Position numbers and translations under genes: made by a program. This document shows positions 1-64,000 of a stretch of 64,000 nucleotides of DNA, piece by piece. Origin of the DNA: Haloprofundus halobius (GTDB taxonomy: Archaea; Halobacteriota; Halobacteria; Halobacteriales; Haloferacaceae); contig NZ_CP083666.1 in assembly GCF_020097835.1 (NCBI RefSeq), positions 3,038,001 through 3,102,000 on the forward strand, in the 5' to 3' direction. Numbering within the stretch: the first letter of the stretch is position 1; each line of letters opens with the position of its first letter. The notes under the pieces were generated by a model that saw only the letters and a list, made by a program, of their open reading frames with translations, had not been told where the DNA came from and did not search any database.

Positions 1-941
1 ACGAGGACTACATCGCAGAGCCGGTCAAAGAACGTGAGGTCTTCGAGGAGTTCAATGGGACCTTGTTTTTAGATTCTGGAGGATTCAAATTCCTCGGTGG
101 ATACGAACTCGACGGCAGCAATTTCGAAGTCGAGATTGATCAAGCGAAAATCTTCGAGATTCAACAGCGGATGGGTGGCGATATCATCGTCAACTTAGAC
201 CGCCCAATCGCACCGGACGACGACTACGAAACCAGGGTCGAGAAGGCCCGACGGACCGCAGAGAACGTCGTTGAATTTCTCAATCTCTCAGAAGGGACGA
301 TGAGTGCGCGCTTCTTGACGCTCCATGGGTACAACTACTCCATGCTGGACACCTTTCTCGGGGAAATCGACGATATAGTCGGTGCTTCGCGAGTACACGA
401 CGAGTTCGATGGTGTGGCGTTGGGTAGCCTCGTTCCGCTCAAGGATAACAAGGGTCGCCTCATAGACGCGATTCAGGACTGCCGGTCCATACTGAAGGAC
501 TGGGGGTTCGACGACTTGCCGCTTCACGTACTGGGAATTTCGTCGAGTGCGATCCCCCTCTTAGCAGCGGTTGGCGCGGACTCTTTCGACTCCTCGTCGT
601 ACCTTCACTCTGCAATCAACGGAAAGTACAATACCTCTTTGACAGGGTCGAAATCGATTGACGAAGTCGATTTTAGCAAGTGCAACTGTCCAGTCTGCTC
701 TAACGAGGTACTGGTGAGTCGAATGAAGGGTAATGCCGAATACCGAAAAGACGAACTCGGACCAGTAGCGATGCATAATCTCATCGTCCAAAAACGCGAG
801 GTGGCCTATATCAGGGACTGCATCCGCTCACCGGGAACAGACGACCTCATCGAATATCTCGAATCGACACTCGGACAGAACAAATCAATGCGGCTGTTTG
901 CACACCGCGTTGTAAACGAATCGCTCGGCGGGTACTTCTAA
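1..941 (+). CDS. tRNA-guanine transglycosylase-like (DpdA/TGT family) enzyme, 5'-truncated
   Basis: Seen: the frame is open from base 3, so the gene starts left of the window; 312 residues are visible. Numbering from base 63, there is a D-S-G-G-F motif at residues 4-8 (the base-side Asp of TGTs), I-V-N-L-D at 42-46, G-V-A-L-G at 117-121, G-A-D-S-F-D at 171-176 with the expected nucleophile D176 followed by a TGT-like N-G motif, and a C-x-C-x2-C-x25-H zinc site (C207, C209, C212, H238). Family knowledge: TGT enzymes swap a guanine for a 7-deazaguanine; DpdA paralogues do this in DNA, and TGT-like Cap10 proteins occur in type IV CBASS. The usual archaeal tRNA enzyme has PUA-type C-terminal domains, absent here. 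The stop is one base before the GHKL ATPase start, so they share a transcript. Inference: a DNA or nucleotide modification enzyme of a defence locus. Family sure, substrate unknown. Confidence 0.82.
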   Translation, partial: EDYIAEPVKEREVFEEFNGTLFLDSGGFKFLGGYELDGSNFEVEIDQAKIFEIQQRMGGDIIVNLDRPIAPDDDYETRVEKARRTAENVVEFLNLSEGTMSARFLTLHGYNYSMLDTFLGEIDDIVGASRVHDEFDGVALGSLVPLKDNKGRLIDAIQDCRSILKDWGFDDLPLHVLGISSSAIPLLAAVGADSFDSSSYLHSAINGKYNTSLTGSKSIDEVDFSKCNCPVCSNEVLVSRMKGNAEYRKDELGPVAMHNLIVQKREVAYIRDCIRSPGTDDLIEYLESTLGQNKSMRLFAHRVVNESLGGYF

Positions 942-942
942 C

Positions 943-2520
943 ATGCAAGAAACGACTCCAGAGAAACAGACGAGGAAACGACCGAAAGTCAACGAGGTAA
1001 ACGAGTTTTTGGAGATTGCGAGCGACTTCGAGGACCCGCTCGAAGTTATTCGTGAAGCGCTTTCGAACAGTTACGACGCTGGGGCGACGGAGGTAGAAAT
1101 CAGTATTAAGAGCCGTGCTCAGGAGTCAGAAATCATCATCGAGGATAACGGTCGAGGTATGTCTGAGTCGGATCTCGAATCGTTCTTCGACCTCGGTAAT
1201 TCAACGAAGAGTGATCCTGAGCACGACTCAATTGGATACAAGGGGCACGGAACAAAGATTCTCTACAAGAGTAACCAAATCATCGTTGACACGGCCCAAG
1301 AGGGGAAAAACCTCCACGCTGTGATGGACAAGCCGTGGGACACACTCAACAATCGAGAGCTCCCTGAGTACGAGGTTACTGAGTCAACGACGCGTCCGGG
1401 TAATGATGGAACGCGCATCAAGGTAACCGGCTTTAAATCTGGTCGCGGCTTCGCGCCTGAGTCACTCACATACAACAAAATCGAACACTACCTCAAGTGG
1501 AAGACGTTAGCTGGGTCGACGAAGTATCACTTCCATCCAGAGCAGTTCCGTGATCTCGAAATCACCGTAAGGCTTGACGACGGGATCGACGACTCGCGAG
1601 AGAGGTTAGTCACGAACAACAAGCTGGAGTTCCCGGAGGAACAGCTTGATCCCGGTGAGGAGCCGTTCCCGGAAGCTCGGATGTGTAAGCATTACGGGCC
1701 GAAAACCCTCCAGATAGAGGCGGATAACGGTGAGACGACTGAATTGGAGGTCGTCGGAATGGTTGGGGGTAAGGATGCTAGAGATGAGCTTCCGACGTAC
1801 GGTCGACACTCCGCGCAATTCGGGATCTGGCTCGCTAAAGATCACATCAAGGTTGAACGGCTCAACGAGGCAATATCGCACGATAACGAGTTTATTCACT
1901 TCCTCTTCATCGCGAACTCCCAAGACATAGAACTCTCGGCGAACCGAGAGAAGATTCGTAACAAGTCGAGCGCCATCTACCAAGCGATCGAAACGGAACT
2001 CAACTACTTCCTGTCGAAGGTTGCCGCCGATCCGTGGTTTAAAGGGTATCTCGAACAGCGACGGGTTGCGGAGTTGAATCGGAAGGCATCGACCCAACAA
2101 AAGTCCGTGGAAGAACGGAAAAAAGCGGTGACTGAACGTGGACGTTTCGAGGCAACGAATCAATCTGAAGTCATCCTCGGTCTAGAACGGTCAAACAGAG
2201 AGGGAGCGAAGCCGACAATCACCGTCGAAGACTTCGACTTGGGTGCGGACGTGAACGCACTCGTCGAACAGAACGGTCGTCTCTACGGGAGTTCAGTGCA
2301 TCTGAAGCTCACTGATCACTTTGAAGAAGACAAACCGCTCGAGAGTGTAGGAAAGATCCTCTGCTGGGAGATCGGCGATCGAGACAAGCTCCGCGAGATC
2401 GAACGTCGCGGGTATCAGAATGGACACGTAGAATTTGACCTCGAGAGCAACCGAATTACGTACGGTACCAAGTCTCGGCACACCATTCACATCGTCGAAG
2501 TTCCCTCACGATTCGACTAA
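943..2520 (+). CDS. GHKL-type (Hsp90/MORC-like) ATPase of the accessory island
   Basis: Seen: 525 residues with a complete Bergerat ATP fold. The N-box helix has E38, N42 and D45; the G1 box D-N-G-R-G is at 68-72; the G2-type lid G-Y-K-G-H-G is at 98-103, with a G-N-S-T-K-S motif before it. The C-terminal half has no recognised domain but carries charged, probably helical segments at about 345-410. Family knowledge: GHKL ATPases (MutL, MORC, Hsp90, gyrase B) dimerise on ATP and act as clamps, and are common sensors or switches in phage defence. No histidine-kinase phosphoacceptor domain is visible. The ATG lies one base after the TGT-like stop codon, so the two are translated together. Codons are more AT-rich than in genes right of 8.8 kb, as expected for acquired DNA. 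Exact role not known. Confidence 0.85.
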   Translation: MQETTPEKQTRKRPKVNEVNEFLEIASDFEDPLEVIREALSNSYDAGATEVEISIKSRAQESEIIIEDNGRGMSESDLESFFDLGNSTKSDPEHDSIGYKGHGTKILYKSNQIIVDTAQEGKNLHAVMDKPWDTLNNRELPEYEVTESTTRPGNDGTRIKVTGFKSGRGFAPESLTYNKIEHYLKWKTLAGSTKYHFHPEQFRDLEITVRLDDGIDDSRERLVTNNKLEFPEEQLDPGEEPFPEARMCKHYGPKTLQIEADNGETTELEVVGMVGGKDARDELPTYGRHSAQFGIWLAKDHIKVERLNEAISHDNEFIHFLFIANSQDIELSANREKIRNKSSAIYQAIETELNYFLSKVAADPWFKGYLEQRRVAELNRKASTQQKSVEERKKAVTERGRFEATNQSEVILGLERSNREGAKPTITVEDFDLGADVNALVEQNGRLYGSSVHLKLTDHFEEDKPLESVGKILCWEIGDRDKLREIERRGYQNGHVEFDLESNRITYGTKSRHTIHIVEVPSRFD

Positions 2521-2598
2521 TTTCGGCGGGGACTAACACCGCGGCTATCCTCTAGGTGAGTTTTCCTGGTCAAACTACTCTAATTATCCCACCAACTG

Positions 2599-2717
2599 GT
2601 ATATAATCGATACATTGTTATACAATGATATGAATATCATACGCGAATGAGTAGGTGTGGCACGCTTCATACCTTATCTGTAGCACGGGTCCTTCCAAAG
2701 GGATTGACGAGGGAGGG
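2599..2717 (+). promoter_or_regulatory. Promoter and operator-like inverted repeats upstream of the helicase gene
   Basis: The 202-base gap after the ATPase gene is AT-rich. It holds a TATA-like stretch at about 2599-2607, then two overlapping inverted repeats: CATTGT-TAT-ACAATG (2613-2627) and ATGATAT-GA-ATATCAT (2625-2640). A purine-rich GGGAGGG Shine-Dalgarno-like site sits at 2711-2717, six bases before the ATG at 2723. A TATA near 2600 would start RNA about 2625-2630, inside the repeats, giving a leader of roughly 95 bases. Inference: a separately regulated second transcription unit, with a repressor site at the start point. Confidence 0.5.
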
Positions 2718-2722
2718 ATCGA

Positions 2723-5257
2723 ATGAATATCGATAAGCTTGCGGACTCCATTGCTGATCAGAAAACTCCGCGCGAGATATTCCAAAAGGAGTGGCTCGGA
2801 GGGATGCCCGAAGCACAGTGGCCCTCGTACATTGATGAGTCAGCGACGTTGGTGATGGAAGGCATAACGATTGGCGACACAAATCTCACGAAGGGAGATT
2901 TTTCAAGTGAGACGGGTGATCTATATCGACGAGGACTGGCACGGACAACCGGAAGACAACGTTCGGAGACGAGCCTCCCTGTTGGAAGCGTATCTGGTCG
3001 TGACCTCGGAATCGTCATGTGGGCGCTCAATGGATTAAAAGAGGATATTGAGTCCTCACGACATACGAACTACACTTCGACGAGCCGAGCGGTGGAGGCT
3101 GTACTGAACAAGGCGATGATTGGGGCAGTCGCCGACCAGAAGTTCGACTATACAGACTTCGAGCGGATTCGTCTTCCGGAAGGAGCAGCCGTAACCGACC
3201 TCATGGCTGAACTCTTCTGTCGTCCGCGGAGCGATGCGTTTGTAGATGCGTTAGTAGAAATCTCAGAAGAGAGTCGACGGTCGGGAGAAAGCCTCCTACA
3301 GCTACTTGAACAACCGAAGATGGTGACCCCACTCTGGGAGCACCAACGAGAGGCACTCGCCGAATGGCTTGACTCCGGCTGTCGAGGATACGTCGACATG
3401 GCGACTGCAACTGGGAAGACGTTCCTCGGCCTTGCAACCATCGCACATCACTTCGGGGACTTACATCCGAATGATACCGATCTCACGCGAAAGAATCTCC
3501 GTCCAGACACAGACGGTGATGCAACCGTGGTCGTCGTCGCACACCGGTCGGTCATCCTCGACCAGTGGAAGCGAGAGTTCGACCGGCATCTCAATATCCC
3601 GAAAGAGGCGTCAGCTAGCGACGGAGAATACACGGCTCGCTATTCGTGGGGAGAGGTGCATTTCTGGACGCCAAATCGGTTGTTAGAAAGAGACGTCCCC
3701 GATGCTGACCTCGTCGTCCTCGACGAGACGCACCACTACGTCGGAGGAAGCGGCTTTGGTGCTCTCTTGGACCAGATGAGTGGTCATTTACTGGCGCTCT
3801 CGGGATCGCTCAACGAGAAGAACAGTAACACACTTGAGCGACGTCAGATACCGAAACTGTTCGAGTTCTCCCTCCGAGACGGCCAGCGTGTCGGGATTAT
3901 CCCCCAGTGTGATTGGCACGTCAGAATTGTCCCGTTCGAAGGCCAATCGACGCTCGCCGAGGTGACAGAGCAGTATCGTACCGGTTATGACCAGTACTCC
4001 GACGGATCAGCAGCGTCAGTTCTCGAAGACGTAGCTGATGCCCAGTTGTCTTTCAATTCGCTCTCTGAGGCACGGTCTGTTACGCAATCTCGATACGGTC
4101 GAGAAGTGAAGGAGCGCGACGACAACTTCCGGAAGTTCTCTGCTGCAACCAAGTCTCGGGGGTTGACAAAGTACAATCTCTCGCCGACGCTCTCTGCGAT
4201 CACGACCATCACGCTAAACCACGTTCACGACCACAAATGCGTAGTCCTCCTCAACTCCGGAGATGAGATTGAAACCGTCGTCTCGGGACTGCGCAGAGAA
4301 CTGGGCGAAAACTTCGACGACCTCGTGATCGACCTCGATAGTTACGATGGTGACCCGCTTGAGGCAATCGAGTCGTTCGACGAGAAGCGGGAGGTGGGTG
4401 TGATTATCGGAACCGCCTCCACACTCGGAGAGGGTGTCGACATCAAAACCGCAGACGTCGGGATCAACCGTTCAAGCGGTCGCCTTAGCCACTCGCTCGT
4501 CCAACGAATTGGTCGAATCCTTAGGAACCCTGATGGCGACAAACGAGCGACCTTTTACCACGTTGTCGGGATTCCTACAGAGGAGGACGCAGTACTCCTC
4601 AAAGAGGACGGACAGGAATTGCTCGACATGGCGAGTCAGCTCGTCACTTGGGGAGAATCGTTCGACGCCCGACCTGGGTTCGAGACGATGGGGGTTGGTG
4701 TCGACGAGTCACTCTACCAACTCGAACAGCACGGAGCGCACGGGATTCTTGAATCGGATTCCTACTCCTGGCCGACGAACGAAAACGCTCGAGAACGACT
4801 TCTCGGCATCTGTGAAGAGATCCGCGGAAGTGAGGAGTCAGTTCTCCTCAAAATGGACCCTCAGCTCACGTCTGGCACACGACCATCGAACAGGACGAAC
4901 TACGTTTCGAGTCACAGTGATTCGAAGATTGAGCTTCCAATGACTCTCTTGAAGGCCGTTTCAGAGCACGTTGAGGGGAACGCCTCTATCGGTCACGATA
5001 GTCGATTCATTGAACAGGCCATTCGAGAAGGACTCGAAGAAATTGAGATTACGAAAATAGGCGACAGTGAATCTGATTCGAACACAGACTTCTTGAGCGC
5101 CGTCGAGATCAACCCAGTACTCTGTTCAGTGCTGCGAGTCGCGCTCGCGTCAACCGGAGTATCGTCCAGCGAGTTCGCTCAGATGGCGGTCAAGAAAGCC
5201 CTCTCCAAACATGTCACTAACAATAAGGGCGCATTCGACGCGAGCACGTTACAATGA
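2723..5257 (+). CDS. DEAD/DEAH-type superfamily 2 helicase
   Basis: Seen: 844 residues. After an N-terminal region of about 200 residues without a recognised domain comes an H-Q-R-E (Q-like) motif near 214, a Walker A variant M-A-T-A-T-G-K-T at 226-233, D-E-T-H (motif II) at 334-337, an S-G-S motif III, a G-E-G-V-D-I motif V, and Q-R-I-G-R-I-L-R (motif VI) at 594-601. This order fits the type III restriction/UvrB-like branch of SF2. Residues about 734-775 resemble a ribbon-helix-helix-like segment. Family knowledge: such helicases translocate on DNA or RNA and drive many defence systems. No nuclease motif is seen in the chain. The start is supported by a strong Shine-Dalgarno-like site. The stop overlaps the next gene start by four bases (ATGA), so translation of the two is coupled. 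Confidence 0.88.
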   Translation: MNIDKLADSIADQKTPREIFQKEWLGGMPEAQWPSYIDESATLVMEGITIGDTNLTKGDFSSETGDLYRRGLARTTGRQRSETSLPVGSVSGRDLGIVMWALNGLKEDIESSRHTNYTSTSRAVEAVLNKAMIGAVADQKFDYTDFERIRLPEGAAVTDLMAELFCRPRSDAFVDALVEISEESRRSGESLLQLLEQPKMVTPLWEHQREALAEWLDSGCRGYVDMATATGKTFLGLATIAHHFGDLHPNDTDLTRKNLRPDTDGDATVVVVAHRSVILDQWKREFDRHLNIPKEASASDGEYTARYSWGEVHFWTPNRLLERDVPDADLVVLDETHHYVGGSGFGALLDQMSGHLLALSGSLNEKNSNTLERRQIPKLFEFSLRDGQRVGIIPQCDWHVRIVPFEGQSTLAEVTEQYRTGYDQYSDGSAASVLEDVADAQLSFNSLSEARSVTQSRYGREVKERDDNFRKFSAATKSRGLTKYNLSPTLSAITTITLNHVHDHKCVVLLNSGDEIETVVSGLRRELGENFDDLVIDLDSYDGDPLEAIESFDEKREVGVIIGTASTLGEGVDIKTADVGINRSSGRLSHSLVQRIGRILRNPDGDKRATFYHVVGIPTEEDAVLLKEDGQELLDMASQLVTWGESFDARPGFETMGVGVDESLYQLEQHGAHGILESDSYSWPTNENARERLLGICEEIRGSEESVLLKMDPQLTSGTRPSNRTNYVSSHSDSKIELPMTLLKAVSEHVEGNASIGHDSRFIEQAIREGLEEIEITKIGDSESDSNTDFLSAVEINPVLCSVLRVALASTGVSSSEFAQMAVKKALSKHVTNNKGAFDASTLQ

Positions 5258-8200
5258 ATTTACGAATCGAAGCCGAAGTTAGTCGGCTTACGCAGTGGAA
5301 CCGCCGGTCGCGATTACTGAAAGCCGGTGTGTTAATGGTGATTGTAGCGATTGTCGGCGCTCTACTCTGGGATTTTGAACAGGCCACGGCTCTCGCACTC
5401 ACCAGTTTTATTTCGTATATTCTGCTCGGACTTCTCATCTCGTTTGGATGGGTAACGTATCGACGGAAACAGGCGGTAGCATCGGTTGAGACTGCGGCAA
5501 AGGAACACTTGGCACAAGAACGAGAGCGTATCGACGACGACCTCAATAAGGGTGCAGTAGAGAGTGCAACGGTCCGCGTTGAATCGCTCGAACAGACGTA
5601 CCAATTTCTCGTAGACGATGTAGAATCAGAGAGGCTCCGAACGGAAGTTGAGTCTTACCTTACAGCTATCGATGAATTACGGACACGGGTTGAGAAGGGG
5701 ACTGCTGAGTGGGAAACGCTATCTAGCTCAATCGAACTTGTCAAGGAAAAACTGGACGCGGCTGAAAATGAGTACGAGGCTGAAAACTTCGATTCAGCAC
5801 TAGAGATATATCGCACACTCGAACCCGCAATAGAGGATCTCTCGTCAGCAACTCTCACAGTTACATCGTCCTCTGGAGACGCCTTACCGCCCGTCGAAAC
5901 GGTATCCTCGAAATATTGGCGTGGCTATTTCCAAACAACGCTGACAGTCGGCTACATTCAAATGCAGGAAGGGGACGAACTCCTGTCCCAGTCGGCTCAA
6001 AACGCGTGTAAGACGTACCAAGAGGCCACGAAAAATGTCGAGCAGGCCGTAGATCTCGCAGAGTCGGAAGACATCACCTACAACGATATTGACTTCCTTG
6101 GCTCGCCGATACCTCAGCCAACACTAACTGACATAGATGGTATTGGGGAACAGCGAGCAGACTCACTACGTGACCACGGCATCGAGTCGCCAGTAGACAT
6201 CGTCGAAGCCAATTCTCTCTCTCATATCCCTCGGATTGGAGAGAAAACAGAGCGACGCCTCCGCCGTTCTGCTGAGTCTCTAGTCGAGAATTTCCTGGAA
6301 GTTCAACACGGGAAGGCACACACGAAGTATTCGAAGCTAAACGACTGGGTCTGCCTTCACGATGAGAGTGTTGGTCTACTGGAAAAGGCTGAGGACGCAG
6401 TTGTCAAAGCGCGCACAAACCTTCTAGACGGAAAAGACGAGGAGACGGGATCTGAGTTACAAAAGGCAGATCAGATTACTGATGAAGTAGAGAGTAAACT
6501 ACGCTCGCTCGTAGAGAACGAGTTTCAAGTGGAACTTTCCACACAAGTCGACGAACTCCACAACCAGTTGACACGTGTAAATCAGTCTATACGACTTCTC
6601 TCTTCGATTACTGCCTGTAACGAGCAGATCGGAATTAGCGAATCAGCGATTCAAGATGGAAATTTCACCTCTGCACTCGACCACGTGAATCGTGGTAAGA
6701 AACACCTCGATGCGGCAAATCAAATCACCACGCAGTTGAGCGAACACGAATGGACTCAACCAGTCGAGCGCCGTAGAGAAAAGCTCGACAGACTGGACAA
6801 TCAGATACACGCTGAACTTGAGACACAGAAAATCGAAAAACGACTCGATGAAGCAGAGCGTGATATCGAGCACGCAATCAATGGCCTCGGTGAGGATACG
6901 ACCGCGGTCGACATTGAAGCTTCAGTTGATCATCTCGAGTCGGCAGTAAGTACCATCAAAACGGTTCAACCCATCGTCGAGAGTGTCGGCGGAGCAGCAC
7001 AAGAACGGTTGGAGTGCTTGGCGAACCAAGCCGAGGAGACCGAAGAGTTAGTTGAGCGGTATCGAAACTCACTAGAATTCGATTCGTTGATTGAATCGGT
7101 CGAAGAGCAGATCAAAGCTGGCGTCGAAGCGAGTAAAGAGGGCTCGTATCAAAGTTCGAGTGGACACTTTGGGCACGCGAAACAAGAGCTAAATGCGGCG
7201 ACTGAACTCGTCGGAAAAGTCGACCGAAGCGATGCTGGTAAACAGGTCAGACAGTTATCTCGCCGTTTGGAAAGCGAGCGCTCCGACGCGCTCCGACGGA
7301 AGCATTTCAGTATTTGTTGGAGCTTGATGGAACGCGCAGAGAAAGCAGTCGCTCGAGCCATTGACCACCTCGAAACCAACGCGTACGATGACGCAGCGAA
7401 GGGGTTCACTGAGGCGATAGAACATCTATCTGACGCCGAACAGTGGGCTCAGAGATCCGACTTAGCAGAACAATGGGAGATCAAGCAACGCCTAGACACA
7501 CTCTGTGAGTACAGGTCGAATGCCGAGTCGTCTCTCGAAACGTATCTAAAGCGCCGCTCGTCGGAGGCTGCCCAGCATCTCGACAGAGCAAATCAACTCA
7601 TCTCGAAGAGCCACCAGCAACTCGATATTGAGGACGCGAGTGCAGCGAACGAGAGCTGGATGACCGCTCGCGACTCGCTGGATACGGCCAAGGAAATAAT
7701 CGGTAATTCGCAGCTGCAAAATGCCGCGAATCTCGAGGAAAGACACCGTGAGACGGAAAGACGTCTCACAGAGTTGCGAAACGCTATCGAACGGTCTGGG
7801 TACGACATTTCCGGAGCAAGCCGTACTAGGCTCGTTGATGAACTCCAAGAACTGGCGGTGACCATCGGAGAATCCCCGCGAGAAGAGTTCGTCGACGCCT
7901 GTGGGAGGTACCCCTCAGACGAGTACGTAGAGATGTTCGGCTCGTGGGAGGATGCACTTCGTGCAGCTAACTTGGAACCGGTCGACTGGGCCTCCAGAAA
8001 TCGACGCAAATACACTCGTGTCGATATCCTTGAGTCGGTCGCCGAACTGACGAGGACATTCGGTCGATACCCGACCAAGGCCGAGATGAACGACCAAGGT
8101 TCAATGTCCGTTTCAACGGTAGAGACTCGGTTTGGGACGTGGGAGAGCGCCCTCGATCTGGCTGAGCGCATTGAGCTTAGTTCGGAGTTGTCGAGAGATG

Positions 8201-8403
8201 ACGCAGTTGCCGAACTCACCGGGATTAGTGGCGTGACAGCGACTGAAGCGTCGATACTCTACGATGCCGGGTTGACCTCGGTTATAGATGTACAGAAAGC
8301 GACGATGGAGAATCTCCTCGCTATTGATGGAATCTCAAAACAAATCGCGTTGCGGATGAAAGCCGACGTTGGTGAGCTAACTACGGAGTCCCAAGTGCGT
8401 TAG
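5254..8403 (+). CDS. Large membrane-anchored coiled-coil protein with HhH domains and HNH-associated repeats
   Basis: Seen: 1049 residues. Two hydrophobic segments (about 22-39 and 44-67) anchor the N-terminus. A very long acidic helical region follows, rich in heptad-like E, L, A and R patterns. It is interrupted at about 288-346 by a double helix-hairpin-helix (I-D-G-I-G and I-P-R-I-G hairpins). Near the C-terminus are two copies (about 858-908 and 920-972) of a repeat ending in F-G-S-W / F-G-T-W-E-x-A-L, which matches the homing-endonuclease-associated repeat, then a final HhH pair at about 988-1040. No catalytic nuclease motif is visible. Family knowledge: HhH and these repeats bind DNA. 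Inference: it tethers DNA or the helicase complex to the membrane, or senses invading DNA there. The architecture is not one I recognise from a named system. Confidence 0.8.
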   Translation: MNLRIEAEVSRLTQWNRRSRLLKAGVLMVIVAIVGALLWDFEQATALALTSFISYILLGLLISFGWVTYRRKQAVASVETAAKEHLAQERERIDDDLNKGAVESATVRVESLEQTYQFLVDDVESERLRTEVESYLTAIDELRTRVEKGTAEWETLSSSIELVKEKLDAAENEYEAENFDSALEIYRTLEPAIEDLSSATLTVTSSSGDALPPVETVSSKYWRGYFQTTLTVGYIQMQEGDELLSQSAQNACKTYQEATKNVEQAVDLAESEDITYNDIDFLGSPIPQPTLTDIDGIGEQRADSLRDHGIESPVDIVEANSLSHIPRIGEKTERRLRRSAESLVENFLEVQHGKAHTKYSKLNDWVCLHDESVGLLEKAEDAVVKARTNLLDGKDEETGSELQKADQITDEVESKLRSLVENEFQVELSTQVDELHNQLTRVNQSIRLLSSITACNEQIGISESAIQDGNFTSALDHVNRGKKHLDAANQITTQLSEHEWTQPVERRREKLDRLDNQIHAELETQKIEKRLDEAERDIEHAINGLGEDTTAVDIEASVDHLESAVSTIKTVQPIVESVGGAAQERLECLANQAEETEELVERYRNSLEFDSLIESVEEQIKAGVEASKEGSYQSSSGHFGHAKQELNAATELVGKVDRSDAGKQVRQLSRRLESERSDALRRKHFSICWSLMERAEKAVARAIDHLETNAYDDAAKGFTEAIEHLSDAEQWAQRSDLAEQWEIKQRLDTLCEYRSNAESSLETYLKRRSSEAAQHLDRANQLISKSHQQLDIEDASAANESWMTARDSLDTAKEIIGNSQLQNAANLEERHRETERRLTELRNAIERSGYDISGASRTRLVDELQELAVTIGESPREEFVDACGRYPSDEYVEMFGSWEDALRAANLEPVDWASRNRRKYTRVDILESVAELTRTFGRYPTKAEMNDQGSMSVSTVETRFGTWESALDLAERIELSSELSRDDAVAELTGISGVTATEASILYDAGLTSVIDVQKATMENLLAIDGISKQIALRMKADVGELTTESQVR

Positions 8404-8694
8404 CTTCCACATAGGAAAGCGCTCTAAAATTCGGGCAAATGCATATTTTCAATGCTTTGTATATCGATGTCTCTGGACTATCCCTGATTCATCCTTCTCC
8501 ACGGAGATCTCTACTGAAGTGGCGATTCTCCTCACCGCTAGAATTAAGTCAGACTACGTACCATTTGATTCCAGCGAACCGCAAGACGGCAGTGCCGCCG
8601 CCATACTACATAACGAACTCCAGAGGGTGGAGGGAGGTGTTCTTTATAAGCACCTCTCCGCCGTCTGTTGATCCGGAAGCGCTATGAATTAGAA
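8404..8694. other. Gene-free stretch between island and tRNA-Arg
   Basis: No convincing gene is seen. The short open frames here have compositions unlike haloarchaeal proteins. The only structure is an inverted repeat, GAGGTG (8634-8639) and CACCTC (8651-8656), separated by an AT-rich spacer that reads like a TATA element. It may be a transcription end for the island or an unrelated hairpin. The composition stays AT-richer than the chromosome to the right, so the stretch probably belongs to the island. Confidence 0.4.
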
Positions 8695-8767
8695 CGGACC
8701 CGACGGGATTTGAACCCGCGACATCTTGGTCCGGAACCAAGCACTCTGTCCACTGAGCTACGGGCCC
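8695..8767 (-). tRNA. tRNA-Arg (anticodon CCG)
   Basis: The minus strand folds into a full cloverleaf of 73 bases: acceptor stem GGGCCCG with CGGGTCC, anticodon stem CTTGG/CCAAG around the loop TTCCGGA (anticodon CCG), T-loop TTCAAAT, discriminator G. No CCA is encoded and no intron is seen. The 3' end points left into the AT-rich island, the usual arrangement when an integrase has used a tRNA 3' end as its attachment site. Confidence 0.95.
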
Positions 8768-8881
8768 TCACCCAAACGTACAGGACAACTGGCTATAACG
8801 GTTGTGACCTGTCTCTCGGCATTGGCAATCGTTTGACAGCTATCGACAGAAGAGAGAAGAAATCCGAAACTCGTCGACCGA

Positions 8882-9472
8882 TTACGGCGCGGTTCCGGTC
8901 TCGATGGAGAAGTCCGCACGCGGGTAGGCGACGCAGGTGAGCGTGTAGCCGTCGTCGAGTTCGCCGTCGTCGAGCATCTGCTGGTTGTCGTGGACGACGT
9001 AGTCCTCGGAGTTGCCGCCGGAGGTAATCTGCCCCGCACAGGAGACACACTGCCCCTGTCGGCAGGCGTACGGAAGGTCCCAGCCCTCCTCTTCGCCGGA
9101 TTCGAGGACGGTCTGATTGTTCGGAATCTCGATGGTCGCACCCTCCTTGACGAACTCGACCTCGAAGTATTCGACTTCGTCCTCGGGGATGTCGGCGGGA
9201 CTCGAACTCTCCTCTTGGGCTTCACCCTCTTCGAGTTCGCCCTCCTCGCCCGCTGCCGCGCCACCGACGGCGACGGCACCGCCGCCGCCGATAGAGCGGT
9301 TCATCGGTTCGGGAAAGTCCGTCTCGGGGACCGTCGACGCGCGCTGTTCGAGCACCTCTTGGGAGATGTCGGCGGTGGCCGCCCACCCCGTTCCCTTGGA
9401 GAAGTGCATCGCGACGGCGAGCGCCGTCAGCGCCGCGCCCAGTCCTAGCGCCACTGGGTCGATGAGAGCCAT
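8882..9472 (-). CDS. Membrane-anchored plant-type 2Fe-2S ferredoxin
   Basis: Seen: 196 residues. A hydrophobic N-terminal segment (about 5-22) is followed by an acidic, low-complexity linker rich in G, A and E, then a ferredoxin domain from about residue 95. The cluster ligands are in C-R-Q-G-Q-C-V-S-C (C-x4-C-x2-C), with the fourth Cys in L-T-C-V-A-Y-P near the end. Family knowledge: this fold carries one electron at low potential in many redox reactions; haloarchaeal forms often have an acidic insertion. The anchor and linker suggest electron transfer to a membrane partner. It has no operon partner here; the next gene on the same strand is 124 bases upstream of its start. Confidence 0.9.
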   Translation of the reverse strand: MALIDPVALGLGAALTALAVAMHFSKGTGWAATADISQEVLEQRASTVPETDFPEPMNRSIGGGGAVAVGGAAAGEEGELEEGEAQEESSSPADIPEDEVEYFEVEFVKEGATIEIPNNQTVLESGEEEGWDLPYACRQGQCVSCAGQITSGGNSEDYVVHDNQQMLDDGELDDGYTLTCVAYPRADFSIETGTAP

Positions 9473-9596
9473 ATCGGCGGCTACGGAGTGCTGGTTTACA
9501 ACAGTTGTGATTCCACCGACGGCTCACCGACGCTACGGCCGCTCTCGCAGAGCCGTGCGCGAGGAGAGCCGGAAATCGAATCCTCCCGTGAGTCGA

Positions 9597-9842
9597 CTAC
9601 TCCAGCGGAATCCGTTTGAGTTCTTCCTCGCCGCGCTCTTTCATCCGGTCGAAACGGCTTCGAGCGGTCACCCTCGTCTCGCCGAACGTCGCCCCGACGA
9701 GTGCGCCGACGGCCGCACCCGTGCTGGCGGCTTTCTTGCTCACGATTCCCCCGACTGCACCACCGATCGCCCCGCCGATGGCCGCGTACCGAACACGACT
9801 CAGAACGCGGTACAGACGAACTGATACGCTAGCTCTATCCAT
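9597..9842 (-). CDS. Small glycine-zipper membrane protein
   Basis: Seen: 81 residues. The middle (about 20-55) is a glycine-zipper-like helix with many G-x3-G and A-x3-G spacings, flanked by basic residues, and the tail is charged. This is the pattern of small glycine-zipper membrane proteins that oligomerise in the bilayer. No catalytic motif is seen. Function is unknown. The ATG at 9842 gives the full hydrophobic core; codon use fits the neighbours. Confidence 0.6.
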   Translation of the reverse strand: MDRASVSVRLYRVLSRVRYAAIGGAIGGAVGGIVSKKAASTGAAVGALVGATFGETRVTARSRFDRMKERGEEELKRIPLE

Positions 9843-9898
9843 AGACGAGTGTACGCTGGCCGATCAAATAACGTTGTTCTCAGTTTCTCGCTGTGACT

Positions 9899-10192
9899 TT
9901 ACGGACTCGTTGTCGATGGCGAGACGGCGTGCTGTCGCCGCCGGGCACGTGCGAGTCGACGGGCCTCGAAGAGTCGCCCGAGTAGATGGTCGGCGACCAC
10001 CGGCGCTGCGCCGACGAGACCCGCGCCGAACGCCAATCCGTACCAGCTGAGTACCCCTCGCGGAACCACTTGCATCACGTAGAGCGCGACGACGGCCGCG
10101 AGAAGCGCCGTGGCGGCAATTGTCAGTCCGTAGCCAATCAAGAGGGCACCACCGCGAAGGTAACCCTCGAAACGTCCGAAAACCGATGTCAT
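9899..10192 (-). CDS. Small two-helix membrane protein
   Basis: Seen: 97 residues from the ATG at 10192; a start at 10213 would add seven residues. Two hydrophobic segments lie near residues 13-40 and 48-70. The tail is rich in Arg, which would place it in the cytoplasm. I do not recognise the family. It lies just after gnd on the same strand, with about 90 bases between, so it could be co-transcribed from the gnd side. Confidence 0.55.
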   Translation of the reverse strand: MTSVFGRFEGYLRGGALLIGYGLTIAATALLAAVVALYVMQVVPRGVLSWYGLAFGAGLVGAAPVVADHLLGRLFEARRLARARRRQHAVSPSTTSP

Positions 10193-10283
10193 CGTTCGTA
10201 CCTCTACACACACTACGACGCACGCTGAGGAGATAGCCTCGCGCTCGCGTCCGCCTCAAAGAGTTTCCCGGACGCAGGGATGC

Positions 10284-11177
10284 TCACTCGCGCGCGACTT
10301 CGTGCCGCCCGAAGCCGTAACGGAGCCGATTCGCCAACCGTCGCGAGAACCGTCCCTCGTTTCGGCTGTCGAAGCGTTCGGCGAGCGCCTGATAGATGAG
10401 TGGCACGGGCACCTCCTGTTCGAGCGCCTCCTGGACGGTCCACGTGCCCGTCGACCCGCCCGCGATGTGGTCGGCGACGTCGCCGAGGTCCGTTCCTTCT
10501 TCGGCGAACGCCTCCTCGCAGAGTTCGAGTAGCCACGACCGGATGACCGCGCCGTTGTTCCACGTCCGCGAGACGGCTTCGAGGTCGAGGTCGTAGCGAC
10601 CGTCCGCGAGGAGTTCGAAGCCCTCGCCGTACGCCTGCATCAGCGCGTACTCGACGCCGTTGTGGACCATCTTCACGTAGTGGCCCGACCCCGACTCGCC
10701 CATCCGGTCGTGGCCGTCGGGACCAGTTGCGACGGCGTCGAAGACGGGCGTCAGTTCGTCGTACGCCCACTGCGGACCGCCGACCATCAGCGAGAAGCCG
10801 AGTTCCGCGCCCGCGGGGCCGCCGCTGGTTCCGCAGTCGAGGTACGCCGCCCGGCAGGCCTTCGCGCGTTCGAGGGAGCGCTCGAAATGGGAGTTGCCGC
10901 CGTCGACGACCACGTCGTCGTCGTCGAGATACGCGTCGAGGTCGGCGAGCGTCGCATCGACGGCGTCCCCAGCGGGGACCATCAGCCAGATGCGCTTCTC
11001 CTCGCCCAGTTTCTCGACGAGGTCCTCGACGCTCTCGGCGGGCTCTGCACCCGCGTCGGCGGCGGCGTTCACTGCTGCTTCGTCGAGGTCGAACGCGACC
11101 ACGTCGTGGCCCGCGTCGGCGACTCGGTTCACGACGATCTGACCCATGCGACCCAGTCCGATGACGCCCAGTTGCAT
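10284..11177 (-). CDS. gnd: 6-phosphogluconate dehydrogenase, decarboxylating
   Basis: Seen: 297 residues starting M-Q-L-G-V-I-G-L-G-R-M-G, a Rossmann G-x-G-x2-G motif. D-G-G-N-S (near 89-93) and G-x-S-G-G-P-A-G-A follow, both typical of this enzyme, and a K-M-V-H-N-G-V-E-Y segment carries the catalytic Lys. The length matches the short archaeal/bacterial form (about 300) rather than the 470-residue form. Role: oxidises 6-phosphogluconate to ribulose 5-phosphate and CO2, giving NAD(P)H. Haloarchaea use it in an oxidative pentose phosphate route to make pentoses. The start is chosen because the Rossmann fold begins there and CCTCC lies just before it; the open frame extends further upstream without homology. 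Confidence 0.93.
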   Translation of the reverse strand: MQLGVIGLGRMGQIVVNRVADAGHDVVAFDLDEAAVNAAADAGAEPAESVEDLVEKLGEEKRIWLMVPAGDAVDATLADLDAYLDDDDVVVDGGNSHFERSLERAKACRAAYLDCGTSGGPAGAELGFSLMVGGPQWAYDELTPVFDAVATGPDGHDRMGESGSGHYVKMVHNGVEYALMQAYGEGFELLADGRYDLDLEAVSRTWNNGAVIRSWLLELCEEAFAEEGTDLGDVADHIAGGSTGTWTVQEALEQEVPVPLIYQALAERFDSRNEGRFSRRLANRLRYGFGRHEVARE

Positions 11178-11323
11178 GGTCGGAGGTTCACGGGAGGGAG
11201 GTAAGGGGTTGTGGTTCGTCGGGACCGTCCACGCGCCACCGTCGTCCCAGCGCGTCGCCGCACACCTGCTCACAGCGTGACCGTCGCTGCACTTACGCTC
11301 CCGGCTCTCGTACACCTCTCGAC

Positions 11324-11728
11324 ATGACGCTCACCGACATCCTCGACACGACCGTCGCGACCGCCGCGCCGACGACGCCCGTGGGAGACGTGACCGCCGC
11401 GATGCGTGAGGGGGCGCTCGAACTCGTCGCTGTCCTCGACGAGCAGCGCCCGCTCGGACTGCTGACGCCCGCCGACATCGGCCGCGCGTACGTCGCCGGC
11501 GAGGAACTCGACGGGAAAACTGCCGAAGACGTGCTGTCGGGCGACCTCGTTACCGTCCGCGAGTCCGAGGACCTCTCGGCGCTGGTCGCGCACCTCGCGG
11601 ACGAGAACGCCCGCCGCGCCGCCGTCGTCGACGACGCGGGCGACTTCGTCGGCGCCGTCCGGTTGGAGGACGCACTCGTCCAGTACGGCGAGGACCTCAC
11701 TCGCGTCCTCTCGATGTTCGACGGGTGA
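11324..11728 (+). CDS. CBS-domain pair protein
   Basis: Seen: 134 residues made almost wholly of two CBS motifs: residues about 1-60 (A-L-E-L-V-A-V-L-D-E-Q-R-P-L-G-L-L-T) and about 70-128 (A-A-V-V-D-D-A-G-D-F-V-G-A-V-R-L). CBS pairs bind adenosine nucleotides and sense energy state. There is no attached enzyme domain, so it should act in trans. It is transcribed divergently from gnd. A second CBS-like protein lies at 20749-21192. Confidence 0.85.
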   Translation: MTLTDILDTTVATAAPTTPVGDVTAAMREGALELVAVLDEQRPLGLLTPADIGRAYVAGEELDGKTAEDVLSGDLVTVRESEDLSALVAHLADENARRAAVVDDAGDFVGAVRLEDALVQYGEDLTRVLSMFDG

Positions 11729-11783
11729 CGGGGTCGGCGGCCGCGGGAGCGAACGGCGGATGCGGACGATTTCCGACGCACCG

Positions 11784-12629
11784 TCACCGACGCACGACCA
11801 GTACGGTCAGGTCGTCGAACGAACTCTCCGGCGGACGATCGCCGTTCCCGCCGAACCCCTCGTTCTCGCCGTTTTCGGCGCGCTCGTCTCCCTCACCGGT
11901 CGCGGCCAACGCCCCGAGCGTCGTCGTCGTCCGCGACTCGGTCGGAAAGGTCAAGCACTCGAAGACGAGCACCTCGCGTTCGTGATTCGCGCCGGCGTCG
12001 AGCAAGTGCGCGGCGACGCGCTCGGGCATCCAGTCGGGCGGCCGAGGGATAACGAGCAGGTGCCGCTCTCCGATATCCGCCGCGATTCGGTCAACCTCGA
12101 CCGCGAGTTCCCCGCGTTTGTGCAGCGAGACGACCGTCGACTGCTCCAGCGGCGTCCGCGCCCGTGCGGCGGCGACCTGCACCGCCGAGACGCCCGGAAC
12201 GACGCGAACCGGTCGGTCGACGGCACGCTCGACGCGGCCGAGGAACTGGTAGCCCGAGACGTTCGGATCGCCCCACAGCACCGCGACGCCGCGGTCGCCG
12301 TCGGCCACACGCTCGGCGAACTCGGCCAACCGGACGGACTGGTCGCCGTACGAACAGCGGACGAACGCGGCGTCGGTCCGGTCGCGGACGAGGTCGAGCA
12401 CCGTGTCGAAGCCGACGACGACGTCGGCGTCGGCCAGTAACTCCGCGGCGCGCTCGGTGAGATACCGCGGGTCGCCCGGTCCGACACCGACGGCCGGAAC
12501 GTACGCCGCGCACTCCCCCCTCTCGGTCCGCCCGGACTCCGGCGCGGCCGCCGCTTCTTCTCCCGGATCCGTTCCGTCCCTCTGCTCTTCATCTCTCCGC
12601 TCTCCGCTCGACTCCGACGCATCGGCCAT
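11784..12629 (-). CDS. cbiE: Cobalt-precorrin-7 (C5)-methyltransferase
   Basis: Seen: 281 residues. After an acidic, disordered-looking N-terminus of about 42 residues comes V-G-V-G-P-G-D-P-R-Y-L-T, the hallmark of tetrapyrrole (corrin/porphyrin) methylases. A-D-V-V-V-G-F and the V-V-S-L-H-K-R-G motif favour CbiE over other members. The region near 235-270 is a low-complexity G/E/N insert. Role: adds a methyl from S-adenosylmethionine to the corrin ring in anaerobic cobalamin synthesis. It faces the cobalamin-binding protein gene at 12690 across 60 bases, so both may share regulation by cobalamin. CbiE is the best reading; another cobalt-precorrin methylase is possible. Confidence 0.85.
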   Translation of the reverse strand: MADASESSGERRDEEQRDGTDPGEEAAAAPESGRTERGECAAYVPAVGVGPGDPRYLTERAAELLADADVVVGFDTVLDLVRDRTDAAFVRCSYGDQSVRLAEFAERVADGDRGVAVLWGDPNVSGYQFLGRVERAVDRPVRVVPGVSAVQVAAARARTPLEQSTVVSLHKRGELAVEVDRIAADIGERHLLVIPRPPDWMPERVAAHLLDAGANHEREVLVFECLTFPTESRTTTTLGALAATGEGDERAENGENEGFGGNGDRPPESSFDDLTVLVVRR

Positions 12630-12657
12630 ACAACAACTGTGATTTCGTTAGACAAAG

Positions 12658-12665
12658 TTTTATTG
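12658..12665 (+). promoter_or_regulatory. TATA element of the cobalamin-binding protein gene
   Basis: TTTTATTG stands about 27 bases before the GTG start at 12690, the usual spacing for a leaderless haloarchaeal transcript. It supports that GTG rather than the in-frame GTG at 12639, which would lie upstream of the promoter. Confidence 0.5.
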
Positions 12666-12689
12666 AGTTACTTCGTCTGTGCCGATACT

Positions 12690-13886
12690 GTGCAATCGAC
12701 ACGACGGACGCTGTTGACGGTCGCGCTCGCTCTCGCACTCGCCCTCACGCCCGCGGTGGGCGCAGTAGGGAGCGTCGCGGCGGAGGATTCGGCCGGCGCA
12801 ACGACGGTGGAGGCGATGCAGACGAGCGGCGACTGTTCGTTTCCGCTGACGGAGCGTGACGCGACGGGCACCGAGGTGACGCTCGACGAGGAGCCGCAGC
12901 GGGTGGTGACGCTAAACCCGAGCGCGGCGCAGACGATGTGGGAGATCGGCGCGCGCGAGAAGGTCGTCGGCCTGACGAAGTACGCCTCGAACCTCGACGG
13001 CGCCGAAGCGGCGACGAACGTCTCGACGACCGAGGACATCGTCGACGCGGAGACGGTGGTCAGCCTCGAACCCGACCTCGTGTTGGCGCCGAACGCCACC
13101 TCGGCGGAGACCGTCGAGAAACTCCGCGAGGCCGGAGTGACCGTCTACCACTTCGAGGAGGCCGAAACCGTCGAAGACGTCTCCGAGAAGACGCGGTTGA
13201 CCGGTCGCCTCGTCGGCGCGTGCGACGACGCCGAGACGAGAGCCGCGGCGTTCGACGAGAACGTCTCGACGGTCCGCGACGCCGTCGAGGACCGCGACCG
13301 CCCGGACGTCATCTACACGTTCTACGGTTACACCGCCGGTGAGGGGACGTTCATCGACACGATAATCGAGACCGCCGGCGGCGACAACGTCGCCGCGGAG
13401 GCGAACGTCACCGGCTACAAGCGCGTCAGCGACGAACTCGTCGTCGACGCCGACCCCGACTGGGTTCTCCGGAACTCCGACGACCCGACCGTCCCGCGGA
13501 CCGAGGCGTACAACAGCACGACAGCGGTCCGAAACGATCAGGTCGTCGTCGTTCCCATCGAGCACCTCAACCGCCCCGCGCCGAGAATCGAACGAGCGAT
13601 AACGCAGCTCGCCTCGGCGTTCCACCCCGATGCCTACGAGCGGGCCGTGGAATCGTCGACGGCGGAGGGCGAGGAGCTGTCCGCGAACGGGACGACCGAG
13701 GGGAACGGGACGAACGAGACGACGTCGACTGCGAGCGACGACACCGCCGAGTCGGAGACCACCGGCGCTACTGACGCCGACGGAGAGTCGCAGAGCGGGG
13801 CCGAAGCGCCGGGATTCGGCGTCGGCGCTGCCGCCAGCGCACTAGCGTTCGTCTCGCTCGCGTTCGCCGCGCGGGGACGGAGATGA
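12690..13886 (+). CDS. btuF: PGF-CTERM-anchored cobalamin ABC transporter substrate-binding protein
   Basis: Seen: 398 residues from the GTG at 12690. A signal peptide (M-Q-S-T-R-R then a run of L, A, V) leads into a type III periplasmic-binding fold: R-V-V-T-L-N-P-S-A near 72-80, a V-S-L-E-P-D-L-V-L segment, and a long backbone helix. A Ser/Thr/Glu-rich linker follows. The C-terminus is P-G-F-G-V-G, then a hydrophobic helix and R-R: the PGF-CTERM signal cut by archaeosortase ArtA. Role: binds cobalamin or cobinamide outside the cell for BtuCD. The permease and ATPase genes are not in the window. The fit to cobalamin rests on neighbours (cbiE, and the cobalamin-binding relative downstream); a haem or siderophore ligand is not excluded. 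Confidence 0.85.
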   Translation: MQSTRRTLLTVALALALALTPAVGAVGSVAAEDSAGATTVEAMQTSGDCSFPLTERDATGTEVTLDEEPQRVVTLNPSAAQTMWEIGAREKVVGLTKYASNLDGAEAATNVSTTEDIVDAETVVSLEPDLVLAPNATSAETVEKLREAGVTVYHFEEAETVEDVSEKTRLTGRLVGACDDAETRAAAFDENVSTVRDAVEDRDRPDVIYTFYGYTAGEGTFIDTIIETAGGDNVAAEANVTGYKRVSDELVVDADPDWVLRNSDDPTVPRTEAYNSTTAVRNDQVVVVPIEHLNRPAPRIERAITQLASAFHPDAYERAVESSTAEGEELSANGTTEGNGTNETTSTASDDTAESETTGATDADGESQSGAEAPGFGVGAAASALAFVSLAFAARGRR

Positions 13887-13890
13887 GACG

Positions 13891-14793
13891 ATGACGAACG
13901 AGGGGATGACGGGGTCGCTCTTTCCCGACGACCCGCGACCGAAGCCGAAAGTCGTCTCGACCTCCCCGTCGGGCACCGAGATCTGCTACGCGCTGGGCGT
14001 CGAACCGGTCGCGGTGTCGCACGCCTGCGACTTTCCGGCGGCCGTCGACGACCGCCCCGTCATCGACCGGTCGCGCGTCACCGGCGAGAGTAGCGCGGAC
14101 CGCCACCGCTCCGTGGGGGAGGCCCGACGCGAGGGCGGCGCCTACGAGGTCGACCGCGACCTGCTTCTGGAACTCCAGCCGGACCTCGTGTTGAGCCAGT
14201 CGGTCTGCGGCGTCTGCGCCGTCGACGAGACGCTCGTTCGGGAGACGCTCGGCGACGCCGAGATCGAGGTGCTCGGGCTCTCGGCGAGCACGCTCGGCGA
14301 CGTCTTCGACTGCGTCGCCGAGGTCGGTGACGCGACGGGGCGCGTCGAGCGCGCGGAGGCGGTCGTCGAACGCTGTCGGCGGCGCATCGACGCCGTTTGG
14401 CGCGAGCGCCCCGTCGACGCGCCGCGCGTCGCCGTCGTCGAGTGGATGGACCCGCTGCGGGTCGCCGGCAACTGGGTCCCCGAGGTCGTCGCCGCCGCGG
14501 GCGGCGAGTACGGTCTCGCCGAACCGGGGCAGTCGAGCGTCGCCGTCGAGTGGGCCGATCTCGTCGACGATGCGCCGGAGGTGCTCGTCGTCGCGCCGTG
14601 CAGCTACGACCCCGAGCAGACGCGAGCGCGCCTCGACGAACTCGCCTCGCGGCCGGGTTGGGAGTCCCTCCCGGCGGTCGAACGGGGGAACGTCCACGTC
14701 CTCGACGGCACCGTTCTGAACCGGTGGACGCCGCGACTCGTCGAATCGGTCGAGGAACTCGGGCAGGTCTGTCGGAGCGTCGCGACGGACTGA
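13891..14793 (+). CDS. Cytosolic cobalamin-binding protein, BtuF-like
   Basis: Seen: 300 residues with the same type III binding-protein fold as its neighbour (K-V-V-S-T-S-P-S-G-T-E near 20-30; L-L-L-E-L-Q-P-D-L-V-L near 92-102) but no signal peptide, transmembrane segment or lipobox. A conserved C-G-V-C-A motif is near 107-111 and W-M-D-P near 187. Family knowledge: signal-less relatives occur in many archaea and bacteria and are called cobalamin-binding proteins; what they do inside the cell is not settled. The gene starts four bases after the btuF stop, so they are one operon. Confidence 0.8.
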   Translation: MTNEGMTGSLFPDDPRPKPKVVSTSPSGTEICYALGVEPVAVSHACDFPAAVDDRPVIDRSRVTGESSADRHRSVGEARREGGAYEVDRDLLLELQPDLVLSQSVCGVCAVDETLVRETLGDAEIEVLGLSASTLGDVFDCVAEVGDATGRVERAEAVVERCRRRIDAVWRERPVDAPRVAVVEWMDPLRVAGNWVPEVVAAAGGEYGLAEPGQSSVAVEWADLVDDAPEVLVVAPCSYDPEQTRARLDELASRPGWESLPAVERGNVHVLDGTVLNRWTPRLVESVEELGQVCRSVATD

Positions 14794-14849
14794 GAGCGAC
14801 CTGCGCCGAACCCCTCTGCTTTTTCCACATATCCCGCCTCCACCAGCGC

Positions 14850-15947
14850 ATGGACGAACGCGTACGCGAGCACGCCGCGGTGCTCGTCGACTGGAGCGCG
14901 CGCATCGAAGCCGGCGACGACGTAATCGTCAGCGTCGCCGAAGACGCCCACGACCTCGCCGTCGCCGTCGCCGAGAAACTCGGCGAGCGCGGGGCGAACG
15001 TCGTCACCCTCTACGACTCCGCGGAGGTGTCGCGCGCCTACCTGAAGAACCACGACGGCGAGTTCGACGCCGACCCCGCGCACGAACTCGCGCTGCTGGA
15101 GCACGCCGACGCCTATCTCCGCCTCGGCGGCGGCCGAAACACGACGGCGAGCGCTGACGTGCCCGGCGAGACCCAGCGCACGTTCGCCCGCGCACGCGAA
15201 GAAATTCGGGAGGCGCGGATGGCCACCGACTGGGTGGCGACGGTCCACCCCACGCGCTCGCTCGCCCAGCAGGCCGGGATGGCCTACGAGGAGTACCAGC
15301 AGTTCGTCTACGACGCCGTGCTGCGCGACTGGGGGTCGCTCGCCGACGAGATGGCGCAGATGAAAGCGGTGCTCGACGCCGGGAGCGAAGTCCGAATCGA
15401 GAAGGAGCAAACCGATCTCACCGTGTCCATCGAGGGGCGGACCGCCGTGAACTCCGCCGCCTCCGTCGCCTACGACTCGCACAACCTCCCCTCGGGCGAA
15501 GTCTTCACGGCCCCGTACGCCACCGAGGGAGAGGCGTTCTTCGACGTGCCGATGACTCACCGGAGCAAGCGCATCACCGACGTCCACCTCACCTTCGAAG
15601 ACGGGGAAGTCGTCGACTTCAGCGCCGGCCAGAACGAGGACGTGCTCGCCGACATCCTCGACACCGACGAGGGCGCGCGCCGCCTCGGTGAGCTCGGCAT
15701 CGGGATGAACCGCGGCATCGACCGCTTCACCGACAGCGTCCTCTTCGACGAGAAGATGGGCGACACCGTCCACCTCGCGGTCGGCCGAGCGTACGACGCC
15801 TGTCTCCCCGAGGGCGAGGAAGGGAACCAGTCGGCGGTCCACCTCGACATGATTACTGACATGAGCGAGCGCTCCACCATCGAAGTCGACGGCGAGGTCG
15901 TCCAGCGAAACGGGACGTTCCGGTGGGAGGACGGGTTCGAGGGGTAA
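14850..15947 (+). CDS. M29-family (thermophilic-type) aminopeptidase
   Basis: Seen: 365 residues from the ATG at 14850; the frame is open further upstream but without homology, and TTTTCCACATAT 20-30 bases before suggests the promoter. The middle carries G-R-T-A-V-N-S. The C-terminal half has the M29 signs: P-S-G-E-V-F-T-A-P (metal-binding Glu), an E-x-x-G-I-G-x-N-type motif (here L-G-I-G-M-N-R), F-D-E-K-M-G-D-T-V-H-L-A-V-G with the metal-binding His, and S-A-V-H-L-D-M-I. Role: cobalt- or zinc-dependent removal of N-terminal residues from peptides, probably in the cytoplasm since no signal peptide is seen. Confidence 0.9.
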   Translation: MDERVREHAAVLVDWSARIEAGDDVIVSVAEDAHDLAVAVAEKLGERGANVVTLYDSAEVSRAYLKNHDGEFDADPAHELALLEHADAYLRLGGGRNTTASADVPGETQRTFARAREEIREARMATDWVATVHPTRSLAQQAGMAYEEYQQFVYDAVLRDWGSLADEMAQMKAVLDAGSEVRIEKEQTDLTVSIEGRTAVNSAASVAYDSHNLPSGEVFTAPYATEGEAFFDVPMTHRSKRITDVHLTFEDGEVVDFSAGQNEDVLADILDTDEGARRLGELGIGMNRGIDRFTDSVLFDEKMGDTVHLAVGRAYDACLPEGEEGNQSAVHLDMITDMSERSTIEVDGEVVQRNGTFRWEDGFEG

Positions 15948-16059
15948 TTTACAGATTTTCGGTACAGAGCTTCGCCGAGCGAGTGGAAGAGCCAGGGGTT
16001 CCCGGTTCGGCACCGAGGAGACGCCGTCGACGGCGTACCGCCGAGCGGTACGCGACCGA

Positions 16060-16419
16060 TTACCGGTTCGACTCGTCGTTCTCGTTCTCCACGTTGATGC
16101 TGAGCGGTTCGTCGCTTCCGCCGTCGCCGCTTCCGCCGCTGCCGAGGAGTCTCGACCGCAGGTCGTCGGTGAACGACTGCACCTGGTCGCGGACGGTCTT
16201 GACCTCCTCTTCGAACTTCTCGACGGTTCGCTCGACGTGGTACACCCGGTTCGCCGGAATCCGACGGACGATGTCGCGCCCCTCGTCGTCCTCGCCGATT
16301 TTCACCAGCCAGTGGTCCTGGAAGTACGCCACGTGTTCGTTCTGAACGTTCTTCTCGACGGTTCCGTCGTCGGGGTCTTCGTAGACGATAGTCGCCTCTC
16401 CGAGTTCTTTGTCGACCAT
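16060..16419 (-). CDS. Conserved haloarchaeal protein of unknown function
   Basis: Seen: 119 residues from the ATG at 16419. The N-terminal half looks like a small beta-rich fold (V-D-K-E-L-G-E-A-T-I-V-Y; a W-L-V-K-I-G strand). A helix with coiled-coil spacing follows (V-E-K-F-E-E-E-V-K-T-V-R), then a G/S/D/E-rich tail. The tail translation is typical of halophile acidic proteins. No enzyme motif is recognised. Confidence 0.65.
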   Translation of the reverse strand: MVDKELGEATIVYEDPDDGTVEKNVQNEHVAYFQDHWLVKIGEDDEGRDIVRRIPANRVYHVERTVEKFEEEVKTVRDQVQSFTDDLRSRLLGSGGSGDGGSDEPLSINVENENDESNR

Positions 16420-16528
16420 AGGGGAGAGTCGTCGTCCAGCCATGAAGTACTGTGGGCCGACTCGACGTCGGCCGCCCGACCCGACTCCCGCACGGAAAGC
16501 ACTTGCCGGACGGGTCGTTTCTTTCCCT

Positions 16529-16927
16529 ATGCGTCGATACGCCCTCCCGTTCGTCGTCTTCGGCCTCCTCGTCGCCGGCTGCACCGGCGTCCCGTCGGCG
16601 GACGACTCCCCCCAGACGACCGCGACGGAATCCCCGACCGAATCGCCGGCGACGACGTCGCCGACCCCGACCACCGACGACCGTTCGACGACCGCCTACA
16701 CCGACTGTCCGTACCTACTGCACGTCGAAGTCGCCGACGAGCACCGGGCCGCGGAGGCCGACCGGACGCTGGCGTACGAGAATCTCTCCGCGGACCGACG
16801 GGCCGAGTTCGACCGCGCCCGCGAGAACGGGACGCTCTCGATGGAGTCGCTGCCCGACACGTGGAGCGCGCCGCGAATCGTCGAGTACGACGGGGAAACG
16901 TACGAGACGGTCGCCGCGACCTGCTGA
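16529..16927 (+). CDS. Small secreted lipoprotein
   Basis: Seen: 132 residues. M-R-R-Y, a hydrophobic stretch and L-V-A-G-C give a lipobox with the acceptor Cys at residue 18. A Thr/Ser/Pro-rich linker (about 22-55), likely O-glycosylated, precedes a small domain of about 75 residues. That domain has Cys at 60 and at the last position, which could form a disulfide. Function unknown. It stands alone and is transcribed divergently from the gene ending at 16060. Confidence 0.75.
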   Translation: MRRYALPFVVFGLLVAGCTGVPSADDSPQTTATESPTESPATTSPTPTTDDRSTTAYTDCPYLLHVEVADEHRAAEADRTLAYENLSADRRAEFDRARENGTLSMESLPDTWSAPRIVEYDGETYETVAATC

Positions 16928-16957
16928 CGGCGACTTCGGACGCCGGCGGTCGGACGA

Positions 16958-17758
16958 CTACTCCTGTTTCGGTTCGTGGACGTGGCCGCACTCGGGACAC
17001 TCCACTTCCTCGGCGCGCAACTGCGCGCTCGACTGGCGGACCTCGCGCATGACGCTCGAGATCCGCTCCTCGGCGTCGAGTTCCTCGGCGACGGCCAGGT
17101 CGACGCCTTCGACTTCCAGGAGGAACTTCGCGATTTCGGTCACCTCGTACATCGTTTCGTCGAGTTCTTCGGCGGTGAAGAAGCCGCTCATCGCGCCGTA
17201 GAGGAACGTCGCGCCCGACTTCTTCACCTTCCCCTCGAAGGATGAGCGGGCCTGGTTGACCGCCTGCGGGGTGTAGGTGTCGGTCATGAAGGGCACGAGA
17301 CGAGGGAGGTTCTCGCCGATTTTCGTCATCTCGACGCCCGTCTCGGTCCGGAAGTCCGCACAGAGGCGGGCGATGGCCCACTCGCGGGCGGTGATGTACG
17401 TCCGGTCGCGGAGGAACCCGTTGACGCGGTCGTACTGCGCGCCGTCCATCTTCTTGAAGCGGGCGTACTTCTGCACGTCCTCGGGGACGTCCTCGGTTTC
17501 GGCGTCTCCGGTGGGGGTGTCGGCGTCGTCCGACTCGCTGGCGTCGCCTCCCTCGGCGTCGACTCGGCCGTCGTCCTCGCCGTTCGTCGCTTCCTCGGGC
17601 GCTGTTCGCTCCGTCGTCGCCGACGCTGTCGATTCCGCCGATTCCGCCGATTCCGCCGATTCGGCCGTGCGCTCCTCGGCACCGACTGCCTCGTCGCGCG
17701 CGCCGTTGGTCGTCTCTCGTTCCGGCGACTCCGGGGGCGTCGCGGGGTCGTCTGCCAT
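16958..17758 (-). CDS. Haloarchaeal protein with C-terminal zinc ribbon (DUF5806-like)
   Basis: Seen: 266 residues. The first 100 are an acidic, disordered-looking region that includes a run of E-S-A repeats. Residues about 105-245 are helical (K-K-M-D-G-A-Q-Y-D-R-V-N; A-R-E-W-A-I-A-R-L-C-A-D-F). The end holds V-E-C-P-E-C-G-H-V-H, one half of a zinc ribbon with His in place of a second Cys pair. I recall this as DUF5806 but could not check. The zinc knuckle suggests nucleic acid or protein binding. The E-S-A run is coded by a 9-base repeat at 17631-17666. Confidence 0.75.
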   Translation of the reverse strand: MADDPATPPESPERETTNGARDEAVGAEERTAESAESAESAESTASATTERTAPEEATNGEDDGRVDAEGGDASESDDADTPTGDAETEDVPEDVQKYARFKKMDGAQYDRVNGFLRDRTYITAREWAIARLCADFRTETGVEMTKIGENLPRLVPFMTDTYTPQAVNQARSSFEGKVKKSGATFLYGAMSGFFTAEELDETMYEVTEIAKFLLEVEGVDLAVAEELDAEERISSVMREVRQSSAQLRAEEVECPECGHVHEPKQE

Positions 17759-17903
17759 ACTCCGCCCTTGTGAACCGGGTACAAAAGGGTTGTCGGCGTC
17801 GACCGAGCGGGGCCGAGAAGCGGACGCCCGCGCGGACGAGCGACCCCGAGGAGGCCGGATTCGGCGGCAACTGTTTTGGCCCCCGCCTACGACTGCCTCG
17901 CAT

Positions 17904-18272
17904 ATGAAGGTCTTACTCGGAATCGGCGGGAGCGAGGACTCGTATCACGCGCTCGAACGGACGGTCGAGCGGGCGGTCGCGGCCGACGACGACCTCACCG
18001 TCGCCATCGTCGACAACCCGGACTCCGACGCGACGCCGAAGGAGATCGAGATACGCGTTCGGGAACGACTCGACGACGCCGCTATCGACGCCGAAATCCA
18101 GCACGTCGAGGGCGACCCCGGGAGCAGCCTCGTCGACCTCGCCGAGAGCGGCGGCTTCGACCAGGTCGTTCTCGGCGGCGGCCAGCGCAGTCCGATGGGC
18201 AAGATTAGCATCGGAAGCATCGCCGAGTTCGTGCTCCTGAACTCCCACAAGACGGTGAAGCTAGTGCGATGA
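17904..18272 (+). CDS. Universal stress protein (UspA) family
   Basis: Seen: 122 residues. K-V-L-L-G-I-G-G-S-E-D-S opens the fold; the nucleotide loop reads G-G-G-Q-R-S-P-M-G, and G-S-I-A-E-F follows. This is close to the G-x2-G-x9-G-S ATP-binding motif, but the second Gly is Gln, so ATP binding may be weak. It is shorter than usual (about 140). The stop overlaps the next start (ATGA), pairing it with a GNAT acetyltransferase. Confidence 0.85.
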   Translation: MKVLLGIGGSEDSYHALERTVERAVAADDDLTVAIVDNPDSDATPKEIEIRVRERLDDAAIDAEIQHVEGDPGSSLVDLAESGGFDQVVLGGGQRSPMGKISIGSIAEFVLLNSHKTVKLVR

Positions 18273-18802
18273 CGAGAGAACGTCTCTACCCGGACGAACC
18301 GGCGGGACCGTTCGACGCGCCGCCCATCGAGTTCGAGGACCGCGAGGGCCGCTCCATCGAGGTTCGCGCCTACGACCCCGCCGGCGACGAGTACGAACGT
18401 CTCGTCGAGATGTACGCCGAGTTCGACCCCGCCGACCGCGCGCAGGGCATCCCACCGGGTCGCGAGGAGCGCATTCGGTCGTGGCTCGACACGATCCTCG
18501 GCTCGGACTGTCTGAACGTCGTCGCCTGGTGCGGCGACGAGGCGGCTGGACACGCGACGCTCGTCCCCGACGAAGACGCCTACGAACTCGCCATCTTCGT
18601 CCTCCAGACGTACCAGCGCGCGGGGATCGGCACGCACCTCATCGAGGCGCTGCTCGGACACGGACAGGCCAGCGATGTCGAGAAGGTGTGGCTCACCGTC
18701 GAGCGGTGGAACCGCGCGGCCGTCGCGCTCTACAAGAAGATCGGCTTCGAGACGAGCAACGCCGAGAGCTTCGAGTTGGAGATGGCGCTCCGGCTGAACT
18801 GA
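18269..18802 (+). CDS. GNAT-family N-acetyltransferase
   Basis: Seen: 177 residues. The acetyl-CoA loop Q-R-A-G-I-G-T (about 112-118) follows the V-L-Q-T-Y strand; W-L-T-V-E-R-W-N-R-A-A-V-A-L-Y and I-G-F-E are the usual late motifs. Substrate unknown. Translationally coupled to the UspA protein before it, an association that suggests post-translational control of a stress pathway, though this is only inference. Confidence 0.88.
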   Translation: MTRERLYPDEPAGPFDAPPIEFEDREGRSIEVRAYDPAGDEYERLVEMYAEFDPADRAQGIPPGREERIRSWLDTILGSDCLNVVAWCGDEAAGHATLVPDEDAYELAIFVLQTYQRAGIGTHLIEALLGHGQASDVEKVWLTVERWNRAAVALYKKIGFETSNAESFELEMALRLN

Positions 18803-18910
18803 CCGGTTTCCCCGGTGTGGGCTCGACTTTCGCAGACGCCCGCCGACTCGTCCGAGCGCGTTCTTCCGAGAAGCGTACCACTAAGCACGTCACCGTCTAC
18901 CACTCTGTGT

Positions 18911-19669
18911 ATGTCTCACACGCAGACCGTGTTGCTGGAGAACTTGACGTGGACGGAGGTAGAGACGGCGCTCGACGAGGGAACGCGAACCGCGATCATC
19001 GCCGTCGGCTCCGTCGAACAGCACGGACCGCATCTGCCGCTCGTCATGGACACCCTCGCGGGCGACGAACTCTCGCGGCGTCTCGCCGAGGAGTTGGGCG
19101 ACGCCGTCGCCGCGCCGACGATCCGACCCGGCTGTTCGGGCCATCACATGGACTTTCCCGGCACGATTACGATTCCACCGGAGACGCTGATGGAGCTGAT
19201 TCGGTCGTACTGTCGGTCACTGGACGCCCACGGCTTCGAGCATCTGGTGCTCGTCCCGACCCACGGCGGGAACTTCGCGCCGGTCAACACCGTCGCACCC
19301 GAGATCGCGCGCGAACTCGACGCGAACGTCGTCGCGCTCGCGGAGCTCGACAGCTTGATGGAACTGATGAACGAGGGACTTCGGGAGGCCGGCGTCGACT
19401 ACGAGGAGCCGGTGATTCACGCGGGTGCGGCGGAGACGGCGATGGTGATGGCCGTCGACGAGGGACTCGTCCGGACCGACCGACTCGAACTCGGCCGCGA
19501 GGGCGACATCTCGGTCTCACGGCTGCTCAGCGAGGGGTTCAGGGCGATAACCGAAAACGGTGTCCTCGGCGACCCGCGGGAGGCGACGCCCGAGGCGGGC
19601 GAGGCGATTCTCTCGACGATAACCGACGCGTACGTCGAGCGAATCGAGGCGGAACGGGACGCGGTCTGA
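18911..19669 (+). CDS. Creatininase-family amidohydrolase
   Basis: Seen: 252 residues. The metal site G-S-V-E-Q-H-G-P-H-L-P-L has E36 and H38, D47 is in V-M-D-T, and T-H-G-G-N (near 116-120) supplies more ligands with a late Glu in G-A-A-E-T. Family knowledge: members hydrolyse cyclic or linear amides, including creatinine, FAPy intermediates of archaeal riboflavin/F420 synthesis (ArfB), and peptide steps in mycofactocin (MftE). Nothing nearby picks one. Start chosen at the ATG that gives the standard N-terminus. Confidence 0.88.
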   Translation: MSHTQTVLLENLTWTEVETALDEGTRTAIIAVGSVEQHGPHLPLVMDTLAGDELSRRLAEELGDAVAAPTIRPGCSGHHMDFPGTITIPPETLMELIRSYCRSLDAHGFEHLVLVPTHGGNFAPVNTVAPEIARELDANVVALAELDSLMELMNEGLREAGVDYEEPVIHAGAAETAMVMAVDEGLVRTDRLELGREGDISVSRLLSEGFRAITENGVLGDPREATPEAGEAILSTITDAYVERIEAERDAV

Positions 19670-19684
19670 ATCGCGCTCCCCGCC

Positions 19685-20137
19685 TCAGACCGACAGGACG
19701 GGCTGACTCGCGTACAACAGCACGTACTCGGCGGCTTTCTCCAGTACCTCGCCGGGGTCGCCGGAGACGGGTTCTCGCGGGACGACGATGAAGTCGGCGT
19801 CGACCTCGTCGGCGGTGTCGAGGACGACGCTGCCGGGGTGGCGGGTCTTCACGCGCGTCGAGAAGCCGTAGGCGTTGGAGGTGGTCACCTCGACGCCGTG
19901 CTCCTCGGCCATCTCTGCGACGTTGTCGGTGAACGCCTCTGTCTCGGCGGCCACCTCCTCCTCGTCGACGGCGTCGCTCTCGATGGCGCGAACCATCTCC
20001 TCGCCGAGCACGTAGACGGCGTGGACGGCGGCGTCGTATCGTTCGGCGATGCCGATGGCGTACTCGATGGCGACTGTCGACTCGTCGCTGCCGTCGACCG
20101 GTACCAGCACGATGTCGAGTTCCAAGGGCGTCGTCAT
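19685..20137 (-). CDS. Universal stress protein (UspA) family
   Basis: Seen: 150 residues from the ATG at 20137. It opens I-V-L-V-P-V-D-G-S-D-E-S and has a V-D-A-D-F-I-V-V-P segment. In place of the G-x2-G-x9-G-S ATP loop it has R-E-P-V-S-G-D-P-G-E-V-L, so it likely belongs to the non-ATP-binding class. It is divergent from the ATP-type UspA gene starting at 20260 and convergent with the creatininase gene. Confidence 0.85.
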   Translation of the reverse strand: MTTPLELDIVLVPVDGSDESTVAIEYAIGIAERYDAAVHAVYVLGEEMVRAIESDAVDEEEVAAETEAFTDNVAEMAEEHGVEVTTSNAYGFSTRVKTRHPGSVVLDTADEVDADFIVVPREPVSGDPGEVLEKAAEYVLLYASQPVLSV

Positions 20138-20259
20138 ACCCCTCTCTCTGCGGGCCTGCATCAAAAACGCTCCCCCCGCGGCGTCGCAGTCGCGGCCGAA
20201 CTCCGGGTGTCTCTTCGGTCGCGCGTGGTTTTATGCCGGGGCCGGGCGAACGCGCCGGT

Positions 20260-20697
20260 ATGTTCGACACCATCGTCATCGCGACGGACGGGTCCGAGAG
20301 CGTTCGCCGTGCGGTGGCGGTCGCACTCGACATCGCGGAGACGTTCGACGCCGAGGTGCACGCGCTCTACGTCGTCGACAGCGGGGAGGTCGACTCGTCG
20401 CCGGAGCGACTCCGCGAGGAGATGCGCGACGCGCTCCACGAACGCGGCGAGGAGGCGCTCGAAACCGTCCGCGCGGAGACGGACCGCGACGTGACCACGG
20501 CCGTCCGCGAGGGTCGCCCCGCGGCGGTCATCGGCGACTACGCCCGCGAACACGACGCCGACGTGGTCGCGACGGGGACGCGCGGCCGACACGGCGAGAA
20601 CCGATTCCTCATCGGTAGCGTCGCCGAACGCGTCGTCCGAACCTGCCCGGTCCCCGTGCTGACGGTCCGGCAACTCGACACCACCGAGAGCGTCTGA
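20260..20697 (+). CDS. Universal stress protein, ATP-binding type
   Basis: Seen: 145 residues. The N-terminus I-V-I-A-T-D-G-S-E-S and the loop G-T-R-G followed by nine residues and G-S-V-A-E-R-V match the G-x2-G-x9-G-S ATP motif exactly. C-P-V-P-V-L-T-V ends the fold. Role: a small dimeric ATP-binding protein of stress response. The two divergent UspA genes here, one binding-competent and one not, could form mixed dimers. Confidence 0.9.
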   Translation: MFDTIVIATDGSESVRRAVAVALDIAETFDAEVHALYVVDSGEVDSSPERLREEMRDALHERGEEALETVRAETDRDVTTAVREGRPAAVIGDYAREHDADVVATGTRGRHGENRFLIGSVAERVVRTCPVPVLTVRQLDTTESV

Positions 20698-20748
20698 ACC
20701 GGTTCGCGTTCCCTGTTGTTCACCGAACTGCCGACGACTTTCGGTTCG

Positions 20749-21192
20749 CTACTCCGCGCCGTCGACGAGCAGTTCGACGACGGGCGCGCCGTCCTCGCCC
20801 CGCTCTGCCGCCGCGAGCAACTGCCATCGGCCGACGACGCCTGCGAAGCGGTCCGCGTCGTCGACGACGAGCACGAACCGCTCGTCGTCGGCCAACGCCC
20901 GTTCGAGACACGCCTCGACGCTCGTCGCCCCGCCGACGACGAGCGGTTTCTCCGGCGTGAGGTCGCCGACCGTCTCGGGGGCCAGCGGGTCCGACTCGTC
21001 ACGGCGCAGCTCCCCCGGACTCCGCACCCCGAGCGGCCGCTCGTCCTTCAGAACGACGACGCACCCGCTCGGGTCGAGTCCGTCGTCGAATGCGGCCAAC
21101 GGCGTCCGCTGTGAGACGGCGTACACCGGTAGTCCCATCGTCGCACTCGCTTTCGTTCCCCCCGACTGCGTCCCCTGCACTCTCCCTGACAT
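20749..21192 (-). CDS. CBS-domain-like regulatory protein
   Basis: Seen: 147 residues. Two alpha/beta halves have a CBS pattern: V-V-V-L-K-D-E-R-P-L-G-V-R-S-P (about 45-60) and F-V-L-V-V-D-D-A-D-R-F-A-G-V-V (about 105-120). Haloarchaeal CBS proteins look like this, but the match is weaker than for the CBS pair at 11324. Likely a nucleotide sensor; partner unknown. Confidence 0.65.
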   Translation of the reverse strand: MSGRVQGTQSGGTKASATMGLPVYAVSQRTPLAAFDDGLDPSGCVVVLKDERPLGVRSPGELRRDESDPLAPETVGDLTPEKPLVVGGATSVEACLERALADDERFVLVVDDADRFAGVVGRWQLLAAAERGEDGAPVVELLVDGAE

Positions 21193-21483
21193 CGCTCCTT
21201 AGTTTGGATTGTCTGACGTTAGTTACTGACAGACTACCGCTTGTGTCAACGAGTGCTTTACCGACAGGGCCGCCGTTCTCGACGGCCCGGCTCACTCGGG
21301 AGCAGTCGGCGACTGCGTCGGGGTCGGCTTCGGATCTCACGTCTGGCACGGTCAGATGGGCTGCTTTCGGCGCGGGTTGCCTCGTGAACTCGGCAATCCA
21401 CCGAGAATCAGAGATTCTCGAACTGTGTCTCACGCCGTTCGCCAAATCACCGCCGTTTTCACTCCGCCCCACTTCGGGACAGT
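21193..21483. promoter_or_regulatory. Divergent intergenic region with a palindrome
   Basis: This 291-base gap separates the CBS-like gene (minus) from the DHH gene (plus) and holds no convincing gene. It contains a perfect inverted repeat, CGAGAATC-AGA-GATTCTCG (21402-21420), 64 bases before the DHH start, and GTCTG...CAGAC arms at 21209-21232 near the minus-strand gene. Either could be an operator. Confidence 0.4.
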
Positions 21484-22722
21484 ATGGACGACGACCTCAT
21501 CGACTCCGGCCGACTCCCCCTCTCTCGGAAATCGCTGCTTCCCGGGACGGGCTTTTTCTACCCCGACTCGCTCGACGAAGACCGCGCCGACGAGCGCGTG
21601 AAAGAGGCCGCCGACGGCGCGGAAGCCGTCGTCGTCGCCGACCTCGATGCCGACGGACTCGGCTGTGCGGCGCTGATTCGAGAGCTGTACGACGCGGCGG
21701 TCGACCCCGAACCGTTCCTCGAAGATATCGAGAGCCGTCTCGAAGACGACGGCCCCGCCGTCACCGACGAGGATGACGAAGACGAGGAAGCCGACGGCCC
21801 CGACTCCCCGGTGGCGCTCGTCGGTGCCAGCCCACACAACGTCGAGGACGCGCTCGAACGCGTCGCCGAGTACGCCGACGACGGCATCGACGCGTACGTC
21901 TGCGACCTCTGTCCCGACAGGTACGAGTACGTCGAGGAGGCGCTGGAGGCGCTCGTCGCCCACGCCGACAGCGTCCGCTGGTTCGACCACCACCAGTGGG
22001 ACGACGAGGTCGCCGCAGCGGTCCGGAATGCGGGAGTGGACCTCGTCGTCGGCGACTCCGACGAGGAGTGCACGACCGACGTGGCGCTCCGCTCGCTCGA
22101 CTACGAGTTCTCCGAGCAGTTCGCGGAACTCGCCGCGGTGACGCGCGACCACGACCTCTGGATCCGCGAGGACGTCCGCAGCGACGACCTCGCCGACTAC
22201 GCCTACTGGGTCGACAACGAGGAGTACGTCGCCGTCGTCGGCGCGTACGGTGCAGACCTCCCCGAGGAGGCGTTGGCGTACGTCGAACACCGCCGCGTCG
22301 AGAAAGGGAAACTCATCGACCTCGCCGTCTCGCGCGCGGAGTTCAAGCACGTCGGCGAGTGGACCGTCGGCGTCACTTACGGCCGCTGTTCGCAGAACGA
22401 GGTCGCCGAGACGCTCCGCGAGCAGGGTGCCGACGCCGCGGTCATTGTCAAACCCGCCGGGAGCGCGAGCATCCGGGGTTCGGAGGGTTTCGAACGCGCC
22501 CACGAGGTCGCCGCCTACGTCGACGGCGGCGGTCATCCCCGTGCTGCCGGTTGCAAGCCGGATATCTACGACGACATGCTCGACTACGCGAACCACTGGA
22601 GCACGCAAGGTAACGCTACGAAACGCGTTATCCTGGCGGCCTTCGAACGCGTCGCCGAAGCGGTCGAAGAAACCGAAGCAGCGGACGCATCCGAGGACGA
22701 GGGCGTCGAAACCGAACTATAA
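21484..22722 (+). CDS. DHH/DHHA1-family phosphoesterase
   Basis: Seen: 412 residues. Catalytic motif V-A-D-L-D-A-D-G (D53, D55, D57), then W-F-D-H-H-Q-W (the DHH motif), and late G-G-G-H-P-R-A-A-G of the DHHA1 domain. An acidic insert of about 20 residues near 95-110 is haloarchaeal. Family knowledge: RecJ-like exonucleases, nano-RNases and cyclic-dinucleotide phosphodiesterases share this fold. It lacks transmembrane or extra RNA-binding domains, so a RecJ-like or oligonucleotide-degrading role is likelier than a GdpP-like one. Confidence 0.88.
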   Translation: MDDDLIDSGRLPLSRKSLLPGTGFFYPDSLDEDRADERVKEAADGAEAVVVADLDADGLGCAALIRELYDAAVDPEPFLEDIESRLEDDGPAVTDEDDEDEEADGPDSPVALVGASPHNVEDALERVAEYADDGIDAYVCDLCPDRYEYVEEALEALVAHADSVRWFDHHQWDDEVAAAVRNAGVDLVVGDSDEECTTDVALRSLDYEFSEQFAELAAVTRDHDLWIREDVRSDDLADYAYWVDNEEYVAVVGAYGADLPEEALAYVEHRRVEKGKLIDLAVSRAEFKHVGEWTVGVTYGRCSQNEVAETLREQGADAAVIVKPAGSASIRGSEGFERAHEVAAYVDGGGHPRAAGCKPDIYDDMLDYANHWSTQGNATKRVILAAFERVAEAVEETEAADASEDEGVETEL

Positions 22723-22743
22723 ACCGAACTGTAGGTCGCCTCT

Positions 22744-23199
22744 CTACTCGTCGACGACCCAGCGGTCCGAGTACGACTGGCCGCACTCGCACTGCGCGTA
22801 GGCGTGAATCACGTCGCCGTCGGCGTAGAGGCCGCCGACCTCCTCGTTTTTCGCCTCCGCGAACGCGAAGACGAACTTCACGCGGTGGTCCTCGGCTTCG
22901 TTTCCTTCCCCGTCGCCCCCTTCTTCACCCTCAACGGCCGGACACGTTCCGCCGCTCAGGTCGTCGACGATGGCTCCCTCGGTGTCCATCGCCCCCTGCG
23001 CGAACTCCATCGCTTTCATCCCGGTTCCGGCGGCGAACAGCCGTCGACCGTCGTCGCCGGGTTCGACGAGGACGACACCGCCTTCGACCGTCTCGCCGTA
23101 GTTGGCTAGCTTCCCCTGCTCGTCGAGGTAGTCGTCGGTCAGAAACAGCGCCACGTCGTCGAGGCGCTCGCCCGCCAGAAACTCCTCTCGGTCGCTCAT
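22744..23199 (-). CDS. Haloarchaeal conserved protein (DUF5807-like)
   Basis: Seen: 151 residues. It has a compact N-terminal region (V-A-L-F-L-T-D-D-Y-L; G-V-V-L-V-E-P-G), an acidic G/E-rich loop at about 92-105, and a C-terminal C-E-C-G-Q-S-Y-S-D-R-W. I recall it as DUF5807 but could not check. The single C-x-C pair might bind metal with the Cys near 86. Convergent with the DHH gene, 21 bases apart. Confidence 0.7.
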   Translation of the reverse strand: MSDREEFLAGERLDDVALFLTDDYLDEQGKLANYGETVEGGVVLVEPGDDGRRLFAAGTGMKAMEFAQGAMDTEGAIVDDLSGGTCPAVEGEEGGDGEGNEAEDHRVKFVFAFAEAKNEEVGGLYADGDVIHAYAQCECGQSYSDRWVVDE

Positions 23200-23266
23200 G
23201 CACTCCCGTCGGCGTGCCAGCGATAAAAAGCGCGTGACTGCGAGTCGTCAGCGACCGTGTGACCGC

Positions 23267-23695
23267 TCACTCGTCCAACTGCCGCGCGATGTCCGCCAGC
23301 GACGACTTCGGCTGCCGCGTGACGCTGTAGACGGCGCGTTTCCCCGGCACCCGGAGCCCGTAGAGGTAACCGGGGTCGACTTCGTCGAGTTCGACGCTCG
23401 TGCCCGGTTTTCGGCCGTTCGCCTCGGCCCACTCGACCAGTCGGTTCTCGCCCTCGCCGGGCGTGCGCGCCAGGCGGTGATTGTCGTACGCGCCGCGAAT
23501 CAGCAGGCCCTGCGCGTCGCCGTCGATTTTGGCGTGTCGCTCGTCGCCGTCGAGGACGAGTCGGACGATGTCGCCCGCGTCGGCTTCGAGTTCGTCGGGG
23601 AGGCGGAGGCAGGGTCGTCGCGTGCCGCCGCTCCGTTCGAGTCGCGCGCGGTGCGTCGTCACCGAGGGGTTGTCGTGAGACACTCGGTCCGGCAT
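23267..23695 (-). CDS. Conserved haloarchaeal protein (DUF7112-like)
   Basis: Seen: 142 residues from the ATG at 23695. The domain is beta-rich with V-R-L-V-L-D-G-D-E-R-H-A-K-I-D near 45-60, and R-K-P-G-T-S-V-E-L-D-E-V-D-P-G-Y-L-Y-G-L near 95-115. The AbrB-like look of the first half is suggestive only. It is downstream of the S6e gene on the same strand with a 50-base gap, so it may follow S6e on one transcript. Function unknown. Confidence 0.65.
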   Translation of the reverse strand: MPDRVSHDNPSVTTHRARLERSGGTRRPCLRLPDELEADAGDIVRLVLDGDERHAKIDGDAQGLLIRGAYDNHRLARTPGEGENRLVEWAEANGRKPGTSVELDEVDPGYLYGLRVPGKRAVYSVTRQPKSSLADIARQLDE

Positions 23696-23745
23696 GGTCG
23701 TCACTCTGGATTCGGTGCGGAAAAACGGTCGGAATCAGGTTACGA

Positions 23746-24150
23746 TTACTCGTCGTCTTCGTCGCCGCCTTCCTCGTCGCCACCGAGGGCCTCGGTGACG
23801 CTGCCGCCGCCGACGGCTTTGGCGTTGATCTGGACGACTTCGTCGCTGATCTCGCGGCCGCGGACGCTGATGCGCTTGCGCTCGCCGTCGCGGGAGGGTT
23901 TGTAGCCGACGCCGCCTTCGAGCAGCAGCGATTTGAGGTTCGGCCCGGCGACGTCTTTGCGCATCGGACGACCGGCTTTGTCGGAGCCACCCGTGAGTTC
24001 GAGAGTGAAGCCGTCGAGGCCGACGGCGTTCCCGTCGACCTCGTCGCCGAGGTCTCGGCCGAGGAATCGGTTCGCGTCCTGTCCGTCCACGTCGAACTGG
24101 TGCGTCGAGCCGTCTTCGGGGTCGGCGACGACGACTTTGAAATCTGCCAT
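23746..24150 (-). CDS. rps6e: 30S ribosomal protein S6e
   Basis: Seen: 134 residues. [39 protein letters not shown] and [14 protein letters not shown] match archaeal S6e throughout. The C-terminus is acidic and haloarchaeal, and lacks the long phosphorylated tail of eukaryotic S6. Role: component of the small ribosomal subunit. Its presence confirms an archaeal chromosome. Confidence 0.96.
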
Positions 24151-24267
24151 ACGGGGTACGAAACGGTCGCGGATAAAAAGAACGTCGAAAGGCGTCGCCG
24201 GATTCTCGCGCCTCCTCCCGGGCGTTGTCGGGCGTTTCGGGGTGCGAGACGTTCGTTCAGTTCACAC

Positions 24268-24771
24268 TCACTCCGGCAGCAGGAGCTCGGGGTCGTCCAG
24301 CGAGAACAGCACCCGCTGGTCGTTAGACAGCGGCCGCAGCGCGACGTCGAGTCGTCCGGCGGTGCGCGCGGCGTTGGCGACGCCCGCGATTTCACCGACG
24401 TCGTAGTACAGCGGGACCAACACGGCCTGCTTCTCGGCCGAGGCTCTCATCACCAGCACGGCGAGGACGACGCTTCCCTCCCGCGTTCGGAGCACCTCCG
24501 ACTCGTCGAACGCCGCCGACTCGACGGTCGCCTCGACCGACGAGAACTCGTTGCCCGGGAGGAGGACGTCGAGCCCGCTCCATGCGTCTCCGGATCCGTC
24601 GTCTCGATTCGCTCCGCCGTCGACTCCGCTCGCACTCAGGGGAATCACGTCGCCCGGATGCAGTTCGACCGCCTGCCAGCCGTCTTCCCGGTACGCCTCG
24701 GCGGTCGCCTCCATGTCGGCGACGACCGCCTCCCACGCCGTCTCCTTGCCCGCCAGCGGATGGTCGTTCAT
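24268..24771 (-). CDS. Conserved haloarchaeal protein (DUF7529-like)
   Basis: Seen: 167 residues from the ATG at 24771. It begins A-W-E-A-V-V-A-D-M-E-A-T-A-E-A-Y-R and has a Y-Y-D-V-G-E-I near 120 and L-F-S-L-D-D-P-E-L near the end. Soluble and acidic, with no catalytic motif recognised. Upstream in the same strand is S6e's terminator side, so it has its own promoter. I recall similar proteins as DUF7529; unchecked. Confidence 0.65.
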   Translation of the reverse strand: MNDHPLAGKETAWEAVVADMEATAEAYREDGWQAVELHPGDVIPLSASGVDGGANRDDGSGDAWSGLDVLLPGNEFSSVEATVESAAFDESEVLRTREGSVVLAVLVMRASAEKQAVLVPLYYDVGEIAGVANAARTAGRLDVALRPLSNDQRVLFSLDDPELLLPE

Positions 24772-24936
24772 ACCAGCGAACGTGCCGGAGCGGGAGCAAA
24801 AAGCTTCGTTTCGGCGGCGGCGTGAATTCGCTGTGGACGACAGACTTCGCCGGACGAATCTCAACTCCTGCTATTAGTTTTCATTCGAGAATTAGGCACA
24901 ACAATCATACGCGTGCTCGTGGCCCTATCCTGTGCA

Positions 24937-25236
24937 ATGTCGATATTAGGACAATCGCAGAGCCAGATGTCACGAGGCTCGAAGCAACAGATGGCCGAGA
25001 CAGAGGAGTCGGGCGCCGACGTGGCGCTCATCGCGTCGGCGCTCTCGGTAGCGCTGTCGTGGTATCAGTTCTACGTCCGCGGCAACAAGACGCAGGGCAT
25101 CTTCATCGGCCTCTGGCCGCCGACGTTCCTCGCGTTCGCGAGCTACATGCGCCAGAAGGGGATGGCCGACCGACTCGAAGACTCCGTTGTCGTCAACCCC
25201 GAGGGGCAGGGTCTGCTGAGCCGCGTTCTGGAATAA
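24937..25236 (+). CDS. Small membrane-associated haloarchaeal protein
   Basis: Seen: 99 residues from the ATG at 24937. One hydrophobic region near 30-45 (A-L-I-A-S-A-L-S-V-A-L-S-W-Y) and a second near 52-68 (G-I-F-I-G-L-W-P-P-T-F-L-A-F) would make a two-helix hairpin. No Shine-Dalgarno site is seen, and an AT-rich TATA-like stretch lies upstream, fitting a leaderless message. Function unknown. Confidence 0.65.
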   Translation: MSILGQSQSQMSRGSKQQMAETEESGADVALIASALSVALSWYQFYVRGNKTQGIFIGLWPPTFLAFASYMRQKGMADRLEDSVVVNPEGQGLLSRVLE

Positions 25237-25344
25237 CGCCGTACCGACTGTCAGCGAAGCGCGTCCCGAGTTGGTTCTCGGGTTTCGACGGTTGCGGCTC
25301 ATTTTTCGGACGGTTCGCGGCCGGACGACCGCCAGCCGAACGGC

Positions 25345-26667
25345 CTACCGCCTGACGTTCGTCCCCGAAGCGTCGCCGAACGTCGACGACAGCGCGCCCG
25401 TCTCGCTCTCGGGGTCGTAGACGACCCGCCCGCGGACCGTCGTCATCTGCGGGAAAACCCCCGAGAACCCCTCGAACGGCGTCCACTCGCAGTTGCTGTG
25501 GAGGTCGTCGCCGCGAATCGGTTTCGACTCCTCGGGGTCGACGACCACGAGGTCGGCGTCTTTGCCGACTTCGACCGCTCCCTTCCGCGGCAAGTCGAAG
25601 ATACGTGCCGGGTTCGCGGCGGTGAGGTCGCGGACGCGCTCGTACGTCAGTCGACCTTCGCGGGCCTCGCTCAAGAGGAGTGGCAGCATCGTCTCGACGC
25701 CCGGCACGCCGCTCGGTGCGTTCCAGAGGTCTGTCTCCTTCTCCTCGCGGGTGTGGGGCGCGTGGTCGGTCGCGACGATGTCGACGGTGCCGTCGGCGAC
25801 GCGCTCGTAGACCGCCTCCCGGCGCTTCTCGCTCCGCAACGGCGGGTTCATCCGGCCGTACGTGCCCAACTCCGCGAGGTCGTCACGCGACAAGAGCAGG
25901 TGGTGCGGCGTCACCTCGCAGGTCGCCTCCGCCTCGCTGGCGGCGTCCACGCCCTCGGGCGTGCTGGTGTGGGCGATGTGAATCGACGCGGCCGACGCCG
26001 CACCCACGTCGAGCGCCCGTTCGACCGCGGCGGCCTCGGCTTCCGCGGTCCGAAACGCGCTCCACAGGTCCGCGTCGGCGTCGCGGCCCTCGCCACCAGC
26101 ATTCTGTCCTTTCACCGCTGTATCGAACAACTCGGCGTCCTCGGCGTGGACGCTCACGGTCACCCCGGCGTCGGCGGCGCGGGCGACGGCGTCCGCGAAG
26201 CGGTCGGCGTCGATACCCATGTCGCCTGTGGAGTCGGCGAGAAACACCTCGCCGAGCGCGAACAGCGGCCGGTCGAACAGCGAGTGGGGGTCCCACTCCT
26301 CGGTGACGCCGCCGCTGATGCCGTAGTCGACGAGCGATTTTTCGGCTAATTCGGCCTTCTCGTCGAACGCCTCGCCGTCGATGGTCGGGGGGTTCGTGTT
26401 CGGCTGGTCGACGACGGTGGTGACGCCGCCGGCGGCGGCGCTCTTCGACCCCGTCTCCCACGTCTCCTTGTGCGAGTAGCCGGGTTCGCGGAAGTGGACG
26501 TGTGCGTCGATCGCACCGGGTAGGAGCAGGCGGCCGTCGGCGTCGAGTTCGCGTTCGTCGCCCTCGGCCGAGAGCGACCCTGCCGGTTCGACCGCCGCGA
26601 TGGTTTCGCCCTCGGTTCGGACGTCGACCTCGCGGTCGTCGGCGAGGCGTGCGTGTGTGATAAGCAT
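25345..26667 (-). CDS. pyrC: Dihydroorotase
   Basis: Seen: 440 residues. Metal ligands in [10 protein letters not shown] (H56, H58; substrate Arg60), H-I-A-H-T-S-T-P, and [12 protein letters not shown] with the catalytic Asp. N-P-P-L-R-S binds substrate. This is the type I (long) dihydroorotase. Role: closes N-carbamoyl-aspartate to dihydroorotate, third step of pyrimidine synthesis, zinc-dependent, cytosolic. The start at 26667 gives the family N-terminus. No other pyr gene is adjacent. Confidence 0.94.
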
Positions 26668-26794
26668 CGTCTGAGTCGTCCGACTGTCGTCGGGCGGAGT
26701 GGTAAACGGTGACGGTCCGCGCGAGCGCTCGTCGCGAGAGACACCGCCGACGCTCGGCGCTTGCTTATTAGCTTGCGCGTCGTTCTCACCGTGA

Positions 26795-26986
26795 ATGACT
26801 ACCAACGTCAACTCGATGAACAAGCTCAGTATCATCTCGACGCTCGTCGACGCCATCGTCGCGTTCGCCAAAGGGCGACGCGTTAGCGGCGTTCTGCTCC
26901 TCGCCGCGGCCGCGCTCTCGTCGCGCGTGCCCGGCATCGGGACGGCCGTCTCGGTGCTGCTGCGCGTCTACCGACGGGTGCGATGA
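26795..26986 (+). CDS. Small hydrophobic protein
   Basis: Seen: 63 residues. The middle (V-L-L-L-A-A-A-A-L-S-S-R near 33-44, then G-I-G-T-A-V-S-V-L-L) is hydrophobic and the tail is basic (Y-R-R-V-R). Convincing by codon use and by AT-rich promoter-like DNA (a CTTATTAGC stretch) about 27 bases upstream. It is transcribed divergently from pyrC. Function unknown. Confidence 0.55.
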   Translation: MTTNVNSMNKLSIISTLVDAIVAFAKGRRVSGVLLLAAAALSSRVPGIGTAVSVLLRVYRRVR

Positions 26987-27002
26987 CGGGATAACTAGTT
27001 TT

Positions 27003-27692
27003 TCAGTCGACCTCGGCTCCGACGCGCTCGACAGACGCCTCCAGGTCGCCGACGAACGCGTCTTCCAGCGCCCGGGCGACCGCTTCCGCGTCTCCCTCAC
27101 CGCCGGCGCGGGCGACGCTGCCGACCGAGTCGGGGTCGAACGGTACCGACAGCGCCGCGTACACAGGGTCTAGCACGCGCGCAATCTCCTCGTGGTCGGC
27201 GACGAGCACGCACCCCGAAACGAGCGCAGCGCCCTTGCGGACGCGCTGGGCGACGCCAGCGATCTTCCCCGCCGACTGCACGGAGTGCGCACCCGGACAG
27301 AACGACTCGGGGGGTTCGCCGCGTTCGGCGTCGACGCCCACCGTTTCGAGCGCACGAACCACCGTCGCCACGGCGTCGTCGTAGCGGTCGTCCAACCCCC
27401 GGCGCATATCCTCGACGGGTCTCGCGTTCGCGAACGCGAGCGTGGTTCCGGTGTAGGCGACGGCCCGGCCGCCGACACTCCGTTCGACAGCAGGGTAGCC
27501 GCGCTCCTCGGCCGCCTCGCGGGCGGCGTCGTACCCCTCGGCGCGGGTGTCGCGCCGTCCGAACGCGAGTTGACGGTGCGGCGACCAGACGCGGAGCGAC
27601 GGGACGCCCGTCTCGGCGGCGTCTTCGAGCAGTGTCGCCGTCACGTCGCGGTCGGCCTCCGGATCGCTCGCTCTCCCGTGTACGACTCGCAT
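27003..27692 (-). CDS. Lipoate-protein ligase family protein (LplA-like)
   Basis: Seen: 229 residues. The R-S-V-G-G-R-A-V-A-Y-T-G-T-T-L-A-F motif near 70-86 is the R-R-x-G-G-G-x-V-x-H-D signature in altered form. S-A-G-K-I-A-G-V-A-Q-R-V-R-K-G-A near 141-156 holds the expected catalytic Lys (K144). The family covers lipoate ligases, octanoyl transferases and lipoyl-amidotransferases. The His of the V-x-H-D motif is Tyr-Thr here, so substrate is uncertain. Confidence 0.82.
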   Translation of the reverse strand: MRVVHGRASDPEADRDVTATLLEDAAETGVPSLRVWSPHRQLAFGRRDTRAEGYDAAREAAEERGYPAVERSVGGRAVAYTGTTLAFANARPVEDMRRGLDDRYDDAVATVVRALETVGVDAERGEPPESFCPGAHSVQSAGKIAGVAQRVRKGAALVSGCVLVADHEEIARVLDPVYAALSVPFDPDSVGSVARAGGEGDAEAVARALEDAFVGDLEASVERVGAEVD

Positions 27693-27762
27693 ACCGTCTC
27701 CTGCGGGCTCGGCGTACCTAACACAACCGTCTCGGCTTCCGGTCCCGAGTTTCGACGGGGCT

Positions 27763-28722
27763 ATGCGCTCGGGCGTCTACCTCTCGCCAATGGCGGTCAC
27801 GCTCTCTTCGCCCGTCGCCGAGCGCTACCGGCGCTTCTCGCTGTACAACTCGCCGTACCCGGCGCACGACCGCGGCTGTGCCGTCGACTTCTACCCCGAG
27901 ACGAACGAGGGTCTCTCGCCGGTTTCCGGCGAGGTGCTCGACACGAAGTCGGTTCGCGCGCCGCCGAAACCGTACGCCGTCGAGGAGGACTATCTCATTC
28001 TCGTCGCCGTCGACGAGGCGAACTCGCCGGGGGTTCGGTTCGACCGCGCAGAACGGACCGGCGGCGGAGACGACGAGGGCCACTACGTCGCCCGCATCCT
28101 CCACGTCAACCCGGCGGTCGAACCCGGTCAGCGCGTCGATGCGGGCGAGTCGCTCGGCGAGATGGTCCGGTCGGGCTTTTTCGGCCAGTGGGTCGACAAC
28201 CACGTCCACCTCGGGTTCCGTCGCGTCGATCAGAACGCCTACCGCGCGGGCGGGTCACTCCCGCTGACGCTCGACGTGCCGGTCGAGCCGCTCGCGTGGG
28301 GTGGGTCGGGGACCATCGTCGAGGTCGGCGAGACGTACGCGCTGTTGGACGCCCCGTCGCATCCGGACTCCGGTGCGTACTTCGCGGGCGTCGCCACCGC
28401 CGACGGCCGAGTGCTCGACGGGGGAGTGGCGCACTACGTCGGCGGCGGCGTGTTCTCGTCGACCGGCGGCGAGACGGCCACAGTCGACGCACCGCTCTCG
28501 TTTCTCGACTATCCAGTCGGCGTCGCCAGCGGCCGCGACGTGCGGTGGAACTCCTTCGACGTGCTGGTCAACGGCGAGCGAGCGACTGGTCTCTCGCTGT
28601 TTCTCGCGCAGGATTCGGCGTTCGGGGCGAAACTCGTCTTTCACACCGGACACGAGTTCGCCGTCGGCGACGACGTTCGCGTCGAACTCGCCGCGAGCGA
28701 CGACCCCGTCAGACTCGGATGA
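27763..28722 (+). CDS. M23-like (LytM fold) protein of unknown role
   Basis: Seen: 319 residues. A-H-D-R-G-C-A-V-D-F-Y-P near 37-48 and V-D-N-H-V-H-L-G-F near 144-152 resemble the two metal-binding motifs of M23/LytM peptidases (H...D and H-x-H), with a G-E-V-L and P-G-Q-R-V-D-A-G-E-S-L-G-E hinge typical of the fold between them. The C-terminal 140 residues form another beta-rich domain (W-G-G-S-G-T-I-V-E-V). There is no signal peptide. Haloarchaea have no peptidoglycan, so it is unlikely to cut murein. The start could instead be the ATG at 27790. Confidence 0.65.
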   Translation: MRSGVYLSPMAVTLSSPVAERYRRFSLYNSPYPAHDRGCAVDFYPETNEGLSPVSGEVLDTKSVRAPPKPYAVEEDYLILVAVDEANSPGVRFDRAERTGGGDDEGHYVARILHVNPAVEPGQRVDAGESLGEMVRSGFFGQWVDNHVHLGFRRVDQNAYRAGGSLPLTLDVPVEPLAWGGSGTIVEVGETYALLDAPSHPDSGAYFAGVATADGRVLDGGVAHYVGGGVFSSTGGETATVDAPLSFLDYPVGVASGRDVRWNSFDVLVNGERATGLSLFLAQDSAFGAKLVFHTGHEFAVGDDVRVELAASDDPVRLG

Positions 28723-28760
28723 GTCGGTAGTCGGAACGCGGGCGGGTGCGGCGTCGAGAG

Positions 28761-29315
28761 TTATCCGTGTTTCTCGCGGTGTGCTCTCTTCTGTTCGGTG
28801 TACGTCTCGTCCGCCTCGACCGTGTTCCACCACACTTCGTAGATCAGCGCCGCCTCGCGCTTGTCGTCGTCGGCCCAGTACTGCGCGTTGCACTCCTTAC
28901 CGTGGTCGTACTTCTTGCCGCCAGAGTAGCGCGCGTAGCGCATCGCCCGAGTGGAGCCCATCTGGAGATACTTGCGGGACATATCCATCCCGACGAAGTC
29001 GTCGCGGTAGTCGAGGACCCGACTGTAGATGGCTTCGCTGGATTCGTCGGCCGATGCGCGGTCCGCGTCGCTCCACAGCGGCAGCAGTTCGTCCTTGTAC
29101 GGTTGGACCTTGAAAACGCCCTCCTCCCCGCGGCCGACGCGGTACCGCTCGGGGTGGTCTCGAACGTTCGTCTCGTACTTGAGCCCGTAGTCCGTCGATT
29201 TCGCTTCGCCGTTCGACTCCGCTGGTTCGTCCGTCGACTCCGTGCTCCTCGCCCCGTCCGCCTCCGACTCGTCGTCCGTCCGACTTCCGCCCGACGTCGA
29301 GTCCATACCAGCCAA
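28761..29315 (-). CDS. DUF4385-family protein
   Basis: Seen: 184 residues. After an acidic N-terminus of about 45 residues, the domain reads N-V-R-D-H-P-E-R-Y-R-V-G-R-G-E-E-G-V-F, V-Q-P-Y-K-D-E-L-L-P-L-W, F-V-G-M-D-M-S-R-K-Y-L-Q-M-G, T-R-A-M-R-Y-A-R-Y and K-K-Y-D: the conserved blocks of DUF4385, a family shared with bacteria and eukaryotes. Its many invariant charged residues suggest an enzyme or nucleic acid binder, but no function is known to me. Confidence 0.85.
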   Translation of the reverse strand: MAGMDSTSGGSRTDDESEADGARSTESTDEPAESNGEAKSTDYGLKYETNVRDHPERYRVGRGEEGVFKVQPYKDELLPLWSDADRASADESSEAIYSRVLDYRDDFVGMDMSRKYLQMGSTRAMRYARYSGGKKYDHGKECNAQYWADDDKREAALIYEVWWNTVEADETYTEQKRAHREKHG

Positions 29316-29405
29316 ACGCGGTGCTTGCGTACTACTTCCCCGACGAAACTCAACTCACGGGAGACGAATCGGCGGCTACAAACGGTCCCGCGGGAGTAGA
29401 GGGGT

Positions 29406-29855
29406 ATGGACGATTCGCAGCCGTTTCCGACGGAGGCAGCGGCGATGCTCCAGCAGTTCATCGAACAGGAGCACGGCTATCTCTCGTGGCTGAACACGCG
29501 CGTCGACAGCATCGAGCGCGGGCGCGTCGTGATGTCGATCCCGTACGACGAGAAACTCACCAACACCACGTCGCCGCCGACGATTCACGGGGGCGTCGCC
29601 GCGACGCTCATCGACACCGTCGGCGGGGTCGCACAGCGGTCGACGTTCGACGATCCGACGCAGGGCGGCGTCGCGACCGTGAATCTCAACGTGAACTACC
29701 TGCGCCGCGCCTCCGGCGACCTGACGGCGACGGCGGACGTCGTCCGGGCCGGCGGGAGCATCGGCGTCAGCGAGATCACCGTCGAGAGCCCCACGCCCGA
29801 TGGCGGAACCGAGGCCGTCGCTACCGGACAGGCAGCCTACCGGCTGTTCCGTTGA
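29406..29855 (+). CDS. PaaI-type hotdog thioesterase
   Basis: Seen: 149 residues. I-H-G-G-V-A-A-T-L-I-D-T-V-G-G-V-A carries the H-G-G and acidic residue of PaaI/YdiI-like hotdog enzymes; V-N-L-N-V-N-Y-L-R-R-A is the second strand motif. Role: hydrolysis of acyl-CoA thioesters, often phenylacetyl- or other aryl-CoA, in the cytoplasm. The stop is directly next to the stop of the convergent isochorismatase gene. Confidence 0.9.
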   Translation: MDDSQPFPTEAAAMLQQFIEQEHGYLSWLNTRVDSIERGRVVMSIPYDEKLTNTTSPPTIHGGVAATLIDTVGGVAQRSTFDDPTQGGVATVNLNVNYLRRASGDLTATADVVRAGGSIGVSEITVESPTPDGGTEAVATGQAAYRLFR

Positions 29856-30425
29856 CTACTCGAACGTCACCTCGTCGAGCGTCGCCGTCTCGCCGAACAG
29901 CCAGTCGGCGTGCTCGACGGCGTACTCCTTGTGGCCCTCCTCGATGTGGCCGATCGCGTCGGTGACGAGCACCGGCCGGAAGTCGCGGAGTCCGGCGCTT
30001 CCGGCGGTGTGGAGGACGCAGACGTTTGCCAGCGTCCCGCAGATGAGCAGGTCGTCGACGCCGTGGGCGTTCAACCACCCTTCCAGCTCCGTCTGGTAGA
30101 ACGCGTCGTAGGTGTGTTTCGTGACGACGTGGTCGTCCTCGCGAACGTCGAGTTCGTCGACGAGTTCGGTCTCCCAACTTCCTTCGACGACGTGTTCACC
30201 CCAGCGCTCGAACTCGTCGTAGTAGTGGTTCCCCTCGAACTGTTCGGGCGGGTGAACGTCTCGGGTGAAGACGACGCGCGCGCCGGCGTCGTGCGCGCGG
30301 CCGACGAGCGTCGACACCGGTTCGATGGCGTCCTCGCTCGCGGGGGCGTAGAGGCTCCCGTCGGGGTGGCAGAATCCGTTCTGCATGTCGACGACGACGA
30401 CGACGGTCCGTTTCGGGTCGTACAT
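29856..30425 (-). CDS. Isochorismatase/nicotinamidase-family cysteine hydrolase
   Basis: Seen: 189 residues. Catalytic triad D13 (V-V-D-M-Q-N-G-F), K103 (V-V-T-K-H-T-Y-D-A-F) and C136 (L-A-N-V-C-V-L-H-T-A), with the cis-peptide segment before Cys. H58 in D-V-H-P-P may bind metal as in nicotinamidases. Family role: hydrolysis of amide or vinyl-ether bonds; nicotinamidase is the likeliest guess, and a nicotinate phosphoribosyltransferase lies 5 kb away at 35316, but that is context only. Confidence 0.88.
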   Translation of the reverse strand: MYDPKRTVVVVVDMQNGFCHPDGSLYAPASEDAIEPVSTLVGRAHDAGARVVFTRDVHPPEQFEGNHYYDEFERWGEHVVEGSWETELVDELDVREDDHVVTKHTYDAFYQTELEGWLNAHGVDDLLICGTLANVCVLHTAGSAGLRDFRPVLVTDAIGHIEEGHKEYAVEHADWLFGETATLDEVTFE

Positions 30426-30604
30426 ACGTTTCACTCCGCTCTCGGCGAGTAAATCGTTTGGCGAGCGACCCGCCGTCGAGACTGGGGTCGGTTCTCGGTG
30501 AAGTCGGCGGCGGTCCTCGGTGAGGCCGGTGTTGGCTCCCGGTGACGCCGCAGGCGGTGACGCCCGAGGCGACCGTTTTTCACGTTTGACTCCGTTGGGG
30601 ACGT

Positions 30605-32161
30605 ATGCGACGTACACTCGCAGTTGCGGTCGCGCTGCTGGTGGTGCTGTCGGGGTGCGGCGGCTTCGTCGGGTCCGAAGACCCGTCGTCGACGGCCGAG
30701 AGTCCCGACACGGCGACCGACACCACCTCTACTTCCTCGGACTCGACCGACGACGCTAACTCGTCCGGCGACGCCCCGCCGGCCGGCGACGCACCCAATT
30801 CCGGCGACGGAATGGCCGAGAACCCCCCGGACCCCGAGTCGGACAGACTCGGCTGGGAGGGCGGCTACTGGTACAACGAGACGCTCGACGTCGACCAGTC
30901 CGACGGTCTCAACGAGTCGGAGATGGAGGCGGTCGTCAACCGCTCGATGGCGCGCGTCGAACACATCCGCGGCCTCGAGTTCGAAGGGACGGTCCCCGTC
31001 GAGGTCATCTCCCGCGAGGAGTTCCGAAACGAGTCGACCGGGAGCGGCGGCGAGTACCCGCAGCAGCGCCGCGCCTTCGACAACGCGAAGTTCGAGGCGC
31101 TGTTCATGATCAACGAGTCGACCGACTCGGTCGCCGTCCAGAACACGAACACCGGAAGCTCCGTCGGCGGCTACTACAGCCCCACCGACGAGCGAATCGT
31201 CATCGTCAGCGAGAACACCACCTCGCCGAAGCTGAACGAGGTGACGCTCTCACAGGAGCTGTTCCACGCGCTACAGGACCAGCAGTTCGACCTCGCGAGC
31301 TACAACCAGTCGACGCGTGAGCAGCACAACGCCGTCGACGGCATCGTCGAGGGCGACGGCAACTACGTCGACTGGCTGTACGAGCAGCGCTGTAACGCCG
31401 AGTGGAACTGCCTCGAAGACAGCGCCTCCGCCGGTGGCGGCGGCGAACTCGCCAACTACGGTCCGTACCTCATCCAGTACCAGCCGTACAGCGACGGGCC
31501 GGCATTCGTCCGGCAGCTCCGCGAACGCGGCGGCTGGGAGGCAGTCAACGAGGCGTACGAGAACCCGCCCGCGAGCACCGAACAGACCATCCACCCCGAC
31601 CGCTACCCCGACGACCGACCGGTCGACCCCACGGTGACCGACCGGACGAGCGGGACGTGGCAGCAACTCGAACCCGAGGGGCGGCCGAACTACGGCGAAC
31701 TGGGCGAGGCGGGCGTGAACGCGATGCTCGTCTACCCACTGTACGAGACGGAGGGAGAGACGCAGATCATCCCCGCCCGGCAGTGGTACAACCTCAACGA
31801 GAGCGGGGAGGTGAACCAGTTCGACCCGTTCAACTACGACCACCCCTACACGGACGGGTTCCGCGGTGATCGCTTCGTCGCCTACCAGAACGACGCGGGC
31901 GAGACCGGCTACGTCTGGAAACTCGCCTGGGACAACGCCTCGCAGGCCGACGAGTTCCTTGACGGCTACGAGCAACTGCTGGAGTTCCGCAGCGCCGAGG
32001 AAGTCGACGACGCGTCCGGACCGGGGACCGTCTACCGCATCGCCGAAGACGACAACGGATTCGCCGACGCCTTCCGTGTGGTACAGGACGGCGACACCGT
32101 CTACATCGTCAACGCACCGACCGTAGACCAACTGTCGAACGTCCACGCGACGCAGTCGTAG
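30605..32161 (+). CDS. Hvo_1808-type surface lipoprotein, degenerate zincin copy
   Basis: Seen: 518 residues. Signal peptide and lipobox L-S-G-C, then a long S/T/D-rich linker (to about 95). The domain starts L-G-W-E-G-G-Y-W-Y. At the metalloprotease helix it reads S-Q-E-L-F-H-A-L-Q-D-Q, with Q217 where the paired gene at 32329 has His, so the H-E-x2-H site is broken (E218 and H221 kept). Later motifs (G-P-Y-L-I-Q-Y; a W-K-L-A-W-D near the end) match the neighbour throughout. Inference: a non-catalytic duplicate on the cell surface. Confidence 0.85.
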   Translation: MRRTLAVAVALLVVLSGCGGFVGSEDPSSTAESPDTATDTTSTSSDSTDDANSSGDAPPAGDAPNSGDGMAENPPDPESDRLGWEGGYWYNETLDVDQSDGLNESEMEAVVNRSMARVEHIRGLEFEGTVPVEVISREEFRNESTGSGGEYPQQRRAFDNAKFEALFMINESTDSVAVQNTNTGSSVGGYYSPTDERIVIVSENTTSPKLNEVTLSQELFHALQDQQFDLASYNQSTREQHNAVDGIVEGDGNYVDWLYEQRCNAEWNCLEDSASAGGGGELANYGPYLIQYQPYSDGPAFVRQLRERGGWEAVNEAYENPPASTEQTIHPDRYPDDRPVDPTVTDRTSGTWQQLEPEGRPNYGELGEAGVNAMLVYPLYETEGETQIIPARQWYNLNESGEVNQFDPFNYDHPYTDGFRGDRFVAYQNDAGETGYVWKLAWDNASQADEFLDGYEQLLEFRSAEEVDDASGPGTVYRIAEDDNGFADAFRVVQDGDTVYIVNAPTVDQLSNVHATQS

Positions 32162-32176
32162 TCGGCGCGTCGTCGA

Positions 32177-32260
32177 CGTGAGTCGATTACACTACGTGAG
32201 TCGGTTACACTAACGCACCGTGGGCCGCCGCACCGCCGCACCGCCGCATCGCCGCATCGA
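32177..32260. repeat. Tandem repeats between the two lipoprotein genes
   Basis: Two head-to-tail 18-base units, CGTGAGTCGATTACACTA (32177-32194) and the same with one change (32195-32212). They are followed by repeated CCGCCGCA-like units to about 32260. They fill the short gap between the duplicated genes and could have arisen with the duplication or mark a regulatory region. Confidence 0.6.
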
Positions 32261-32328
32261 CGTACCGCCGAGGCGGCAGCACTCGGCCCCGTGGGAACGC
32301 TTTTCGCGACTCGCTCCAAGATAACGAT

Positions 32329-33687
32329 GTGCACACGCGCATCACGCTCGCGCTCGTCGTCTGCCTCGTTCTCGCCGGTTGCACGGCACCGCTGACCGAC
32401 GGGTCGCCGCTCGACGACGGCCTCGGCCAGGCAGAGGACGAGGACCGAATCGGGTGGGAGAACGGCTACGCGCACGACGACTCGCTGGATATCGACCAGT
32501 CAGACGGGTTGAACGAGAGCGAACGCGAGGCGTTCGTCGCCCGGACGATGGCGCGCGTCGAGAAGGTTCGCGGATTGGAGTTCGAGGAACCGGTCCCGGT
32601 CGAAGTCATCACTCGCGAGGAGTACAGACAGCAGAGCGGCGGCGAGAGGAACGCCGAGTACGAAGCGTGGAACAATCAGGTGTGGGAGTCGCTGCTGCTC
32701 GTCGGCGAGGACCGCAACGTCTCGGACGTGATGGACTCCGTCTACGGCGGGTCGGTGTTGGGGTACTACTCGCCGAGCGAGGACCGCATCGTCATCGTCA
32801 GCGACTCGGAGACGCCGGTCATCGACCGGACGACGCTGGCGCACGAACTCGTCCACGCGCTGCAGGACCAGCACTTCGGCCTCGAAGGGACCCCGTCGAC
32901 GCAGGACGGCCAACTCGCGCGAAACGGCATCGTCGAAGGCGACGCCCGCTACACCGAGACGCTGTACGAACGACGGTGCGGGACGGAGTGGGAGTGCGTT
33001 CCCCGTCCGAGCAGCGGCGGCGGTGGCGGCGGCGACAGCGGCGCGCCCGGCGTCTTCCTCACCATCTACACGCCGTACGCCGACGGCCCACAGTTCGTCC
33101 ACACGCTCCACCAGGAGGGCGGGTGGGAGGCGGTCAACGCCGCCTACGAGGACAAACCACAGAGCACCGAGCAGGTGATTCACCCGGAGAAGTACCCCGA
33201 CGAACGACCGGAGAACGTCAGCGTCGAAGACCGTTCCGCCGCGGAGTGGTCGCGGTTCGATACCCGACCCACCGCCGACACCGTCGGCGAGGCGTCGCTG
33301 TACGCGATGTTCTGGCAGAACGGCTACATCGAACAGGAGAGCCTCCGCGACAGCCCCGACGAGTACTCGCCGTACAACTACTCACACCCCGCGACCGAAG
33401 GATGGGCCGGCGACGCCGTCGTCCCATACGAGGGCGACGACGGCGAGTACGGCTACGTGTTCCAGAGCGAGTGGGACACCGAGAAGGACGCCCGCGAGTT
33501 CGCCGACGCCTACCGCGCGACGCTGACAGACCGACTCGACGCGGAGCGAGTCGACGACAGCGTCTACCGCGTTCCCGACGACAGTTCGTTCGGCGATGCG
33601 TTCCGGGTGACGCAGGACGGTACAACGGTCACCATCGTCAACGCGCCGACGACCGAACAGTTGGACGACGTTCACTCGGAGGACTGA
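32329..33687 (+). CDS. Hvo_1808-type surface lipoprotein with intact HExxH
   Basis: Seen: 452 residues from the GTG at 32329, which gives a signal peptide and lipobox L-A-G-C at about 16-19; the overlapping ATG at 32327 is in the wrong frame. The domain repeats that of the preceding gene: I-G-W-E-N-G-Y, then A-H-E-L-V-H-A-L-Q-D-Q with H172, E173 and H176, a zinc metallopeptidase helix. A glycine-rich loop follows near 222-232. Role: probably a surface-anchored metalloprotease or zinc-binding protein; no proven substrate. It has its own upstream gap of 167 bases. Confidence 0.85.
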   Translation: MHTRITLALVVCLVLAGCTAPLTDGSPLDDGLGQAEDEDRIGWENGYAHDDSLDIDQSDGLNESEREAFVARTMARVEKVRGLEFEEPVPVEVITREEYRQQSGGERNAEYEAWNNQVWESLLLVGEDRNVSDVMDSVYGGSVLGYYSPSEDRIVIVSDSETPVIDRTTLAHELVHALQDQHFGLEGTPSTQDGQLARNGIVEGDARYTETLYERRCGTEWECVPRPSSGGGGGGDSGAPGVFLTIYTPYADGPQFVHTLHQEGGWEAVNAAYEDKPQSTEQVIHPEKYPDERPENVSVEDRSAAEWSRFDTRPTADTVGEASLYAMFWQNGYIEQESLRDSPDEYSPYNYSHPATEGWAGDAVVPYEGDDGEYGYVFQSEWDTEKDAREFADAYRATLTDRLDAERVDDSVYRVPDDSSFGDAFRVTQDGTTVTIVNAPTTEQLDDVHSED

Positions 33688-33872
33688 CTCGTACTCGTGT
33701 TTCCTCTGGCTCCGTTAGAATCCTCGAATCGTGACAGGAGTCGCGTACTGAATAGAGAGGATGCGTTCAGCAACGTGGTGTCTCCAAGCGGTGTAGCTCT
33801 CGGTGAGTTCGTCATCGGTTGTCCTGCGACAATCGGATGAGATAAGAGCGATTCGTCTACCTCTGTCGCCGC

Positions 33873-34499
33873 CTACGAGATGAATTCCTTGATAATCCGG
33901 CCTTCAGCTCGATGGAGGACACCACTAGCCGCCGATTGATTGACTCCCAATGTTTCTGCAAGTTCGACTAGCGTACAGCCGCGAGGACTGTCGTAATAAC
34001 CCCGTTCAACCGCTTCAGCGATGACCTCCCGCTGGCGTTCGGTCAGAAGCCCGTTCGAGTCGTATGATTGGGTTAACGACAGTATCTCGTACGGAATGTG
34101 AGCCGTCGCTAACTCGGTAGTTAACTCCGACAACTGCTCCTGTGAGGTAGTTTGTTCACCGGATGCCCACCCGTCTCGGATGATGATCGGAAATCGCGGA
34201 AGGATACCAATCGAACGCCTCGCCTCATACGTTGACGGCATCGGAAACACCAACTGGACCAGTACCATCTCGTCGTCGGAATGGAGCACTTCGTACGAGC
34301 GCACCTCCGGTGCGTCGTCGAACCGGCGAACGATGGCGTCCCTGTCCGATGTCGTTACTTCGATCAGTTCGAGCACGCCATCGTCTACGGGCTGGCTCGT
34401 CAGGATCTTGAACTCGGCGTCCGAGAAGTCGGTCGAAACACCAGCTAGCCAGTTGTCGCTGTCTGCCCCGATCTCGACCTTCAGGCGTACACGGACCAT
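33873..34499 (-). CDS. HTH-10 (Bat-type) transcription regulator
   Basis: Seen: 208 residues. The N-terminal 150 residues form the sensor region common to this group; the C-terminus (T-E-R-Q-R-E-V-I-A-E-A-V-E-R-G-Y-Y, C-T-L-V-E-L-A-E-T-L-G-V-N-Q-S-A-A-S) is the HTH-10 domain. Family role: haloarchaeal regulators such as Bat. It is divergent from a DoxX-family membrane gene, and the region between carries operator-like repeats. Likely controls that gene and itself. It is AT-richer than its neighbours, so the pair may be acquired. Confidence 0.88.
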   Translation of the reverse strand: MVRVRLKVEIGADSDNWLAGVSTDFSDAEFKILTSQPVDDGVLELIEVTTSDRDAIVRRFDDAPEVRSYEVLHSDDEMVLVQLVFPMPSTYEARRSIGILPRFPIIIRDGWASGEQTTSQEQLSELTTELATAHIPYEILSLTQSYDSNGLLTERQREVIAEAVERGYYDSPRGCTLVELAETLGVNQSAASGVLHRAEGRIIKEFIS

Positions 34500-34519
34500 A
34501 CCACAGGAATTGGCTGGCG

Positions 34520-34567
34520 AGTGGCTTAACAGACTTCCTAGTGGCTTAAAGAGGTGAATATATTCAC
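34520..34567. promoter_or_regulatory. Operator-like direct repeats and palindrome
   Basis: AGTGGCTTAA occurs at 34520-34529 and again at 34540-34549, exactly 20 bases apart (about two helical turns), so two protein units could sit on one face. It is followed by the perfect palindrome GTGAATATATTCAC (34554-34567). The first repeat lies 21-30 bases before the HTH-10 ATG on the minus strand, where its TATA should be, so binding there would give autorepression. Confidence 0.55.
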
Positions 34568-34676
34568 GGAGAAATCCGTAGTCTCAACGAGCGTAGCAGA
34601 CCCGTGCCTCTCGTCGGAGACAGGGACAGAACGTTATGAATGAACACCCGTCCGGATCGCGTAAGAATAGTAGACT

Positions 34677-35045
34677 ATGAGCACAGTTGAAACGGCCATC
34701 CCCCTCGTGCAAGGGCTGCTCGGACTCATCATGCTGGCTGCGGGCACCGCGAAGCTAATCGGCATTGACCTCGTGGTAGAGGATTTCGATCGATACGGCT
34801 ATCCAGAGTGGTTCCGATTCGTTACTGGTGGCATCGAGGCGTTTGGGGGTCTCGGCTTGCTCGTCGGTCTCGTGTTCGCGCCGATTCTCGCTGTTCTCGG
34901 CGGACTGTTAATCGTCGCCACGATGGCCGGGGCCATCCTGACACATCTCTTCCGGGTTGACGATCCGCTCTGGAGATTTGTCGGGCCATCGATCTATCTC
35001 ACCGTCGGACTCCTCGTGACGAGATTCCACCTGCTGTCGTTCTAG
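34677..35045 (+). CDS. DoxX-family membrane protein
   Basis: Seen: 122 residues with four predicted membrane helices (about 7-25, 45-62, 65-85, 98-116) in the DoxX/DoxD arrangement, including G-L-I-M-L-A-A-G-T-A-K-L and G-G-I-E-A-F-G-G-L-G-L-L-V-G-L. Family role: small integral proteins, some linked to thiosulfate:quinone oxidoreductase or redox stress. It is the likely target of the divergent HTH-10 regulator. Confidence 0.85.
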   Translation: MSTVETAIPLVQGLLGLIMLAAGTAKLIGIDLVVEDFDRYGYPEWFRFVTGGIEAFGGLGLLVGLVFAPILAVLGGLLIVATMAGAILTHLFRVDDPLWRFVGPSIYLTVGLLVTRFHLLSF

Positions 35046-35315
35046 CCATCGAAGTACGAGCAGCAGTACTTACCCCGATTGCGGCAAGGACGGGAGTCGT
35101 AGGCACGATTCAAGCGAGATGTCGCCCTCGATAACTACGCGGGCGTAGACATCGGTGGGTTCGTTATGGCTTCGGATGCAAGATACGCGCACTACATTCA
35201 GCACGGCTTCGACACCCTCTCACCGATCGAGAATTTCGACGGAGCAGTTCCTCCTTTCGTACCGCCCGACACACAACAGGGTGACTTTTTGCGTCGCCCC
35301 CTCCAACGAACCCCA

Positions 35316-36473
35316 ATGAGCGACAGCGAGTTCGACATCGTCGGGCCCGAGGCCATCCGCGAGGGCCGCGCGACCGACGCCTACTTCGACCGAACAGAGA
35401 CGACGCTCCGACACGCGGGCAAGAACCCCCCCGTCGTCGCCGAAGTCACCGCCGACCAGTTCCCCTCCGGCGACTTCGAGGTGCTCGCTGGCGTGAAGGA
35501 CGCCGCCTCGCTGTTGGCCCCACTCGGCGTCCGCGTCGACGCGCTCCCCGAGGGGACGCTGTTCGACGGCGGCCCCGTGATGCGAATCGAGGGCGACTAC
35601 CTCGACTTCGCGCGCTACGAGACTTCTCTCTTGGGCTTTCTCTCACACGCCTCTGGCGTCGCCACCGCGGCGCTGGAAACGCGCGTCGCCGCGCCGGAGT
35701 CGAACGTGCTCTCGTTCGGCGCGCGTCACGTCCACCCCTCAATCGCGGCGATGGTCGAGCGGAGCGCCCTCCTCGGCGGGCTCGACGGCTTCTCGCACGT
35801 CGCCGCCGGTGACGTGCTCGGCCGCGAGGCCAGCGGGACGATGCCGCACGCACTGTTGCTCTGTTTCGGTCGGGGGAATCAGGAAGACGCGTGGCGGGCG
35901 TTCGACGAGGCGGTTCCCGAGGACGTCCCGCGCGTCGCGCTCTGTGACACGTTCTCCGACGAGAAAGATGAGGTCGTTCGCGCCGCGGAGGCGCTCGGCG
36001 ACCGTCTCTCGGGCGTGCGCCTCGACACGACGAGCTCGCGCCGCGGCGACTTCCGCCACATCGTCCGCGAGGTGCGCTGGGAACTGAAGGCTCGCGACGT
36101 CGACGGCGTCGATATCTTCGTCAGCGGCGGGTTGGGACCGAAGGACCTCCGCCACCTCCGCGACGTGGTCGACGGCTTCGGCGTCGGTGGCTACGTCTCG
36201 AACGCCGACCCCGTCGACTTCGCGCTCGACATCGTCGAGATCGACGGCGATGCCGTCGCCAAGCGCGGCAAACTCTCCGGTGTCAAAGAAGTGTACCGGA
36301 CGCCCGACGGTCGCCACCACGTCGGCCTCCGCGGTTCGGAGGCTCCGGCCGACGGCGAGGCGCTCTTGGAACCGCTGGTCCGCGGCGGCGAGGTCGTTCG
36401 GTCGTTCGACGTCGACGCGGCCGCAGAGCGCGCGCTGACCGACGCGGCGCGAACCGGGTTCGCCGCGGAGTAG
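35316..36473 (+). CDS. Nicotinate phosphoribosyltransferase
   Basis: Seen: 385 residues from the ATG at 35316; the frame is open 50 codons upstream but without homology, and an AT-rich GTGACTTTTT lies about 30 bases before. It reads D-A-Y-F-D-R-T at about 20, A-R-H-V-H-P near 132 (active His region), L-D-T-T-S-S-R-R-G-D near 230, and F-V-S-G-G-L near 268. Role: makes nicotinate mononucleotide from nicotinate and PRPP in NAD salvage. Short archaeal form of the family. Confidence 0.9.
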   Translation: MSDSEFDIVGPEAIREGRATDAYFDRTETTLRHAGKNPPVVAEVTADQFPSGDFEVLAGVKDAASLLAPLGVRVDALPEGTLFDGGPVMRIEGDYLDFARYETSLLGFLSHASGVATAALETRVAAPESNVLSFGARHVHPSIAAMVERSALLGGLDGFSHVAAGDVLGREASGTMPHALLLCFGRGNQEDAWRAFDEAVPEDVPRVALCDTFSDEKDEVVRAAEALGDRLSGVRLDTTSSRRGDFRHIVREVRWELKARDVDGVDIFVSGGLGPKDLRHLRDVVDGFGVGGYVSNADPVDFALDIVEIDGDAVAKRGKLSGVKEVYRTPDGRHHVGLRGSEAPADGEALLEPLVRGGEVVRSFDVDAAAERALTDAARTGFAAE

Positions 36474-36511
36474 CCCCGTCTTCGTTCTCGTTCCCGATGA
36501 GTCGTGAGTCG

Positions 36512-36750
36512 TTACTCGTGCGCTTCGTTGAGCAGTCCCCGCACGACAGCGACAGTCGAGAGAACGCTGACGACGACACCGCCGAAGAAGAGACAGAGCT
36601 GCAGTACGCCCCCCGTGTCGGAAACCAGACGCCGAGCAGACCAGCGAGGACGCTCCCGACGGCGACGCCGATCGATGTCGTGCCGACCGCGAGGACGAGC
36701 GCGTGGGGGAGGAAACGAAGCGAGTACCGAAACGTCGAGTAGGTGCTCAT
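36512..36750 (-). pseudogene. Frameshifted small membrane protein
   Basis: From the ATG at 36750 the first half reads as a membrane protein (Y-S-L-R-F-L-P-H-A-L-V-L-A-V-G-T, then V-L-A-G-L-L-G-V-W-F-P). At about 36612-36623 the frame loses sense and runs into a Ser-rich, non-membrane sequence. In another frame the same DNA continues as a clear second helix (T-G-G-V-L-Q-L-C-L-F-F-G-G-V-V-V) and ends at the stop at 36512 after N-E-A-H-E. One missing base near a run of six C (plus strand) would restore one protein of about 80 residues. Real mutation or sequencing error cannot be told apart here. Confidence 0.65.
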
Positions 36751-36877
36751 TACGGCCGTCTCAACCATCGCTTTCGGTTTCTGCAGACTCGGACGAAACA
36801 GCTGTCGGAGGCGACGCGTGAGGCGCAGTCGGTTTGGCTGTGGCTGTTCAGCTGTCCGTGAAAAAGAAGTCGCGGTG

Positions 36878-37480
36878 CTATAGCTCTTGGACGCTGCCGC
36901 CGTCGTCCCGCTCGCAGAACACTTGGCCCTCGAACAGCGTCACCATCGTGTCGTCGTCGCGCCAGGCGAACGGCGAGAGGCGCGCCTTCCGGCAGACACG
37001 CGTGAGGTACTCCTCTTTACTCCAGCCGTTCTCGACGGGAATCGTCGGGTAGAGCCAGCCGTGTTGTTCCCCGTTGTCGACGGCGACCCCGTGGGTACCG
37101 AGTTCGAGGTCTGTAAGCGGGTCGTTGGTGAGAATGTGATTGTTGACGATGCAGACCGAGATGTTCAGATTCGCAAGCTCGGGCGGTTCGACCTCCGAGC
37201 CGCACGAGTCGCCCGACGCCGCTTGGATGGCGGCGTCGACTATCGCGTGGCCGAGCTGGTCTTTCCCTCGATAGGCCCCCGCACAACCGCGGAGTTGTCT
37301 CCGTCCACGTGTCGACTGTAGCCGCACGAACGCGCCCGTTCGAGCGTAGAACGCGTCGCGCATGCTTCCCGGTTGCTCTCGTTGGCCGTGCAAAACGAAC
37401 GATTCGACCGATTCCCGAGCGAGTTCGACCGCTCGAGCCCCATCCTCGTAGGAGAGGCGTATGGTCTGCGCCTCGGACAT
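36878..37480 (-). CDS. AMMECR1-domain protein
   Basis: Seen: 200 residues. Q-L-R-G-C-A-G-A-Y-R-G near 61-71 is the AMMECR1 hallmark (usually L-R-G-C-I-G); H-G-V-A-V and a Y-P-T-I-P-V-E-N-G-W-S-K-E-E-Y-L block (about 145-160) follow. The family is universal in archaea and eukaryotes; its biochemical role is not firmly known. It is divergent from the RNase P RNA gene, sharing a 130-base promoter region. Confidence 0.9.
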   Translation of the reverse strand: MSEAQTIRLSYEDGARAVELARESVESFVLHGQREQPGSMRDAFYARTGAFVRLQSTRGRRQLRGCAGAYRGKDQLGHAIVDAAIQAASGDSCGSEVEPPELANLNISVCIVNNHILTNDPLTDLELGTHGVAVDNGEQHGWLYPTIPVENGWSKEEYLTRVCRKARLSPFAWRDDDTMVTLFEGQVFCERDDGGSVQEL

Positions 37481-37540
37481 ACACCCATTCTGGAGCGCTG
37501 TTGACTTGAACGCTTCCCTTCACACAAAGTGTCGCTCAGA

Positions 37541-37575
37541 CGGATTTTAATGCCTGCATAACGCCGTAAAATCCG
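37541..37575. repeat. Inverted repeat between AMMECR1 and RNase P RNA promoters
   Basis: Perfect 9-base arms, CGGATTTTA (37541-37549) and TAAAATCCG (37567-37575), with a 17-base spacer. It lies 61-95 bases before the AMMECR1 start and just upstream of the RNase P RNA TATA element (ACTTATT, 37584-37590). It could bind a regulator for both; its AT-rich arms could also hold two TATA-like elements facing outward. Confidence 0.5.
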
Positions 37576-37613
37576 ACCGAACGACTTATTCGACTCCTGA
37601 GAGTAGTTTCACT

Positions 37614-38046
37614 CGGCAGAGAGAGCCCGACCTCCGTGACCCACGGCGCGTCTCGCGCGCCGCCGGGACATGAGGAAAGTCCCCCCACCGTCCGAACAGG
37701 TGACCGGGCGCAAGCCCGGAGTCGGAGACGGCTGGCTCTGGAACAGAAACGAGACCCCTCGGTCCGACCGATGATATGTGCGAACCCGACCGTAAGGGAG
37801 GGGAGTTAACCCATAGAGGGTCGCGTGACGACTTCGTCGTCACGCTCATGCGCGAACGGGCCTCGCCCGTGAGCGCGACGACCGAGAACGGATGGAACGG
37901 CGAAACCTCACCGGTGCAAGTCCGCGCCACGCGGCCGACGCGGCGCGATTCGTGCGTCGCTCGGCCGCACGGTAGTTCGGACAGACGGACGCGGACGCTC
38001 AGCCGAATGTCGGGACGAACAGAAGGGGGCTTACTCCTCTCAGCCG
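37614..38046 (+). ncRNA. rnpB: RNase P RNA (archaeal type A)
   Basis: About 433 bases. Conserved blocks are seen in order: GAGGAAAGTCC (CR I, near 37670), ACAGAAAC near 37743, a GCAAGTCCGC-type segment near 37917, and ACAGAAGGGGGCTTAC (near 38020) at the 3' side. The ends pair as P1: CGGCAGAGAG (37614-37623) with CTCTCAGCCG (38037-38046). A TATA-like ACTTATT lies 24-30 bases before, and a short T-rich stretch follows. Role: catalytic RNA that trims 5' leaders of tRNA. Ends are set by P1 pairing and may be off by a few bases. Confidence 0.93.
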
Positions 38047-38111
38047 CTTTTCGATTCGAGCGACTCGACCCGTCGCCAGTATGTTATTAACTAAAACCGG
38101 GAGAAGTAATA

Positions 38112-38179
38112 GACTCGACGTAACTCTCGCCCCGATTCTGGTAGTTCGATTAATAAGCCTACACCGACTACGTTGAGTC
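38112..38179. promoter_or_regulatory. Promoter of the metal ATPase with flanking inverted arms
   Basis: A TATA element (GATTAATAAG, 38148-38157) lies 24-33 bases before the ATG. It is bracketed by near-perfect inverted arms: GACTCGACGTA (38112-38122) and TACGTTGAGTC (38169-38179), one mismatch in 11. The second arm covers the expected RNA start. This is where a metal-sensing repressor could bind. Confidence 0.5.
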
Positions 38180-38180
38180 G

Positions 38181-40865
<2,685 letters not shown>

Positions 40866-41015
40866 CGAAGCCGCGTTCGCTCATCGACCGTCCGCCCTCC
40901 GAGCCCACCGTTCTCGTCCTGAGTTCACCGCTTTCGCCCTGAGTCCACCGTTCTCGACCGTTCGATATTTCGAAGGGTCGCAACGCTCATACGTTCGCCT
41001 GCAGCAACTCATCAC

Positions 41016-42056
41016 ATGTCGTCTCGACTGCCGACGCTCGCCGTCGTCGCCCTCCTGCTCCTCGCGGGGTGTCTCGGTTCTCTCGCCGACGATGGCGGGT
41101 CCTCCGACGTGCCGCTGCCCGGTAGCTCCTCCACCTCGACGGAACAGAACGACGCGACGGCCACCACCGGAACCAACCCGTGGGGCGACGACCCGATCGT
41201 CGTCGCCATCGAGAACGGTGACGAACCCGACCGCGAGTTCGCGCCGCTCGTCCGCGCCGCGACCGATTACTGGGAGGAGAACGCCGACGAACACACCGGA
41301 TTCGACGTCTCCTACCGCGTCGTCCCCGACGCGGAGAACCCCGATATCGTCGTCCAGTTCGTCGACGACGTGCCGAACTGCGCTAACGTCTCCCACGCCG
41401 CCGGGTGCGCCCCGCGCATCACCGACTCGCGACAGATTCAGCGCCCCGAGAACGTCTCGGTTCGGACCGGTCTCTCCGACGAGTCGACGGAGCTCGTGCT
41501 CAAACACGAACTCGGTCACACGCTCGGCCTCGACCACGACGACGAACCCGCGGACGTGATGGCCGCCTCGTCGGTGCTCCACACCGAACCGCGACCGAAC
41601 GCCTCCGAACGCGACTTCCCGTGGGCCGACCCCGAGTTCACCGTCTACGTCGACGACGAGAACGCCTCCGACCCCGACGGGGCTCGCGAGCAGGTTCGTC
41701 ACGCCTTCGACTACTACGAAGACGGTGCCGACGGGAGCGTCCCCGGCAACCTGACGTTCGAGTACGTCGACTCGCCCGACGAGGCCGACGTGACGGTTCG
41801 CTTCTCCGACGGGTCGGCCTGCGGCGGCAACCCCGGGTCGTGCGCGGTCACCTCCGGTCCGGACCCCGACGGCGACCACGAGGTCGAACGCTACGAGCGA
41901 CTCGACATCACGCTCGTCGACCTCGACACCGCCGCAGTCGGCTGGCACGTCGGCACGTGGTTCGCCCACGGGCTCGGTGCGGAGGAATCCGAAGAGAAAC
42001 CCGAACCGTTCCAGGATGACAGTTACCGCAATCAGCATAGTAACTGGTGGGAGTGA
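41016..42056 (+). CDS. Matrixin-like zinc metalloprotease lipoprotein with a degenerate second domain
   Basis: Seen: 346 residues. Lipobox L-L-A-G-C, then a Ser/Thr linker. The first domain (about 60-190) has K-H-E-L-G-H-T-L-G-L-D-H, the metzincin zinc motif (H164, E165, H168, H174), with V-M-A as a Met-turn candidate. The second half repeats the fold (Y-V-D-D-E-N-A; F-D-Y-Y-E-D-G; D-V-T-V-R-F), but at the matching helix reads T-W-F-A-H-G-L-G-A-E-E, which lacks the Glu and two His. Role: surface-anchored protease; the second domain probably only binds. No pro-domain Cys switch is seen. Confidence 0.88.
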   Translation: MSSRLPTLAVVALLLLAGCLGSLADDGGSSDVPLPGSSSTSTEQNDATATTGTNPWGDDPIVVAIENGDEPDREFAPLVRAATDYWEENADEHTGFDVSYRVVPDAENPDIVVQFVDDVPNCANVSHAAGCAPRITDSRQIQRPENVSVRTGLSDESTELVLKHELGHTLGLDHDDEPADVMAASSVLHTEPRPNASERDFPWADPEFTVYVDDENASDPDGAREQVRHAFDYYEDGADGSVPGNLTFEYVDSPDEADVTVRFSDGSACGGNPGSCAVTSGPDPDGDHEVERYERLDITLVDLDTAAVGWHVGTWFAHGLGAEESEEKPEPFQDDSYRNQHSNWWE

Positions 42057-42098
42057 CAGGAAGGAGAGACCTTTCACGGTCGCGGACGAAACACGCCC

Positions 42099-42962
42099 AT
42101 GGAGTCCGACGTGACTGACGGCGACGAGGCTGTCGCGCCCGTCGATTCCGGTCGCGTCGAGTGGCGCGCGACACCCGAGCGAGATTTCGCGGAACCGGCG
42201 AAACACGGTCTCGCAGGACTCTACCTCGCGTTTCTCTCGCTGGTTGCGGTCGGGATGGTGTTCTTCGCGCTCGGCACCTCGGGCGGGGGCGACGGATGGG
42301 TGTTTCTCGTCCTGTTGTTCGTCGGCGGCCCCGCCTCGTTACTCTACATCGCTACCGCGGTGGGCGTCGACGGCACCGCGTCGCTCGTGAAACTGGTTCC
42401 GGGCGCCGAGACGCTCTCGCTGCCCGGCGTGACGCTGGCGATGCTCGTCGGCGGTGTCGCGCTGCTCGCGGCGGTCGTTCACCCGCTGATGCCCGTCGCC
42501 TACGCCGCGGCGCTCGTCGGACTGTACGTCCTCGACAACGCCCGGCGGACCGCGGGGGAGGTAGACGTCGCGTCGACGACGCTCGCGGTGTACGCCGGCG
42601 AGACGGAGCGCAGACGCGACATCTCCTCGTTCGCGGGCCTCCGTTCGTTCCGCGTCGGCGACTACGTCGTCTGCTGGTTGCGGTACGACGGCCCCGCCCT
42701 CGTCGCTCCGCGAGCCGTCGTCTTTCCGGCGGGCGCGTTTCCGGCGGTTCGGGCGGCTCTCGACGAGATTCGGACGGCGGAACGCGACGACACCATCTCC
42801 GGGACGGCCGTCCGCGTCGTCGCCGCCGCGTTCGGACTGTTCTTTCTCGGCGCGACGGCGTTCGTCGTGGTCGTCGTCGGCAACCCGCGACTCTCCGCCT
42901 ACGCAATCTCCGTTCTCGGCCTGTTCGGCGTCCTGTTTCTGTACCTCGCGTGGAAGTCGTGA
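42099..42962 (+). CDS. Multi-helix membrane protein of unknown function
   Basis: Seen: 287 residues. Predicted helices near 38-58, 68-88, 103-120, 124-142 in the first half, and a pair at about 232-252 and 260-282 at the end. A soluble region (about 145-225, with A-V-Y-A-G-E-T-E-R-R-R-D-I) sits between. It starts 42 bases after the protease stop on the same strand. I do not recognise the family. Confidence 0.7.
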   Translation: MESDVTDGDEAVAPVDSGRVEWRATPERDFAEPAKHGLAGLYLAFLSLVAVGMVFFALGTSGGGDGWVFLVLLFVGGPASLLYIATAVGVDGTASLVKLVPGAETLSLPGVTLAMLVGGVALLAAVVHPLMPVAYAAALVGLYVLDNARRTAGEVDVASTTLAVYAGETERRRDISSFAGLRSFRVGDYVVCWLRYDGPALVAPRAVVFPAGAFPAVRAALDEIRTAERDDTISGTAVRVVAAAFGLFFLGATAFVVVVVGNPRLSAYAISVLGLFGVLFLYLAWKS

Positions 42963-43094
42963 GACGGCGTCGTTCGCTCGCGCTGTACGCCGTCACAGCG
43001 GTCGCCACTACGGGCGTCGTTCCTGCGGGGTGTCGTTCCTGCGGGGCGTCGTCGACGCGGAGCGCTCTTCTCGCTCGCGTGCGAACCGTCGAGC

Positions 43095-43370
43095 GTGAAC
43101 CTCGACGAACTGGACGCCGCGCTCCGCCACGAGTTCGACGGCACCGACGCCGAGTTTCGTGTCGTCGTCCGACAGGCGGGTGACCTCGACGACGCGGGCC
43201 GAATCGAAGCCGACAGGGACGTCCCGCTCACCGTCGACGAGGTCGTCGCTCACCTCTCCGACGCGCCCGACGGCCGCGTCGCGAGTCGATGGAACTGGTG
43301 GTTGGGTGCGCTGGAAGCCGCCTACGGCGGCTACGAACCGTATCAGGTGCGCCGGATTCCGAAGGAGTAG
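43095..43370 (+). CDS. Small haloarchaeal conserved protein
   Basis: Seen: 91 residues from a GTG. N-L-D-E-L-D-A-A-L at the start, V-V-R-Q-A-G-D-L-D-D-A-G-R near 24-36, and a W-N-W-W-L-G-A-L-E-A-A-Y-G-G-Y block. Acidic and soluble. Function unknown. Codon use and the Trp-rich conserved-looking block support a real gene. Confidence 0.65.
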   Translation: MNLDELDAALRHEFDGTDAEFRVVVRQAGDLDDAGRIEADRDVPLTVDEVVAHLSDAPDGRVASRWNWWLGALEAAYGGYEPYQVRRIPKE

Positions 43371-43415
43371 CGTCCGCGACGAGTCGGTTGATTCGGTTCG
43401 GTCGATTCGACCGAT

Positions 43416-43619
43416 TCAGTCGTACCGTCGGTGTGACGGTGACTCGTCGGGAATGAGACTCAGCCCAGGGACGTCGAGCACCGCTAGATAGCCGTGTGCG
43501 TCGACGACGTGCCCTCGCAGCGTCGAAATCGAGACGTCGAGGAACGACTCCTGACAGCCGTCGACGGGACAGACGCCGGTGAATCGGGGCGGATCACCGT
43601 CGCCCGCGCCGCCGCTCAT
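43416..43619 (-). CDS. C2H2-like zinc finger miniprotein
   Basis: Seen: 67 residues from the ATG at 43619; a start at 43634 would add five residues. C-P-V-D-G-C, about 12 residues, then H-V-V-D-A-H gives a C-x4-C...H-x4-H zinc finger. Haloarchaea carry many such single-finger proteins; some bind DNA, most are uncharacterised. Confidence 0.7.
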   Translation of the reverse strand: MSGGAGDGDPPRFTGVCPVDGCQESFLDVSISTLRGHVVDAHGYLAVLDVPGLSLIPDESPSHRRYD

Positions 43620-43783
43620 ACAGCCACCCCGCACTCGAAACGACCTGCCGAAAATTTGTTCAGGATACTGGTATGAATATCCAGACTCACGGCCGTGACT
43701 GCTCTGTGGGCGTTGTAAGCTTTGTGTTAGTGGGTGAGCGAACGTTCTATATTCCGTATCTCTTTCTGTGCGGTCGTCCCCTG

Positions 43784-44848
43784 TCAGCTGTCATCTCCCA
43801 CCCACTCGCGGAGTCGCTCGTAGTGGAATCCGACGGCGTCGTCGCCGGTCAGTTCCGGATATCGGGGGCGCGTGACGGCGCCCGTCGAGTCGACGGCCGA
43901 CCGGACAACCGCCGCCAACCGGTACGCTCGCGGTACCGACGGATACGGTCGAACGGACTCGTAGCCGGCTCTGAACGCGCGTCGGAGGGGGTCGTTGTCC
44001 GCGACGTACCAGTCGGCGACGAGGTGTTCGACCTTCGCGACGGCGAGCCCCGGCGCGGCCGCCAGCGGATCGCCCCAGTCGAGCACGGCGGTGAGTTTGC
44101 CCCCGTCGACGACCGCGTTGCCGGGCCGGAGGTCCCATGGGTAGAGCGTCGACGGAGGGCGAACGGGGAGGCGGGCGCGCTCGAACGCGCCGAGCAGTTC
44201 TTCGCGCAGCGAGTCGAACGTCGGAGGCAACGCGTCGACCCCTTCGCGAGCGTACGCGCGGAACCACCGCCGCCAGCCGTCGGTTCCGGTCGCGCGGAAC
44301 CGGTCGAACCGGTCGAACCGGTCGAGACTGTCGCTGTTTCGTCGGCGTTTCCCGACGTCTGCGAACCGGACCGACCCGTATCCCTCGAACGAGAATCTCT
44401 CGTGGAGTTCGGCGAGATACCGACCGAACGCGCGGGCGACTCGACGGCGGGCCTCCGGGTCGAGCGCGGCGAACCGTTCGTGGAGATCGCCGCCGGCGGC
44501 GCGCTCGACGACGGCGTACGCCCGTCCGCCGAGTTCACCGGTGTCGTACAGGGCCGGCACCGGAATCGACGTGCGTTCGCCGACAGTCCGTGCGAGTTCG
44601 GTCTCCGTCCGAAACGCGTCCGCGTCGGAGGCGAACTGGACGACGACGGCGTCCGGTATCTCGGCCGCGCTATCGCCTCCGTCGTTTTCGTCGTCGTCAC
44701 CGTCGTCCGCGAACGCGACCAGCGTCGTCCGCTTGTGGTTCCCGTTTGACACGGCTCGAAGTTCGGTCGGGGTCCCCCCGAGAAACGTCTGCGACAGCGC
44801 CGCCAGCACGTCGTGGGTCTCCGTCCAGCCGGTCGTCTCGTCGCTCAT
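43784..44848 (-). CDS. Aminoglycoside-phosphotransferase-like kinase
   Basis: Seen: 354 residues from the ATG at 44848. Y-A-V-V-E-R-A-A-G near 111-119 is the hinge. W-D-L-R-P-G-N-A-V-V-D (catalytic Asp and metal Asn) and A-V-L-D-W-G-D (DFG-like) near 246-270 show an APH/choline-kinase fold. The usual H-G-D is Y-P-W-D. Substrate unknown. A 9-base repeat codes D-R-F-D-R-F near 190. The start overlaps the stop of the HAD gene (ATGA), so a phosphatase and a kinase are coupled. Confidence 0.85.
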   Translation of the reverse strand: MSDETTGWTETHDVLAALSQTFLGGTPTELRAVSNGNHKRTTLVAFADDGDDDENDGGDSAAEIPDAVVVQFASDADAFRTETELARTVGERTSIPVPALYDTGELGGRAYAVVERAAGGDLHERFAALDPEARRRVARAFGRYLAELHERFSFEGYGSVRFADVGKRRRNSDSLDRFDRFDRFRATGTDGWRRWFRAYAREGVDALPPTFDSLREELLGAFERARLPVRPPSTLYPWDLRPGNAVVDGGKLTAVLDWGDPLAAAPGLAVAKVEHLVADWYVADNDPLRRAFRAGYESVRPYPSVPRAYRLAAVVRSAVDSTGAVTRPRYPELTGDDAVGFHYERLREWVGDDS

Positions 44849-45540
44849 GCACCCAACTCGTCGAGCAACCCGACGAAGGCGGAGAAGGAGTCGAGGACGT
44901 ACTCCGGCCGGTACGGCGTCGGGTCCGGGTCCGCGCCGGCTTCCAGTCCCCCGACGTACCACGCCGCCTGCAACCCCGCACCTTGCGCGCCCGCCACGTC
45001 GTATCGTAGCGAGTTGCCGACGTACAGCGCCGCCTCCGCGTCGATGTCGAGCGCCTCGACGGCGGCGTTGAACGGGTCGCGGTGCGGCTTTCGACGCGTC
45101 ATGTCGCCCGCGTAGACGACGACGTCGAACGCGTCGGCGATGTCGAGCGCCGAAAGTTTGGCCGACTGTCGCTCCTCGGGACCGTTCGTCACGAGGCCGA
45201 CGGGACCGCCCTCGCGCGCTCGCATCAGCGCCGCTCCCCCGCCGGGATGCAGCGACACCTTCGAGTAGTCGACCACGTCGAGAAAGCCGCGAGCCACCGC
45301 GTCGGCGTCGACGGACTGGCGACCGTACTGCGCGGCGACTATCGTGTATCCGCGCGCCAGATAGCCCAGTTGGTCGTCGGGGTCGGGCGGTCCGTCCAGC
45401 GCCGCCCAGAGGTCCTCCGGTTCGCCGAACGGGTCGACGCCCGCGCGTTCGAACGCGCCGTAGTAGATGGTGTCGCCGTCCTGGTCCTGCCGGCAGAGCG
45501 TCCCGTCGAGGTCGAACAACACGGCGTCGAAGGTGTTCAC
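44845..45540 (-). CDS. HAD-superfamily hydrolase
   Basis: Seen: 231 residues from the GTG at 45540, which has a CCTCC-type site just before it. Motif I L-F-D-L-D-G-T-L near 6-13, motif II L-V-T-N-G near 113-117, motif III Lys in R-R-K-P-H, and motif IV Y-V-G-N-S-L-R-Y-D. This is a DxD-type phosphatase, phosphoglycolate phosphatase-like. Coupled to the kinase gene downstream by a four-base overlap. Confidence 0.88.
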   Translation of the reverse strand: MNTFDAVLFDLDGTLCRQDQDGDTIYYGAFERAGVDPFGEPEDLWAALDGPPDPDDQLGYLARGYTIVAAQYGRQSVDADAVARGFLDVVDYSKVSLHPGGGAALMRAREGGPVGLVTNGPEERQSAKLSALDIADAFDVVVYAGDMTRRKPHRDPFNAAVEALDIDAEAALYVGNSLRYDVAGAQGAGLQAAWYVGGLEAGADPDPTPYRPEYVLDSFSAFVGLLDELGA

Positions 45541-45673
45541 GCCGGAGGTAGGGGTGAATCGGTCAAAAACGCTCCCGTCTTTCCGCCGCCGGGTCGGTCG
45601 AGCACGGGGACGGGACCGACGAGCGTCGCGCAGAACCGACGGACCCAAACCGTACTATCCGTTAGCGAGGGCA

Positions 45674-46906
45674 ATGAAACTCCAGTTTCTCGGCGGTACG
45701 CGCGAGGTGGGTCGCAGCGCCATCCTCGTCGATGACCGCCTTCTTCTCGATTACGGGTTGCTGACGGGTAACCCTCCGCAGTTTCCCGTGGGGTCGGTCG
45801 ACCCCGAGGCCGTCGTCGTCTCCCACGGCCACCTCGACCACGTCGGCGCGATTCCGACCCTCCTCTCGGGCGACGCCCGCCCGCCCATCCACTGGACCCC
45901 GCCGACGTACGAACTCGCGATGACGCTCGCCCGCGACACGCTGAAGTTGCACGGCGGCACGTACAGTTGCCCGTTCACCGAGAACGACCGCAAGCGGGTC
46001 ACCGAGGTCTCACAGACCCACGGCTACCGCGAGACGTTCGAGGCCGCAGGCCACGAAATCACGTTCTACAACGCGGGCCACATCCCCGGCAGCGCGCACG
46101 TCCTCGTCGACGACGGTGAGACTCGGCTGTTGTACACCGGCGACTTTCACACCGACAGCCAGCGCTTGGTGTCGGGAACCACCGCCCGTCCCGACGCCGA
46201 CGTGGTCGTCTGCGAGAGCACGTACTCGGACGTCGAACACGACCCACGCGACGAGGTGGAGCGGCGCTTCGTCGAGTCGGTGCAAACGACGCTCTGGGAG
46301 GGAGGCACCGTCGTCGTTCCGGCGTTCGCCATCGGCCGCACGCAGGAACTGATGCTCGTCTGCGAGGCCCACGACATCGACTGCTACGTCGACGGGATGG
46401 GTCAGCGCGTCACCCGGATGCTCCGCACCTACCCGGAGTTCCTCTGCGACGCCGACGCCTTCCGTCGCGCGAAGTCGAACGCGCGGTTCGTCACCGGCCG
46501 CGACGGACAACGAAAGCGCATCGCCCGCAAGAACACGGTTATCATCACTACCTCGGGGATGCTCTCGGGCGGTCCGGCGATGACGTACATCCCCGAGATT
46601 CGGACGAACCCCGTGAACAAAATCGCCATGACGGGCTACCAAATCGAGGGCACCCCCGGCCGGAGTCTCCTGGAGACCGGAAGCGCGGAGATAGACGGCC
46701 GCGTGATGCCGGTCAGCGCGAGAACCGAGGCGTACGACTTCTCGGCGCACGCCGACCGCGACGGACTGCGGGCGCTCCTCGACGACTACCGGGACGTGCC
46801 GGTGTTGGTCAACCACGGCGACCGTTGCGAGGCGTTCGCGGCCGAACTCCGCGACGACGGCTTCGAGGCGGCCGCGCCGGAACTCGGCGAGGCGGTCGTG
46901 TACTGA
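45674..46906 (+). CDS. Beta-CASP metallo-beta-lactamase ribonuclease (aCPSF2-like)
   Basis: Seen: 410 residues. S-H-G-H-L-D-H-V-G-A (H51, H53, D55, H56) binds zinc; Y-T-G-D-F-H-T-D is the next ligand motif; C-E-S-T-Y-S, A-F-A-I-G-R-T-Q-E and S-A-H-A-D mark the beta-CASP domain. No N-terminal KH domains, so it fits the aCPSF2 group more than aCPSF1; it lacks the aRNase J signature I can recall. Role: endo- or exonuclease of archaeal RNA processing or decay. Confidence 0.88.
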   Translation: MKLQFLGGTREVGRSAILVDDRLLLDYGLLTGNPPQFPVGSVDPEAVVVSHGHLDHVGAIPTLLSGDARPPIHWTPPTYELAMTLARDTLKLHGGTYSCPFTENDRKRVTEVSQTHGYRETFEAAGHEITFYNAGHIPGSAHVLVDDGETRLLYTGDFHTDSQRLVSGTTARPDADVVVCESTYSDVEHDPRDEVERRFVESVQTTLWEGGTVVVPAFAIGRTQELMLVCEAHDIDCYVDGMGQRVTRMLRTYPEFLCDADAFRRAKSNARFVTGRDGQRKRIARKNTVIITTSGMLSGGPAMTYIPEIRTNPVNKIAMTGYQIEGTPGRSLLETGSAEIDGRVMPVSARTEAYDFSAHADRDGLRALLDDYRDVPVLVNHGDRCEAFAAELRDDGFEAAAPELGEAVVY

Positions 46907-47065
46907 GGGCCACACAGCGTCCCCGGCGTCTCTCGGTGTCGTGGTGACTGTCGCGGCGCGCTCGGCACACAGACTGAATATCTGAGACGACGTACTGTTT
47001 GTCCGGAGTTACTCCCGCGATGACGGTTCGAGAGGCCCGCACGCGGGGTCGCTCGCCACACTCCG

Positions 47066-47595
47066 ATGACGAACAATCCAGCCGGTCTCCTCCTCGTCTT
47101 TGCCTTCCTCGCGACAGCCGTCAGCTCGACCCCGCTCGCGCTGTCGGCGTTCCTCCTCTCGCGTCAGGTTCGCCCGTTCGCCTGTGCACTCGGATACGCA
47201 GGTCTCGGAGTCGGCGCGCTCGCCGTCGTACTGGCGCTCGTCGTCGCCGTGATTTCACCGGTGGCGGGTGTCACTGTCGCCGTCGTCGCCGCGGTTGCGG
47301 GAACGGTGCTGTGGGCCGTTCCGCTACTCGTCGCCCGGGCGGTGCTGGTGAGGCGCGGCGTCGACCCCGAGCGTGCGCTGCGAAGTGCTACGCTCGACTG
47401 CCGGTGGCGTTCGTCGCCTCGCTGTTCGTCGCGTTCGGCGACTTCGGCCGCTACAACATCACGTTCCTGACCGGAACCGAGGCGATGCTCGCGTGGACGG
47501 CGCTGGCGCTGACCGTGTTCTTCGGATCGGCAGTCGTCGGATTCGGCGTCGTCTCTCTCGGCCGCTCTCCCTCCGGCGAGAGTCGGGTCGAGTAG
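47066..47595 (+). pseudogene. Frameshifted membrane protein
   Basis: The ATG at 47066 opens a membrane protein: A-G-L-L-L-V-F-A-F-L-A-T-A, a long helix near 37-62, and a third near 66-88. It is then lost at about 47395, where the frame turns to R/S-rich sequence. A base-frame shift restores sense: L-P-V-A-F-V-A-S-L-F-V-A-F-G-D-F-G-R-Y-N, then A-W-T-A-L-A-L-T-V-F-F-G and a stop at 47595. One missing base (for instance a C near 47397) would join both parts into about 176 residues. Real frameshift or read error. Confidence 0.65.
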
Positions 47596-47680
47596 TTCGG
47601 AACGAGCGCCGAGCGCGGCGACGCTCGTGCCACGACGAGCGACGCTGTGAGAGGAGGACGACGCCCGAGTGGCCTCCGTC

Positions 47681-48310
47681 CTACAGACCTACCGAACCGG
47701 AGTCGGCGTCGGGCAGGTTCACTTCTTCGGCGGGCAGGCCGAGCTCCTCCAGCGCCGCCTTCAGATGCTCGCCTTCGGCGTACTCCGCGCCCTCCTCGAC
47801 GCGCTTTTTCTGCGCCAGCGCGAGCACCTCGCCGCGGTGTTCGTCGGGAATCTCGAACTTATCCGTGGAGAGTTCGATGACGAACCCGTTGTGGTCGGTG
47901 GTGTACACCGAGTGGAAGATGCCGCGGTCGAACTCGTTGTAGTGGTGGCCGCGCTCCTCCAGGGCGTCCTTTATCTCCTCGATACGTTCCGGGTCGAACT
48001 GGAAGGCGACGTGGTGGACGCCGCCCAGCGGCGTGCGCTGCGGGCCGCGGTTCGACTGCCGCCCCTCCTCGACGAAGAAGGTAAGCATCCGGCCGTCGCC
48101 GGTGTCGAAGAAGAGATGCGTGACGTGTGGCGCGTCGAGGTTCGGCTGTTTGAGTACGAGGGGCATCCCGAGGACGTCGCGGTAGAAGGCGACGGTGTCC
48201 TCGACGTTGCTGCCGACGAAGGTGATGTGGTCGACGCCGGTCGTGTGAAACGGCGCGTCGGGGAGTTCGGCGGTGACTTCGAGCTCTGTCGCGGATGGGT
48301 TGTCGCTCAT
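47681..48310 (-). CDS. Glyoxalase/VOC-family protein
   Basis: Seen: 209 residues. V-D-H-I-T-F-V-G-S-N-V-E-D-T-V-A-F-Y-R near 26-45 and H-H-V-A-F near 98-102 are VOC beta-alpha-beta motifs, with E in V-I-E-L as the last metal ligand. Likely a metal enzyme such as a dioxygenase or glyoxalase. C-terminal 50 residues are helical and charged. Substrate unknown. Confidence 0.88.
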   Translation of the reverse strand: MSDNPSATELEVTAELPDAPFHTTGVDHITFVGSNVEDTVAFYRDVLGMPLVLKQPNLDAPHVTHLFFDTGDGRMLTFFVEEGRQSNRGPQRTPLGGVHHVAFQFDPERIEEIKDALEERGHHYNEFDRGIFHSVYTTDHNGFVIELSTDKFEIPDEHRGEVLALAQKKRVEEGAEYAEGEHLKAALEELGLPAEEVNLPDADSGSVGL

Positions 48311-48467
48311 GGCTCCTTCTAGTCGCTGATAACGGAAATACACTCGCTGACGTGGGCGTCACCGGGTTACGCGCGTGTCAGTAGCGAGATGACGACGTAC
48401 TGACGGCGTCGCCGGCACCGACGGCGATGGCGACAGCCGCAGGGTCGGACGACATCGCCGGGTGGGG

Positions 48468-48761
48468 CTACCCTTCCTGATACGGCCACTCGGGGTCGCG
48501 TTGGTCGCGAGCCGTCGGGTTTCGGAGGGTTTCGGGTCGTTGTCCGCGACCCGCCCAACCGAACTGCTGGACGTTCTGCCACGCGTCGACGAGCGCGTCG
48601 GGGTTCTCCCCGCGGGTCACGGTCACCGCGTCGAACTGGTCGGGGTCGTCGGTCCACGCGCAGATTTCGCAGGCGTCGTACGACCCGCGTTCGCCGCGGC
48701 TCAGCGTCCGGAACCCGCAGCAGGGACAGAACCCCCGCAGTCGAGAGTGCCGTCGAGCCAT
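48468..48761 (-). CDS. Cysteine-rich CPCC-type protein
   Basis: Seen: 97 residues. G-F-C-P-C-C-G-F-R-T-L-S near 10-21, then C-E-I-C-A-W-T-D-D-P near 31-40: the CPCC pattern (four Cys, probably zinc) with the usual D-D-P-x-Q and N-x-x-x-L-x-x-A downstream. Function unknown; widespread in bacteria, scattered in archaea. Confidence 0.8.
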   Translation of the reverse strand: MARRHSRLRGFCPCCGFRTLSRGERGSYDACEICAWTDDPDQFDAVTVTRGENPDALVDAWQNVQQFGWAGRGQRPETLRNPTARDQRDPEWPYQEG

Positions 48762-48928
48762 ACCGATTAGTCCACGCCCGAGTATATCAATCTTTACCGA
48801 CTTTCTGTGATATAATCACGATTTTGCGACGATGCGCCACGGCCGAGAGTGCAAATTCAACGTACGTTGTATCACCCCGAAACGGATACGGAGTGCCGAC
48901 CTTTCGAGCGCAGTCTGCCGTCTACCGT

Positions 48929-49885
48929 CTACTCGCCCGGCGCGTCCGCGAGCGCCTCGAAGTCGTACTCGACGCCGGTCAGTTCCTCGGAGACGCGCCA
49001 GAGTCGTCCGGCGGTCACCTCGTCGTCCGACCGCTCGCTCGACTCCTGTACTTCGGGATAGCCGCGCATGTTCATCAGGCCGCCGGGGCCGACGTAACTC
49101 CCACCGGGGACGTCCTCTGTCGCCGCGTACAGCATCGGCAGCGCGCCCCACTCGGCGGACTGCGCGAGCGTGGCGTTGGCGACGGCCATCGCCGCCTTCC
49201 GAACCGTCGACCCCTTCGCTTCCGGTCCGCGGTACTGGAGGTTCGTCGCCGCGTAGCCGGGGTGACAGCCGATACTTCGGACGTGCTCGATTCCTTCGTC
49301 GTCGAGCCGTCGTTGGAGTTCGTAGGCGAACAGCAGGTTCGCCAGTTTGCTCTCGGCGTACGCCTCCCACTTGTCGTAGGACTCCTCGCTCTGGAGGTCG
49401 TCGAAATCTATCTCACCGGCTTCGTGCATGCTGCTGCTCTGGGTGACGACTCGCGCGCCGTCGCCGGTGAACTGGTCGAAAAGTAGGCCGGTGAGCGCGA
49501 AATGGCCGAGGTGGTTGACGCCGAACTGCGTCTCGAAGCCGTCTGCGGTCTCACTGCGCGGAATCGCCATCACACCCGCATTGTTGCAGAGGATATCGAG
49601 TCGGTCGTGGATGTCGGCGAACGTCTCGGCGAACGTTCGCACCGACCCCAAATCTGCCAAGTCGAGTTTCTGGAGTTCGAGCGCGCCGCTCGGCCGGCTC
49701 GACGTGAGTTCGCGCCGTGCGTCTTCGCCCCGTTCCATGTCCCGACACGCCATGACGACGTGTGCGCCCCGGTGGACGAACGCGCGCGTCGCTTGGTAGC
49801 CGAGGCCGCTGTTCGCGCCGGTGACGACCACGGTCTGCCCGTCGAGTCGCGGCACGTCCGCCGCCGTCCAGCCGTCTCTCGTCAT
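48929..49885 (-). CDS. Short-chain dehydrogenase/reductase
   Basis: Seen: 318 residues from the ATG at 49885. V-V-V-T-G-A-N-S-G-L-G near 20-30 is the NAD(P)-binding G-x3-G-x-G, N-N-A-G-V-M near 98-103, the catalytic Ser in Q-S-S-S-M near 150, and Y-A-E-S-K near 177-181. This is a classical SDR of the retinol-dehydrogenase/WWOX-like branch. Substrate unknown. It lies downstream of the KARI-like gene with a 60-base gap. Confidence 0.9.
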   Translation of the reverse strand: MTRDGWTAADVPRLDGQTVVVTGANSGLGYQATRAFVHRGAHVVMACRDMERGEDARRELTSSRPSGALELQKLDLADLGSVRTFAETFADIHDRLDILCNNAGVMAIPRSETADGFETQFGVNHLGHFALTGLLFDQFTGDGARVVTQSSSMHEAGEIDFDDLQSEESYDKWEAYAESKLANLLFAYELQRRLDDEGIEHVRSIGCHPGYAATNLQYRGPEAKGSTVRKAAMAVANATLAQSAEWGALPMLYAATEDVPGGSYVGPGGLMNMRGYPEVQESSERSDDEVTAGRLWRVSEELTGVEYDFEALADAPGE

Positions 49886-49945
49886 GACACCACGTACGGG
49901 TTCGAACGCAAAGAACGTTTGAGCGTAGCTCCTCACCCGGTCGGT

Positions 49946-51019
49946 TCAGTCGGCGGACTCGTCGGCTTCGCCGGCGTCGCCCGTGCCAGCGCCGCTCGTG
50001 TCCGCGTCGCCCGCTTCGTCGAGTTCGTCGAGTCCGAACTCGTCGATAGTCGTCTGCTCGGACTGTATCATCTCGTGGCCGCGGTACTTCTTGTAGAGGC
50101 GCTTGAGCTTCGGGTAGCCCGCCTGTTGCTGGACCGTCCACTCGGTCGCGAACGAACCGTCGTCGATGCCGTCCATCTTCTCGCGCATGAACTCTCGCAG
50201 CGGTTCGCGGTCGAACTCGTCGATGCCCGCCAACTGGCCATATTGGCTCGTCATCGAGTGCAGCGGCATCTGCTCGACGAGTCCCATCGTCGCCGCCTTC
50301 CGGAAGATGTGGCTCAGTTCCTGGGAGAGATACTGCTCCATCAGAATCGCCTCGGGGGGTGCGCCCGCCTCGCGTTCGACCTCCCACTTGGCGATGAGCG
50401 CGTTGGCGATGACCGGAATCAGTCCCTGTTCGGTGAGGAGGTCGAGTTTCGTCTCGGTTTCGAAGTCGCCCTCGATGACGCCCGAGCGGGTCGCGCCGAT
50501 GCCGTGGGCGATGGCGAGCGCCACGTCGAGCGCCTCTCCCGAGGCGTCGCGTTCGATGGCGAGGAAGGCGGGCGCGCCGCGGCCGTCGACGTACAGTTCG
50601 CGGACCATCGCACCGACCATTCGCGGCGCGACCATCACCACGTCCACGTCGTCGGGCGGCGTGATGTACTCGTAGGTGACGTTGTAGCCGGAGGCGAAGT
50701 TGAGCACGTCGCCCGCTTCGAGGTTCGGTTCGATGTGCTCCTCGTAGACGGCGGGCGCGACTTCGTCGGGGACGAGCAGGAAGACGACGCTCGCGACGGA
50801 GACGGCCTCGCTCGTCTCGTAGACGGGGAAGCCGTCCTCCTGGGCCTCGTCCCACGAGGCGTCCTTGCGGTTGCCGACGACGATGTCCTCGACCCCCGCG
50901 TCGCGGAGGTTCTTCGCCTGCGCTTGTCCCTGGTTACCGTAGCCGATGATGGCGACGGTTCGTCCGGCGAGCGCGTCGAGGTCGGCGTCCGATTCGTCGT
51001 AGACGGTGGAGTCGGCCAT
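49946..51019 (-). CDS. Divergent ketol-acid reductoisomerase-like protein
   Basis: Seen: 357 residues. A-I-I-G-Y-G-N-Q-G-Q-A (near 23-33) and V-F-L-L-V-P-D-E-V are classic for KARI (IlvC) and the C-terminal helical domain is there (D193 and E197 in D-L-L-T-E-Q keep two metal ligands). But the catalytic F-A-H-G-F-N motif reads F-A-S-G-Y-N (S110), and K-G-P-G reads R-M-V-G (R133). The tail of about 30 residues is acidic. No ilvB, ilvN or leu genes are near. Inference: a paralogue with another reaction, using NAD(P)H. Confidence 0.8.
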   Translation of the reverse strand: MADSTVYDESDADLDALAGRTVAIIGYGNQGQAQAKNLRDAGVEDIVVGNRKDASWDEAQEDGFPVYETSEAVSVASVVFLLVPDEVAPAVYEEHIEPNLEAGDVLNFASGYNVTYEYITPPDDVDVVMVAPRMVGAMVRELYVDGRGAPAFLAIERDASGEALDVALAIAHGIGATRSGVIEGDFETETKLDLLTEQGLIPVIANALIAKWEVEREAGAPPEAILMEQYLSQELSHIFRKAATMGLVEQMPLHSMTSQYGQLAGIDEFDREPLREFMREKMDGIDDGSFATEWTVQQQAGYPKLKRLYKKYRGHEMIQSEQTTIDEFGLDELDEAGDADTSGAGTGDAGEADESAD

Positions 51020-51177
51020 GCTCCCTCTGCGCACGTCCCCCGGAAATAGCTTCGTGCCGACGGGCGAACGCGACGCCGGTGACGCCCACTAGTCGATAGC
51101 AGACACCAATCGTCGAGACGCGCGCCCGTCCCGTTCTGCGACAATACCTTTGTCGCTTCCGTCCCAATTCCCGCGAG

Positions 51178-51606
51178 ATGGTCAACGCAGGCGATATCGA
51201 CGAGGACATTTCGGAGGCAGAACGACAGGCACTGCACGACTTTCAGGTCGGCATCGAGTACGTCTACCGCGGCTACGGTGCACTTCTCGACTTCCACCAC
51301 CACCTCGGCCACGCGATGGACCGCATGGCCGACGCCGAAGAGCACCTGCGCGCTGCGGGCCACGACGAACTGGCGGACGAACTCCGGGACCGACACCTCC
51401 CGTCGGGCGCGCTCGACGACCGCTGGTCGTACGAGATCGTCGACGACTTCCGGCGGAACTTCCTGCAGGAGATACTCGACTACGAGGCGAGCGTCCGCGA
51501 CGAACTCGTCGACGGCCTCGACCACGTCACCGAGCGACAGCAACAGTCGGAGTGGCGCGAACGTGCCGAGAGCGACGCGTGGAAGTCGGAGTCGACCGAG
51601 GACTGA
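51178..51606 (+). CDS. Conserved haloarchaeal helical protein
   Basis: Seen: 142 residues, almost all helix. F-Q-V-G-I-E-Y-V-Y-R-G-Y-G-A-L-L-D-F-H-H-H-L-G-H near 22-45 and R-W-S-Y-E-I-V-D-D-F-R near 82-92. The His-rich stretch (H-H-H-L-G-H) could bind metal, ferritin-like, but the E-x2-H pattern is not clear. Divergent from the KARI-like gene. Function unknown. Confidence 0.7.
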   Translation: MVNAGDIDEDISEAERQALHDFQVGIEYVYRGYGALLDFHHHLGHAMDRMADAEEHLRAAGHDELADELRDRHLPSGALDDRWSYEIVDDFRRNFLQEILDYEASVRDELVDGLDHVTERQQQSEWRERAESDAWKSESTED

Positions 51607-51648
51607 GCTCGCGGCGAACGAGTCGCCGACCGACGAGACGAACGTTCC

Positions 51649-51933
51649 CTACTCTCCGTTCGCGGCTTCGACGCGTCCGGCGTACTTCTCCAGTTCTCCG
51701 GCGAGCGTGCGCGCCTGCTCGGCGGTGAGCGTCACCCGGTCGGCGTGCGCCGGGAGGCGCTCCAACTGGGTGTTGTCGAGTTCCAGTTCGAGCGTGACGG
51801 CGTCGGGGTTCTTCCGCGGCGCGGTGACGTTGAGGACGGCGAACGCCTCCTCTTCGAAGTCGTGACCAGTCGCGGTGCCGTCGAGCATGTCGAACGTGGT
51901 GTAGGCGTTGATGCGGAGCAGTCGGTCTGGCAT
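51649..51933 (-). CDS. Small haloarchaeal protein (DUF6360-like)
   Basis: Seen: 94 residues. R-L-L-R-I-N-A-Y-T-T-F-D-M-L-D-G-T-A opens the domain, A-V-L-N-V-T-A-P-R is its second strand, and E-L-E-L-D-N-T-Q is near 48-55, followed by an acidic helix. I recall similar proteins as DUF6360 but could not check. Soluble. Function unknown. Confidence 0.7.
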   Translation of the reverse strand: MPDRLLRINAYTTFDMLDGTATGHDFEEEAFAVLNVTAPRKNPDAVTLELELDNTQLERLPAHADRVTLTAEQARTLAGELEKYAGRVEAANGE

Positions 51934-52037
51934 ACCCGCTCTTACATCCGGTCGACAATGGGCGTGACGGGTCGTCGGAGAAACGACTTACGCTCGACTC
52001 GTTGGGTTGGCGTTCGCCAAAGGGAACAACGGAAACA

Positions 52038-52786
52038 GCCAACAAGCCCTTGTTAAACTTCCTAGTAAGTGATACGCTCCGGCGGTCGTGCTGAATACCG
52101 CGCGCGAATCTTGCACAGTCAAAGCTAGAAAACACACCATCTCCTGAGTTGCCACGACTGCCCAACCTAGGGAAGATGGATATACGGCACAGGTACTCGC
52201 CGTAGCGCGTGAGTCTACACGCGCCACGATCAGTAAACTGAGTGAGAGCAATTTTTATCTCGGCTACTGACTTGGGGGCGGTATGGAATCGCTAGATGAT
52301 GTCTTTTCGCTATTCAGCACGGAACGGCGACGGTTCGCATTGTACCATCTGAAGAATGCGGAAAGGCCGGTATCGATCGACGAACTCGCAGAGAAAATTT
52401 ATGAGTGGGAAGAGAACGGGTCGTGTGACACTATCCCCGACGACGAGCTACAACAGGTGATTCTCTCGCTGGAACATTCTCATCTTCCAAAAATTGGGGA
52501 TACCACACACGTCGAATACGATCGCACGAACGAGCAAGTCCGTATCTCGGGACTGTCAGCAGAGGCTGACGTAATCCTCTCTGTTAGCGAGGCTATCGAA
52601 CAACCATCAAAAACCAACGATTTTGTCGTCTCCCGGCTCGGAAAATTCCTGTGAGATATACCCCTACTATCGGTGACGAGTCTTTCAGCGGGTGATAAAT
52701 TGGATGATACTGTGTGGAATATACCCTCTCTATTCAGCACGTGGTTCTTATCAACGGTTGAGGACTTTGACTGAACCGCCAACAAG
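52038..52786. mobile_element. AT-rich insert with inverted-repeat ends (possible IS remnant)
   Basis: CGTGCTGAATA (52087-52097) and TATTCAGCACG (52731-52741) form perfect 11-base inverted repeats around an AT-rich segment that holds a regulator gene but no transposase. Short direct repeats GCCAACAAG lie outside both ends (52038-52046 and 52778-52786). The inner 13 bases of the right end (CCTCTCTATTCAG) recur inverted at 33748-33760, near another AT-rich insert. The same 11-mer also lies inside the gene (52311-52321), which weakens the case. Low-confidence remnant of a transposon or MITE. Confidence 0.35.
52283..52654 (+). CDS. Winged-helix regulator (DUF7344-like)
   Basis: Seen: 123 residues. 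S-L-F-S-T-E-R-R-R-F-A-L-Y-H-L at the start, V-S-I-D-E-L-A-E-K-I-Y near 31-41, and V-I-L-S-L-E-H-S-H-L-P-K near 60-71 match the DUF7344 haloarchaeal winged HTH. A TATA-like TTTTTATCT lies about 26 bases before the ATG, so the message is leaderless. Low GC. Targets unknown. Confidence 0.8.
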   Translation: MESLDDVFSLFSTERRRFALYHLKNAERPVSIDELAEKIYEWEENGSCDTIPDDELQQVILSLEHSHLPKIGDTTHVEYDRTNEQVRISGLSAEADVILSVSEAIEQPSKTNDFVVSRLGKFL

Positions 52787-52885
52787 TATCTCTACCGCGA
52801 GCGACCGAAGGGAGCGAGCGGGCCGAGGAGTGAACGAAGGGGGACGAAGCCGCCCGAAGTGAACGACGAGTGCTGTTGGTGCAAG

Positions 52886-52980
52886 AGAAGACGCTTCGCG
52901 TCTTCTAAGCCTTCGCGGCTTCGCCGCGAAGACAGCTTTTGCCGAGCGAGAGCGCTTTGCGCTCTCGTGCAGCGCAAAAG
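52886..52980. terminator. Three consecutive perfect hairpins downstream of the nitrite/sulfite reductase
   Basis: Three stems of nine pairs with three-base loops: AGAAGACGC-TTC (52886-52906), CTTCGCGGC-TTC (52911-52931) and CGAGAGCGC-TTT (52947-52967). The third sits inside an outer stem, CTTTTGC (52936-52942) with GCAAAAG (52974-52980), 9 bases from the reductase stop. They are likely a strong transcription end or RNA-stability element for the reductase message. I see no gene among them. Confidence 0.6.
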
Positions 52981-52988
52981 GTGCGAGC

Positions 52989-54755
52989 TTAGTCGTCCGA
53001 GGTAATCGGCGTCCCGTCGGCGTCCGCGGGCGCGGGACTGTCGTCCATGTCGTCCTCGTCGGCGTACGGGTACCACGTGAGCTTCGTGTTGTGCATCATC
53101 GGGTCCTCGTAGTCGGTCTCCTCGGGTTCGACGAGATTAGCGAGTTCCTCCTCGTCAAGCCGTTCGACGAACTCGCGGAACGTCTCGCTCCCGTCACGCT
53201 GGTCCTCGAAGTTGGCGAGCAGATTCTTGATGGCACCCGGAACCTCGTCGACGGGGACGCGCTGGCCGACCCAGTCGGCGAACTGCGGGTTCTCGCCGAG
53301 ACCGCCGCCGAGGCCGATGTCGAGCGCCTCGACCGCCTCGCCGTTCTTGCGTGTCTTCATGCCACGGAGGCTCACGTCGGCGATCTGCGGCTGCGCGCAG
53401 GAGGCCGTGCAGCCCGAGAGGTGGATGTGGAAGTCCTCGACTCCCGCCGGCAGTTCGACGTTCTCCTTCAGCCAGCGCGCGTAGCGCACCTGCCGGTTCT
53501 TCGTCTCGACGATGGAGAGCGAGCAGAATTCGGTGCCGGTGCAGGCGATGGAGCCGCGCATGAACGGATGCGGGTCCGGCGAGTAGTCAGAGAGGAGGTC
53601 TTCCGCGAGCAAGTCGTCGAGGTTCTCCTCGGGCACGTCGGTGACGATAGCGTTCTGACGCTGTGTGAGGCGGACTTCACCGGAGCCGTACTCGTCGGCG
53701 AGGTCGGCGAGTTCGAGCACGTCCGCCGCGCCCATCCGGCCGACCAGCACGTCGAGGCCGACGTAGTAGTTGCCGTCGTTCTGCTCGTGGACGCCGACGT
53801 GGTCGGAGTGGCCGCCGGTCGTGTAGCCGGAGTTGTACGAGTACTCGTCGCGGAGGTCTTCGCCCGCGGTCGGCAGCTCCCAGTCGACGTACTCCTCCTG
53901 GAGCACGCGGCGCATCTTCTCTGCGCCCCACTCGTCGACGAGGAACTTGATGCGGGCGTTGTAGCGGTTCTCGCGGTCGCCGTAGTCGCGGAACAAAGCC
54001 GAGATGGCGCCGCCGACTTCGCCGGCCTGCTCGGGCGTGACGAACACGTCGAGGTCGCGGGCGAGGCGTGGTTCGTTGCGGGCGAGACCGCCGCCGACGC
54101 GGATGTTGAACCCTCTCTCTCCATCCTTCGTCGCGGGTTCGTAGGCGAGGTCGTTGATGTCGCCCTGGCCGCAGCCTTCGCGGCAGCCGGTCACCGACAC
54201 CTTCCACTTGCGCGGGAGGTTCGTGTGGTCTTCGTTTCCTTTGTAGGTGTCGTGGAGGTCCAGCGCGACGGGAAGCGCGTCGACGTGTTCGTGTTTGTCC
54301 TTGCCGGCGACGGGACAGCCGACGATGTTCCGCCAGGAGTCGCCGCAGGCCTGCTGGGTGGTGAGACCGTTCGCTTCGAGTTTCTGGAAGATGGCCGGAA
54401 TGTCTTCCAGGCGAATCCAGTGGAGCTGGATGGACTGCCGGGTGGTGAAGTCGGCGTACGCCGCGCCGAACTCGGGGTTGACACCGGGGCCGCGGGCGAA
54501 CTCGTCGGCGATTTCGCCGACGGCACGGACCTGTCCGGGTGCGAGTACGCCGTTCGGCGTCCCGATGCGCATCATGAAGTAGCTCTCCTGGCCGTTTCGC
54601 TGGTGGTACAGTCCCCACCACTTGAAGCGCTCGAACCAGGCGTCGCGCTCGTCGTCGGGAATCGACTCCCACCCCTGCTCGGCGAACTCGAACAGATGCT
54701 CCCGGATCTCGTTACCGTACACCTCGTCTTTCCATCGCTCCACGTCGGTCGGCAT
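52989..54755 (-). CDS. Ferredoxin-dependent nitrite/sulfite reductase
   Basis: Seen: 588 residues, the family length. Two repeats each have a reductase beta domain; siroheme-4Fe4S ligands are C405-x5-C411 and C449-x3-C453 (C-T-G-T-E-F-C; S-G-C-T-A-S-C). Early motifs: F-T-T-R-Q-S-I-Q-L-H near 104-113 and N-I-V-G-C near 143-147. An acidic tail of about 25 residues follows. Role: six-electron reduction of nitrite to ammonia (as NasD of Haloferax mediterranei) or sulfite to sulfide; the two look alike at this level. No nitrate reductase gene is adjacent. Hairpins end the message. Confidence 0.92.
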   Translation of the reverse strand: MPTDVERWKDEVYGNEIREHLFEFAEQGWESIPDDERDAWFERFKWWGLYHQRNGQESYFMMRIGTPNGVLAPGQVRAVGEIADEFARGPGVNPEFGAAYADFTTRQSIQLHWIRLEDIPAIFQKLEANGLTTQQACGDSWRNIVGCPVAGKDKHEHVDALPVALDLHDTYKGNEDHTNLPRKWKVSVTGCREGCGQGDINDLAYEPATKDGERGFNIRVGGGLARNEPRLARDLDVFVTPEQAGEVGGAISALFRDYGDRENRYNARIKFLVDEWGAEKMRRVLQEEYVDWELPTAGEDLRDEYSYNSGYTTGGHSDHVGVHEQNDGNYYVGLDVLVGRMGAADVLELADLADEYGSGEVRLTQRQNAIVTDVPEENLDDLLAEDLLSDYSPDPHPFMRGSIACTGTEFCSLSIVETKNRQVRYARWLKENVELPAGVEDFHIHLSGCTASCAQPQIADVSLRGMKTRKNGEAVEALDIGLGGGLGENPQFADWVGQRVPVDEVPGAIKNLLANFEDQRDGSETFREFVERLDEEELANLVEPEETDYEDPMMHNTKLTWYPYADEDDMDDSPAPADADGTPITSDD

Positions 54756-54843
54756 TGGACATCATTATCTCCTGCACGCGTAAACCACTCGCTGCCCCGT
54801 CAACCATCCCCGGTGCTCACCGAAACAGGATATTGTTGCCGCG

Positions 54844-55212
54844 TCACGCCCGTCGGGTCCCGTTCGACAGGAGGAGACCGTCGCGGTCGACGCCTCGCCA
54901 CTCGCCGTCGACGACGCGGCCGACCGGCAGCCAGTCGGTCGTCGTTTTCTCCCCGCAGACGATACACTGACAGACGGCCCGGAGTTCGACCGTTCGACCG
55001 TCGACGCCCGGTTCGACGAGGTTCTCGACCACCGCGTCGGGGAGGTTGCAGTCGCAGAACGCTGGGTCGTCGAAGCGCCACAACTCGCCGACGCCGACGC
55101 GTCGCTTGTCGTCGACCGAGAGCCACGCGCCGTCGTCCTGGATGCGAAGTGAGACGGTCACTACCCGACGTTCGTTCCCCGGACACCTGTCTGCGTCGGT
55201 CGGCGCAAGCAT
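54844..55212 (-). CDS. Cysteine-rich haloarchaeal protein
   Basis: Seen: 122 residues. C-D-C near 53-55 and C-Q-C-I-V-C-G near 81-87 give five Cys that could bind zinc; the end has W-L-P-V-G-R-V-V-D-G-E-W-R-G-V. Upstream of the reductase on the same strand with 88 bases between, so it may be read into it. Function unknown. Confidence 0.65.
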   Translation of the reverse strand: MLAPTDADRCPGNERRVVTVSLRIQDDGAWLSVDDKRRVGVGELWRFDDPAFCDCNLPDAVVENLVEPGVDGRTVELRAVCQCIVCGEKTTTDWLPVGRVVDGEWRGVDRDGLLLSNGTRRA

Positions 55213-55376
55213 CCGGAGCCTCTACGACGGTGGACGCGCGAAAAATCGCCAGAACGAGGGCGAATCCCACGATTTTCCCCGTCCGGAATGGCGGCAATCC
55301 CTTCCCGTATCGGGGAGTGCTGGCACGCTTTACTACCGAAGACGCCCTTATTCGTTCGCCGCTCTCACTGGGTACT

Positions 55377-55472
55377 GTGACGCATCTCCACGCCGACGCG
55401 ACTCACCGAGAGCACGCGTCCGCCGACGTCGCCCCCGAACTGTACGAGGAGGTCGATGCGGCGGATGACTGA
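55377..55472 (+). CDS. Possible 31-residue microprotein
   Basis: A GTG opens 31 acidic residues (M-T-H-L-H-A-D-A-T-H-R-E-H ... L-Y-E-E-V-D). A TATA-like CCTTATT lies about 25-30 bases before, fitting a leaderless message. The stop overlaps the ATG of the next small gene. Support is only composition, promoter spacing and the overlap; it may be spurious. Confidence 0.35.
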   Translation: MTHLHADATHREHASADVAPELYEEVDAADD

Positions 55473-55656
55473 CCCGGTGCAACAGGAAACGCGAAGTTCG
55501 GCGGCACCCGACGCCGACCGACAGTCGAGCGACGACGCCGACGACGACCACCTCTCGGACCTCGAAGACGGTGTCGGGTGTACCGAAATCTGGGAACACC
55601 TCTCCGAGCGGCGAGCGGAAGCAAGCGCTCGCTCGACGGAGCGAGCCGAAGAGTGA
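55465..55656 (+). CDS. Small acidic haloarchaeal protein
   Basis: Seen: 63 residues from the ATG at 55465. Very acidic (D-D-A-D-D-D-H-L-S-D-L-E-D-G near 24-37), then a helix C-T-E-I-W-E-H-L-S-E-R-R near 40-52. Composition is typical of real haloarchaeal genes. Function unknown. Confidence 0.55.
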   Translation: MTDPVQQETRSSAAPDADRQSSDDADDDHLSDLEDGVGCTEIWEHLSERRAEASARSTERAEE

Positions 55657-55832
55657 GAGCCGTCCCGACGCGCTGAGCAGTTGTCCTCTACGACCATCTT
55701 CGCCTCTCTCGACCAGCTTCGATACCCCAAAATGGCACCTGTGACACCGGGTTCGACGCTCTATGCCAGTATCGCGCTCGTTCGACCAGCGCGCGGGACG
55801 TTTTTGACTGACCCACCCCAAGGGACCCGTAG

Positions 55833-56519
55833 ATGAGAGACGACCCGACACCGAACGTGCCGCCGTCGGAGGCCGACCGTACGTCGCCGGTCGGCGAACC
55901 GGTCATCCGCTCTGACCCCGCGGTGACCGGCGACCGGGCGCGGGAGGCCGTCGGCTTCGACCCCGAGGACCCCGACAGCGTCGCCCACGCCGCCGAGACA
56001 GTCCGACAGTTCGCCGATTCGAGCGTCGGCAGCGCGGACAACGTCTACATGCTCCGGGGGGCCGCGGCGTGTGCGGCGCTCGTCCGCGGCGTCGGGTCGT
56101 ACAAGGCCGCTGCCGAGGAGGCCGGCGGCGACGTCTCGGTCGCATTCATCCGCAAGTGGGCACGGGTCCACGACCTCCCGCGCTCGATTCGCCGCCACGT
56201 CGCGCTGGGGCACATCGCGCCCACGGCGGCGAAACACATCGCCCGCGTCTCGGGGGAGGCGCGCTTCGCGCTCGCGTGGGCGACGCTCGATAGCGATCTC
56301 ACCGTCCGGGAGGTTCGACGACTCGCGAGCGCGGTCAACGACGGCGAGAGCGTCGAGGAGGCGCTCCGCGAACACGACGTCGCGCTCGGGGAGATCTCCG
56401 TCTCGCTTCCGCCCGAGGCGTACGTCGAACTCCGCCGCCGGGCGTCGCTGTCGGACCGGACTCCAGACGACGTGCTCGGCGACGCGCTCGTCGCGTACCT
56501 GCGCGACGGCGACGAGTGA
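55833..56519 (+). CDS. ParB-like HTH protein (DUF7119-like)
   Basis: Seen: 228 residues. After an acidic N-terminus, about 80-180 reads V-S-V-A-F-I-R-K-W-A-R-V-H-D-L-P-R-S-I-R-R, then A-P-T-A-A-K-H-I-A-R-V-S-G-E-A-R-F, which resembles the HTH of ParB/KorB/SpoOJ. L-T-V-R-E-V-R-R-L-A-S continues it. The end is a short helical part. I recall the family as DUF7119. Role: probably DNA binding, no ParB CTPase motif seen. Confidence 0.75.
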   Translation: MRDDPTPNVPPSEADRTSPVGEPVIRSDPAVTGDRAREAVGFDPEDPDSVAHAAETVRQFADSSVGSADNVYMLRGAAACAALVRGVGSYKAAAEEAGGDVSVAFIRKWARVHDLPRSIRRHVALGHIAPTAAKHIARVSGEARFALAWATLDSDLTVREVRRLASAVNDGESVEEALREHDVALGEISVSLPPEAYVELRRRASLSDRTPDDVLGDALVAYLRDGDE

Positions 56520-56529
56520 CTGTTCTCGC

Positions 56530-57774
56530 CTAGTTCTCGGCGAGATACCGCCGCGCCGTCGCCGCGAGCGTCTCCCGCGCCGTCTCCACGTCCCGCCAGC
56601 GAATCGTCTCGTTCGGGAAGTGCGCCTGTTCGACGGTCCCCGGCCCGAAGAGGACGGTCGGAGTCCCCGCTCCGACGAAGTGCCGGGAGTCCGCGCCGTA
56701 GGTCGCGCCGTGCGCCGTCGTGTCGGCGAGTCCGACGCCGTCCATCGCCGCCTGCAGCGCCGCGACGACCGGTTCGTCGGCGTCGGTCTCGGCCGACTCG
56801 AACTGGACGCTGAAGCGCTCGAACGTCGGCGGATGCTCGCTGAGCCACTCGCTCTCCGCGACCACCTCGGCGAGACGCTCCCCGTACTCCGCCTCGACCT
56901 CGACGACCGTCTCGCCGGGGGCGACGCCGATGCGAATCTCGGCGGTGAGCGACGCCGGAACCGACGACGCCCACGACCCCGCTTCGACGCGCCCGACACA
57001 GACGGGCCACGGGACGGGGAACCCCTCGTACAGCGGGTGGCGGACGCGCTCGCCGCGCTCGGCTTCGAGCTCCTCGAAGGCGTGGCGGATTCGTTCGAAG
57101 TGCGGGAGTACGGACTCGCCGACCCACCGCGTCGCCGCGTGCGCCGACCGCCCGGTGAGTTCGAGGCGCTTCATCACCGACCCCTCCGTCGCCGTGACGA
57201 CAGTCAGGTCGGTCGGTTCGGCGACGACGGCGGCGTCGCGCTCGAACGGGTAAGGGTTGTCGAGCGCCGCCGCGGCGGCCCCGATGCCGCCCTCCTCCTC
57301 GCCGACGACGCTCTCGACGACAATGCGGCCGTCGAGGTCGAGTTCGCCCGCGTCGACGGCGTCGCGCACGTCGAGCGCGGCGAACACACAGGTGGCGAGG
57401 CCGGATTTCATGTCCGCCGCGCCGCGAGCGATGAGGTCGTCGCCGTTCCACGTCGGCTCGAACGGGTCGCTCTCCCAGAGTTCGTCGTCGGCGGGGACGA
57501 CGTCGATGTGGCCGTTCAGCACGAGCGCCGGTCCCGCGTCGGGGTCGCCGAACTCCAGGATGCCGGCGACGCTCGGTCTGTCGGCGACGGCTATCTCGCC
57601 GGGGTCGTCGGGGAACGAGGGATGTCCGGCGAGACGGTCGGCATCGGCGGTCCACTCGACGGTCTCGAAGCCGAACTCGTCGAGTCGCTCGCGGAACCAC
57701 GACTGCGCCGCCGCCTCGCGGCAGTCGGTCGTGTCGAAGCGGAGAAACTCCTCGGTGAAGGACCGGTGATTCAT
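56530..57774 (-). CDS. M20-family peptidase/deacylase (ArgE/DapE-like)
   Basis: Seen: 414 residues. Metal site N-G-H-I-D-V-V-P near 87-94 (His, Asp), R-G-A-A-D-M-K-S-G near 117-125, and V-G-E-E-E-G-G near 157-163 with the catalytic and metal Glu. S-A-H-A-A in the dimerisation domain. Role: zinc-dependent hydrolysis of N-acyl amino acids or succinyl-diaminopimelate; the exact substrate cannot be read. Standard length. Confidence 0.9.
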   Translation of the reverse strand: MNHRSFTEEFLRFDTTDCREAAAQSWFRERLDEFGFETVEWTADADRLAGHPSFPDDPGEIAVADRPSVAGILEFGDPDAGPALVLNGHIDVVPADDELWESDPFEPTWNGDDLIARGAADMKSGLATCVFAALDVRDAVDAGELDLDGRIVVESVVGEEEGGIGAAAAALDNPYPFERDAAVVAEPTDLTVVTATEGSVMKRLELTGRSAHAATRWVGESVLPHFERIRHAFEELEAERGERVRHPLYEGFPVPWPVCVGRVEAGSWASSVPASLTAEIRIGVAPGETVVEVEAEYGERLAEVVAESEWLSEHPPTFERFSVQFESAETDADEPVVAALQAAMDGVGLADTTAHGATYGADSRHFVGAGTPTVLFGPGTVEQAHFPNETIRWRDVETARETLAATARRYLAEN

Positions 57775-57889
57775 GCCCGCACCGACGACCCCACCCCGCC
57801 TAAGCGTTCGGACGCCCGAGGGTTTCGCCGCGTCGGCGGGCGACCGCCGATGTAAACACTTTTCATCGCTCTCGCGTAACTGAGTTCGA

Positions 57890-57963
<74 letters not shown>

Positions 57964-58322
57964 TTTTCCTGCGACCGAAGGGAGCAGTGAAAACGCTACA
58001 GAGGGATTGAACTAGACCGGACGAACGAAGTGAGTCCGGGCGTAGTTCAACTCCCGTCGGTCCGCTCACTTCGTTCGCTCCCCGACGACGTCCGCAAACG
58101 CTTCGCGTCTACTCGCCTCTGTCCGGTAGCGAGACGGATACGACTCCTATGTTCCACGACGACGTCGGAGGAGAAAGACGCGTACCGAAACCTCTTGCCG
58201 CAGCACGCGGACGCGTGCCCGGCGACTACGGTCAGCCAGCCAGCGCCGAGTCGAACGAGGCCGCTACTCCGTCAGCGAGTGACGCGACGAACGGAGACAG
58301 GGGGTGCCTCCGGATACTCCGC
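57964..58322. other. Gene-free stretch after tRNA-Lys with inverted and direct repeats
   Basis: No convincing gene in 359 bases. Perfect 13-base inverted arms CGAACGAAGTGAG (58022-58034) and CTCACTTCGTTCG (58065-58077) flank a copy of GTTCAACTCCC (58045-58055), the same 11 bases as in the tRNA T-arm (57943-57953). This could be a partial attachment-site scar or just a hairpin whose loop resembles the T-arm. Confidence 0.4.
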
Positions 58323-58646
58323 TCAGTCCTGCGCACTGACGCTGACTCGCCCGTCGGTTCGGATGGCGACCTCGAACCCTTCGTAATCGAAGATGAGTTC
58401 GCCGCGGACGCTTCGCGACCGGTTCGAATCCGGGTCGAAGAGTGCCGATTCGAGAGCGTCGACGTCGACGGTGTCGTAGAGCGGGGAGAAATCGTTCTCC
58501 AGCGGGTCGGTCCCTGCTGCCTCCGCGACAGCGTCGACGACCGTGACGCTCAGATCGAAGGAGTCACCCGGTCGATACCATGCCTCTGATGTGCCCGGTG
58601 CGCCGTCCGTGCTCGAGTGTTCCATCGATTCGACCTCTCCGACCAT
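58323..58646 (-). CDS. HalOD1-domain output protein
   Basis: Seen: 107 residues. V-V-D-A-V-A-E-A-A-G-T-D-P-L near 36-49, P-L-Y-D-T-V-D-V-D-A-L near 55-65 and an L-F strand are the HalOD1 pattern, an output module attached to or near haloarchaeal response regulators. Follows the HTH-10 gene on the same strand after 53 bases. A later ATG at 58625 is possible. Confidence 0.85.
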   Translation of the reverse strand: MVGEVESMEHSSTDGAPGTSEAWYRPGDSFDLSVTVVDAVAEAAGTDPLENDFSPLYDTVDVDALESALFDPDSNRSRSVRGELIFDYEGFEVAIRTDGRVSVSAQD

Positions 58647-58699
58647 ACCCTACTTCTAATGAGTGACTGTGTAGCATCCCCGGTTGAGTGTTCAATCAT

Positions 58700-59389
58700 T
58701 TATGTGGGGTCGTCAACTCCGTCCCTCCGACCGTACTCCTCGCGGGGTCCGTCGAGAGCGTTCTGGACGAACACCCTGTGCGCCCGTCGAAGGCGAACAG
58801 ACGCCGCTTGCGCCGAGATGCCCATCCTCTCGGCGAGTTCGCTGAGCGTCGTCCGTCGCGGAACCTCGAAGTAGCCCTCTTCGAGCGCCCGAGTGAGTAT
58901 CTCGTGCTGCGGACCCGTCAGGCCGAACGTCTCCCCCGGAAGTTCGTCGTCCTCGCTGTACACCGCCGTCAGGTGGCGCGCCACGTCTACGTCGAGGTCC
59001 TGCTTGTAGTACGCCTGCAGCGCCGCGCGGTCGGGGAAGCGCATCCGTATCTGCCAGACGCCGTCCTCCCACCGCATGTCGAGGTTCATCGCGCCGAGTT
59101 CGACGACCGCCGGGTACGCCGAGAAGTTGTGGCCGTACTCGGTGTACTCGAGGTGATAGAGGCGTCGGTCGCTGACGTCTACCATCGGCGTGAGGTTCGT
59201 CACCGTGGGGTCGTCGTCGACCGCGTCGGCGAACTCCTCCGTCGAGATGCCTTCCACCCAGGCGAACAGCTGTATCCGCCCGGACTCGTCCGTCTGAATC
59301 AGTTCGACCTCGGCTACCACGCCGGGTTTCGAGGAGAGCGCCTGTTGGAGGATCGGCGTGTCTAGAACGAACTCCCCGATGAGGCTCAT
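58700..59389 (-). CDS. HTH-10 (Bat-type) transcription regulator
   Basis: Seen: 229 residues from the ATG at 59389. The first 150 residues are a sensor region (E-F-V-L-D-T-P; V-E-L-I-Q-T-D-E-S-G-R-I). The end L-T-G-P-Q-H-E-I-L-T-R-A-L-E-E-G-Y-F, T-T-L-S-E-L-A-E-R-M-G-I-S-A-Q-A-A-S is the HTH-10 domain. Likely co-transcribed with the HalOD1 gene. Targets unknown. Confidence 0.88.
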   Translation of the reverse strand: MSLIGEFVLDTPILQQALSSKPGVVAEVELIQTDESGRIQLFAWVEGISTEEFADAVDDDPTVTNLTPMVDVSDRRLYHLEYTEYGHNFSAYPAVVELGAMNLDMRWEDGVWQIRMRFPDRAALQAYYKQDLDVDVARHLTAVYSEDDELPGETFGLTGPQHEILTRALEEGYFEVPRRTTLSELAERMGISAQAASVRLRRAHRVFVQNALDGPREEYGRRDGVDDPT

Positions 59390-59478
59390 TACCCCCCACT
59401 CTGTCCTCTCGTGGTGATAAGGATATCTCTCCCGCAAACGTTTGCCAGTCCCGATCCGAGGCGTCCCCAACGACTCCG

Positions 59479-59955
59479 TCAGAGGTTCTCGCCTTGGTAG
59501 CTCCCGTCGTACGTCCCGTCGTGGTCGGCCTCCGCGAGTACCAACTGAGCGATGCGCGCCCCGCGTTCCACCTCGAGGTCGTGGTGGACTTCGAGCAGTC
59601 CCTCACCTTTCCCTTCGTAGCCCGCGTCCCAGACGGCCGTGTCGAGCATGCAGGAGTTGCGCAGCAGCGACGACCGGGGGTAGATGAACCCGACGTGGCC
59701 CTCCGGGATGTGGACCGTCTCGGCGTACCGGACGACATAGCCGCCCGGCGGCAGGGAGTACGTCTCCGCCTCGTCGTCGGTCTCCGCCAACTCCACCGCC
59801 TGTCTGTCGCCGACTTCCTTGCTCTCGCGGCCGATGCGTCCGGTGTCGTACTGTTCGAAGACGCCTTCGAGCGTCAGGTCGACCCCGTTCGGTTGGACCT
59901 GCTCGCCCGAGAGGGGCGAGACGTGCTCGCCGACGAACGAACCTGCTCGGTACAT
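59479..59955 (-). CDS. dUTPase/dCTP deaminase-family enzyme
   Basis: Seen: 158 residues from the ATG at 59955. P-R-S-S-L-L-R (near 92-98) and D-A-G-Y-E-G-K-G-E-G (near 110-119) are the family's nucleotide motifs; Q-P-N-G-V-D-L-T-L starts the trimer fold. Role: cuts dUTP to dUMP or deaminates dCTP, keeping uracil out of DNA. Length fits the haloarchaeal dUTPase group; which activity is not certain. Confidence 0.85.
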   Translation of the reverse strand: MYRAGSFVGEHVSPLSGEQVQPNGVDLTLEGVFEQYDTGRIGRESKEVGDRQAVELAETDDEAETYSLPPGGYVVRYAETVHIPEGHVGFIYPRSSLLRNSCMLDTAVWDAGYEGKGEGLLEVHHDLEVERGARIAQLVLAEADHDGTYDGSYQGENL

Positions 59956-60157
59956 ACTCCGACGTGTCACCCCCGGTTAGATAGCCGTTCCCGTTCGTCG
60001 CTGCCCTCTCGGGACACACCGTTCGAACAGGCCGTCTTTCGGACGGTTCGTCTCGATATACGCGTTTTACTCGAATCCGAATTATCTTCGACGAAACCGC
60101 GAAAATTGCCGACGGGAGCGGCATTCCACACAGTCTTGGGGTTAGGAAACACGCGGG

Positions 60158-60165
60158 ATTTATAT
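60158..60165 (+). promoter_or_regulatory. TATA element of the aconitase gene
   Basis: ATTTATAT lies 27-34 bases before the ATG at 60192, the standard haloarchaeal spacing for a short or absent leader. The 221-base gap before the gene holds no other feature I can support. Confidence 0.55.
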
Positions 60166-60191
60166 CCGACGGGAGACGACCAACGGACGTT

Positions 60192-62168
60192 ATGGGACAG
60201 ACGGTAACCGAGAAAATTCTCGCCGACCACCTCGTCGAGGGTGAACTCACACCCGGTGAGGAGATCGGCATCGAGATCGATCAGGTTCTCACGCAGGACA
60301 CGACAGGAACGATGGTCTGGCTGCAGTTCGAGGCGCTCGAACTGGACGAAGTCCAGACCGAGCTGGCGGCGCAGTACTGCGACCACCAGACGTACCAGTT
60401 CGACTTCAAGAACACGGACGACCACCGCTTCCTCCGCTCGGCGGCCGGCACGTTCGGCGCGCACTTCTCCCGACCGGGCAACGGCATCTGCCACAACGTC
60501 CACAAGGAGAACTTCGCGGCACCCGGTAAGACCCTCCTGGGTTCGGACAGCCACACGCCGACGCCCGGCGGCCTCGGCCAACTCGCCATCGGCGCGGGCG
60601 GCCTCGACATCGCCGTCGCGATGGGCGGCGGCGCGTACTACGTCGAGATGCCGAAAGTCGTCAACGTCCGCCTCGAAGGCGAACTGCCCGCGTGGTCGAC
60701 GGCGAAGGACGTCATCCTCGAGATGCTCCGCAAGCTCTCGGTGAAAGGCGGCGTCGGCAAGGTGTTCGAGTACACCGGCCCCGGCGTGGAGACGCTCTCG
60801 GTGCCCGAGCGCACGACCATCACCAACATGGGCACCGAACTCGGCGCGACCTCCTCCATCTTCCCGACCGACGAGAAGACGAAGGACTTCCTCCGCCGCG
60901 TCGGCCGCGAGGACGAGTACGTCGACCTCCAGCCCGACGACGACGCCGAGTACGCCGACGAGATCGTCATCGACCTCTCGGACCTCGAACCGCTCATCGC
61001 GAAGCCGTCGATGCCCGACAACGTCGTGCCCGTCCGCGAAGTCGCGGGCGAGTCCGTCGACCAGGTCATCATCGGCTCCTGTACGAACGGCGGCTACCCG
61101 GACATCCTCCCGTCCGCGAAGATGCTCAAGGGCCGCGAAATCAACAAGAAGACGGACATGATCGTCGCGCCCGGCTCGAAGCAGGCCTCCGAACTGCTGG
61201 CCCGTCAGGGCTGGACCGCAGAGATGATGGCCGCCGGCGTCAACTTCTCCGAGGCGACCTGCGGTGCGTGTATCGGCATCGGTCACGTGCCCGCGTCCGA
61301 CTCCACGTCGGTGCGCACGTTCAACCGCAACTTCGAGGGTCGCTCCGGCATCGAGGACGACTCCGTCTATCTCTGCTCGCCGGAGGTCGCCACCGCGGCC
61401 GCCCTGAAGGGCGAAATCGTCGACCCGCGCGACCTCGCCGACGAACTCGGCGACCTCGAGGACCCGGGCCTCGAACTGCCCGACCGGTACGACGGCTCGA
61501 AGGCCGACCTCATCGCGCCCGACGAGGCCGTCGACGACGACCTCATCAAAGGCCCCAACATCGGCGACGTGCCGCTGAAGGACCCGCTGCAGTCGCACCT
61601 CGAAGGCGAGGCGCTCCTGAAGATGACCGACAACATCACGACGGACCACATCATCCCGGCGACGTCGGACATCCTCAAGTTCCGCTCGAACGTGCCGAAG
61701 CTCTCGGAGTTCACGCTCTCGCGTGTCGACGACTCGTTCGCCCAGCGCGCGCTCGACGCCGACGGCGGCTTCCTCGTCGCCGGCGAGAACTACGGTCAGG
61801 GATCCTCGCGCGAACACGCGGCGCTCTGCCCGATGTACCTCGGTATCGAGGGCGTTCTCGCGCAGTCGTTCGCCCGCATCCACAAGGCGAACCTGTTCAA
61901 CTTCGGCCTCGTCCCGCTGACCATCGACGAGGAGACCTACGAGAAGATCGAGCAGGGCGACGACGTCGAGATCGTCGACGATGTCGGCGAGGGCGTCCGC
62001 TCCGGCCAGGAGGAGTTCACGGTCCGCGTGAACGACGACTGGGAGGCGACCGCCCAACTCGACGCCTCCGAGCGCGAGCGCAAGATTCTCGCCGCCGGCG
62101 GGAAGCTCTCGTGGACGAAGCAGCAGTACGAAGAGGGCGGCAGCGGCGCGACGCCCGCCGACGACTGA
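60192..62168 (+). CDS. acn: Aconitate hydratase
   Basis: Seen: 658 residues, the shorter type of aconitase. The cluster ligands are C297 (G-S-C-T-N-G-G-Y) and C357/C360 (C-G-A-C-I-G-I-G). Q-D-T-T-G-T-M near 35-41, G-S-D-S-H-T-P-T-P-G-G near 117-127, and the C-terminal swivel domain with Y-G-Q-G-S-S-R-E-H follow. Role: citrate-isocitrate conversion in the tricarboxylic acid cycle, cytosolic, 4Fe-4S dependent. Strong promoter. Confidence 0.95.
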   Translation: MGQTVTEKILADHLVEGELTPGEEIGIEIDQVLTQDTTGTMVWLQFEALELDEVQTELAAQYCDHQTYQFDFKNTDDHRFLRSAAGTFGAHFSRPGNGICHNVHKENFAAPGKTLLGSDSHTPTPGGLGQLAIGAGGLDIAVAMGGGAYYVEMPKVVNVRLEGELPAWSTAKDVILEMLRKLSVKGGVGKVFEYTGPGVETLSVPERTTITNMGTELGATSSIFPTDEKTKDFLRRVGREDEYVDLQPDDDAEYADEIVIDLSDLEPLIAKPSMPDNVVPVREVAGESVDQVIIGSCTNGGYPDILPSAKMLKGREINKKTDMIVAPGSKQASELLARQGWTAEMMAAGVNFSEATCGACIGIGHVPASDSTSVRTFNRNFEGRSGIEDDSVYLCSPEVATAAALKGEIVDPRDLADELGDLEDPGLELPDRYDGSKADLIAPDEAVDDDLIKGPNIGDVPLKDPLQSHLEGEALLKMTDNITTDHIIPATSDILKFRSNVPKLSEFTLSRVDDSFAQRALDADGGFLVAGENYGQGSSREHAALCPMYLGIEGVLAQSFARIHKANLFNFGLVPLTIDEETYEKIEQGDDVEIVDDVGEGVRSGQEEFTVRVNDDWEATAQLDASERERKILAAGGKLSWTKQQYEEGGSGATPADD

Positions 62169-62295
62169 ACGCGCGTTCACACCCGACTTTTCTTTGTTTC
62201 GTTCGCCGAGCGGCGGCGTCGTGGACTCGCCGAACACTCTTTCGGGCCTGACCGCTGCCAGCGCGCTTATTGTACGTCGTCCCGAAAGTGTTCCC

Positions 62296-62835
62296 GTGAC
62301 CACCGCCCCCGCCGACGCCGAAGGAACGACCGTCCGACGCGCCGAGCGGGCGGACCTCCTCGACGTGTTCCAGATCGAGAAGACCTGCTTCAAGCAGCCG
62401 TGGCCCTTCGCGGCGTTCGAGCAGTTCCTCGGCGAACCGGGCTTTCTCGTGGCCGTCGACGGGGTCTCGCAGTCGGCGAGACGGAACGAAGACGGCGGGA
62501 GCGCTGAGCGCGTCGTCGGCTACGTCGTCGCCGACGTGACGCCGAACTACGGCCGCGATATCGGCCACGTGAAAGACATCGCGGTCCACCCCGACGCCCG
62601 CGGGCGCGGCCTCGGGCGGATGCTCCTCCAGCAGTCGCTCGTCTCGATGGCGCTCGGCGGCGCGAAGCTCGTGAAACTCGAAGTGAGAGAACACAACGAC
62701 CCGGCGAAGGCGCTGTACGAGAGCGAGGGCTTCGAACCGCTGCGCCGCATCCCGCGGTACTACGAGGACGGCGAGGCGGCGCTCGTGATGGTCGTCGACG
62801 CCAACGAGTGGCAGCGCGGCGGCGACGACAGGTAA
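62296..62835 (+). CDS. rimI: Ribosomal protein S18-alanine N-acetyltransferase-like GNAT
   Basis: Seen: 179 residues from the GTG at 62296. K-D-I-A-V-H-P-D-A-R-G-R-G-L-G near 93-107 is the acetyl-CoA loop, V-K-L-E-V-R-E-H-N-D-P-A-K-A-L-Y the RimI-like block, with E-G-F and Y-Y-E-D-G-E-A-A. Family role: N-terminal acetylation of proteins; archaeal RimI relatives act as general N-terminal acetyltransferases (Ard1-like). Confidence 0.88.
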   Translation: MTTAPADAEGTTVRRAERADLLDVFQIEKTCFKQPWPFAAFEQFLGEPGFLVAVDGVSQSARRNEDGGSAERVVGYVVADVTPNYGRDIGHVKDIAVHPDARGRGLGRMLLQQSLVSMALGGAKLVKLEVREHNDPAKALYESEGFEPLRRIPRYYEDGEAALVMVVDANEWQRGGDDR

Positions 62836-62902
62836 CCGACGCTCACGCCCTTCGGTTATTTCTGCGGTAGTTTGCGCGGCGAGGCCACCACCGTGCGAGT
62901 CA

Positions 62903-63130
62903 CTACTGTTCTCGCTCGGATTCGAGCCGTTCGACGCGTCGTTTCAGCGCTTCGAGTTCTTCGCGTTGCTCTCGGTTTTCGTCGTGGTCGTCTCTCGTTT
63001 CTTCGTCAACTGTCGCCCGGTTCAGGAGAACGACGACTCCCACCAACACCAACACCGCGACGAGCGCGAACAGCAACAGTCCGAACCAGAGTACGAGCGA
63101 GAATCCGATTTGGAGGGCGAACACGTGCAC
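62903..63130 (-). CDS. Small membrane protein with coiled-coil tail
   Basis: Seen: 75 residues from the GTG at 63130. One helix (about 8-38, L-V-L-W-F-G-L-L-L-F-A-L-V-A-V-L) is followed by an acidic tail with heptads (E-E-L-E-A-L-K-R-R-V-E-R-L-E). The tail probably self-associates in the cytoplasm. Divergent from the zinc-finger gene at 63182. The start is not certain. Confidence 0.6.
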   Translation of the reverse strand: MHVFALQIGFSLVLWFGLLLFALVAVLVLVGVVVLLNRATVDEETRDDHDENREQREELEALKRRVERLESEREQ

Positions 63131-63181
63131 CTGTATCTCGGCTACCGAAATCGTTCTTTCGCTCCGACGATAATCGTGAGT

Positions 63182-63670
63182 ATGGGATACGCCTGTCCGG
63201 TCTGCGACGTGCCACAACGCGACGCCGAACATCTCGCCAACCACCTCGCGTTCACGGCGATGCTCCGCCACGAGGAGCACGAGGCGTGGCTCGACGAGCA
63301 GATTCCGAACTGGAGCGAACGGGGGCCGAAGGAGCTGGCCGAGACGGTCCCCGACCACGCCGAGGAGACCGAGTACGACGAGGTGTTCGAGGATACGGTC
63401 GGGTCGACGTACGCGAGCCACGACCACCAGCACGGACACGGCCACCAGCACGACCACGGTAATTCCCCCGGCGGTTTCTTCGACCCGGGTTCGGCCGCCC
63501 AGCGCGGGTCGGGATCGATGAGCGCCGAGGCCCAACAGGTGTTGCAGGAGGCACAGGAGTTGACCCAGCAGATGCTCGAAGCCGACGGAGACGAGGAGTC
63601 TGCCGACGACGGCGACTCCGCGGCCGAAACTGACGTTGGCGAGGACGAGAGCGACACCGACGAGGAGTAG
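63182..63670 (+). CDS. C2H2 zinc-finger protein (DUF5810-like)
   Basis: Seen: 162 residues. Y-A-C-P-V-C near 3-8 with H-L-A-N-H near 17-21 makes a C-x2-C...H-x3-H finger. A His-rich stretch (H-D-H-Q-H-G-H-G-H-Q-H-D-H near 81-93) may bind metal, and the tail is very acidic. I recall it as DUF5810. The next gene starts 53 bases after. Confidence 0.78.
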   Translation: MGYACPVCDVPQRDAEHLANHLAFTAMLRHEEHEAWLDEQIPNWSERGPKELAETVPDHAEETEYDEVFEDTVGSTYASHDHQHGHGHQHDHGNSPGGFFDPGSAAQRGSGSMSAEAQQVLQEAQELTQQMLEADGDEESADDGDSAAETDVGEDESDTDEE

Positions 63671-63723
63671 TCCGGCGGCCCGGGACGGAAACGCGTTTAG
63701 GGCGACGCTCCGACAGAGAGAGC

Positions 63724-64000
63724 ATGCAGACTGACGGCGCGTTCGCGCCCGACTCCGCGGACGAGGCGCGCGAGTTGTACGACTCGGTCGGCCCCGCCGC
63801 ACAGGTCGTCGTCCGCGAGACGGCCAACGCGATGGCGTTCGACCGCGAGGAGTACGGAGAGCGAGTGACCGGCGAGGTGGTCGAGACGGCGCGCGACGCG
63901 CTGTTCGCGTCGCTGCTCATCGTCCACGACGGGACGCGTGAGGAGTTCGAGGCGTGGTGTGACGACCACCCGGAGTACGAAGCGGAGATGCTCGGCAGCG
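63724..64000 (+). CDS. Haloarchaeal conserved protein (DUF5809-like), cut by the window edge
   Basis: Seen: 92 residues before the window ends; no stop is reached. D-E-A-R-E-L-Y-D-S-V-G-P-A-A-Q-V-V-V-R near 14-32 and R-E-E-F-E-A-W-C-D-D near 75-84. A GTTTAGG TATA-like stretch is just upstream. I recall DUF5809 as the usual neighbour of DUF5810. Function unknown. Confidence 0.7.
   Translation, partial: MQTDGAFAPDSADEARELYDSVGPAAQVVVRETANAMAFDREEYGERVTGEVVETARDALFASLLIVHDGTREEFEAWCDDHPEYEAEMLGS

What the first reader, a model, noticed from the sequence alone, without database searches (positions are those of the whole stretch)
1..8403. Candidate undescribed modification/defence system: TGT-like enzyme, GHKL ATPase, SF2 helicase, membrane HhH coiled-coil protein
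Four packed genes on one strand combine a base-exchange enzyme (D-S-G-G-F, G-A-D-S-F-D and complete C-x-C-x2-C-x25-H), a GHKL switch ATPase, a translocating helicase and a membrane-anchored DNA-binding protein. Known 7-deazaguanine DNA systems (Dpd) pair DpdA with helicases, and type IV CBASS carries a TGT-like protein. I do not recall the GHKL ATPase or the 1049-residue membrane protein in either. AT-rich composition and a tRNA 3' end at the border add to the case. The role is inferred; upstream genes are outside the window.
Basis: partly seen in the sequence, partly recalled or inferred. Interest (0 to 1): 0.9.

Follow-up and report, generated by a model that had tools for sequence, protein, structure and literature searches.

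The report
Archaeal 7-deazaguanine DNA-marking defence island (BRIGADE-type)
The genes at the start of this window are one end of a large inserted island in a salt-loving archaeon that very probably swaps some DNA guanines for a modified base and attacks DNA lacking the mark; the overall system type was predicted in a 2025 preprint, but its marking enzymes carry an unusual, never-separated ATPase partner that the held text of that preprint does not mention.

Summary
The four genes are real, but they are only the right-hand end of a larger cluster. It lies in a low-GC island of about 71 kb, bounded by tRNA-Arg and a 16-bp copy of that tRNA's 3' end. Upstream lie a DpdC-like DUF6884 gene, a second TGT fused to an archaeosine-synthase (ArcS) domain, DpdH-, DpdJ- and DpdK-like genes, and a second YprA/Druantia-type helicase. 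This matches BRIGADE type I, a haloarchaeal Dpd-like system predicted in a 2025 preprint, so "undescribed" is not supported, but "modification/defence" is.

What is added here: in 391 Halobacteria genomes, the operon DUF6884–TGT–GHKL ATPase is inseparable. All three occur together, adjacent and co-oriented, in the same 42 genomes, and no other genome has the intact TGT or GHKL. DndB/DpdB was not detected in the 13 of these genomes tested. The GHKL ATPase probably replaces DpdB. The restriction part is exchangeable: a DpdH/YprA module (23/42) or a GmrSD-family nuclease (8/42, two of these with Pbe genes), never both. The PbeA-like helicase and the 1049-aa membrane protein are accessory. DNA as substrate, and the identity of the base, are inferred. 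No wet data exist here.

The parts
1..941 (+). DpdA-like tRNA-guanine-transglycosylase-family base-exchange enzyme; last 312 of 414 aa (the gene starts at -303, outside the window)
   Evidence: own clade; 42/391 genomes
943..2520 (+). GHKL ATPase, 525 aa, with GHKL plus transducer-like domains as in Topo VI-B, MORC, Hsp90 and MutL
   Evidence: same 42 genomes, immediately downstream of the TGT gene in all
2723..5257 (+). PbeA/DpdE-like SF2 helicase, 844 aa; accessory
   Evidence: PADLOC PbeA 2.3e-22; NCBIfam dnd_restrict 3.6e-15, DpdE 9.6e-8; over 300 bits in 7/42 loci
5254..8403 (+). Protein of 1049 aa with an N-terminal hydrophobic stretch (predicted membrane anchor), coiled coil, HNH_repeat and helix-hairpin-helix domains; accessory
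   Evidence: partial matches in 16 other loci
8692..8767 (-). tRNA-Arg (8695-8767) and attachment-like 16-bp repeat GAACGGACCCGACGGG (8692-8707, second copy at -62616), right border of the island

Best explanation
This is a BRIGADE type I (Dpd-like) modification-restriction island of a haloarchaeon. Proposed working: (1) preQ0 comes from the housekeeping queD/queC pathway; (2) the TGT-family enzyme (DpdA role) exchanges chosen guanines in DNA for preQ0, with the adjacent GHKL ATPase acting as the ATP-driven DNA clamp or loader in place of bacterial DpdB; (3) the DUF6884 protein (DpdC role) and the second TGT fused to an ArcS domain convert or insert further, giving dADG and possibly archaeosine (dG+); (4) the restriction part (YprA/Druantia-like helicase, DpdJ-like helicase, DpdK-like PLD nuclease, DpdH-like ATPase and neighbours) translocates on and cleaves or blocks DNA lacking the mark. 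Shown: gene content, catalytic motifs, exact co-occurrence and order, distinct clades, island borders. Inferred: DNA as substrate, base identity, the GHKL role, restriction.
For: Operon DUF6884-TGT-GHKL: TGT and GHKL in the same 42 of 391 genomes, adjacent and co-oriented in 42/42, and no other genome holds the intact pair or either alone; DUF6884 directly upstream in 42/42. DSGG and GHKL motifs in 42/42. DUF6884 is the dpdC domain (PMC11888242; PF03883 and DUF6884 hits; DpdC profile 1e-6), so the order C-A-ATPase mirrors bacterial dpdC-A-B. No DndB/DpdB family in the 13 genomes tested. DpdH, DpdJ and DpdK relatives, in an order matching the canonical cluster (relatives). The second TGT holds the TGT Asp residues and PCx3KPYx2Sx2H (30 of 33 copies). 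queC/D/E lie within about 21 kb of the cluster in 15-16/42 loci from 11 genera. Housekeeping tgtA, arcS and queC are elsewhere in this genome. A complete version sits on a Haladaptatus plasmid.
Against: No DNA-nucleoside data. Matches to NCBIfam DpdA, H, J and K are all below curated cut-offs. The TGT is a clade apart from canonical DpdA, so DNA specificity rests on context. The DpdG match is weak and DpdI is positional only. In at least two genomes the neighbouring queC is the only full-length QueC, so its nearness could reflect a shared insertion site as well as function. 5/42 genomes lack the second TGT, so it is not essential.
Confidence: 0.78

Rival explanations
1. The TGT/GHKL module acts on RNA (tRNA or mRNA): an extra archaeosine-type tRNA modification set that happens to sit in a defence island.
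For: The nearest solved structure is archaeosine tRNA-TGT (1IQ8, 1.4e-28). The second TGT carries the tRNA-enzyme ArcS domain.
Against: Housekeeping tgtA and arcS are present separately. The module is patchy (42/391), island- and plasmid-borne, paired with DpdC-, DpdH-, DpdJ- and DpdK-like or GmrSD/Pbe restriction genes. Absence of a PUA domain is not informative, because this genome's own tgtA also gives no PUA hit.
Confidence: 0.1
2. The TGT adds a deazaguanine to proteins or acts in signalling, as the TGT-like Cap10 of type IV CBASS, with GHKL as regulator.
For: The profile matches Cap10 weakly (9ntn, 5.1e-4).
Against: That match is 24 orders of magnitude weaker than archaeosine TGT. No CBASS family appears among the PADLOC hits of the neighbours scanned apart from a weak TGT-model hit to this protein itself, and no QueC homologue lies within the cluster here.
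Confidence: 0.04
3. The modification module and the restriction genes are separate systems that only share a defence island.
For: The DpdH/YprA module is present in 23/42 loci and absent in others; the partner module varies.
Against: The partner is replaced by another restriction cassette rather than simply missing in 8 cases, with no overlap of the two kinds. In six genomes a GmrSD-family gene directly follows GHKL on the same strand.
Confidence: 0.12

Closest known systems
BRIGADE type I (Bell et al., bioRxiv 2025, PMC12458937)
   Same: Halophilic archaea only; 7-deazaguanine cluster; PLD nuclease; two YprA-type helicases, one Druantia/ARMADA-like and one of the Dpd branch.
   Different: The held text does not mention GHKL or TGT; its supplement could not be read. 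The same modification operon here also occurs with GmrSD/Pbe instead of YprA helicases.
Bacterial Dpd (dpdA-K), e.g. Enterobacter cloacae pPOL9A
   Same: DpdA-type TGT, DpdC-type DUF6884, DpdH-, DpdJ- and DpdK-like genes and their order.
   Different: DpdB not found and replaced in position by a GHKL ATPase; TGT of a separate clade; extra TGT-ArcS fusion; no clear DpdD or DpdF; one more Druantia-like helicase.
PbeABCD phosphorothioation-linked cassette (PMC6459918)
   Same: The PbeA-like helicase in the window; true PbeA/PbeC beside the modification operon in G128, G134, G149 and G366.
   Different: No dndC in the ten genomes tested, including G128 and G134; the paired mark would be a 7-deazaguanine, not phosphorothioate.
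BREX-related capture (BRC) systems with TGT (PMC12839542)
   Same: TGT in a defence operon, some in archaea.
   Different: Those are defined by HerA/FtsK, PglZ and a BrxC-like DUF6079 protein; no such family was among the matches of the cluster proteins scanned.
Halovirus preQ0/G+ pathway (HVTV-1, Druskaviridae; PMC6884629, PMC8651126)
   Same: 7-deazaguanine bases in DNA of haloarchaeal replicons.
   Different: Viral self-protection; no match to this TGT or the second TGT in 50,697 phage records.

Membership tests
BRIGADE type I | Two YprA-family helicases, one ARMADA/Druantia-like and one of the Dpd branch | tested here: met
   1577 aa: DruE3 1.7e-41 over DpdJ 1.3e-23; 1356 aa: DpdJ 3.6e-47 over DruE1 2.8e-15
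BRIGADE type I | PLD or PD-(D/E)xK nuclease in the neighbourhood | tested here: met
   PLD DpdK-like gene next to the DpdJ-like gene
BRIGADE type I | Predicted 7-deazaguanine cluster | tested here: met
   DUF6884, TGT and TGT-ArcS genes
BRIGADE type I | Found in halophilic archaea | tested here: met
   All named chromosomal relatives are Halobacteria; close plasmid hits are Haladaptatus and Natrinema
BRIGADE type I | BrxA-like helical insertion in the ARMADA-like helicase | not tested
Bacterial Dpd | DpdA equivalog | tested here: not met
   NCBIfam DpdA 25.6 bits, cut-off 200; separate clade from four canonical DpdA
Bacterial Dpd | DpdB (DndB/DGQHR family) | tested here: not met
   PF14072 absent from 13 carrier genomes; no phmmer hit to canonical DpdB in 42 loci
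Bacterial Dpd | DpdC (DUF6884/YaaA superfamily) | tested here: met
   weak PADLOC DpdC 0.0018
Bacterial Dpd | DpdH, DpdJ and DpdK homologues | tested here: met
   homology; all below the curated equivalog cut-offs
Bacterial Dpd | 7-deazaguanine in DNA | not testable with these tools
   needs mass spectrometry
PbeABCD | PbeA-C with DndCDEA | tested here: not met
   Only a PbeA-like helicase at this locus; no dndC in this genome
Housekeeping archaeosine TGT | Orthology to tgtA | tested here: not met
   separate tgtA at C1:184842; about 29% identity to other tgtA; separate clade

The most novel reading that the evidence does not exclude
The operon DUF6884-TGT-GHKL is a self-contained, exchangeable archaeal DNA-marking module in which a MORC/Topo VI-B-like GHKL clamp does the job of DpdB. 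With the TGT-ArcS fusion it would put archaeosine (dG+) into the cell's own chromosome, and the same mark is read by at least two unrelated restriction machineries (YprA/Dpd-like, and GmrSD with or without Pbe).
Probability: 0.35. Interest if true: 0.82.

Novelty: new member of a known kind. Interest (0 to 1): 0.6.

Why it matters
In the papers searched, 7-deazaguanine DNA marks are described for bacteria and viruses; archaeal hosts appear only as predictions. Here is a frequent (about 11% of sampled Halobacteria genomes), precisely delimited operon that makes the prediction testable in lab-grown haloarchaea. It also points to the ATPase that probably replaces DpdB, and to a marking module that changes its restriction partner. 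That bears on the open suggestion in PMC6459918 that Pbe can pair with marks other than phosphorothioate.

Tried and rejected
Housekeeping archaeosine enzyme: rejected. "Four genes as a unit": rejected; the PbeA-like and 1049-aa genes are accessory. Canonical Dpd: rejected for lack of DpdB and separate TGT clade. Viral origin of the TGT: no phage match, one remote viral-contig match at 22% identity. Identity of the about 308-aa gene: no family; no DpdG or DpdI similarity; the AlphaFold model was useless (mean pLDDT 38.6), so no fold search was made. DpdI for the 225-aa gene: no sequence support. Key papers on bacterial Dpd (PMC10966956, PMC4801273) and the BRIGADE supplement were not available. 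A structure search listed Topo VI-B, SMCHD1, MORC, Hsp90, GyrB and MutL at Z 14-16.5 for GHKL; these are close together, so no closer relative is claimed.
Full report
Observation. The four ORFs, their motifs, the low GC and the tRNA at the border are as described. The TGT gene is longer than seen: it starts 304 bases upstream of the window. Window position p corresponds to genome contig C1 position 3,038,000 + p; negative numbers below are upstream of the window and could not be entered in the parts list.

The whole island (window coordinates, upstream parts). DUF6884/DpdC-like, 179 aa, -843..-304 (+). HNH_repeat/HhH protein, 752 aa, -3566..-1308 (-). Second TGT fused to an ArcS-type domain, 683 aa, -5685..-3634 (-). 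Coiled-coil protein, 225 aa, -6407..-5730 (+), in the DpdI position. DpdH-like ATPase, 978 aa, -9333..-6397 (+). Protein of 275 aa, -10157..-9330 (+), in the DpdG position. Unknown protein of about 308 aa, about -11101..-10154 (+). YprA/Druantia-type helicase, 1577 aa, -15816..-11083 (+). UPF1-like helicase, 1477 aa, -20319..-15886 (+). DpdJ-like helicase, 1356 aa, -25545..-21475 (-). DpdK-like PLD nuclease, about 150 aa, about -25966..-25508 (-). Sources. Further upstream are AddAB-like helicase-nuclease genes (assigned by eye). A 16-bp direct repeat of the tRNA-Arg 3' end occurs at 8692 and at -62616, where GC also changes. This gives an integrated element of about 71 kb. It was not tested for an integrase.

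What the enzymes are. The TGT keeps the two catalytic Asp residues and the zinc ligands in 13 relatives. Its nearest solved relative is archaeosine TGT. In a maximum-likelihood tree, the TGT, the TGT-ArcS fusion, housekeeping tgtA and canonical DpdA are four separate groups with strong support; long branches make their mutual order unsure. The second TGT joins a TGT domain with both Asp to a DUF5591 domain with PCx3KPYx2Sx2H, which I know as the ArcS signature (own knowledge; motif seen). The GHKL protein keeps the N-box Glu/Asn and both glycine boxes; its model (mean pLDDT 74.9) gives GHKL plus transducer, like Topo VI-B, MORC and Hsp90. The DUF6884 protein has an invariant CSxxK and matches DpdC; GATOR-GC equates DUF6884 with dpdC (PMC11888242).

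Co-occurrence. In 391 genomes of the class, the TGT profile finds 42 genomes and the GHKL profile the same 42, with gaps of 2-28 bases between matches and equal strand in all. One further genome has only GHKL fragments and one only the second TGT. DUF6884 lies directly upstream of the TGT gene, overlapping or within 4 bases, in 42/42. The second TGT is in 37/42 genomes, within the fetched flanks in 33. No DndB/DpdB family member was found in 13 carriers. The order DUF6884-TGT-GHKL thus parallels dpdC-A-B with GHKL in DpdB's place. That GHKL does DpdB's job is inference.

Restriction partners. The DpdH/275-aa/225-aa module occurs in 21-23/42 loci and a strong GmrSD-family hit in 8/42; none has both. 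In six of these (G107, G163, G238, G338, G342, G401) the GmrSD gene is the next gene after GHKL on the same strand; five of the six lack the second TGT. PbeA and PbeC are near the operon in G128, G134, G149 and G366. dndC was absent from the ten genomes tested, which include G128 and G134 but not G149 or G366. Eleven loci have neither module within reach. PbeA-like hits over 300 bits occur in 7/42, and partial matches to the 1049-aa protein in 16 other loci, so these two window genes are accessory.

Precursor supply. This genome has queC and queD elsewhere. queC, queD and queE lie within about 2-21 kb of the cluster in 15-16/42 loci from 11 genera and four families; four also carry a YhhQ-type transporter gene, identified by Pfam in G088. 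A simple binomial gives about 2e-15, but related genomes are not independent. In G128 and G134 this is the only full-length QueC, so it may be the housekeeping locus serving as neighbour.

Literature. Dpd islands are described in eight bacterial phyla (PMC11888242); 7-deazaguanine DNA is described in phages and haloviruses (PMC6884629, PMC8651126). BRIGADE, predicted in September 2025 (PMC12458937), is restricted to halophilic archaea and defined by a 7-deazaguanine cluster, a PLD nuclease and two YprA helicases; type I has one ARMADA-like and one Dpd-branch helicase. This locus meets those features. Hence "new member of a known kind". GHKL and TGT are not mentioned in the held text of that preprint; its supplement was not readable, so priority for the invariant operon is not claimed.

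Limits. All functions are inferred from sequence. The genome sample is one per species and incomplete.

Noticed in passing
L131:8934-12942 (Haloferax alexandrinus plasmid pBNX82-4): A different archaeal Dpd variant: a 964-aa DpdA-DUF6884 fusion above the NCBIfam DpdA cut-off (279.7 vs 200 bits), followed by a second TGT and a BREX-type ATPase; seven other haloarchaeal plasmids carry relatives.
   Followed up: partly
L129 (Haladaptatus sp. YSMS36 plasmid unnamed2): A complete plasmid-borne copy of the system with a second TGT-ArcS fusion, i.e. a third TGT (28767-30731), suggesting mobility.
   Followed up: partly
G163:C1:2726941-2734376 and G238, G338, G342, G401: A compact operon in five genomes: a 310-aa unknown, a second small DUF6884-like gene (149 aa, called in four of the five), DUF6884, TGT, GHKL and a GmrSD-family gene.
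   Followed up: partly
G009:C1:479323, G219:C2:944350, G372:C10:22292; G172:C3:176619-177489: Single in-frame stops in the second-TGT match of three genomes and a broken GHKL remnant in one: possibly decaying copies.
   Followed up: no
genome C1:3005003-3012020, about 33-26 kb upstream of the window: AddB- and AddA-like helicase-nuclease genes inside the same low-GC island, not seen as a pair in the other clusters compared.
   Followed up: no
window 34001-35000 and 52001-53000: Two other local GC dips (0.566 and 0.527 against about 0.66) that may be small inserts.
   Followed up: no
L137:14989-18963 (Paenibacillus plasmid pART37): A bacterial Dpd cluster that also has a second TGT gene near dpdA, so paired TGTs are not unique to archaea.
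   Followed up: no

Follow-up and report, generated by a model that had tools for sequence, protein, structure and literature searches.

An extra TGT-fold enzyme encoded beside Dpd- and Druantia-like genes in Haloprofundus halobius as a candidate DNA-guanine transglycosylase of a BRIGADE-kind system

Does the TGT-fold protein encoded at the left edge of this stretch of the Haloprofundus halobius genome serve tRNA, or does it write a modified base into DNA? The stretch, here called the window, comprises 64,000 nucleotides (C1:3038001-3102000 of a 3.95 Mb genome), and the gene, designated TGT1, is cut by its left edge. The frame was extended leftward, as the first-pass annotation had proposed, and the start was found at C1:3037697. 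The full gene (C1:3037697-3038941, + strand) encodes 414 aa, of which the first 102 (304 bases) lie to the left of the window. The features of the locus are collected in Table 1.

Table 1 Features of the TGT1 locus and of the low-GC element around it, in window positions or in contig positions (C1).
Feature	Position	Strand	Description
Left copy of 16-bp direct repeat	C1:2975384-2975399		Exact match, left edge of low-GC element
Tyrosine integrase match	C1:2975855-2976412		35.6 bits, adjoins left repeat copy
PLD/DpdK-like nuclease	about C1:3012046-3012543	-	tblastn match, approximate ends
DpdJ-like helicase	about C1:3012455-3016525	-	Best PADLOC match DpdJ, 3.7e-47
1477-aa AAA/SF1 helicase	C1:3017681-3022114	+	
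DruE-like helicase	C1:3022184-3026917	+	Best PADLOC match DruE, 1.7e-41; MZB zinc domain
310-aa protein	about C1:3026914-3027846	+	Start picked from alignment
275-aa protein	C1:3027843-3028670	+	
DpdH-like ATPase	C1:3028667-3031603	+	
225-aa protein	C1:3031593-3032270	+	
TGT2	C1:3032315-3034366	-	TGT domain and ArcS-type domain; 3.3 kb left of TGT1
HNH_repeat/HHH protein	C1:3034434-3036692	-	
DUF6884/DpdC-like gene	C1:3037235-3037696	+	Stop just ahead of TGT1 start
TGT1	window 1..941	+	TGT-fold protein; ORF 3..941 open at left edge of window
GHKL ATPase, 525 aa	window 943..2520	+	MORC/Hsp90/GyrB-like ATPase and transducer; obligate TGT1 neighbour
ResIII/DEAD helicase, PbeA-like	window 2723..5257	+	Sporadic neighbour, 6/30 regions
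1049-aa protein	window 5254..8403	+	HHH and HNH_repeat domains, hydrophobic N-terminus; sporadic neighbour
Right copy of 16-bp direct repeat	window 8692..8707	.	At 3' end of tRNA-Arg(ccg)
tRNA-Arg(ccg)	window 8695..8767	-	Probable integration site, right edge of low-GC element

The Pfam TGT domain matched TGT1 with 88.4 bits (E 6.5e-25, cut-off 26.3) and was the sole Pfam domain of the protein. In a residue alignment of 21 of the 42 orthologues found, the DSGG motif (D126), D295, D298, and the zinc set C329/C331/C334/H360 were invariant in 21/21, and an LGGY tail at the C-terminal end was equally conserved. The first-pass claim that all catalytic and zinc motifs are kept was thus borne out; D126, D295, and D298 presumably have the catalytic roles that they have in known TGTs. 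TGT1 ends 54 residues beyond H360, in agreement with the earlier count of about 55, and Pfam detected no PUA domain in it. As neither TGT_C2 nor PUA was detected by Pfam in the genome's own TgtA either, the absence of PUA, on which the annotation had leaned, is by itself weak evidence on TGT1; both domains are present in the genome's own ArcS. The possibility that TGT1 is a truncated TgtA was ruled out, as the 42 orthologues match over nearly all of their length without stops and the 21 aligned ones share the LGGY tail.

An AlphaFold2 model of TGT1 based on the 21-sequence alignment (pLDDT 78.8) was superimposed over nearly its whole length on 6h62 (Z 32.5, rmsd 3.5, 342 aligned residues). It also matched TgtA of P. 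horikoshii (1iq8; Z 32.2, rmsd 3.3, 339 aligned residues, 25% identity), and TGTs alone were among the listed matches of the fold search.

The genome contains four TGT-fold frames, namely TgtA (C1:184806), ArcS (C1:186349), TGT1, and a second paralogue, TGT2. TGT1 is an extra TGT, beyond the genome's own TgtA and ArcS. The TgtA model TIGR00432 (cut-off 350) gave 623.2 bits for the genome's own TgtA and 113.6 bits, below the cut-off, for TGT1; the genome's own ArcS scored 855 bits with its NCBIfam model. With the curated DpdA model NF041059 (cut-off 200), TGT1 scored only 25.6 bits and is therefore called DpdA-like here, outside the family that the model defines. The PADLOC DpdA model matched 19/21 TGT1 members (best 2e-8).

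We compared these proteins in a tree of 43 rows, in which 14 of the 42 TGT1 and 11 TGT2-type sequences were included and DNA-type TGTs were represented by phage and cyanobacterial-plasmid sequences, used in place of canonical bacterial DpdA; L130 (wrong frame) and a 964-aa Haloferax plasmid protein were left out. TgtA (100/100), TGT1 (94/91), and TGT2 (86/98) each formed a group apart, and phage DpdA did not group with TGT1. A single group was not rejected for TGT1 with TGT2 (AU p 0.22) or for TGT1 with a short plasmid TGT (AU p 0.10). The deep joins are unsure because of the long branches of phage DpdA and bacterial Tgt.

The closest solved structures and the best family scores of TGT1 are those of tRNA TGTs. 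These would suit a second RNA transglycosylase, acting on tRNA or another RNA, that drifted into a defence island and, for example, modified tRNA during infection; the fold alone is silent on the substrate, and the missing PUA domain is not decisive. However, TGT1 and TgtA as one group were rejected (AU p 0.027), and TGT1 has an obligate MORC-like ATPase, a DpdC-like partner, and Dpd-type restriction neighbours, as described below, which makes an RNA substrate unlikely in our judgement. The first-pass annotation had asked whether TGT1 falls inside TgtA and whether the genome is devoid of another tgtA; both answers are negative, and in sequence TGT1 is separate from TgtA.

TGT1 was found in 42/391 Halobacteria genomes at E <= 5e-116, the next matches being TGT2 at 4e-41. 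A phylum-wide search at E<=1e-60 matched TGT1 in 10/392 genomes, all of this order or nearer, and a scan of genome contigs with strict peptide patterns gave 16 TGT1 loci, all haloarchaeal. A viral origin was also considered and rejected: five pattern stretches from viral contigs were not confirmed, and tblastn against phages gave one weak match, a 1.5-kb unverified record resembling a bacterial tgt fragment.

We tallied the neighbouring genes by tblastn over the regions of 30 of the 42 TGT1 genomes. A full GHKL ATPase gene was present in exactly the 42/391 genomes with TGT1, and in 42/42 it lay downstream on the same strand with 1-23 bases between the aligned parts; judged by gene content, the pairing of the two genes is obligate. 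One further genome has GHKL fragments and no TGT1 orthologue (G039:C3:176604-177489), which may be what is left of an operon copy. The model of the GHKL protein (pLDDT 81) matched MORC3, Hsp90, GyrB, and Topo VI-B over residues 16-373, with 5ix2 as the best match (Z 19.6, rmsd 3.7, 296 aligned residues), and only GHKL proteins were among the listed matches of its fold search. MORC-type ATPases work as DNA clamps. A DndB-type DpdB (PF14072) had no match anywhere in the genome.

The DUF6884 gene, the only one in this genome, was directly upstream of TGT1 on the same strand in 29/30 regions, and the 30th region ends inside TGT1. Its product matched PF21818 (DUF6884, 58.3 bits) and PF03883 (YaaA, 38.7 bits), both above the Pfam cut-offs, and the PADLOC DpdC models matched 22/22 aligned DUF6884 proteins (best 6e-8). 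DUF6884 is given as the dpdC domain in a 2025 preprint (PMC11888242), and according to a 2024 Pfam paper it resembles YaaA and probably has a cleft that binds DNA (PMC11701544).

The second paralogue, TGT2, combines a complete TGT domain with a DUF5591 domain at the C-terminus, the kind found in ArcS (71 bits); Pfam detected no TGT_C2 or PUA in it, and the NCBIfam ArcS model gave 105 bits, short of the 440 that its cut-off requires. The ArcS motif CSxxKPYxxS, which the genome's own ArcS also has, was invariant in 24/24 aligned TGT2 sequences. Two of these rows are exceptional elsewhere, L091 having Gln for an otherwise conserved His and L087 being without the zinc cysteines. TGT2 occurs in 38/391 Halobacteria genomes, 37 of which also have TGT1 (hypergeometric 3e-45), and the two genes are <=6 kb apart in 31 of these 37. 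The only TGT2 genome without TGT1 has its TGT2-type gene near a DpdJ-like helicase (G236:C5:60328-62211, L096-L097), and the 40-kb region around this gene contains no TGT1, GHKL, or DUF6884. ArcS of Thermococcus adds lysine to preQ0 even on the bare nucleotide, and RaSEA then converts the product to archaeosine (PMC11298593). A TGT that acts on DNA and has an ArcS domain attached could therefore leave preQ0-Lys or archaeosine there. Five genomes (G028, G142, G290, G295, and G370) have TGT1 without TGT2, and thus archaeosine cannot be the product everywhere.

Next to this operon, a fixed run of five genes (the DruE-like YprA helicase, the 310-aa and 275-aa proteins, the DpdH-like ATPase, and the 225-aa protein) was present near TGT1 in 15/30 regions. 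The DpdJ-like helicase was present in 16/30 and the DpdK-like PLD nuclease in 17/30, and all of them occur in this genome. The similarity to DpdH is low and confined to part of the protein (31.9 bits against a cut-off of 450). Three proteins of the run have no clear family; among them, the 275-aa protein had no PADLOC match in 14/14 members and the 310-aa protein had no Pfam match. In H. halobius the operon is also flanked by two proteins with HHH and HNH_repeat ('homing endonuclease associated repeat') domains, which have scattered relatives in other regions.

Genes for preQ0 synthesis were found near TGT1 in related genomes: QueC and QueE in 11/30 regions, QueD in 10/30, and FolE in 5/30. 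The first-pass annotation had suggested looking for 7-deazaguanine genes to the left of the window; in this genome none was found by tblastn within C1:3000001-3060000, and QueC lies at C1:963881. The system would here have to draw on the preQ0 of the tRNA pathway. The whole set, including two TGT2-type genes, is carried by a plasmid of Haladaptatus sp. YSMS36. The DpdC/DUF6884-, DpdJ-, DpdH-, and DpdK-like neighbours, together with the preQ0 genes of related loci, agree with the annotation's placing of TGT1 outside the normal archaeosine setting.

Other modules also accompany the TGT1 operon. HerA- and PglZ-like (phosphodiesterase) genes adjoin it in 4/30 regions, all without the five-gene run; DUF262/GmrSD-type genes occur in 9/30 regions and PbeC/DndD-like genes in 5/30, the one tested being PbeC (7e-229). 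Since these modules vary, the writer appears portable. The PbeC/DndD family is usually linked to phosphorothioate systems; its members stand beside the operon in G132, G152, G002, G267, and G326 (regions L044-L047, L070-L071, L084-L085, and L094-L095), with a PbeA-like gene in 4/5, possibly a coupling of two DNA marks. A different set was seen on a Haloferax alexandrinus plasmid (L118:4934-7828 and 7908-8942), where a TGT-annotated 964-aa protein with a C-terminal DUF6884-like domain and a 344-aa TGT lie near genes for a BrxC/D-like ATPase and a PTPS/QueD-like protein and near a DUF262 gene. L128, L129, and L119 contain TGTs closely related to the short one.

The locus is situated in DNA of low GC content (0.48-0.60 between about C1:2975.4 k and 3046.7 k), beyond which the GC content is mostly 0.63-0.72, with a further lower-GC patch at C1:2964-2972 k. 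The two copies of the 16-bp repeat, the tRNA-Arg gene, and the integrase match indicate that the defence locus is likely carried by a mobile element of ~71.3 kb bounded by tRNA-Arg. The att site is likely rather than proven, since parts of the tRNA-Arg end recur elsewhere in the genome.

Considering the intact active sites, the obligate pairing, the domain identities, and the separation from TgtA, all read from sequence, we propose that TGT1 fills the DpdA role, as the DNA-guanine transglycosylase in a BRIGADE-kind haloarchaeal base-modification and restriction system that places a self mark on host DNA, and we give this reading a probability of roughly 0.78. From here on, DNA as the substrate, the order of the steps, the final base, and restriction are what we infer. 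TGT1 would most likely replace selected guanines of the host DNA by preQ0, supplied by the tRNA pathway where local genes are absent. Because a DndB-type DpdB is missing from the genome, we cast the GHKL/MORC-like ATPase in DpdB's place, as an ATP-driven DNA-binding or clamp partner of TGT1; this is a guess from its position and modelled fold. The DUF6884 protein may process the base in the manner of DpdC or read it by base flipping, and TGT2 may either partner TGT1 or carry the inserted base on towards archaeosine (dG+). Unmarked DNA would be the target of the restriction side, made up of the DpdJ-like and Druantia-like helicases together with the DpdH-like ATPase and the PLD nuclease. The earlier suggestion of a DpdA or Cap10 relative therefore holds in part: a DpdA-like role is favoured by the context, the separate TgtA, and the tree, and membership in the curated DpdA family and kinship with Cap10 are not.

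The mark could instead be an attack, in which TGT1 puts a deazaguanine into invading DNA that is then processed by the helicases and nuclease. TGT1 always comes with GHKL and DUF6884 and has no fixed effector set (the five-gene module in 15/30 regions only), and a DUF6884 protein is reported among DNA-lesion interactors (PMC11701544), as this idea would expect. However, the same types of genes mark host DNA in the Dpd islands described (PMC11888242, PMC12839542). In several regions, moreover, the writer stands beside unrelated nuclease systems, as expected of a self mark, and we regard an attack on the invader as improbable, slightly more so than an RNA substrate. Cap10 is the TGT of CBASS, and a Cap10-type accessory protein is the least credible identity for TGT1 and was rejected: the PADLOC 'TGT' model, which we take to stand for the CBASS protein, matched 17/21 TGT1 members (best 1.8e-6), fewer and more weakly than the DpdA model, the genome has no match to the SMODS nucleotidyltransferase (PF18144), one family of the CD-NTases that the annotation had proposed to look for, and PADLOC found no CBASS cyclase among the locus proteins scanned.

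Returning to the DNA-writing reading, we tentatively extend it. The chromosomal DNA of some haloarchaea might itself contain archaeosine, or a preQ0 intermediate linked to lysine, as a label of self. The writer would be a portable cassette of DUF6884, TGT, MORC-like ATPase, and TGT-ArcS to which several restriction modules, unrelated to each other, have been joined one after another. Phages are reported to have archaeosine in their DNA (PMC6884629), and a 2024 paper states that archaeosine is found only in tRNA (PMC11298593); the open-licence literature searched gave no other account of an archaeal host that encodes a deazaguanine or dG+ system for DNA. A host-encoded archaeal writer, if true, would move archaeosine into cellular DNA, as a self mark missed by methylation surveys. 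An entire pathway of tRNA modification would then have been converted to writing on DNA, its archaeosine-synthase step being brought along by a gene fusion. DUF6884, TGT1, GHKL, and TGT2 offer a testable core for BRIGADE systems, the MORC-like ATPase is a candidate replacement for DpdB, and one writer is suggested to serve several restriction modules.

We compared this locus with known systems. The tRNA archaeosine enzymes share with it the TGT fold and active site and, in TGT2, the DUF5591 motif of ArcS, whereas they form separate tree groups and are encoded by other genes of this genome, and TGT2 is without the TGT_C2 and PUA domains of ArcS. Phage DpdA (phage 9g type) is likewise a TGT-fold enzyme used on DNA (PMC6884629); unlike it, TGT1 is longer, host-encoded, paired with an ATPase, and apart in the tree. 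In several phages (L123, Mycobacterium phage Hilltopfarm; H82, H84, and H87), the DpdA-like gene adjoins a ParB-like gene, a possible analogue of the ATPase/DpdB partner. BREX-Related Capture (BRC) systems, in which TGT genes are found with HerA and PglZ (NAR 2026, PMC12839542), resemble the four regions with HerA- and PglZ-like genes, whereas the genome of the window has a BRIGADE-type set; DUF6079 and DUF4007 were not confirmed by Pfam in the proteins tested. Bacterial Dpd islands (dpdA-K; PMC11888242, PMC12839542) share the writer of TGT and DUF6884/DpdC-like protein and the DpdJ-, DpdH-, and DpdK-like restriction genes. They differ in that here a GHKL ATPase stands in the operon and no DndB/DpdB in the genome, two TGT paralogues are present, one fused to ArcS, and TGT1 is below the curated DpdA cut-off.

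The closest likeness is to BRIGADE, which a preprint (Bell et al. 2025, PMC12458937) describes from halophilic archaea alone and leaves for detailed characterisation; its parts are a pair of YprA helicases, a cluster predicted to make 7-deazaguanine, and nucleases of the PLD or PD-(D/E)xK type. By the best family matches of its helicases, the locus fits BRIGADE Type I: it is haloarchaeal, its DruE and DpdJ best matches agree with an ARMADA/Druantia-like and a Dpd-branch YprA helicase, and it has the nuclease feature in its PLD/DpdK-like match, with 7-deazaguanine genes seen in related regions (QueC and QueE in 11/30). The words TGT, DpdA, and GHKL do not occur in the main text of that preprint. 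Beyond that main text, the present analysis contributes the composition of the writer, with GHKL and no DndB-type DpdB and with a fusion of TGT to ArcS, the occurrence of this writer with other effector modules as well, and its location on a tRNA-Arg element of ~71 kb.

What the first reader, a model, noticed from the sequence alone, without database searches (positions are those of the whole stretch)
5254..8403. Unusual architecture: two membrane helices, about 800 residues of coiled coil, two HhH modules and two homing-endonuclease-associated repeats
DNA-binding modules sit both in the middle and at the C-terminus of a membrane-tethered rod. Homing-endonuclease-associated repeats normally flank nucleases, yet no nuclease motif is visible. 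It could tether DNA or the helicase at the membrane during infection.
Basis: partly seen in the sequence, partly recalled or inferred. Interest (0 to 1): 0.75.

Follow-up and report, generated by a model that had tools for sequence, protein, structure and literature searches.

The report
Membrane-anchored DNA-binding arm of defence helicase
A salt-loving archaeon makes a long membrane-anchored protein with two kinds of DNA-gripping modules that travels with, and in relatives is replaced by a fused extension of, a DNA helicase in anti-virus gene islands, so it is probably the arm that holds DNA for that helicase rather than a viral gene.

Summary
The 1049-residue protein at 5254-8403(+) has an N-terminal hydrophobic hairpin, two HhH domains and two homing-endonuclease-associated repeats (HEARs). 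The "coiled coil" is better read as tandem ~80-residue three-helix, spectrin/MIT/TPR-like repeats, at least for residues ~458-848.

It is not viral: no relative was found in 50,697 phage records or, with a two-pattern scan, in IMG/VR. It lies at the edge of a host low-GC defence island beside tRNA-Arg. That island encodes two extra TGTs, a DpdC-family protein, a GHKL ATPase, several helicases and an ATPase.

Full-length relatives are rare (six species). In five of six the same helicase is the gene immediately upstream; here the two genes overlap by ATGA. Across 27 helicase loci, 22 have a HEAR/HhH partner as the next gene (10) or fused to the helicase's C-terminus (12). Some fusions also include a nuclease-containing Hhe chain. 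The pair occurs next to Dpd-like and PbeA/PbeC systems.

Best explanation: this is the membrane-anchored, DNA-binding subunit of a portable SF2-helicase defence module. The helicase link is well supported. DNA binding rests on domain identity. Membrane capture of incoming DNA is inferred (hairpin in four of six relatives). Nothing was tested biochemically.

The parts
5254..8403 (+). the finding: membrane-anchored HhH / helical-repeat / HEAR / HhH protein (ROD), 1049 aa
5254..5257 (+). ATGA overlap of helicase stop and ROD start; suggests translational coupling
   Evidence: coordinates
5314..5445 (+). two hydrophobic helices (aa 21-39, 46-64), hairpin predicted N-in/C-in
6121..6273 (+). middle HhH domain (aa 290-340), HHH_5
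   Evidence: low model confidence
6625..7797 (+). tandem ~80-aa three-helix repeats (aa 458-848), spectrin/MIT/TPR-like
7819..7977 (+). HEAR 1 (aa 856-908), PF18780
8026..8169 (+). HEAR 2 (aa 925-972), PF18780
8209..8382 (+). C-terminal HhH domain (aa 986-1043), RadA/Rad51 N-terminal-like
2723..5257 (+). SF2 helicase (HEL), partner gene; DExH motif LDETHHY; distantly similar to PbeA / dnd_restrict_1
943..2520 (+). GHKL-type ATPase of the modification module
1..941 (+). TGT2, C-terminal part (full 414-aa gene starts upstream of the window, L008:3697-4941)
8695..8767 (-). tRNA-Arg(CCG) at the right edge of the low-GC island

Best explanation
ROD is the accessory DNA-binding subunit of the SF2 helicase HEL encoded immediately upstream, in a haloarchaeal defence island based on DNA modification. 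An N-terminal hairpin holds it in the cell membrane with both ends in the cytoplasm. A spectrin/MIT-like helical arm carries a double-HEAR and an (HhH)2 domain at its tip and another HhH nearer the membrane. These modules grip DNA and deliver it to HEL, which translocates on it. Target DNA is presumably DNA lacking the host's base modification, made by the extra TGTs plus the DpdC-family enzyme, or other foreign DNA. Inhibition or cleavage is left to other subunits of the island; in relatives a nuclease is fused to the same module. Shown here: the domains, gene order, fission/fusion with the helicase, the defence context and the absence of viral relatives. Inferred: physical complex, DNA binding, membrane insertion, discrimination by base modification, and capture of DNA at the membrane.
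For: HEL is directly upstream on the same strand in 5 of 6 species with a full-length ROD and overlaps ROD by 4 nt here. Of 27 HEL loci, 10 have a HEAR/HhH gene at +1 and 12 carry HEAR/HhH domains fused after the helicase; two with fusions encode the TM+HhH half as a separate gene next door (G147, G193). Several fusions (L086 and six others) continue into an Hhe-type chain; in L086 it includes the MTES_1575 nuclease. The island has DpdH/DpdJ-like genes and a module of two TGTs, DUF6884 (matches PF03883, the DpdC family) and GHKL; TGT2 plus GHKL recur in 23 of 29 loci with this DpdH. The genome has its normal TgtA elsewhere, so the island TGTs are extra. HhH and HEAR are found by curated models, and the C-terminal HhH matches the RadA fold. 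The hydrophobic hairpin is present in 4 of 6 rods although their N-termini align poorly.
Against: No experiment. The rod core is rare (6 species) and its N-terminal half is poorly modelled. Rods of H. walsbyi and Halorientalis lack the hairpin. The Halorientalis rod has no HEL beside it. One close HEL (G313, 46% identity) has no rod next to it. HEARs have no solved structure among the sequence matches, and DNA binding by them is by association. DpdH/DpdJ and TGT matches lie below curated equivalog cut-offs. The HEL model is weak (pLDDT 55).
Confidence: 0.55

Rival explanations
1. ROD is the target-recognition or self/non-self subunit: its HEAR pair reads a sequence or the 7-deazaguanine state of DNA and licenses HEL, like the specificity subunit of a type I restriction enzyme; the membrane hairpin is incidental.
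For: HEAR number varies from 2 to 11 among HEL partners; each rod keeps a HEAR pair with an invariant core; the H. walsbyi rod carries a DpnI_C winged helix where others have HhH, and in DpnI that domain helps recognise methylated DNA (own knowledge).
Against: HEARs are very common outside modification islands; HhH domains are usually not sequence-specific (own knowledge); the hairpin recurs in 4 of 6 rods.
Confidence: 0.25
2. ROD is a chromosome- or plasmid-organising membrane tether, with HEL a bystander.
For: The Halorientalis relative lies near a Cdc6 gene on a plasmid without HEL; it matches EzrA and SbsC spectrin-like families.
Against: HEL is adjacent in 5 of 6 species and helicase-HEAR fusions recur; no SMC or ParA ATPase in the protein; rarity argues against housekeeping.
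Confidence: 0.1
3. ROD is a gene of a provirus or virus that tethers DNA at the membrane during infection.
For: Low-GC island beside a tRNA gene.
Against: No match in phage records for ROD or HEL, none in IMG/VR with a two-pattern scan, no convincing viral fold match, no second att copy; neighbours are defence genes.
Confidence: 0.04

Closest known systems
Dpd (7-deazaguanine DNA modification/restriction) systems
   Same: TGT paralogues, a PF03883 (DpdC-family) protein, DpdH- and DpdJ-like ATPase and helicase in one island
   Different: two TGTs (one with DUF5591), a GHKL ATPase, no DpdB found among 13 proteins scanned, matches below curated cut-offs, and a HEL-ROD pair
PbeABCD / CxC ABC-ATPase-DndE systems of archaea
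   Same: HEL is a distant relative of the PbeA helicase; in H. walsbyi HEL-ROD is followed by PbeA- and PbeC-type genes
   Different: no DndC in this genome, no PbeC among the island proteins scanned, no HKD nuclease domain found in HEL
Hhe helicase-nuclease
   Same: several HEL-HEAR proteins are fused to an Hhe-type chain
   Different: ROD and HEL of the window carry no nuclease and are separate genes
HEAR-bearing HNH homing endonucleases
   Same: PF18780 repeats
   Different: no HNH or other nuclease domain; repeats sit on a membrane-anchored arm beside HhH
EzrA / SbsC spectrin-like and MIT-repeat proteins
   Same: three-helix repeat architecture; EzrA is also membrane-anchored (own knowledge)
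   Different: DNA-binding modules at the tip; no evidence for FtsZ, S-layer or ESCRT roles

Membership tests
HNH homing endonuclease with HEARs | PF18780 repeats | tested here: met
   81 bits against cut-off 26
HNH homing endonuclease with HEARs | HNH or other nuclease domain in the protein | tested here: not met
   no nuclease family in Pfam, PADLOC or NCBIfam scans
Dpd system | DpdA-type TGT above the curated cut-off | tested here: not met
   TGT2 fragment 26.8 bits against 200; TGT1 has no DpdA hit
Dpd system | DpdC-family (PF03883) protein | tested here: met
   39.1 bits against 29.6; DpdC = PF03883 per PMC12839542
Dpd system | DpdB ParB-like ATPase | tested here: inconclusive
   no hit among 13 island proteins scanned; the rest of the island was not scanned
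Dpd system | DpdH and DpdJ restriction proteins above cut-off | tested here: not met
   DpdH 31.9 bits against 450; DpdJ 69.9 against 800
Dpd system | 7-deazaguanine present in host DNA | not testable with these tools
   needs nucleoside mass spectrometry
PbeABCD / phosphorothioate system | DndC in the genome | tested here: not met
   TIGR03183 search of own genome found nothing
PbeABCD / phosphorothioate system | PbeA helicase | tested here: inconclusive
   HEL matches a PbeA model at 77 bits in two short stretches, far below genuine PbeA-type neighbours (544 bits)
RadA/Rad51 N-terminal HhH fold (C-terminal domain only) | five-helix (HhH)2 fold | tested here: met
   1.4 A over 58 residues, Z 9.2
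SMC / Rad50-like coiled-coil ATPase | ABC ATPase head | tested here: not met
   no P-loop ATPase family in the protein

The most novel reading that the evidence does not exclude
Haloarchaea use a membrane-anchored arm to catch DNA at the point of entry and hand it to a defence helicase: a portable capture module (anchor + DNA grip + helicase) that is split, fused and shared between 7-deazaguanine, PbeA/PbeC and Hhe-type defence systems.
Probability: 0.3. Interest if true: 0.8.

Novelty: new variant of a known kind. Interest (0 to 1): 0.62.

Why it matters
Few archaeal defence systems beyond CRISPR are understood. A recurring helicase plus DNA-binding partner that moves between modification-based systems would be a common effector module, and its membrane anchor would make it testable whether defence can act where foreign DNA enters. 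It also gives the widespread HEARs of haloarchaea a context other than homing endonucleases. In the open-access papers searched I found no description of this protein or of an archaeal Dpd-like island; most subscription papers were not searchable.

Tried and rejected
Homing endonuclease or nuclease: no nuclease domain. Viral origin: no relatives in phages or IMG/VR (two patterns only); viral fold search gave only long-helix matches with rmsd 15-93 A. Integrated element with att repeats: the tRNA 3' sequence occurs once, others only with 2-3 mismatches at distant loci. Plain coiled coil: rejected for 458-848 by repeat profiles against shuffles. Phosphorothioate system in this genome: no DndC. 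I first labelled the 309/369-aa island protein 'PLD' by analogy with DpdK; it has no Pfam hit and no HKD motif seen, so the label was dropped. 'PbeC' near the Natrinema rod is probably a Rad50-like gene next to an Mre11-like phosphoesterase and was not counted. HEL folding (pLDDT 55) was too weak to use beyond an apparently all-helical N-terminus. The Hel308 match over 855-1040 (Z 10.4) has rmsd 11.4 A and was not used.

Full report
What is there. The ORF at 5254-8403(+) encodes 1049 aa. Its ATG overlaps the stop of the helicase gene (HEL, 2723-5257) by ATGA. Curated models confirm two HEARs (PF18780, 81 bits, cut-off 26) and two HhH domains (HHH_5, 59.5 bits, cut-off 27). Hydropathy gives two strong peaks at residues 21-39 and 46-64. 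The sequence has basic residues before and after this hairpin and an acidic loop inside it, which predicts that both ends lie in the cytoplasm. This crude hairpin test fired on one of 40 window ORFs.

The rod. Profiles built from single ~80-residue units find other copies along the chain: unit 617-700 also hits 458-538 at 34.8 bits, while 200 shuffles that preserve heptad position never exceeded 10.8. A profile of the conserved core matches the MIT repeats of calpain-7 (4.6e-6) and designed TPR proteins. A relative matches the EzrA and SbsC spectrin-like families. The AlphaFold2 model (7 sequences, mean pLDDT 68, about 90 over 530-850) shows alternating short and long helices, four helices per HEAR, and a five-helix C-terminal domain. 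That domain superposes on archaeal RadA's N-terminal HhH at 1.4 A over 58 residues. The arm is therefore a tandem helical-repeat arm at least over 458-848. The middle HhH rests on sequence only, and 66-457 is poorly modelled.

Genome context. The window is G000:C1:3038001-3102000. GC is 50-61% for at least 48 kb to the left, then 68% or more beyond the gene, with tRNA-Arg(CCG) at 8695-8767. No second att copy was found. The island to the left encodes: an SF1 helicase; a DpdJ/DruE-like helicase with an MZB domain; 369-, 275- and 225-aa proteins; a DpdH-like ATPase; a TGT with DUF5591; a 752-aa protein with six HEARs and one HhH; a DUF6884/PF03883 protein; a second TGT; a GHKL ATPase; then HEL and ROD. 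PF03883 is the DpdC family (PMC12839542). The genome has its normal TgtA elsewhere (623 bits), so the island TGTs are extra and plausibly act on DNA. Matches to DpdA, DpdH and DpdJ are far below curated cut-offs and no DpdB was found among the proteins scanned, so I call the island Dpd-like, not Dpd.

Distribution. The DpdH-like gene is in 29 of 391 haloarchaeal genomes. Annotation of these loci shows the operon DpdJ-309-275-DpdH-225 in all 29, TGT2 plus GHKL in 23, and a HEAR and/or HhH protein nearby in 21. Full-length ROD relatives (>=30% identity over the core, A2) were found in Natronorubrum texcoconense, Natrinema hispanicum, Haloprofundus marisrubri, Haloquadratum walsbyi J07HQW2 and Halorientalis marina, besides the window. 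A further profile search of 392 genomes of the order, largely the same draw, added none. HEL is immediately upstream in all but Halorientalis. The hairpin is present in four of six; H. walsbyi and Halorientalis lack it. In H. walsbyi a DpnI_C winged helix replaces the middle HhH.

Fission and fusion. HEL homologues occur in 47 of 391 genomes. Of the 27 HEL loci examined, 10 have a HEAR or HhH gene as the next gene on the same strand and 12 carry HEAR/HhH domains fused after the helicase; the exceptions are G313, G040, G244, G365 and G182, the last with the related C-terminal domain and Hhe. In two fusion cases a separate membrane+HhH gene (608 and 615 aa) lies directly upstream of the helicase, so the two halves of ROD exist as separate parts. 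Seven proteins run on from HEL into an Hhe-type chain, in L086 with the MTES_1575 nuclease and a PH domain. HEL-ROD of H. walsbyi is followed by PbeA/PbeC-type genes. HEAR genes occur in a minority of genomes and few per genome, so this repeated adjacency is not chance.

Not viral. ROD and HEL have no match in 50,697 phage records. A two-pattern scan of 2.9 million viral contigs found no ROD relative, and fold matches in viral proteins are only long helices.

Mechanism. Shown: domains, order, fusion, defence context. Inferred: ROD sits in the membrane, holds DNA with HEAR and HhH modules, and feeds it to HEL; discrimination by modification and the final inhibition of foreign DNA lie with other island proteins. 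PbeABCD in archaea blocks virus DNA replication without visible cleavage (PMC6459918), so a non-nucleolytic outcome is possible. The main uncertainty is whether the anchor matters: two relatives do without it. The rival that HEARs provide target recognition is not excluded.

Verdict. A well-supported helicase partner with a new domain architecture in a Dpd-like archaeal defence island; a new variant of a known kind.

Noticed in passing
L007:16434-18692(-) (G000:C1:3034434-3036692): A 752-aa protein with six HEARs and a C-terminal HhH, paralogous to the ROD tip, 6.6 kb upstream of ROD; its 497-690 domain is the part most often fused to HEL elsewhere.
   Followed up: partly
L086:1106-10906(-), also L087, L088, L099-L102: 2.4-3.3-kaa proteins joining HEL with an Hhe-type chain (in six of the seven with two HEARs between); in L086 the chain carries the MTES_1575 nuclease and a bacterial PH domain.
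   Followed up: partly
29 haloarchaeal loci: A conserved five-gene operon (DpdJ-309-275-DpdH-225) usually with TGT1/DUF6884/TGT2/GHKL; looks like an undescribed archaeal Dpd-like system. G054 carries a second 275-DpdH-225 set.
   Followed up: partly
L042:8310-11504(+): H. walsbyi rod relative with a DpnI_C winged helix and four HEARs and no membrane hairpin, followed by PbeA- and PbeC-type genes.
   Followed up: partly
L044:8714-11323(+): HEAR protein of a Dpd-like island with bacterial PH, PadR-like and HhH domains: another possible membrane-linked variant.
   Followed up: no
window 2521-2722: 202-bp AT-rich gap between GHKL and HEL with TATA-like stretches; HEL-ROD may be its own transcription unit.
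   Followed up: no
G000:C1:184818-187413: Canonical TgtA followed by an ArcS-like gene, showing the island TGTs are additional copies.
   Followed up: yes
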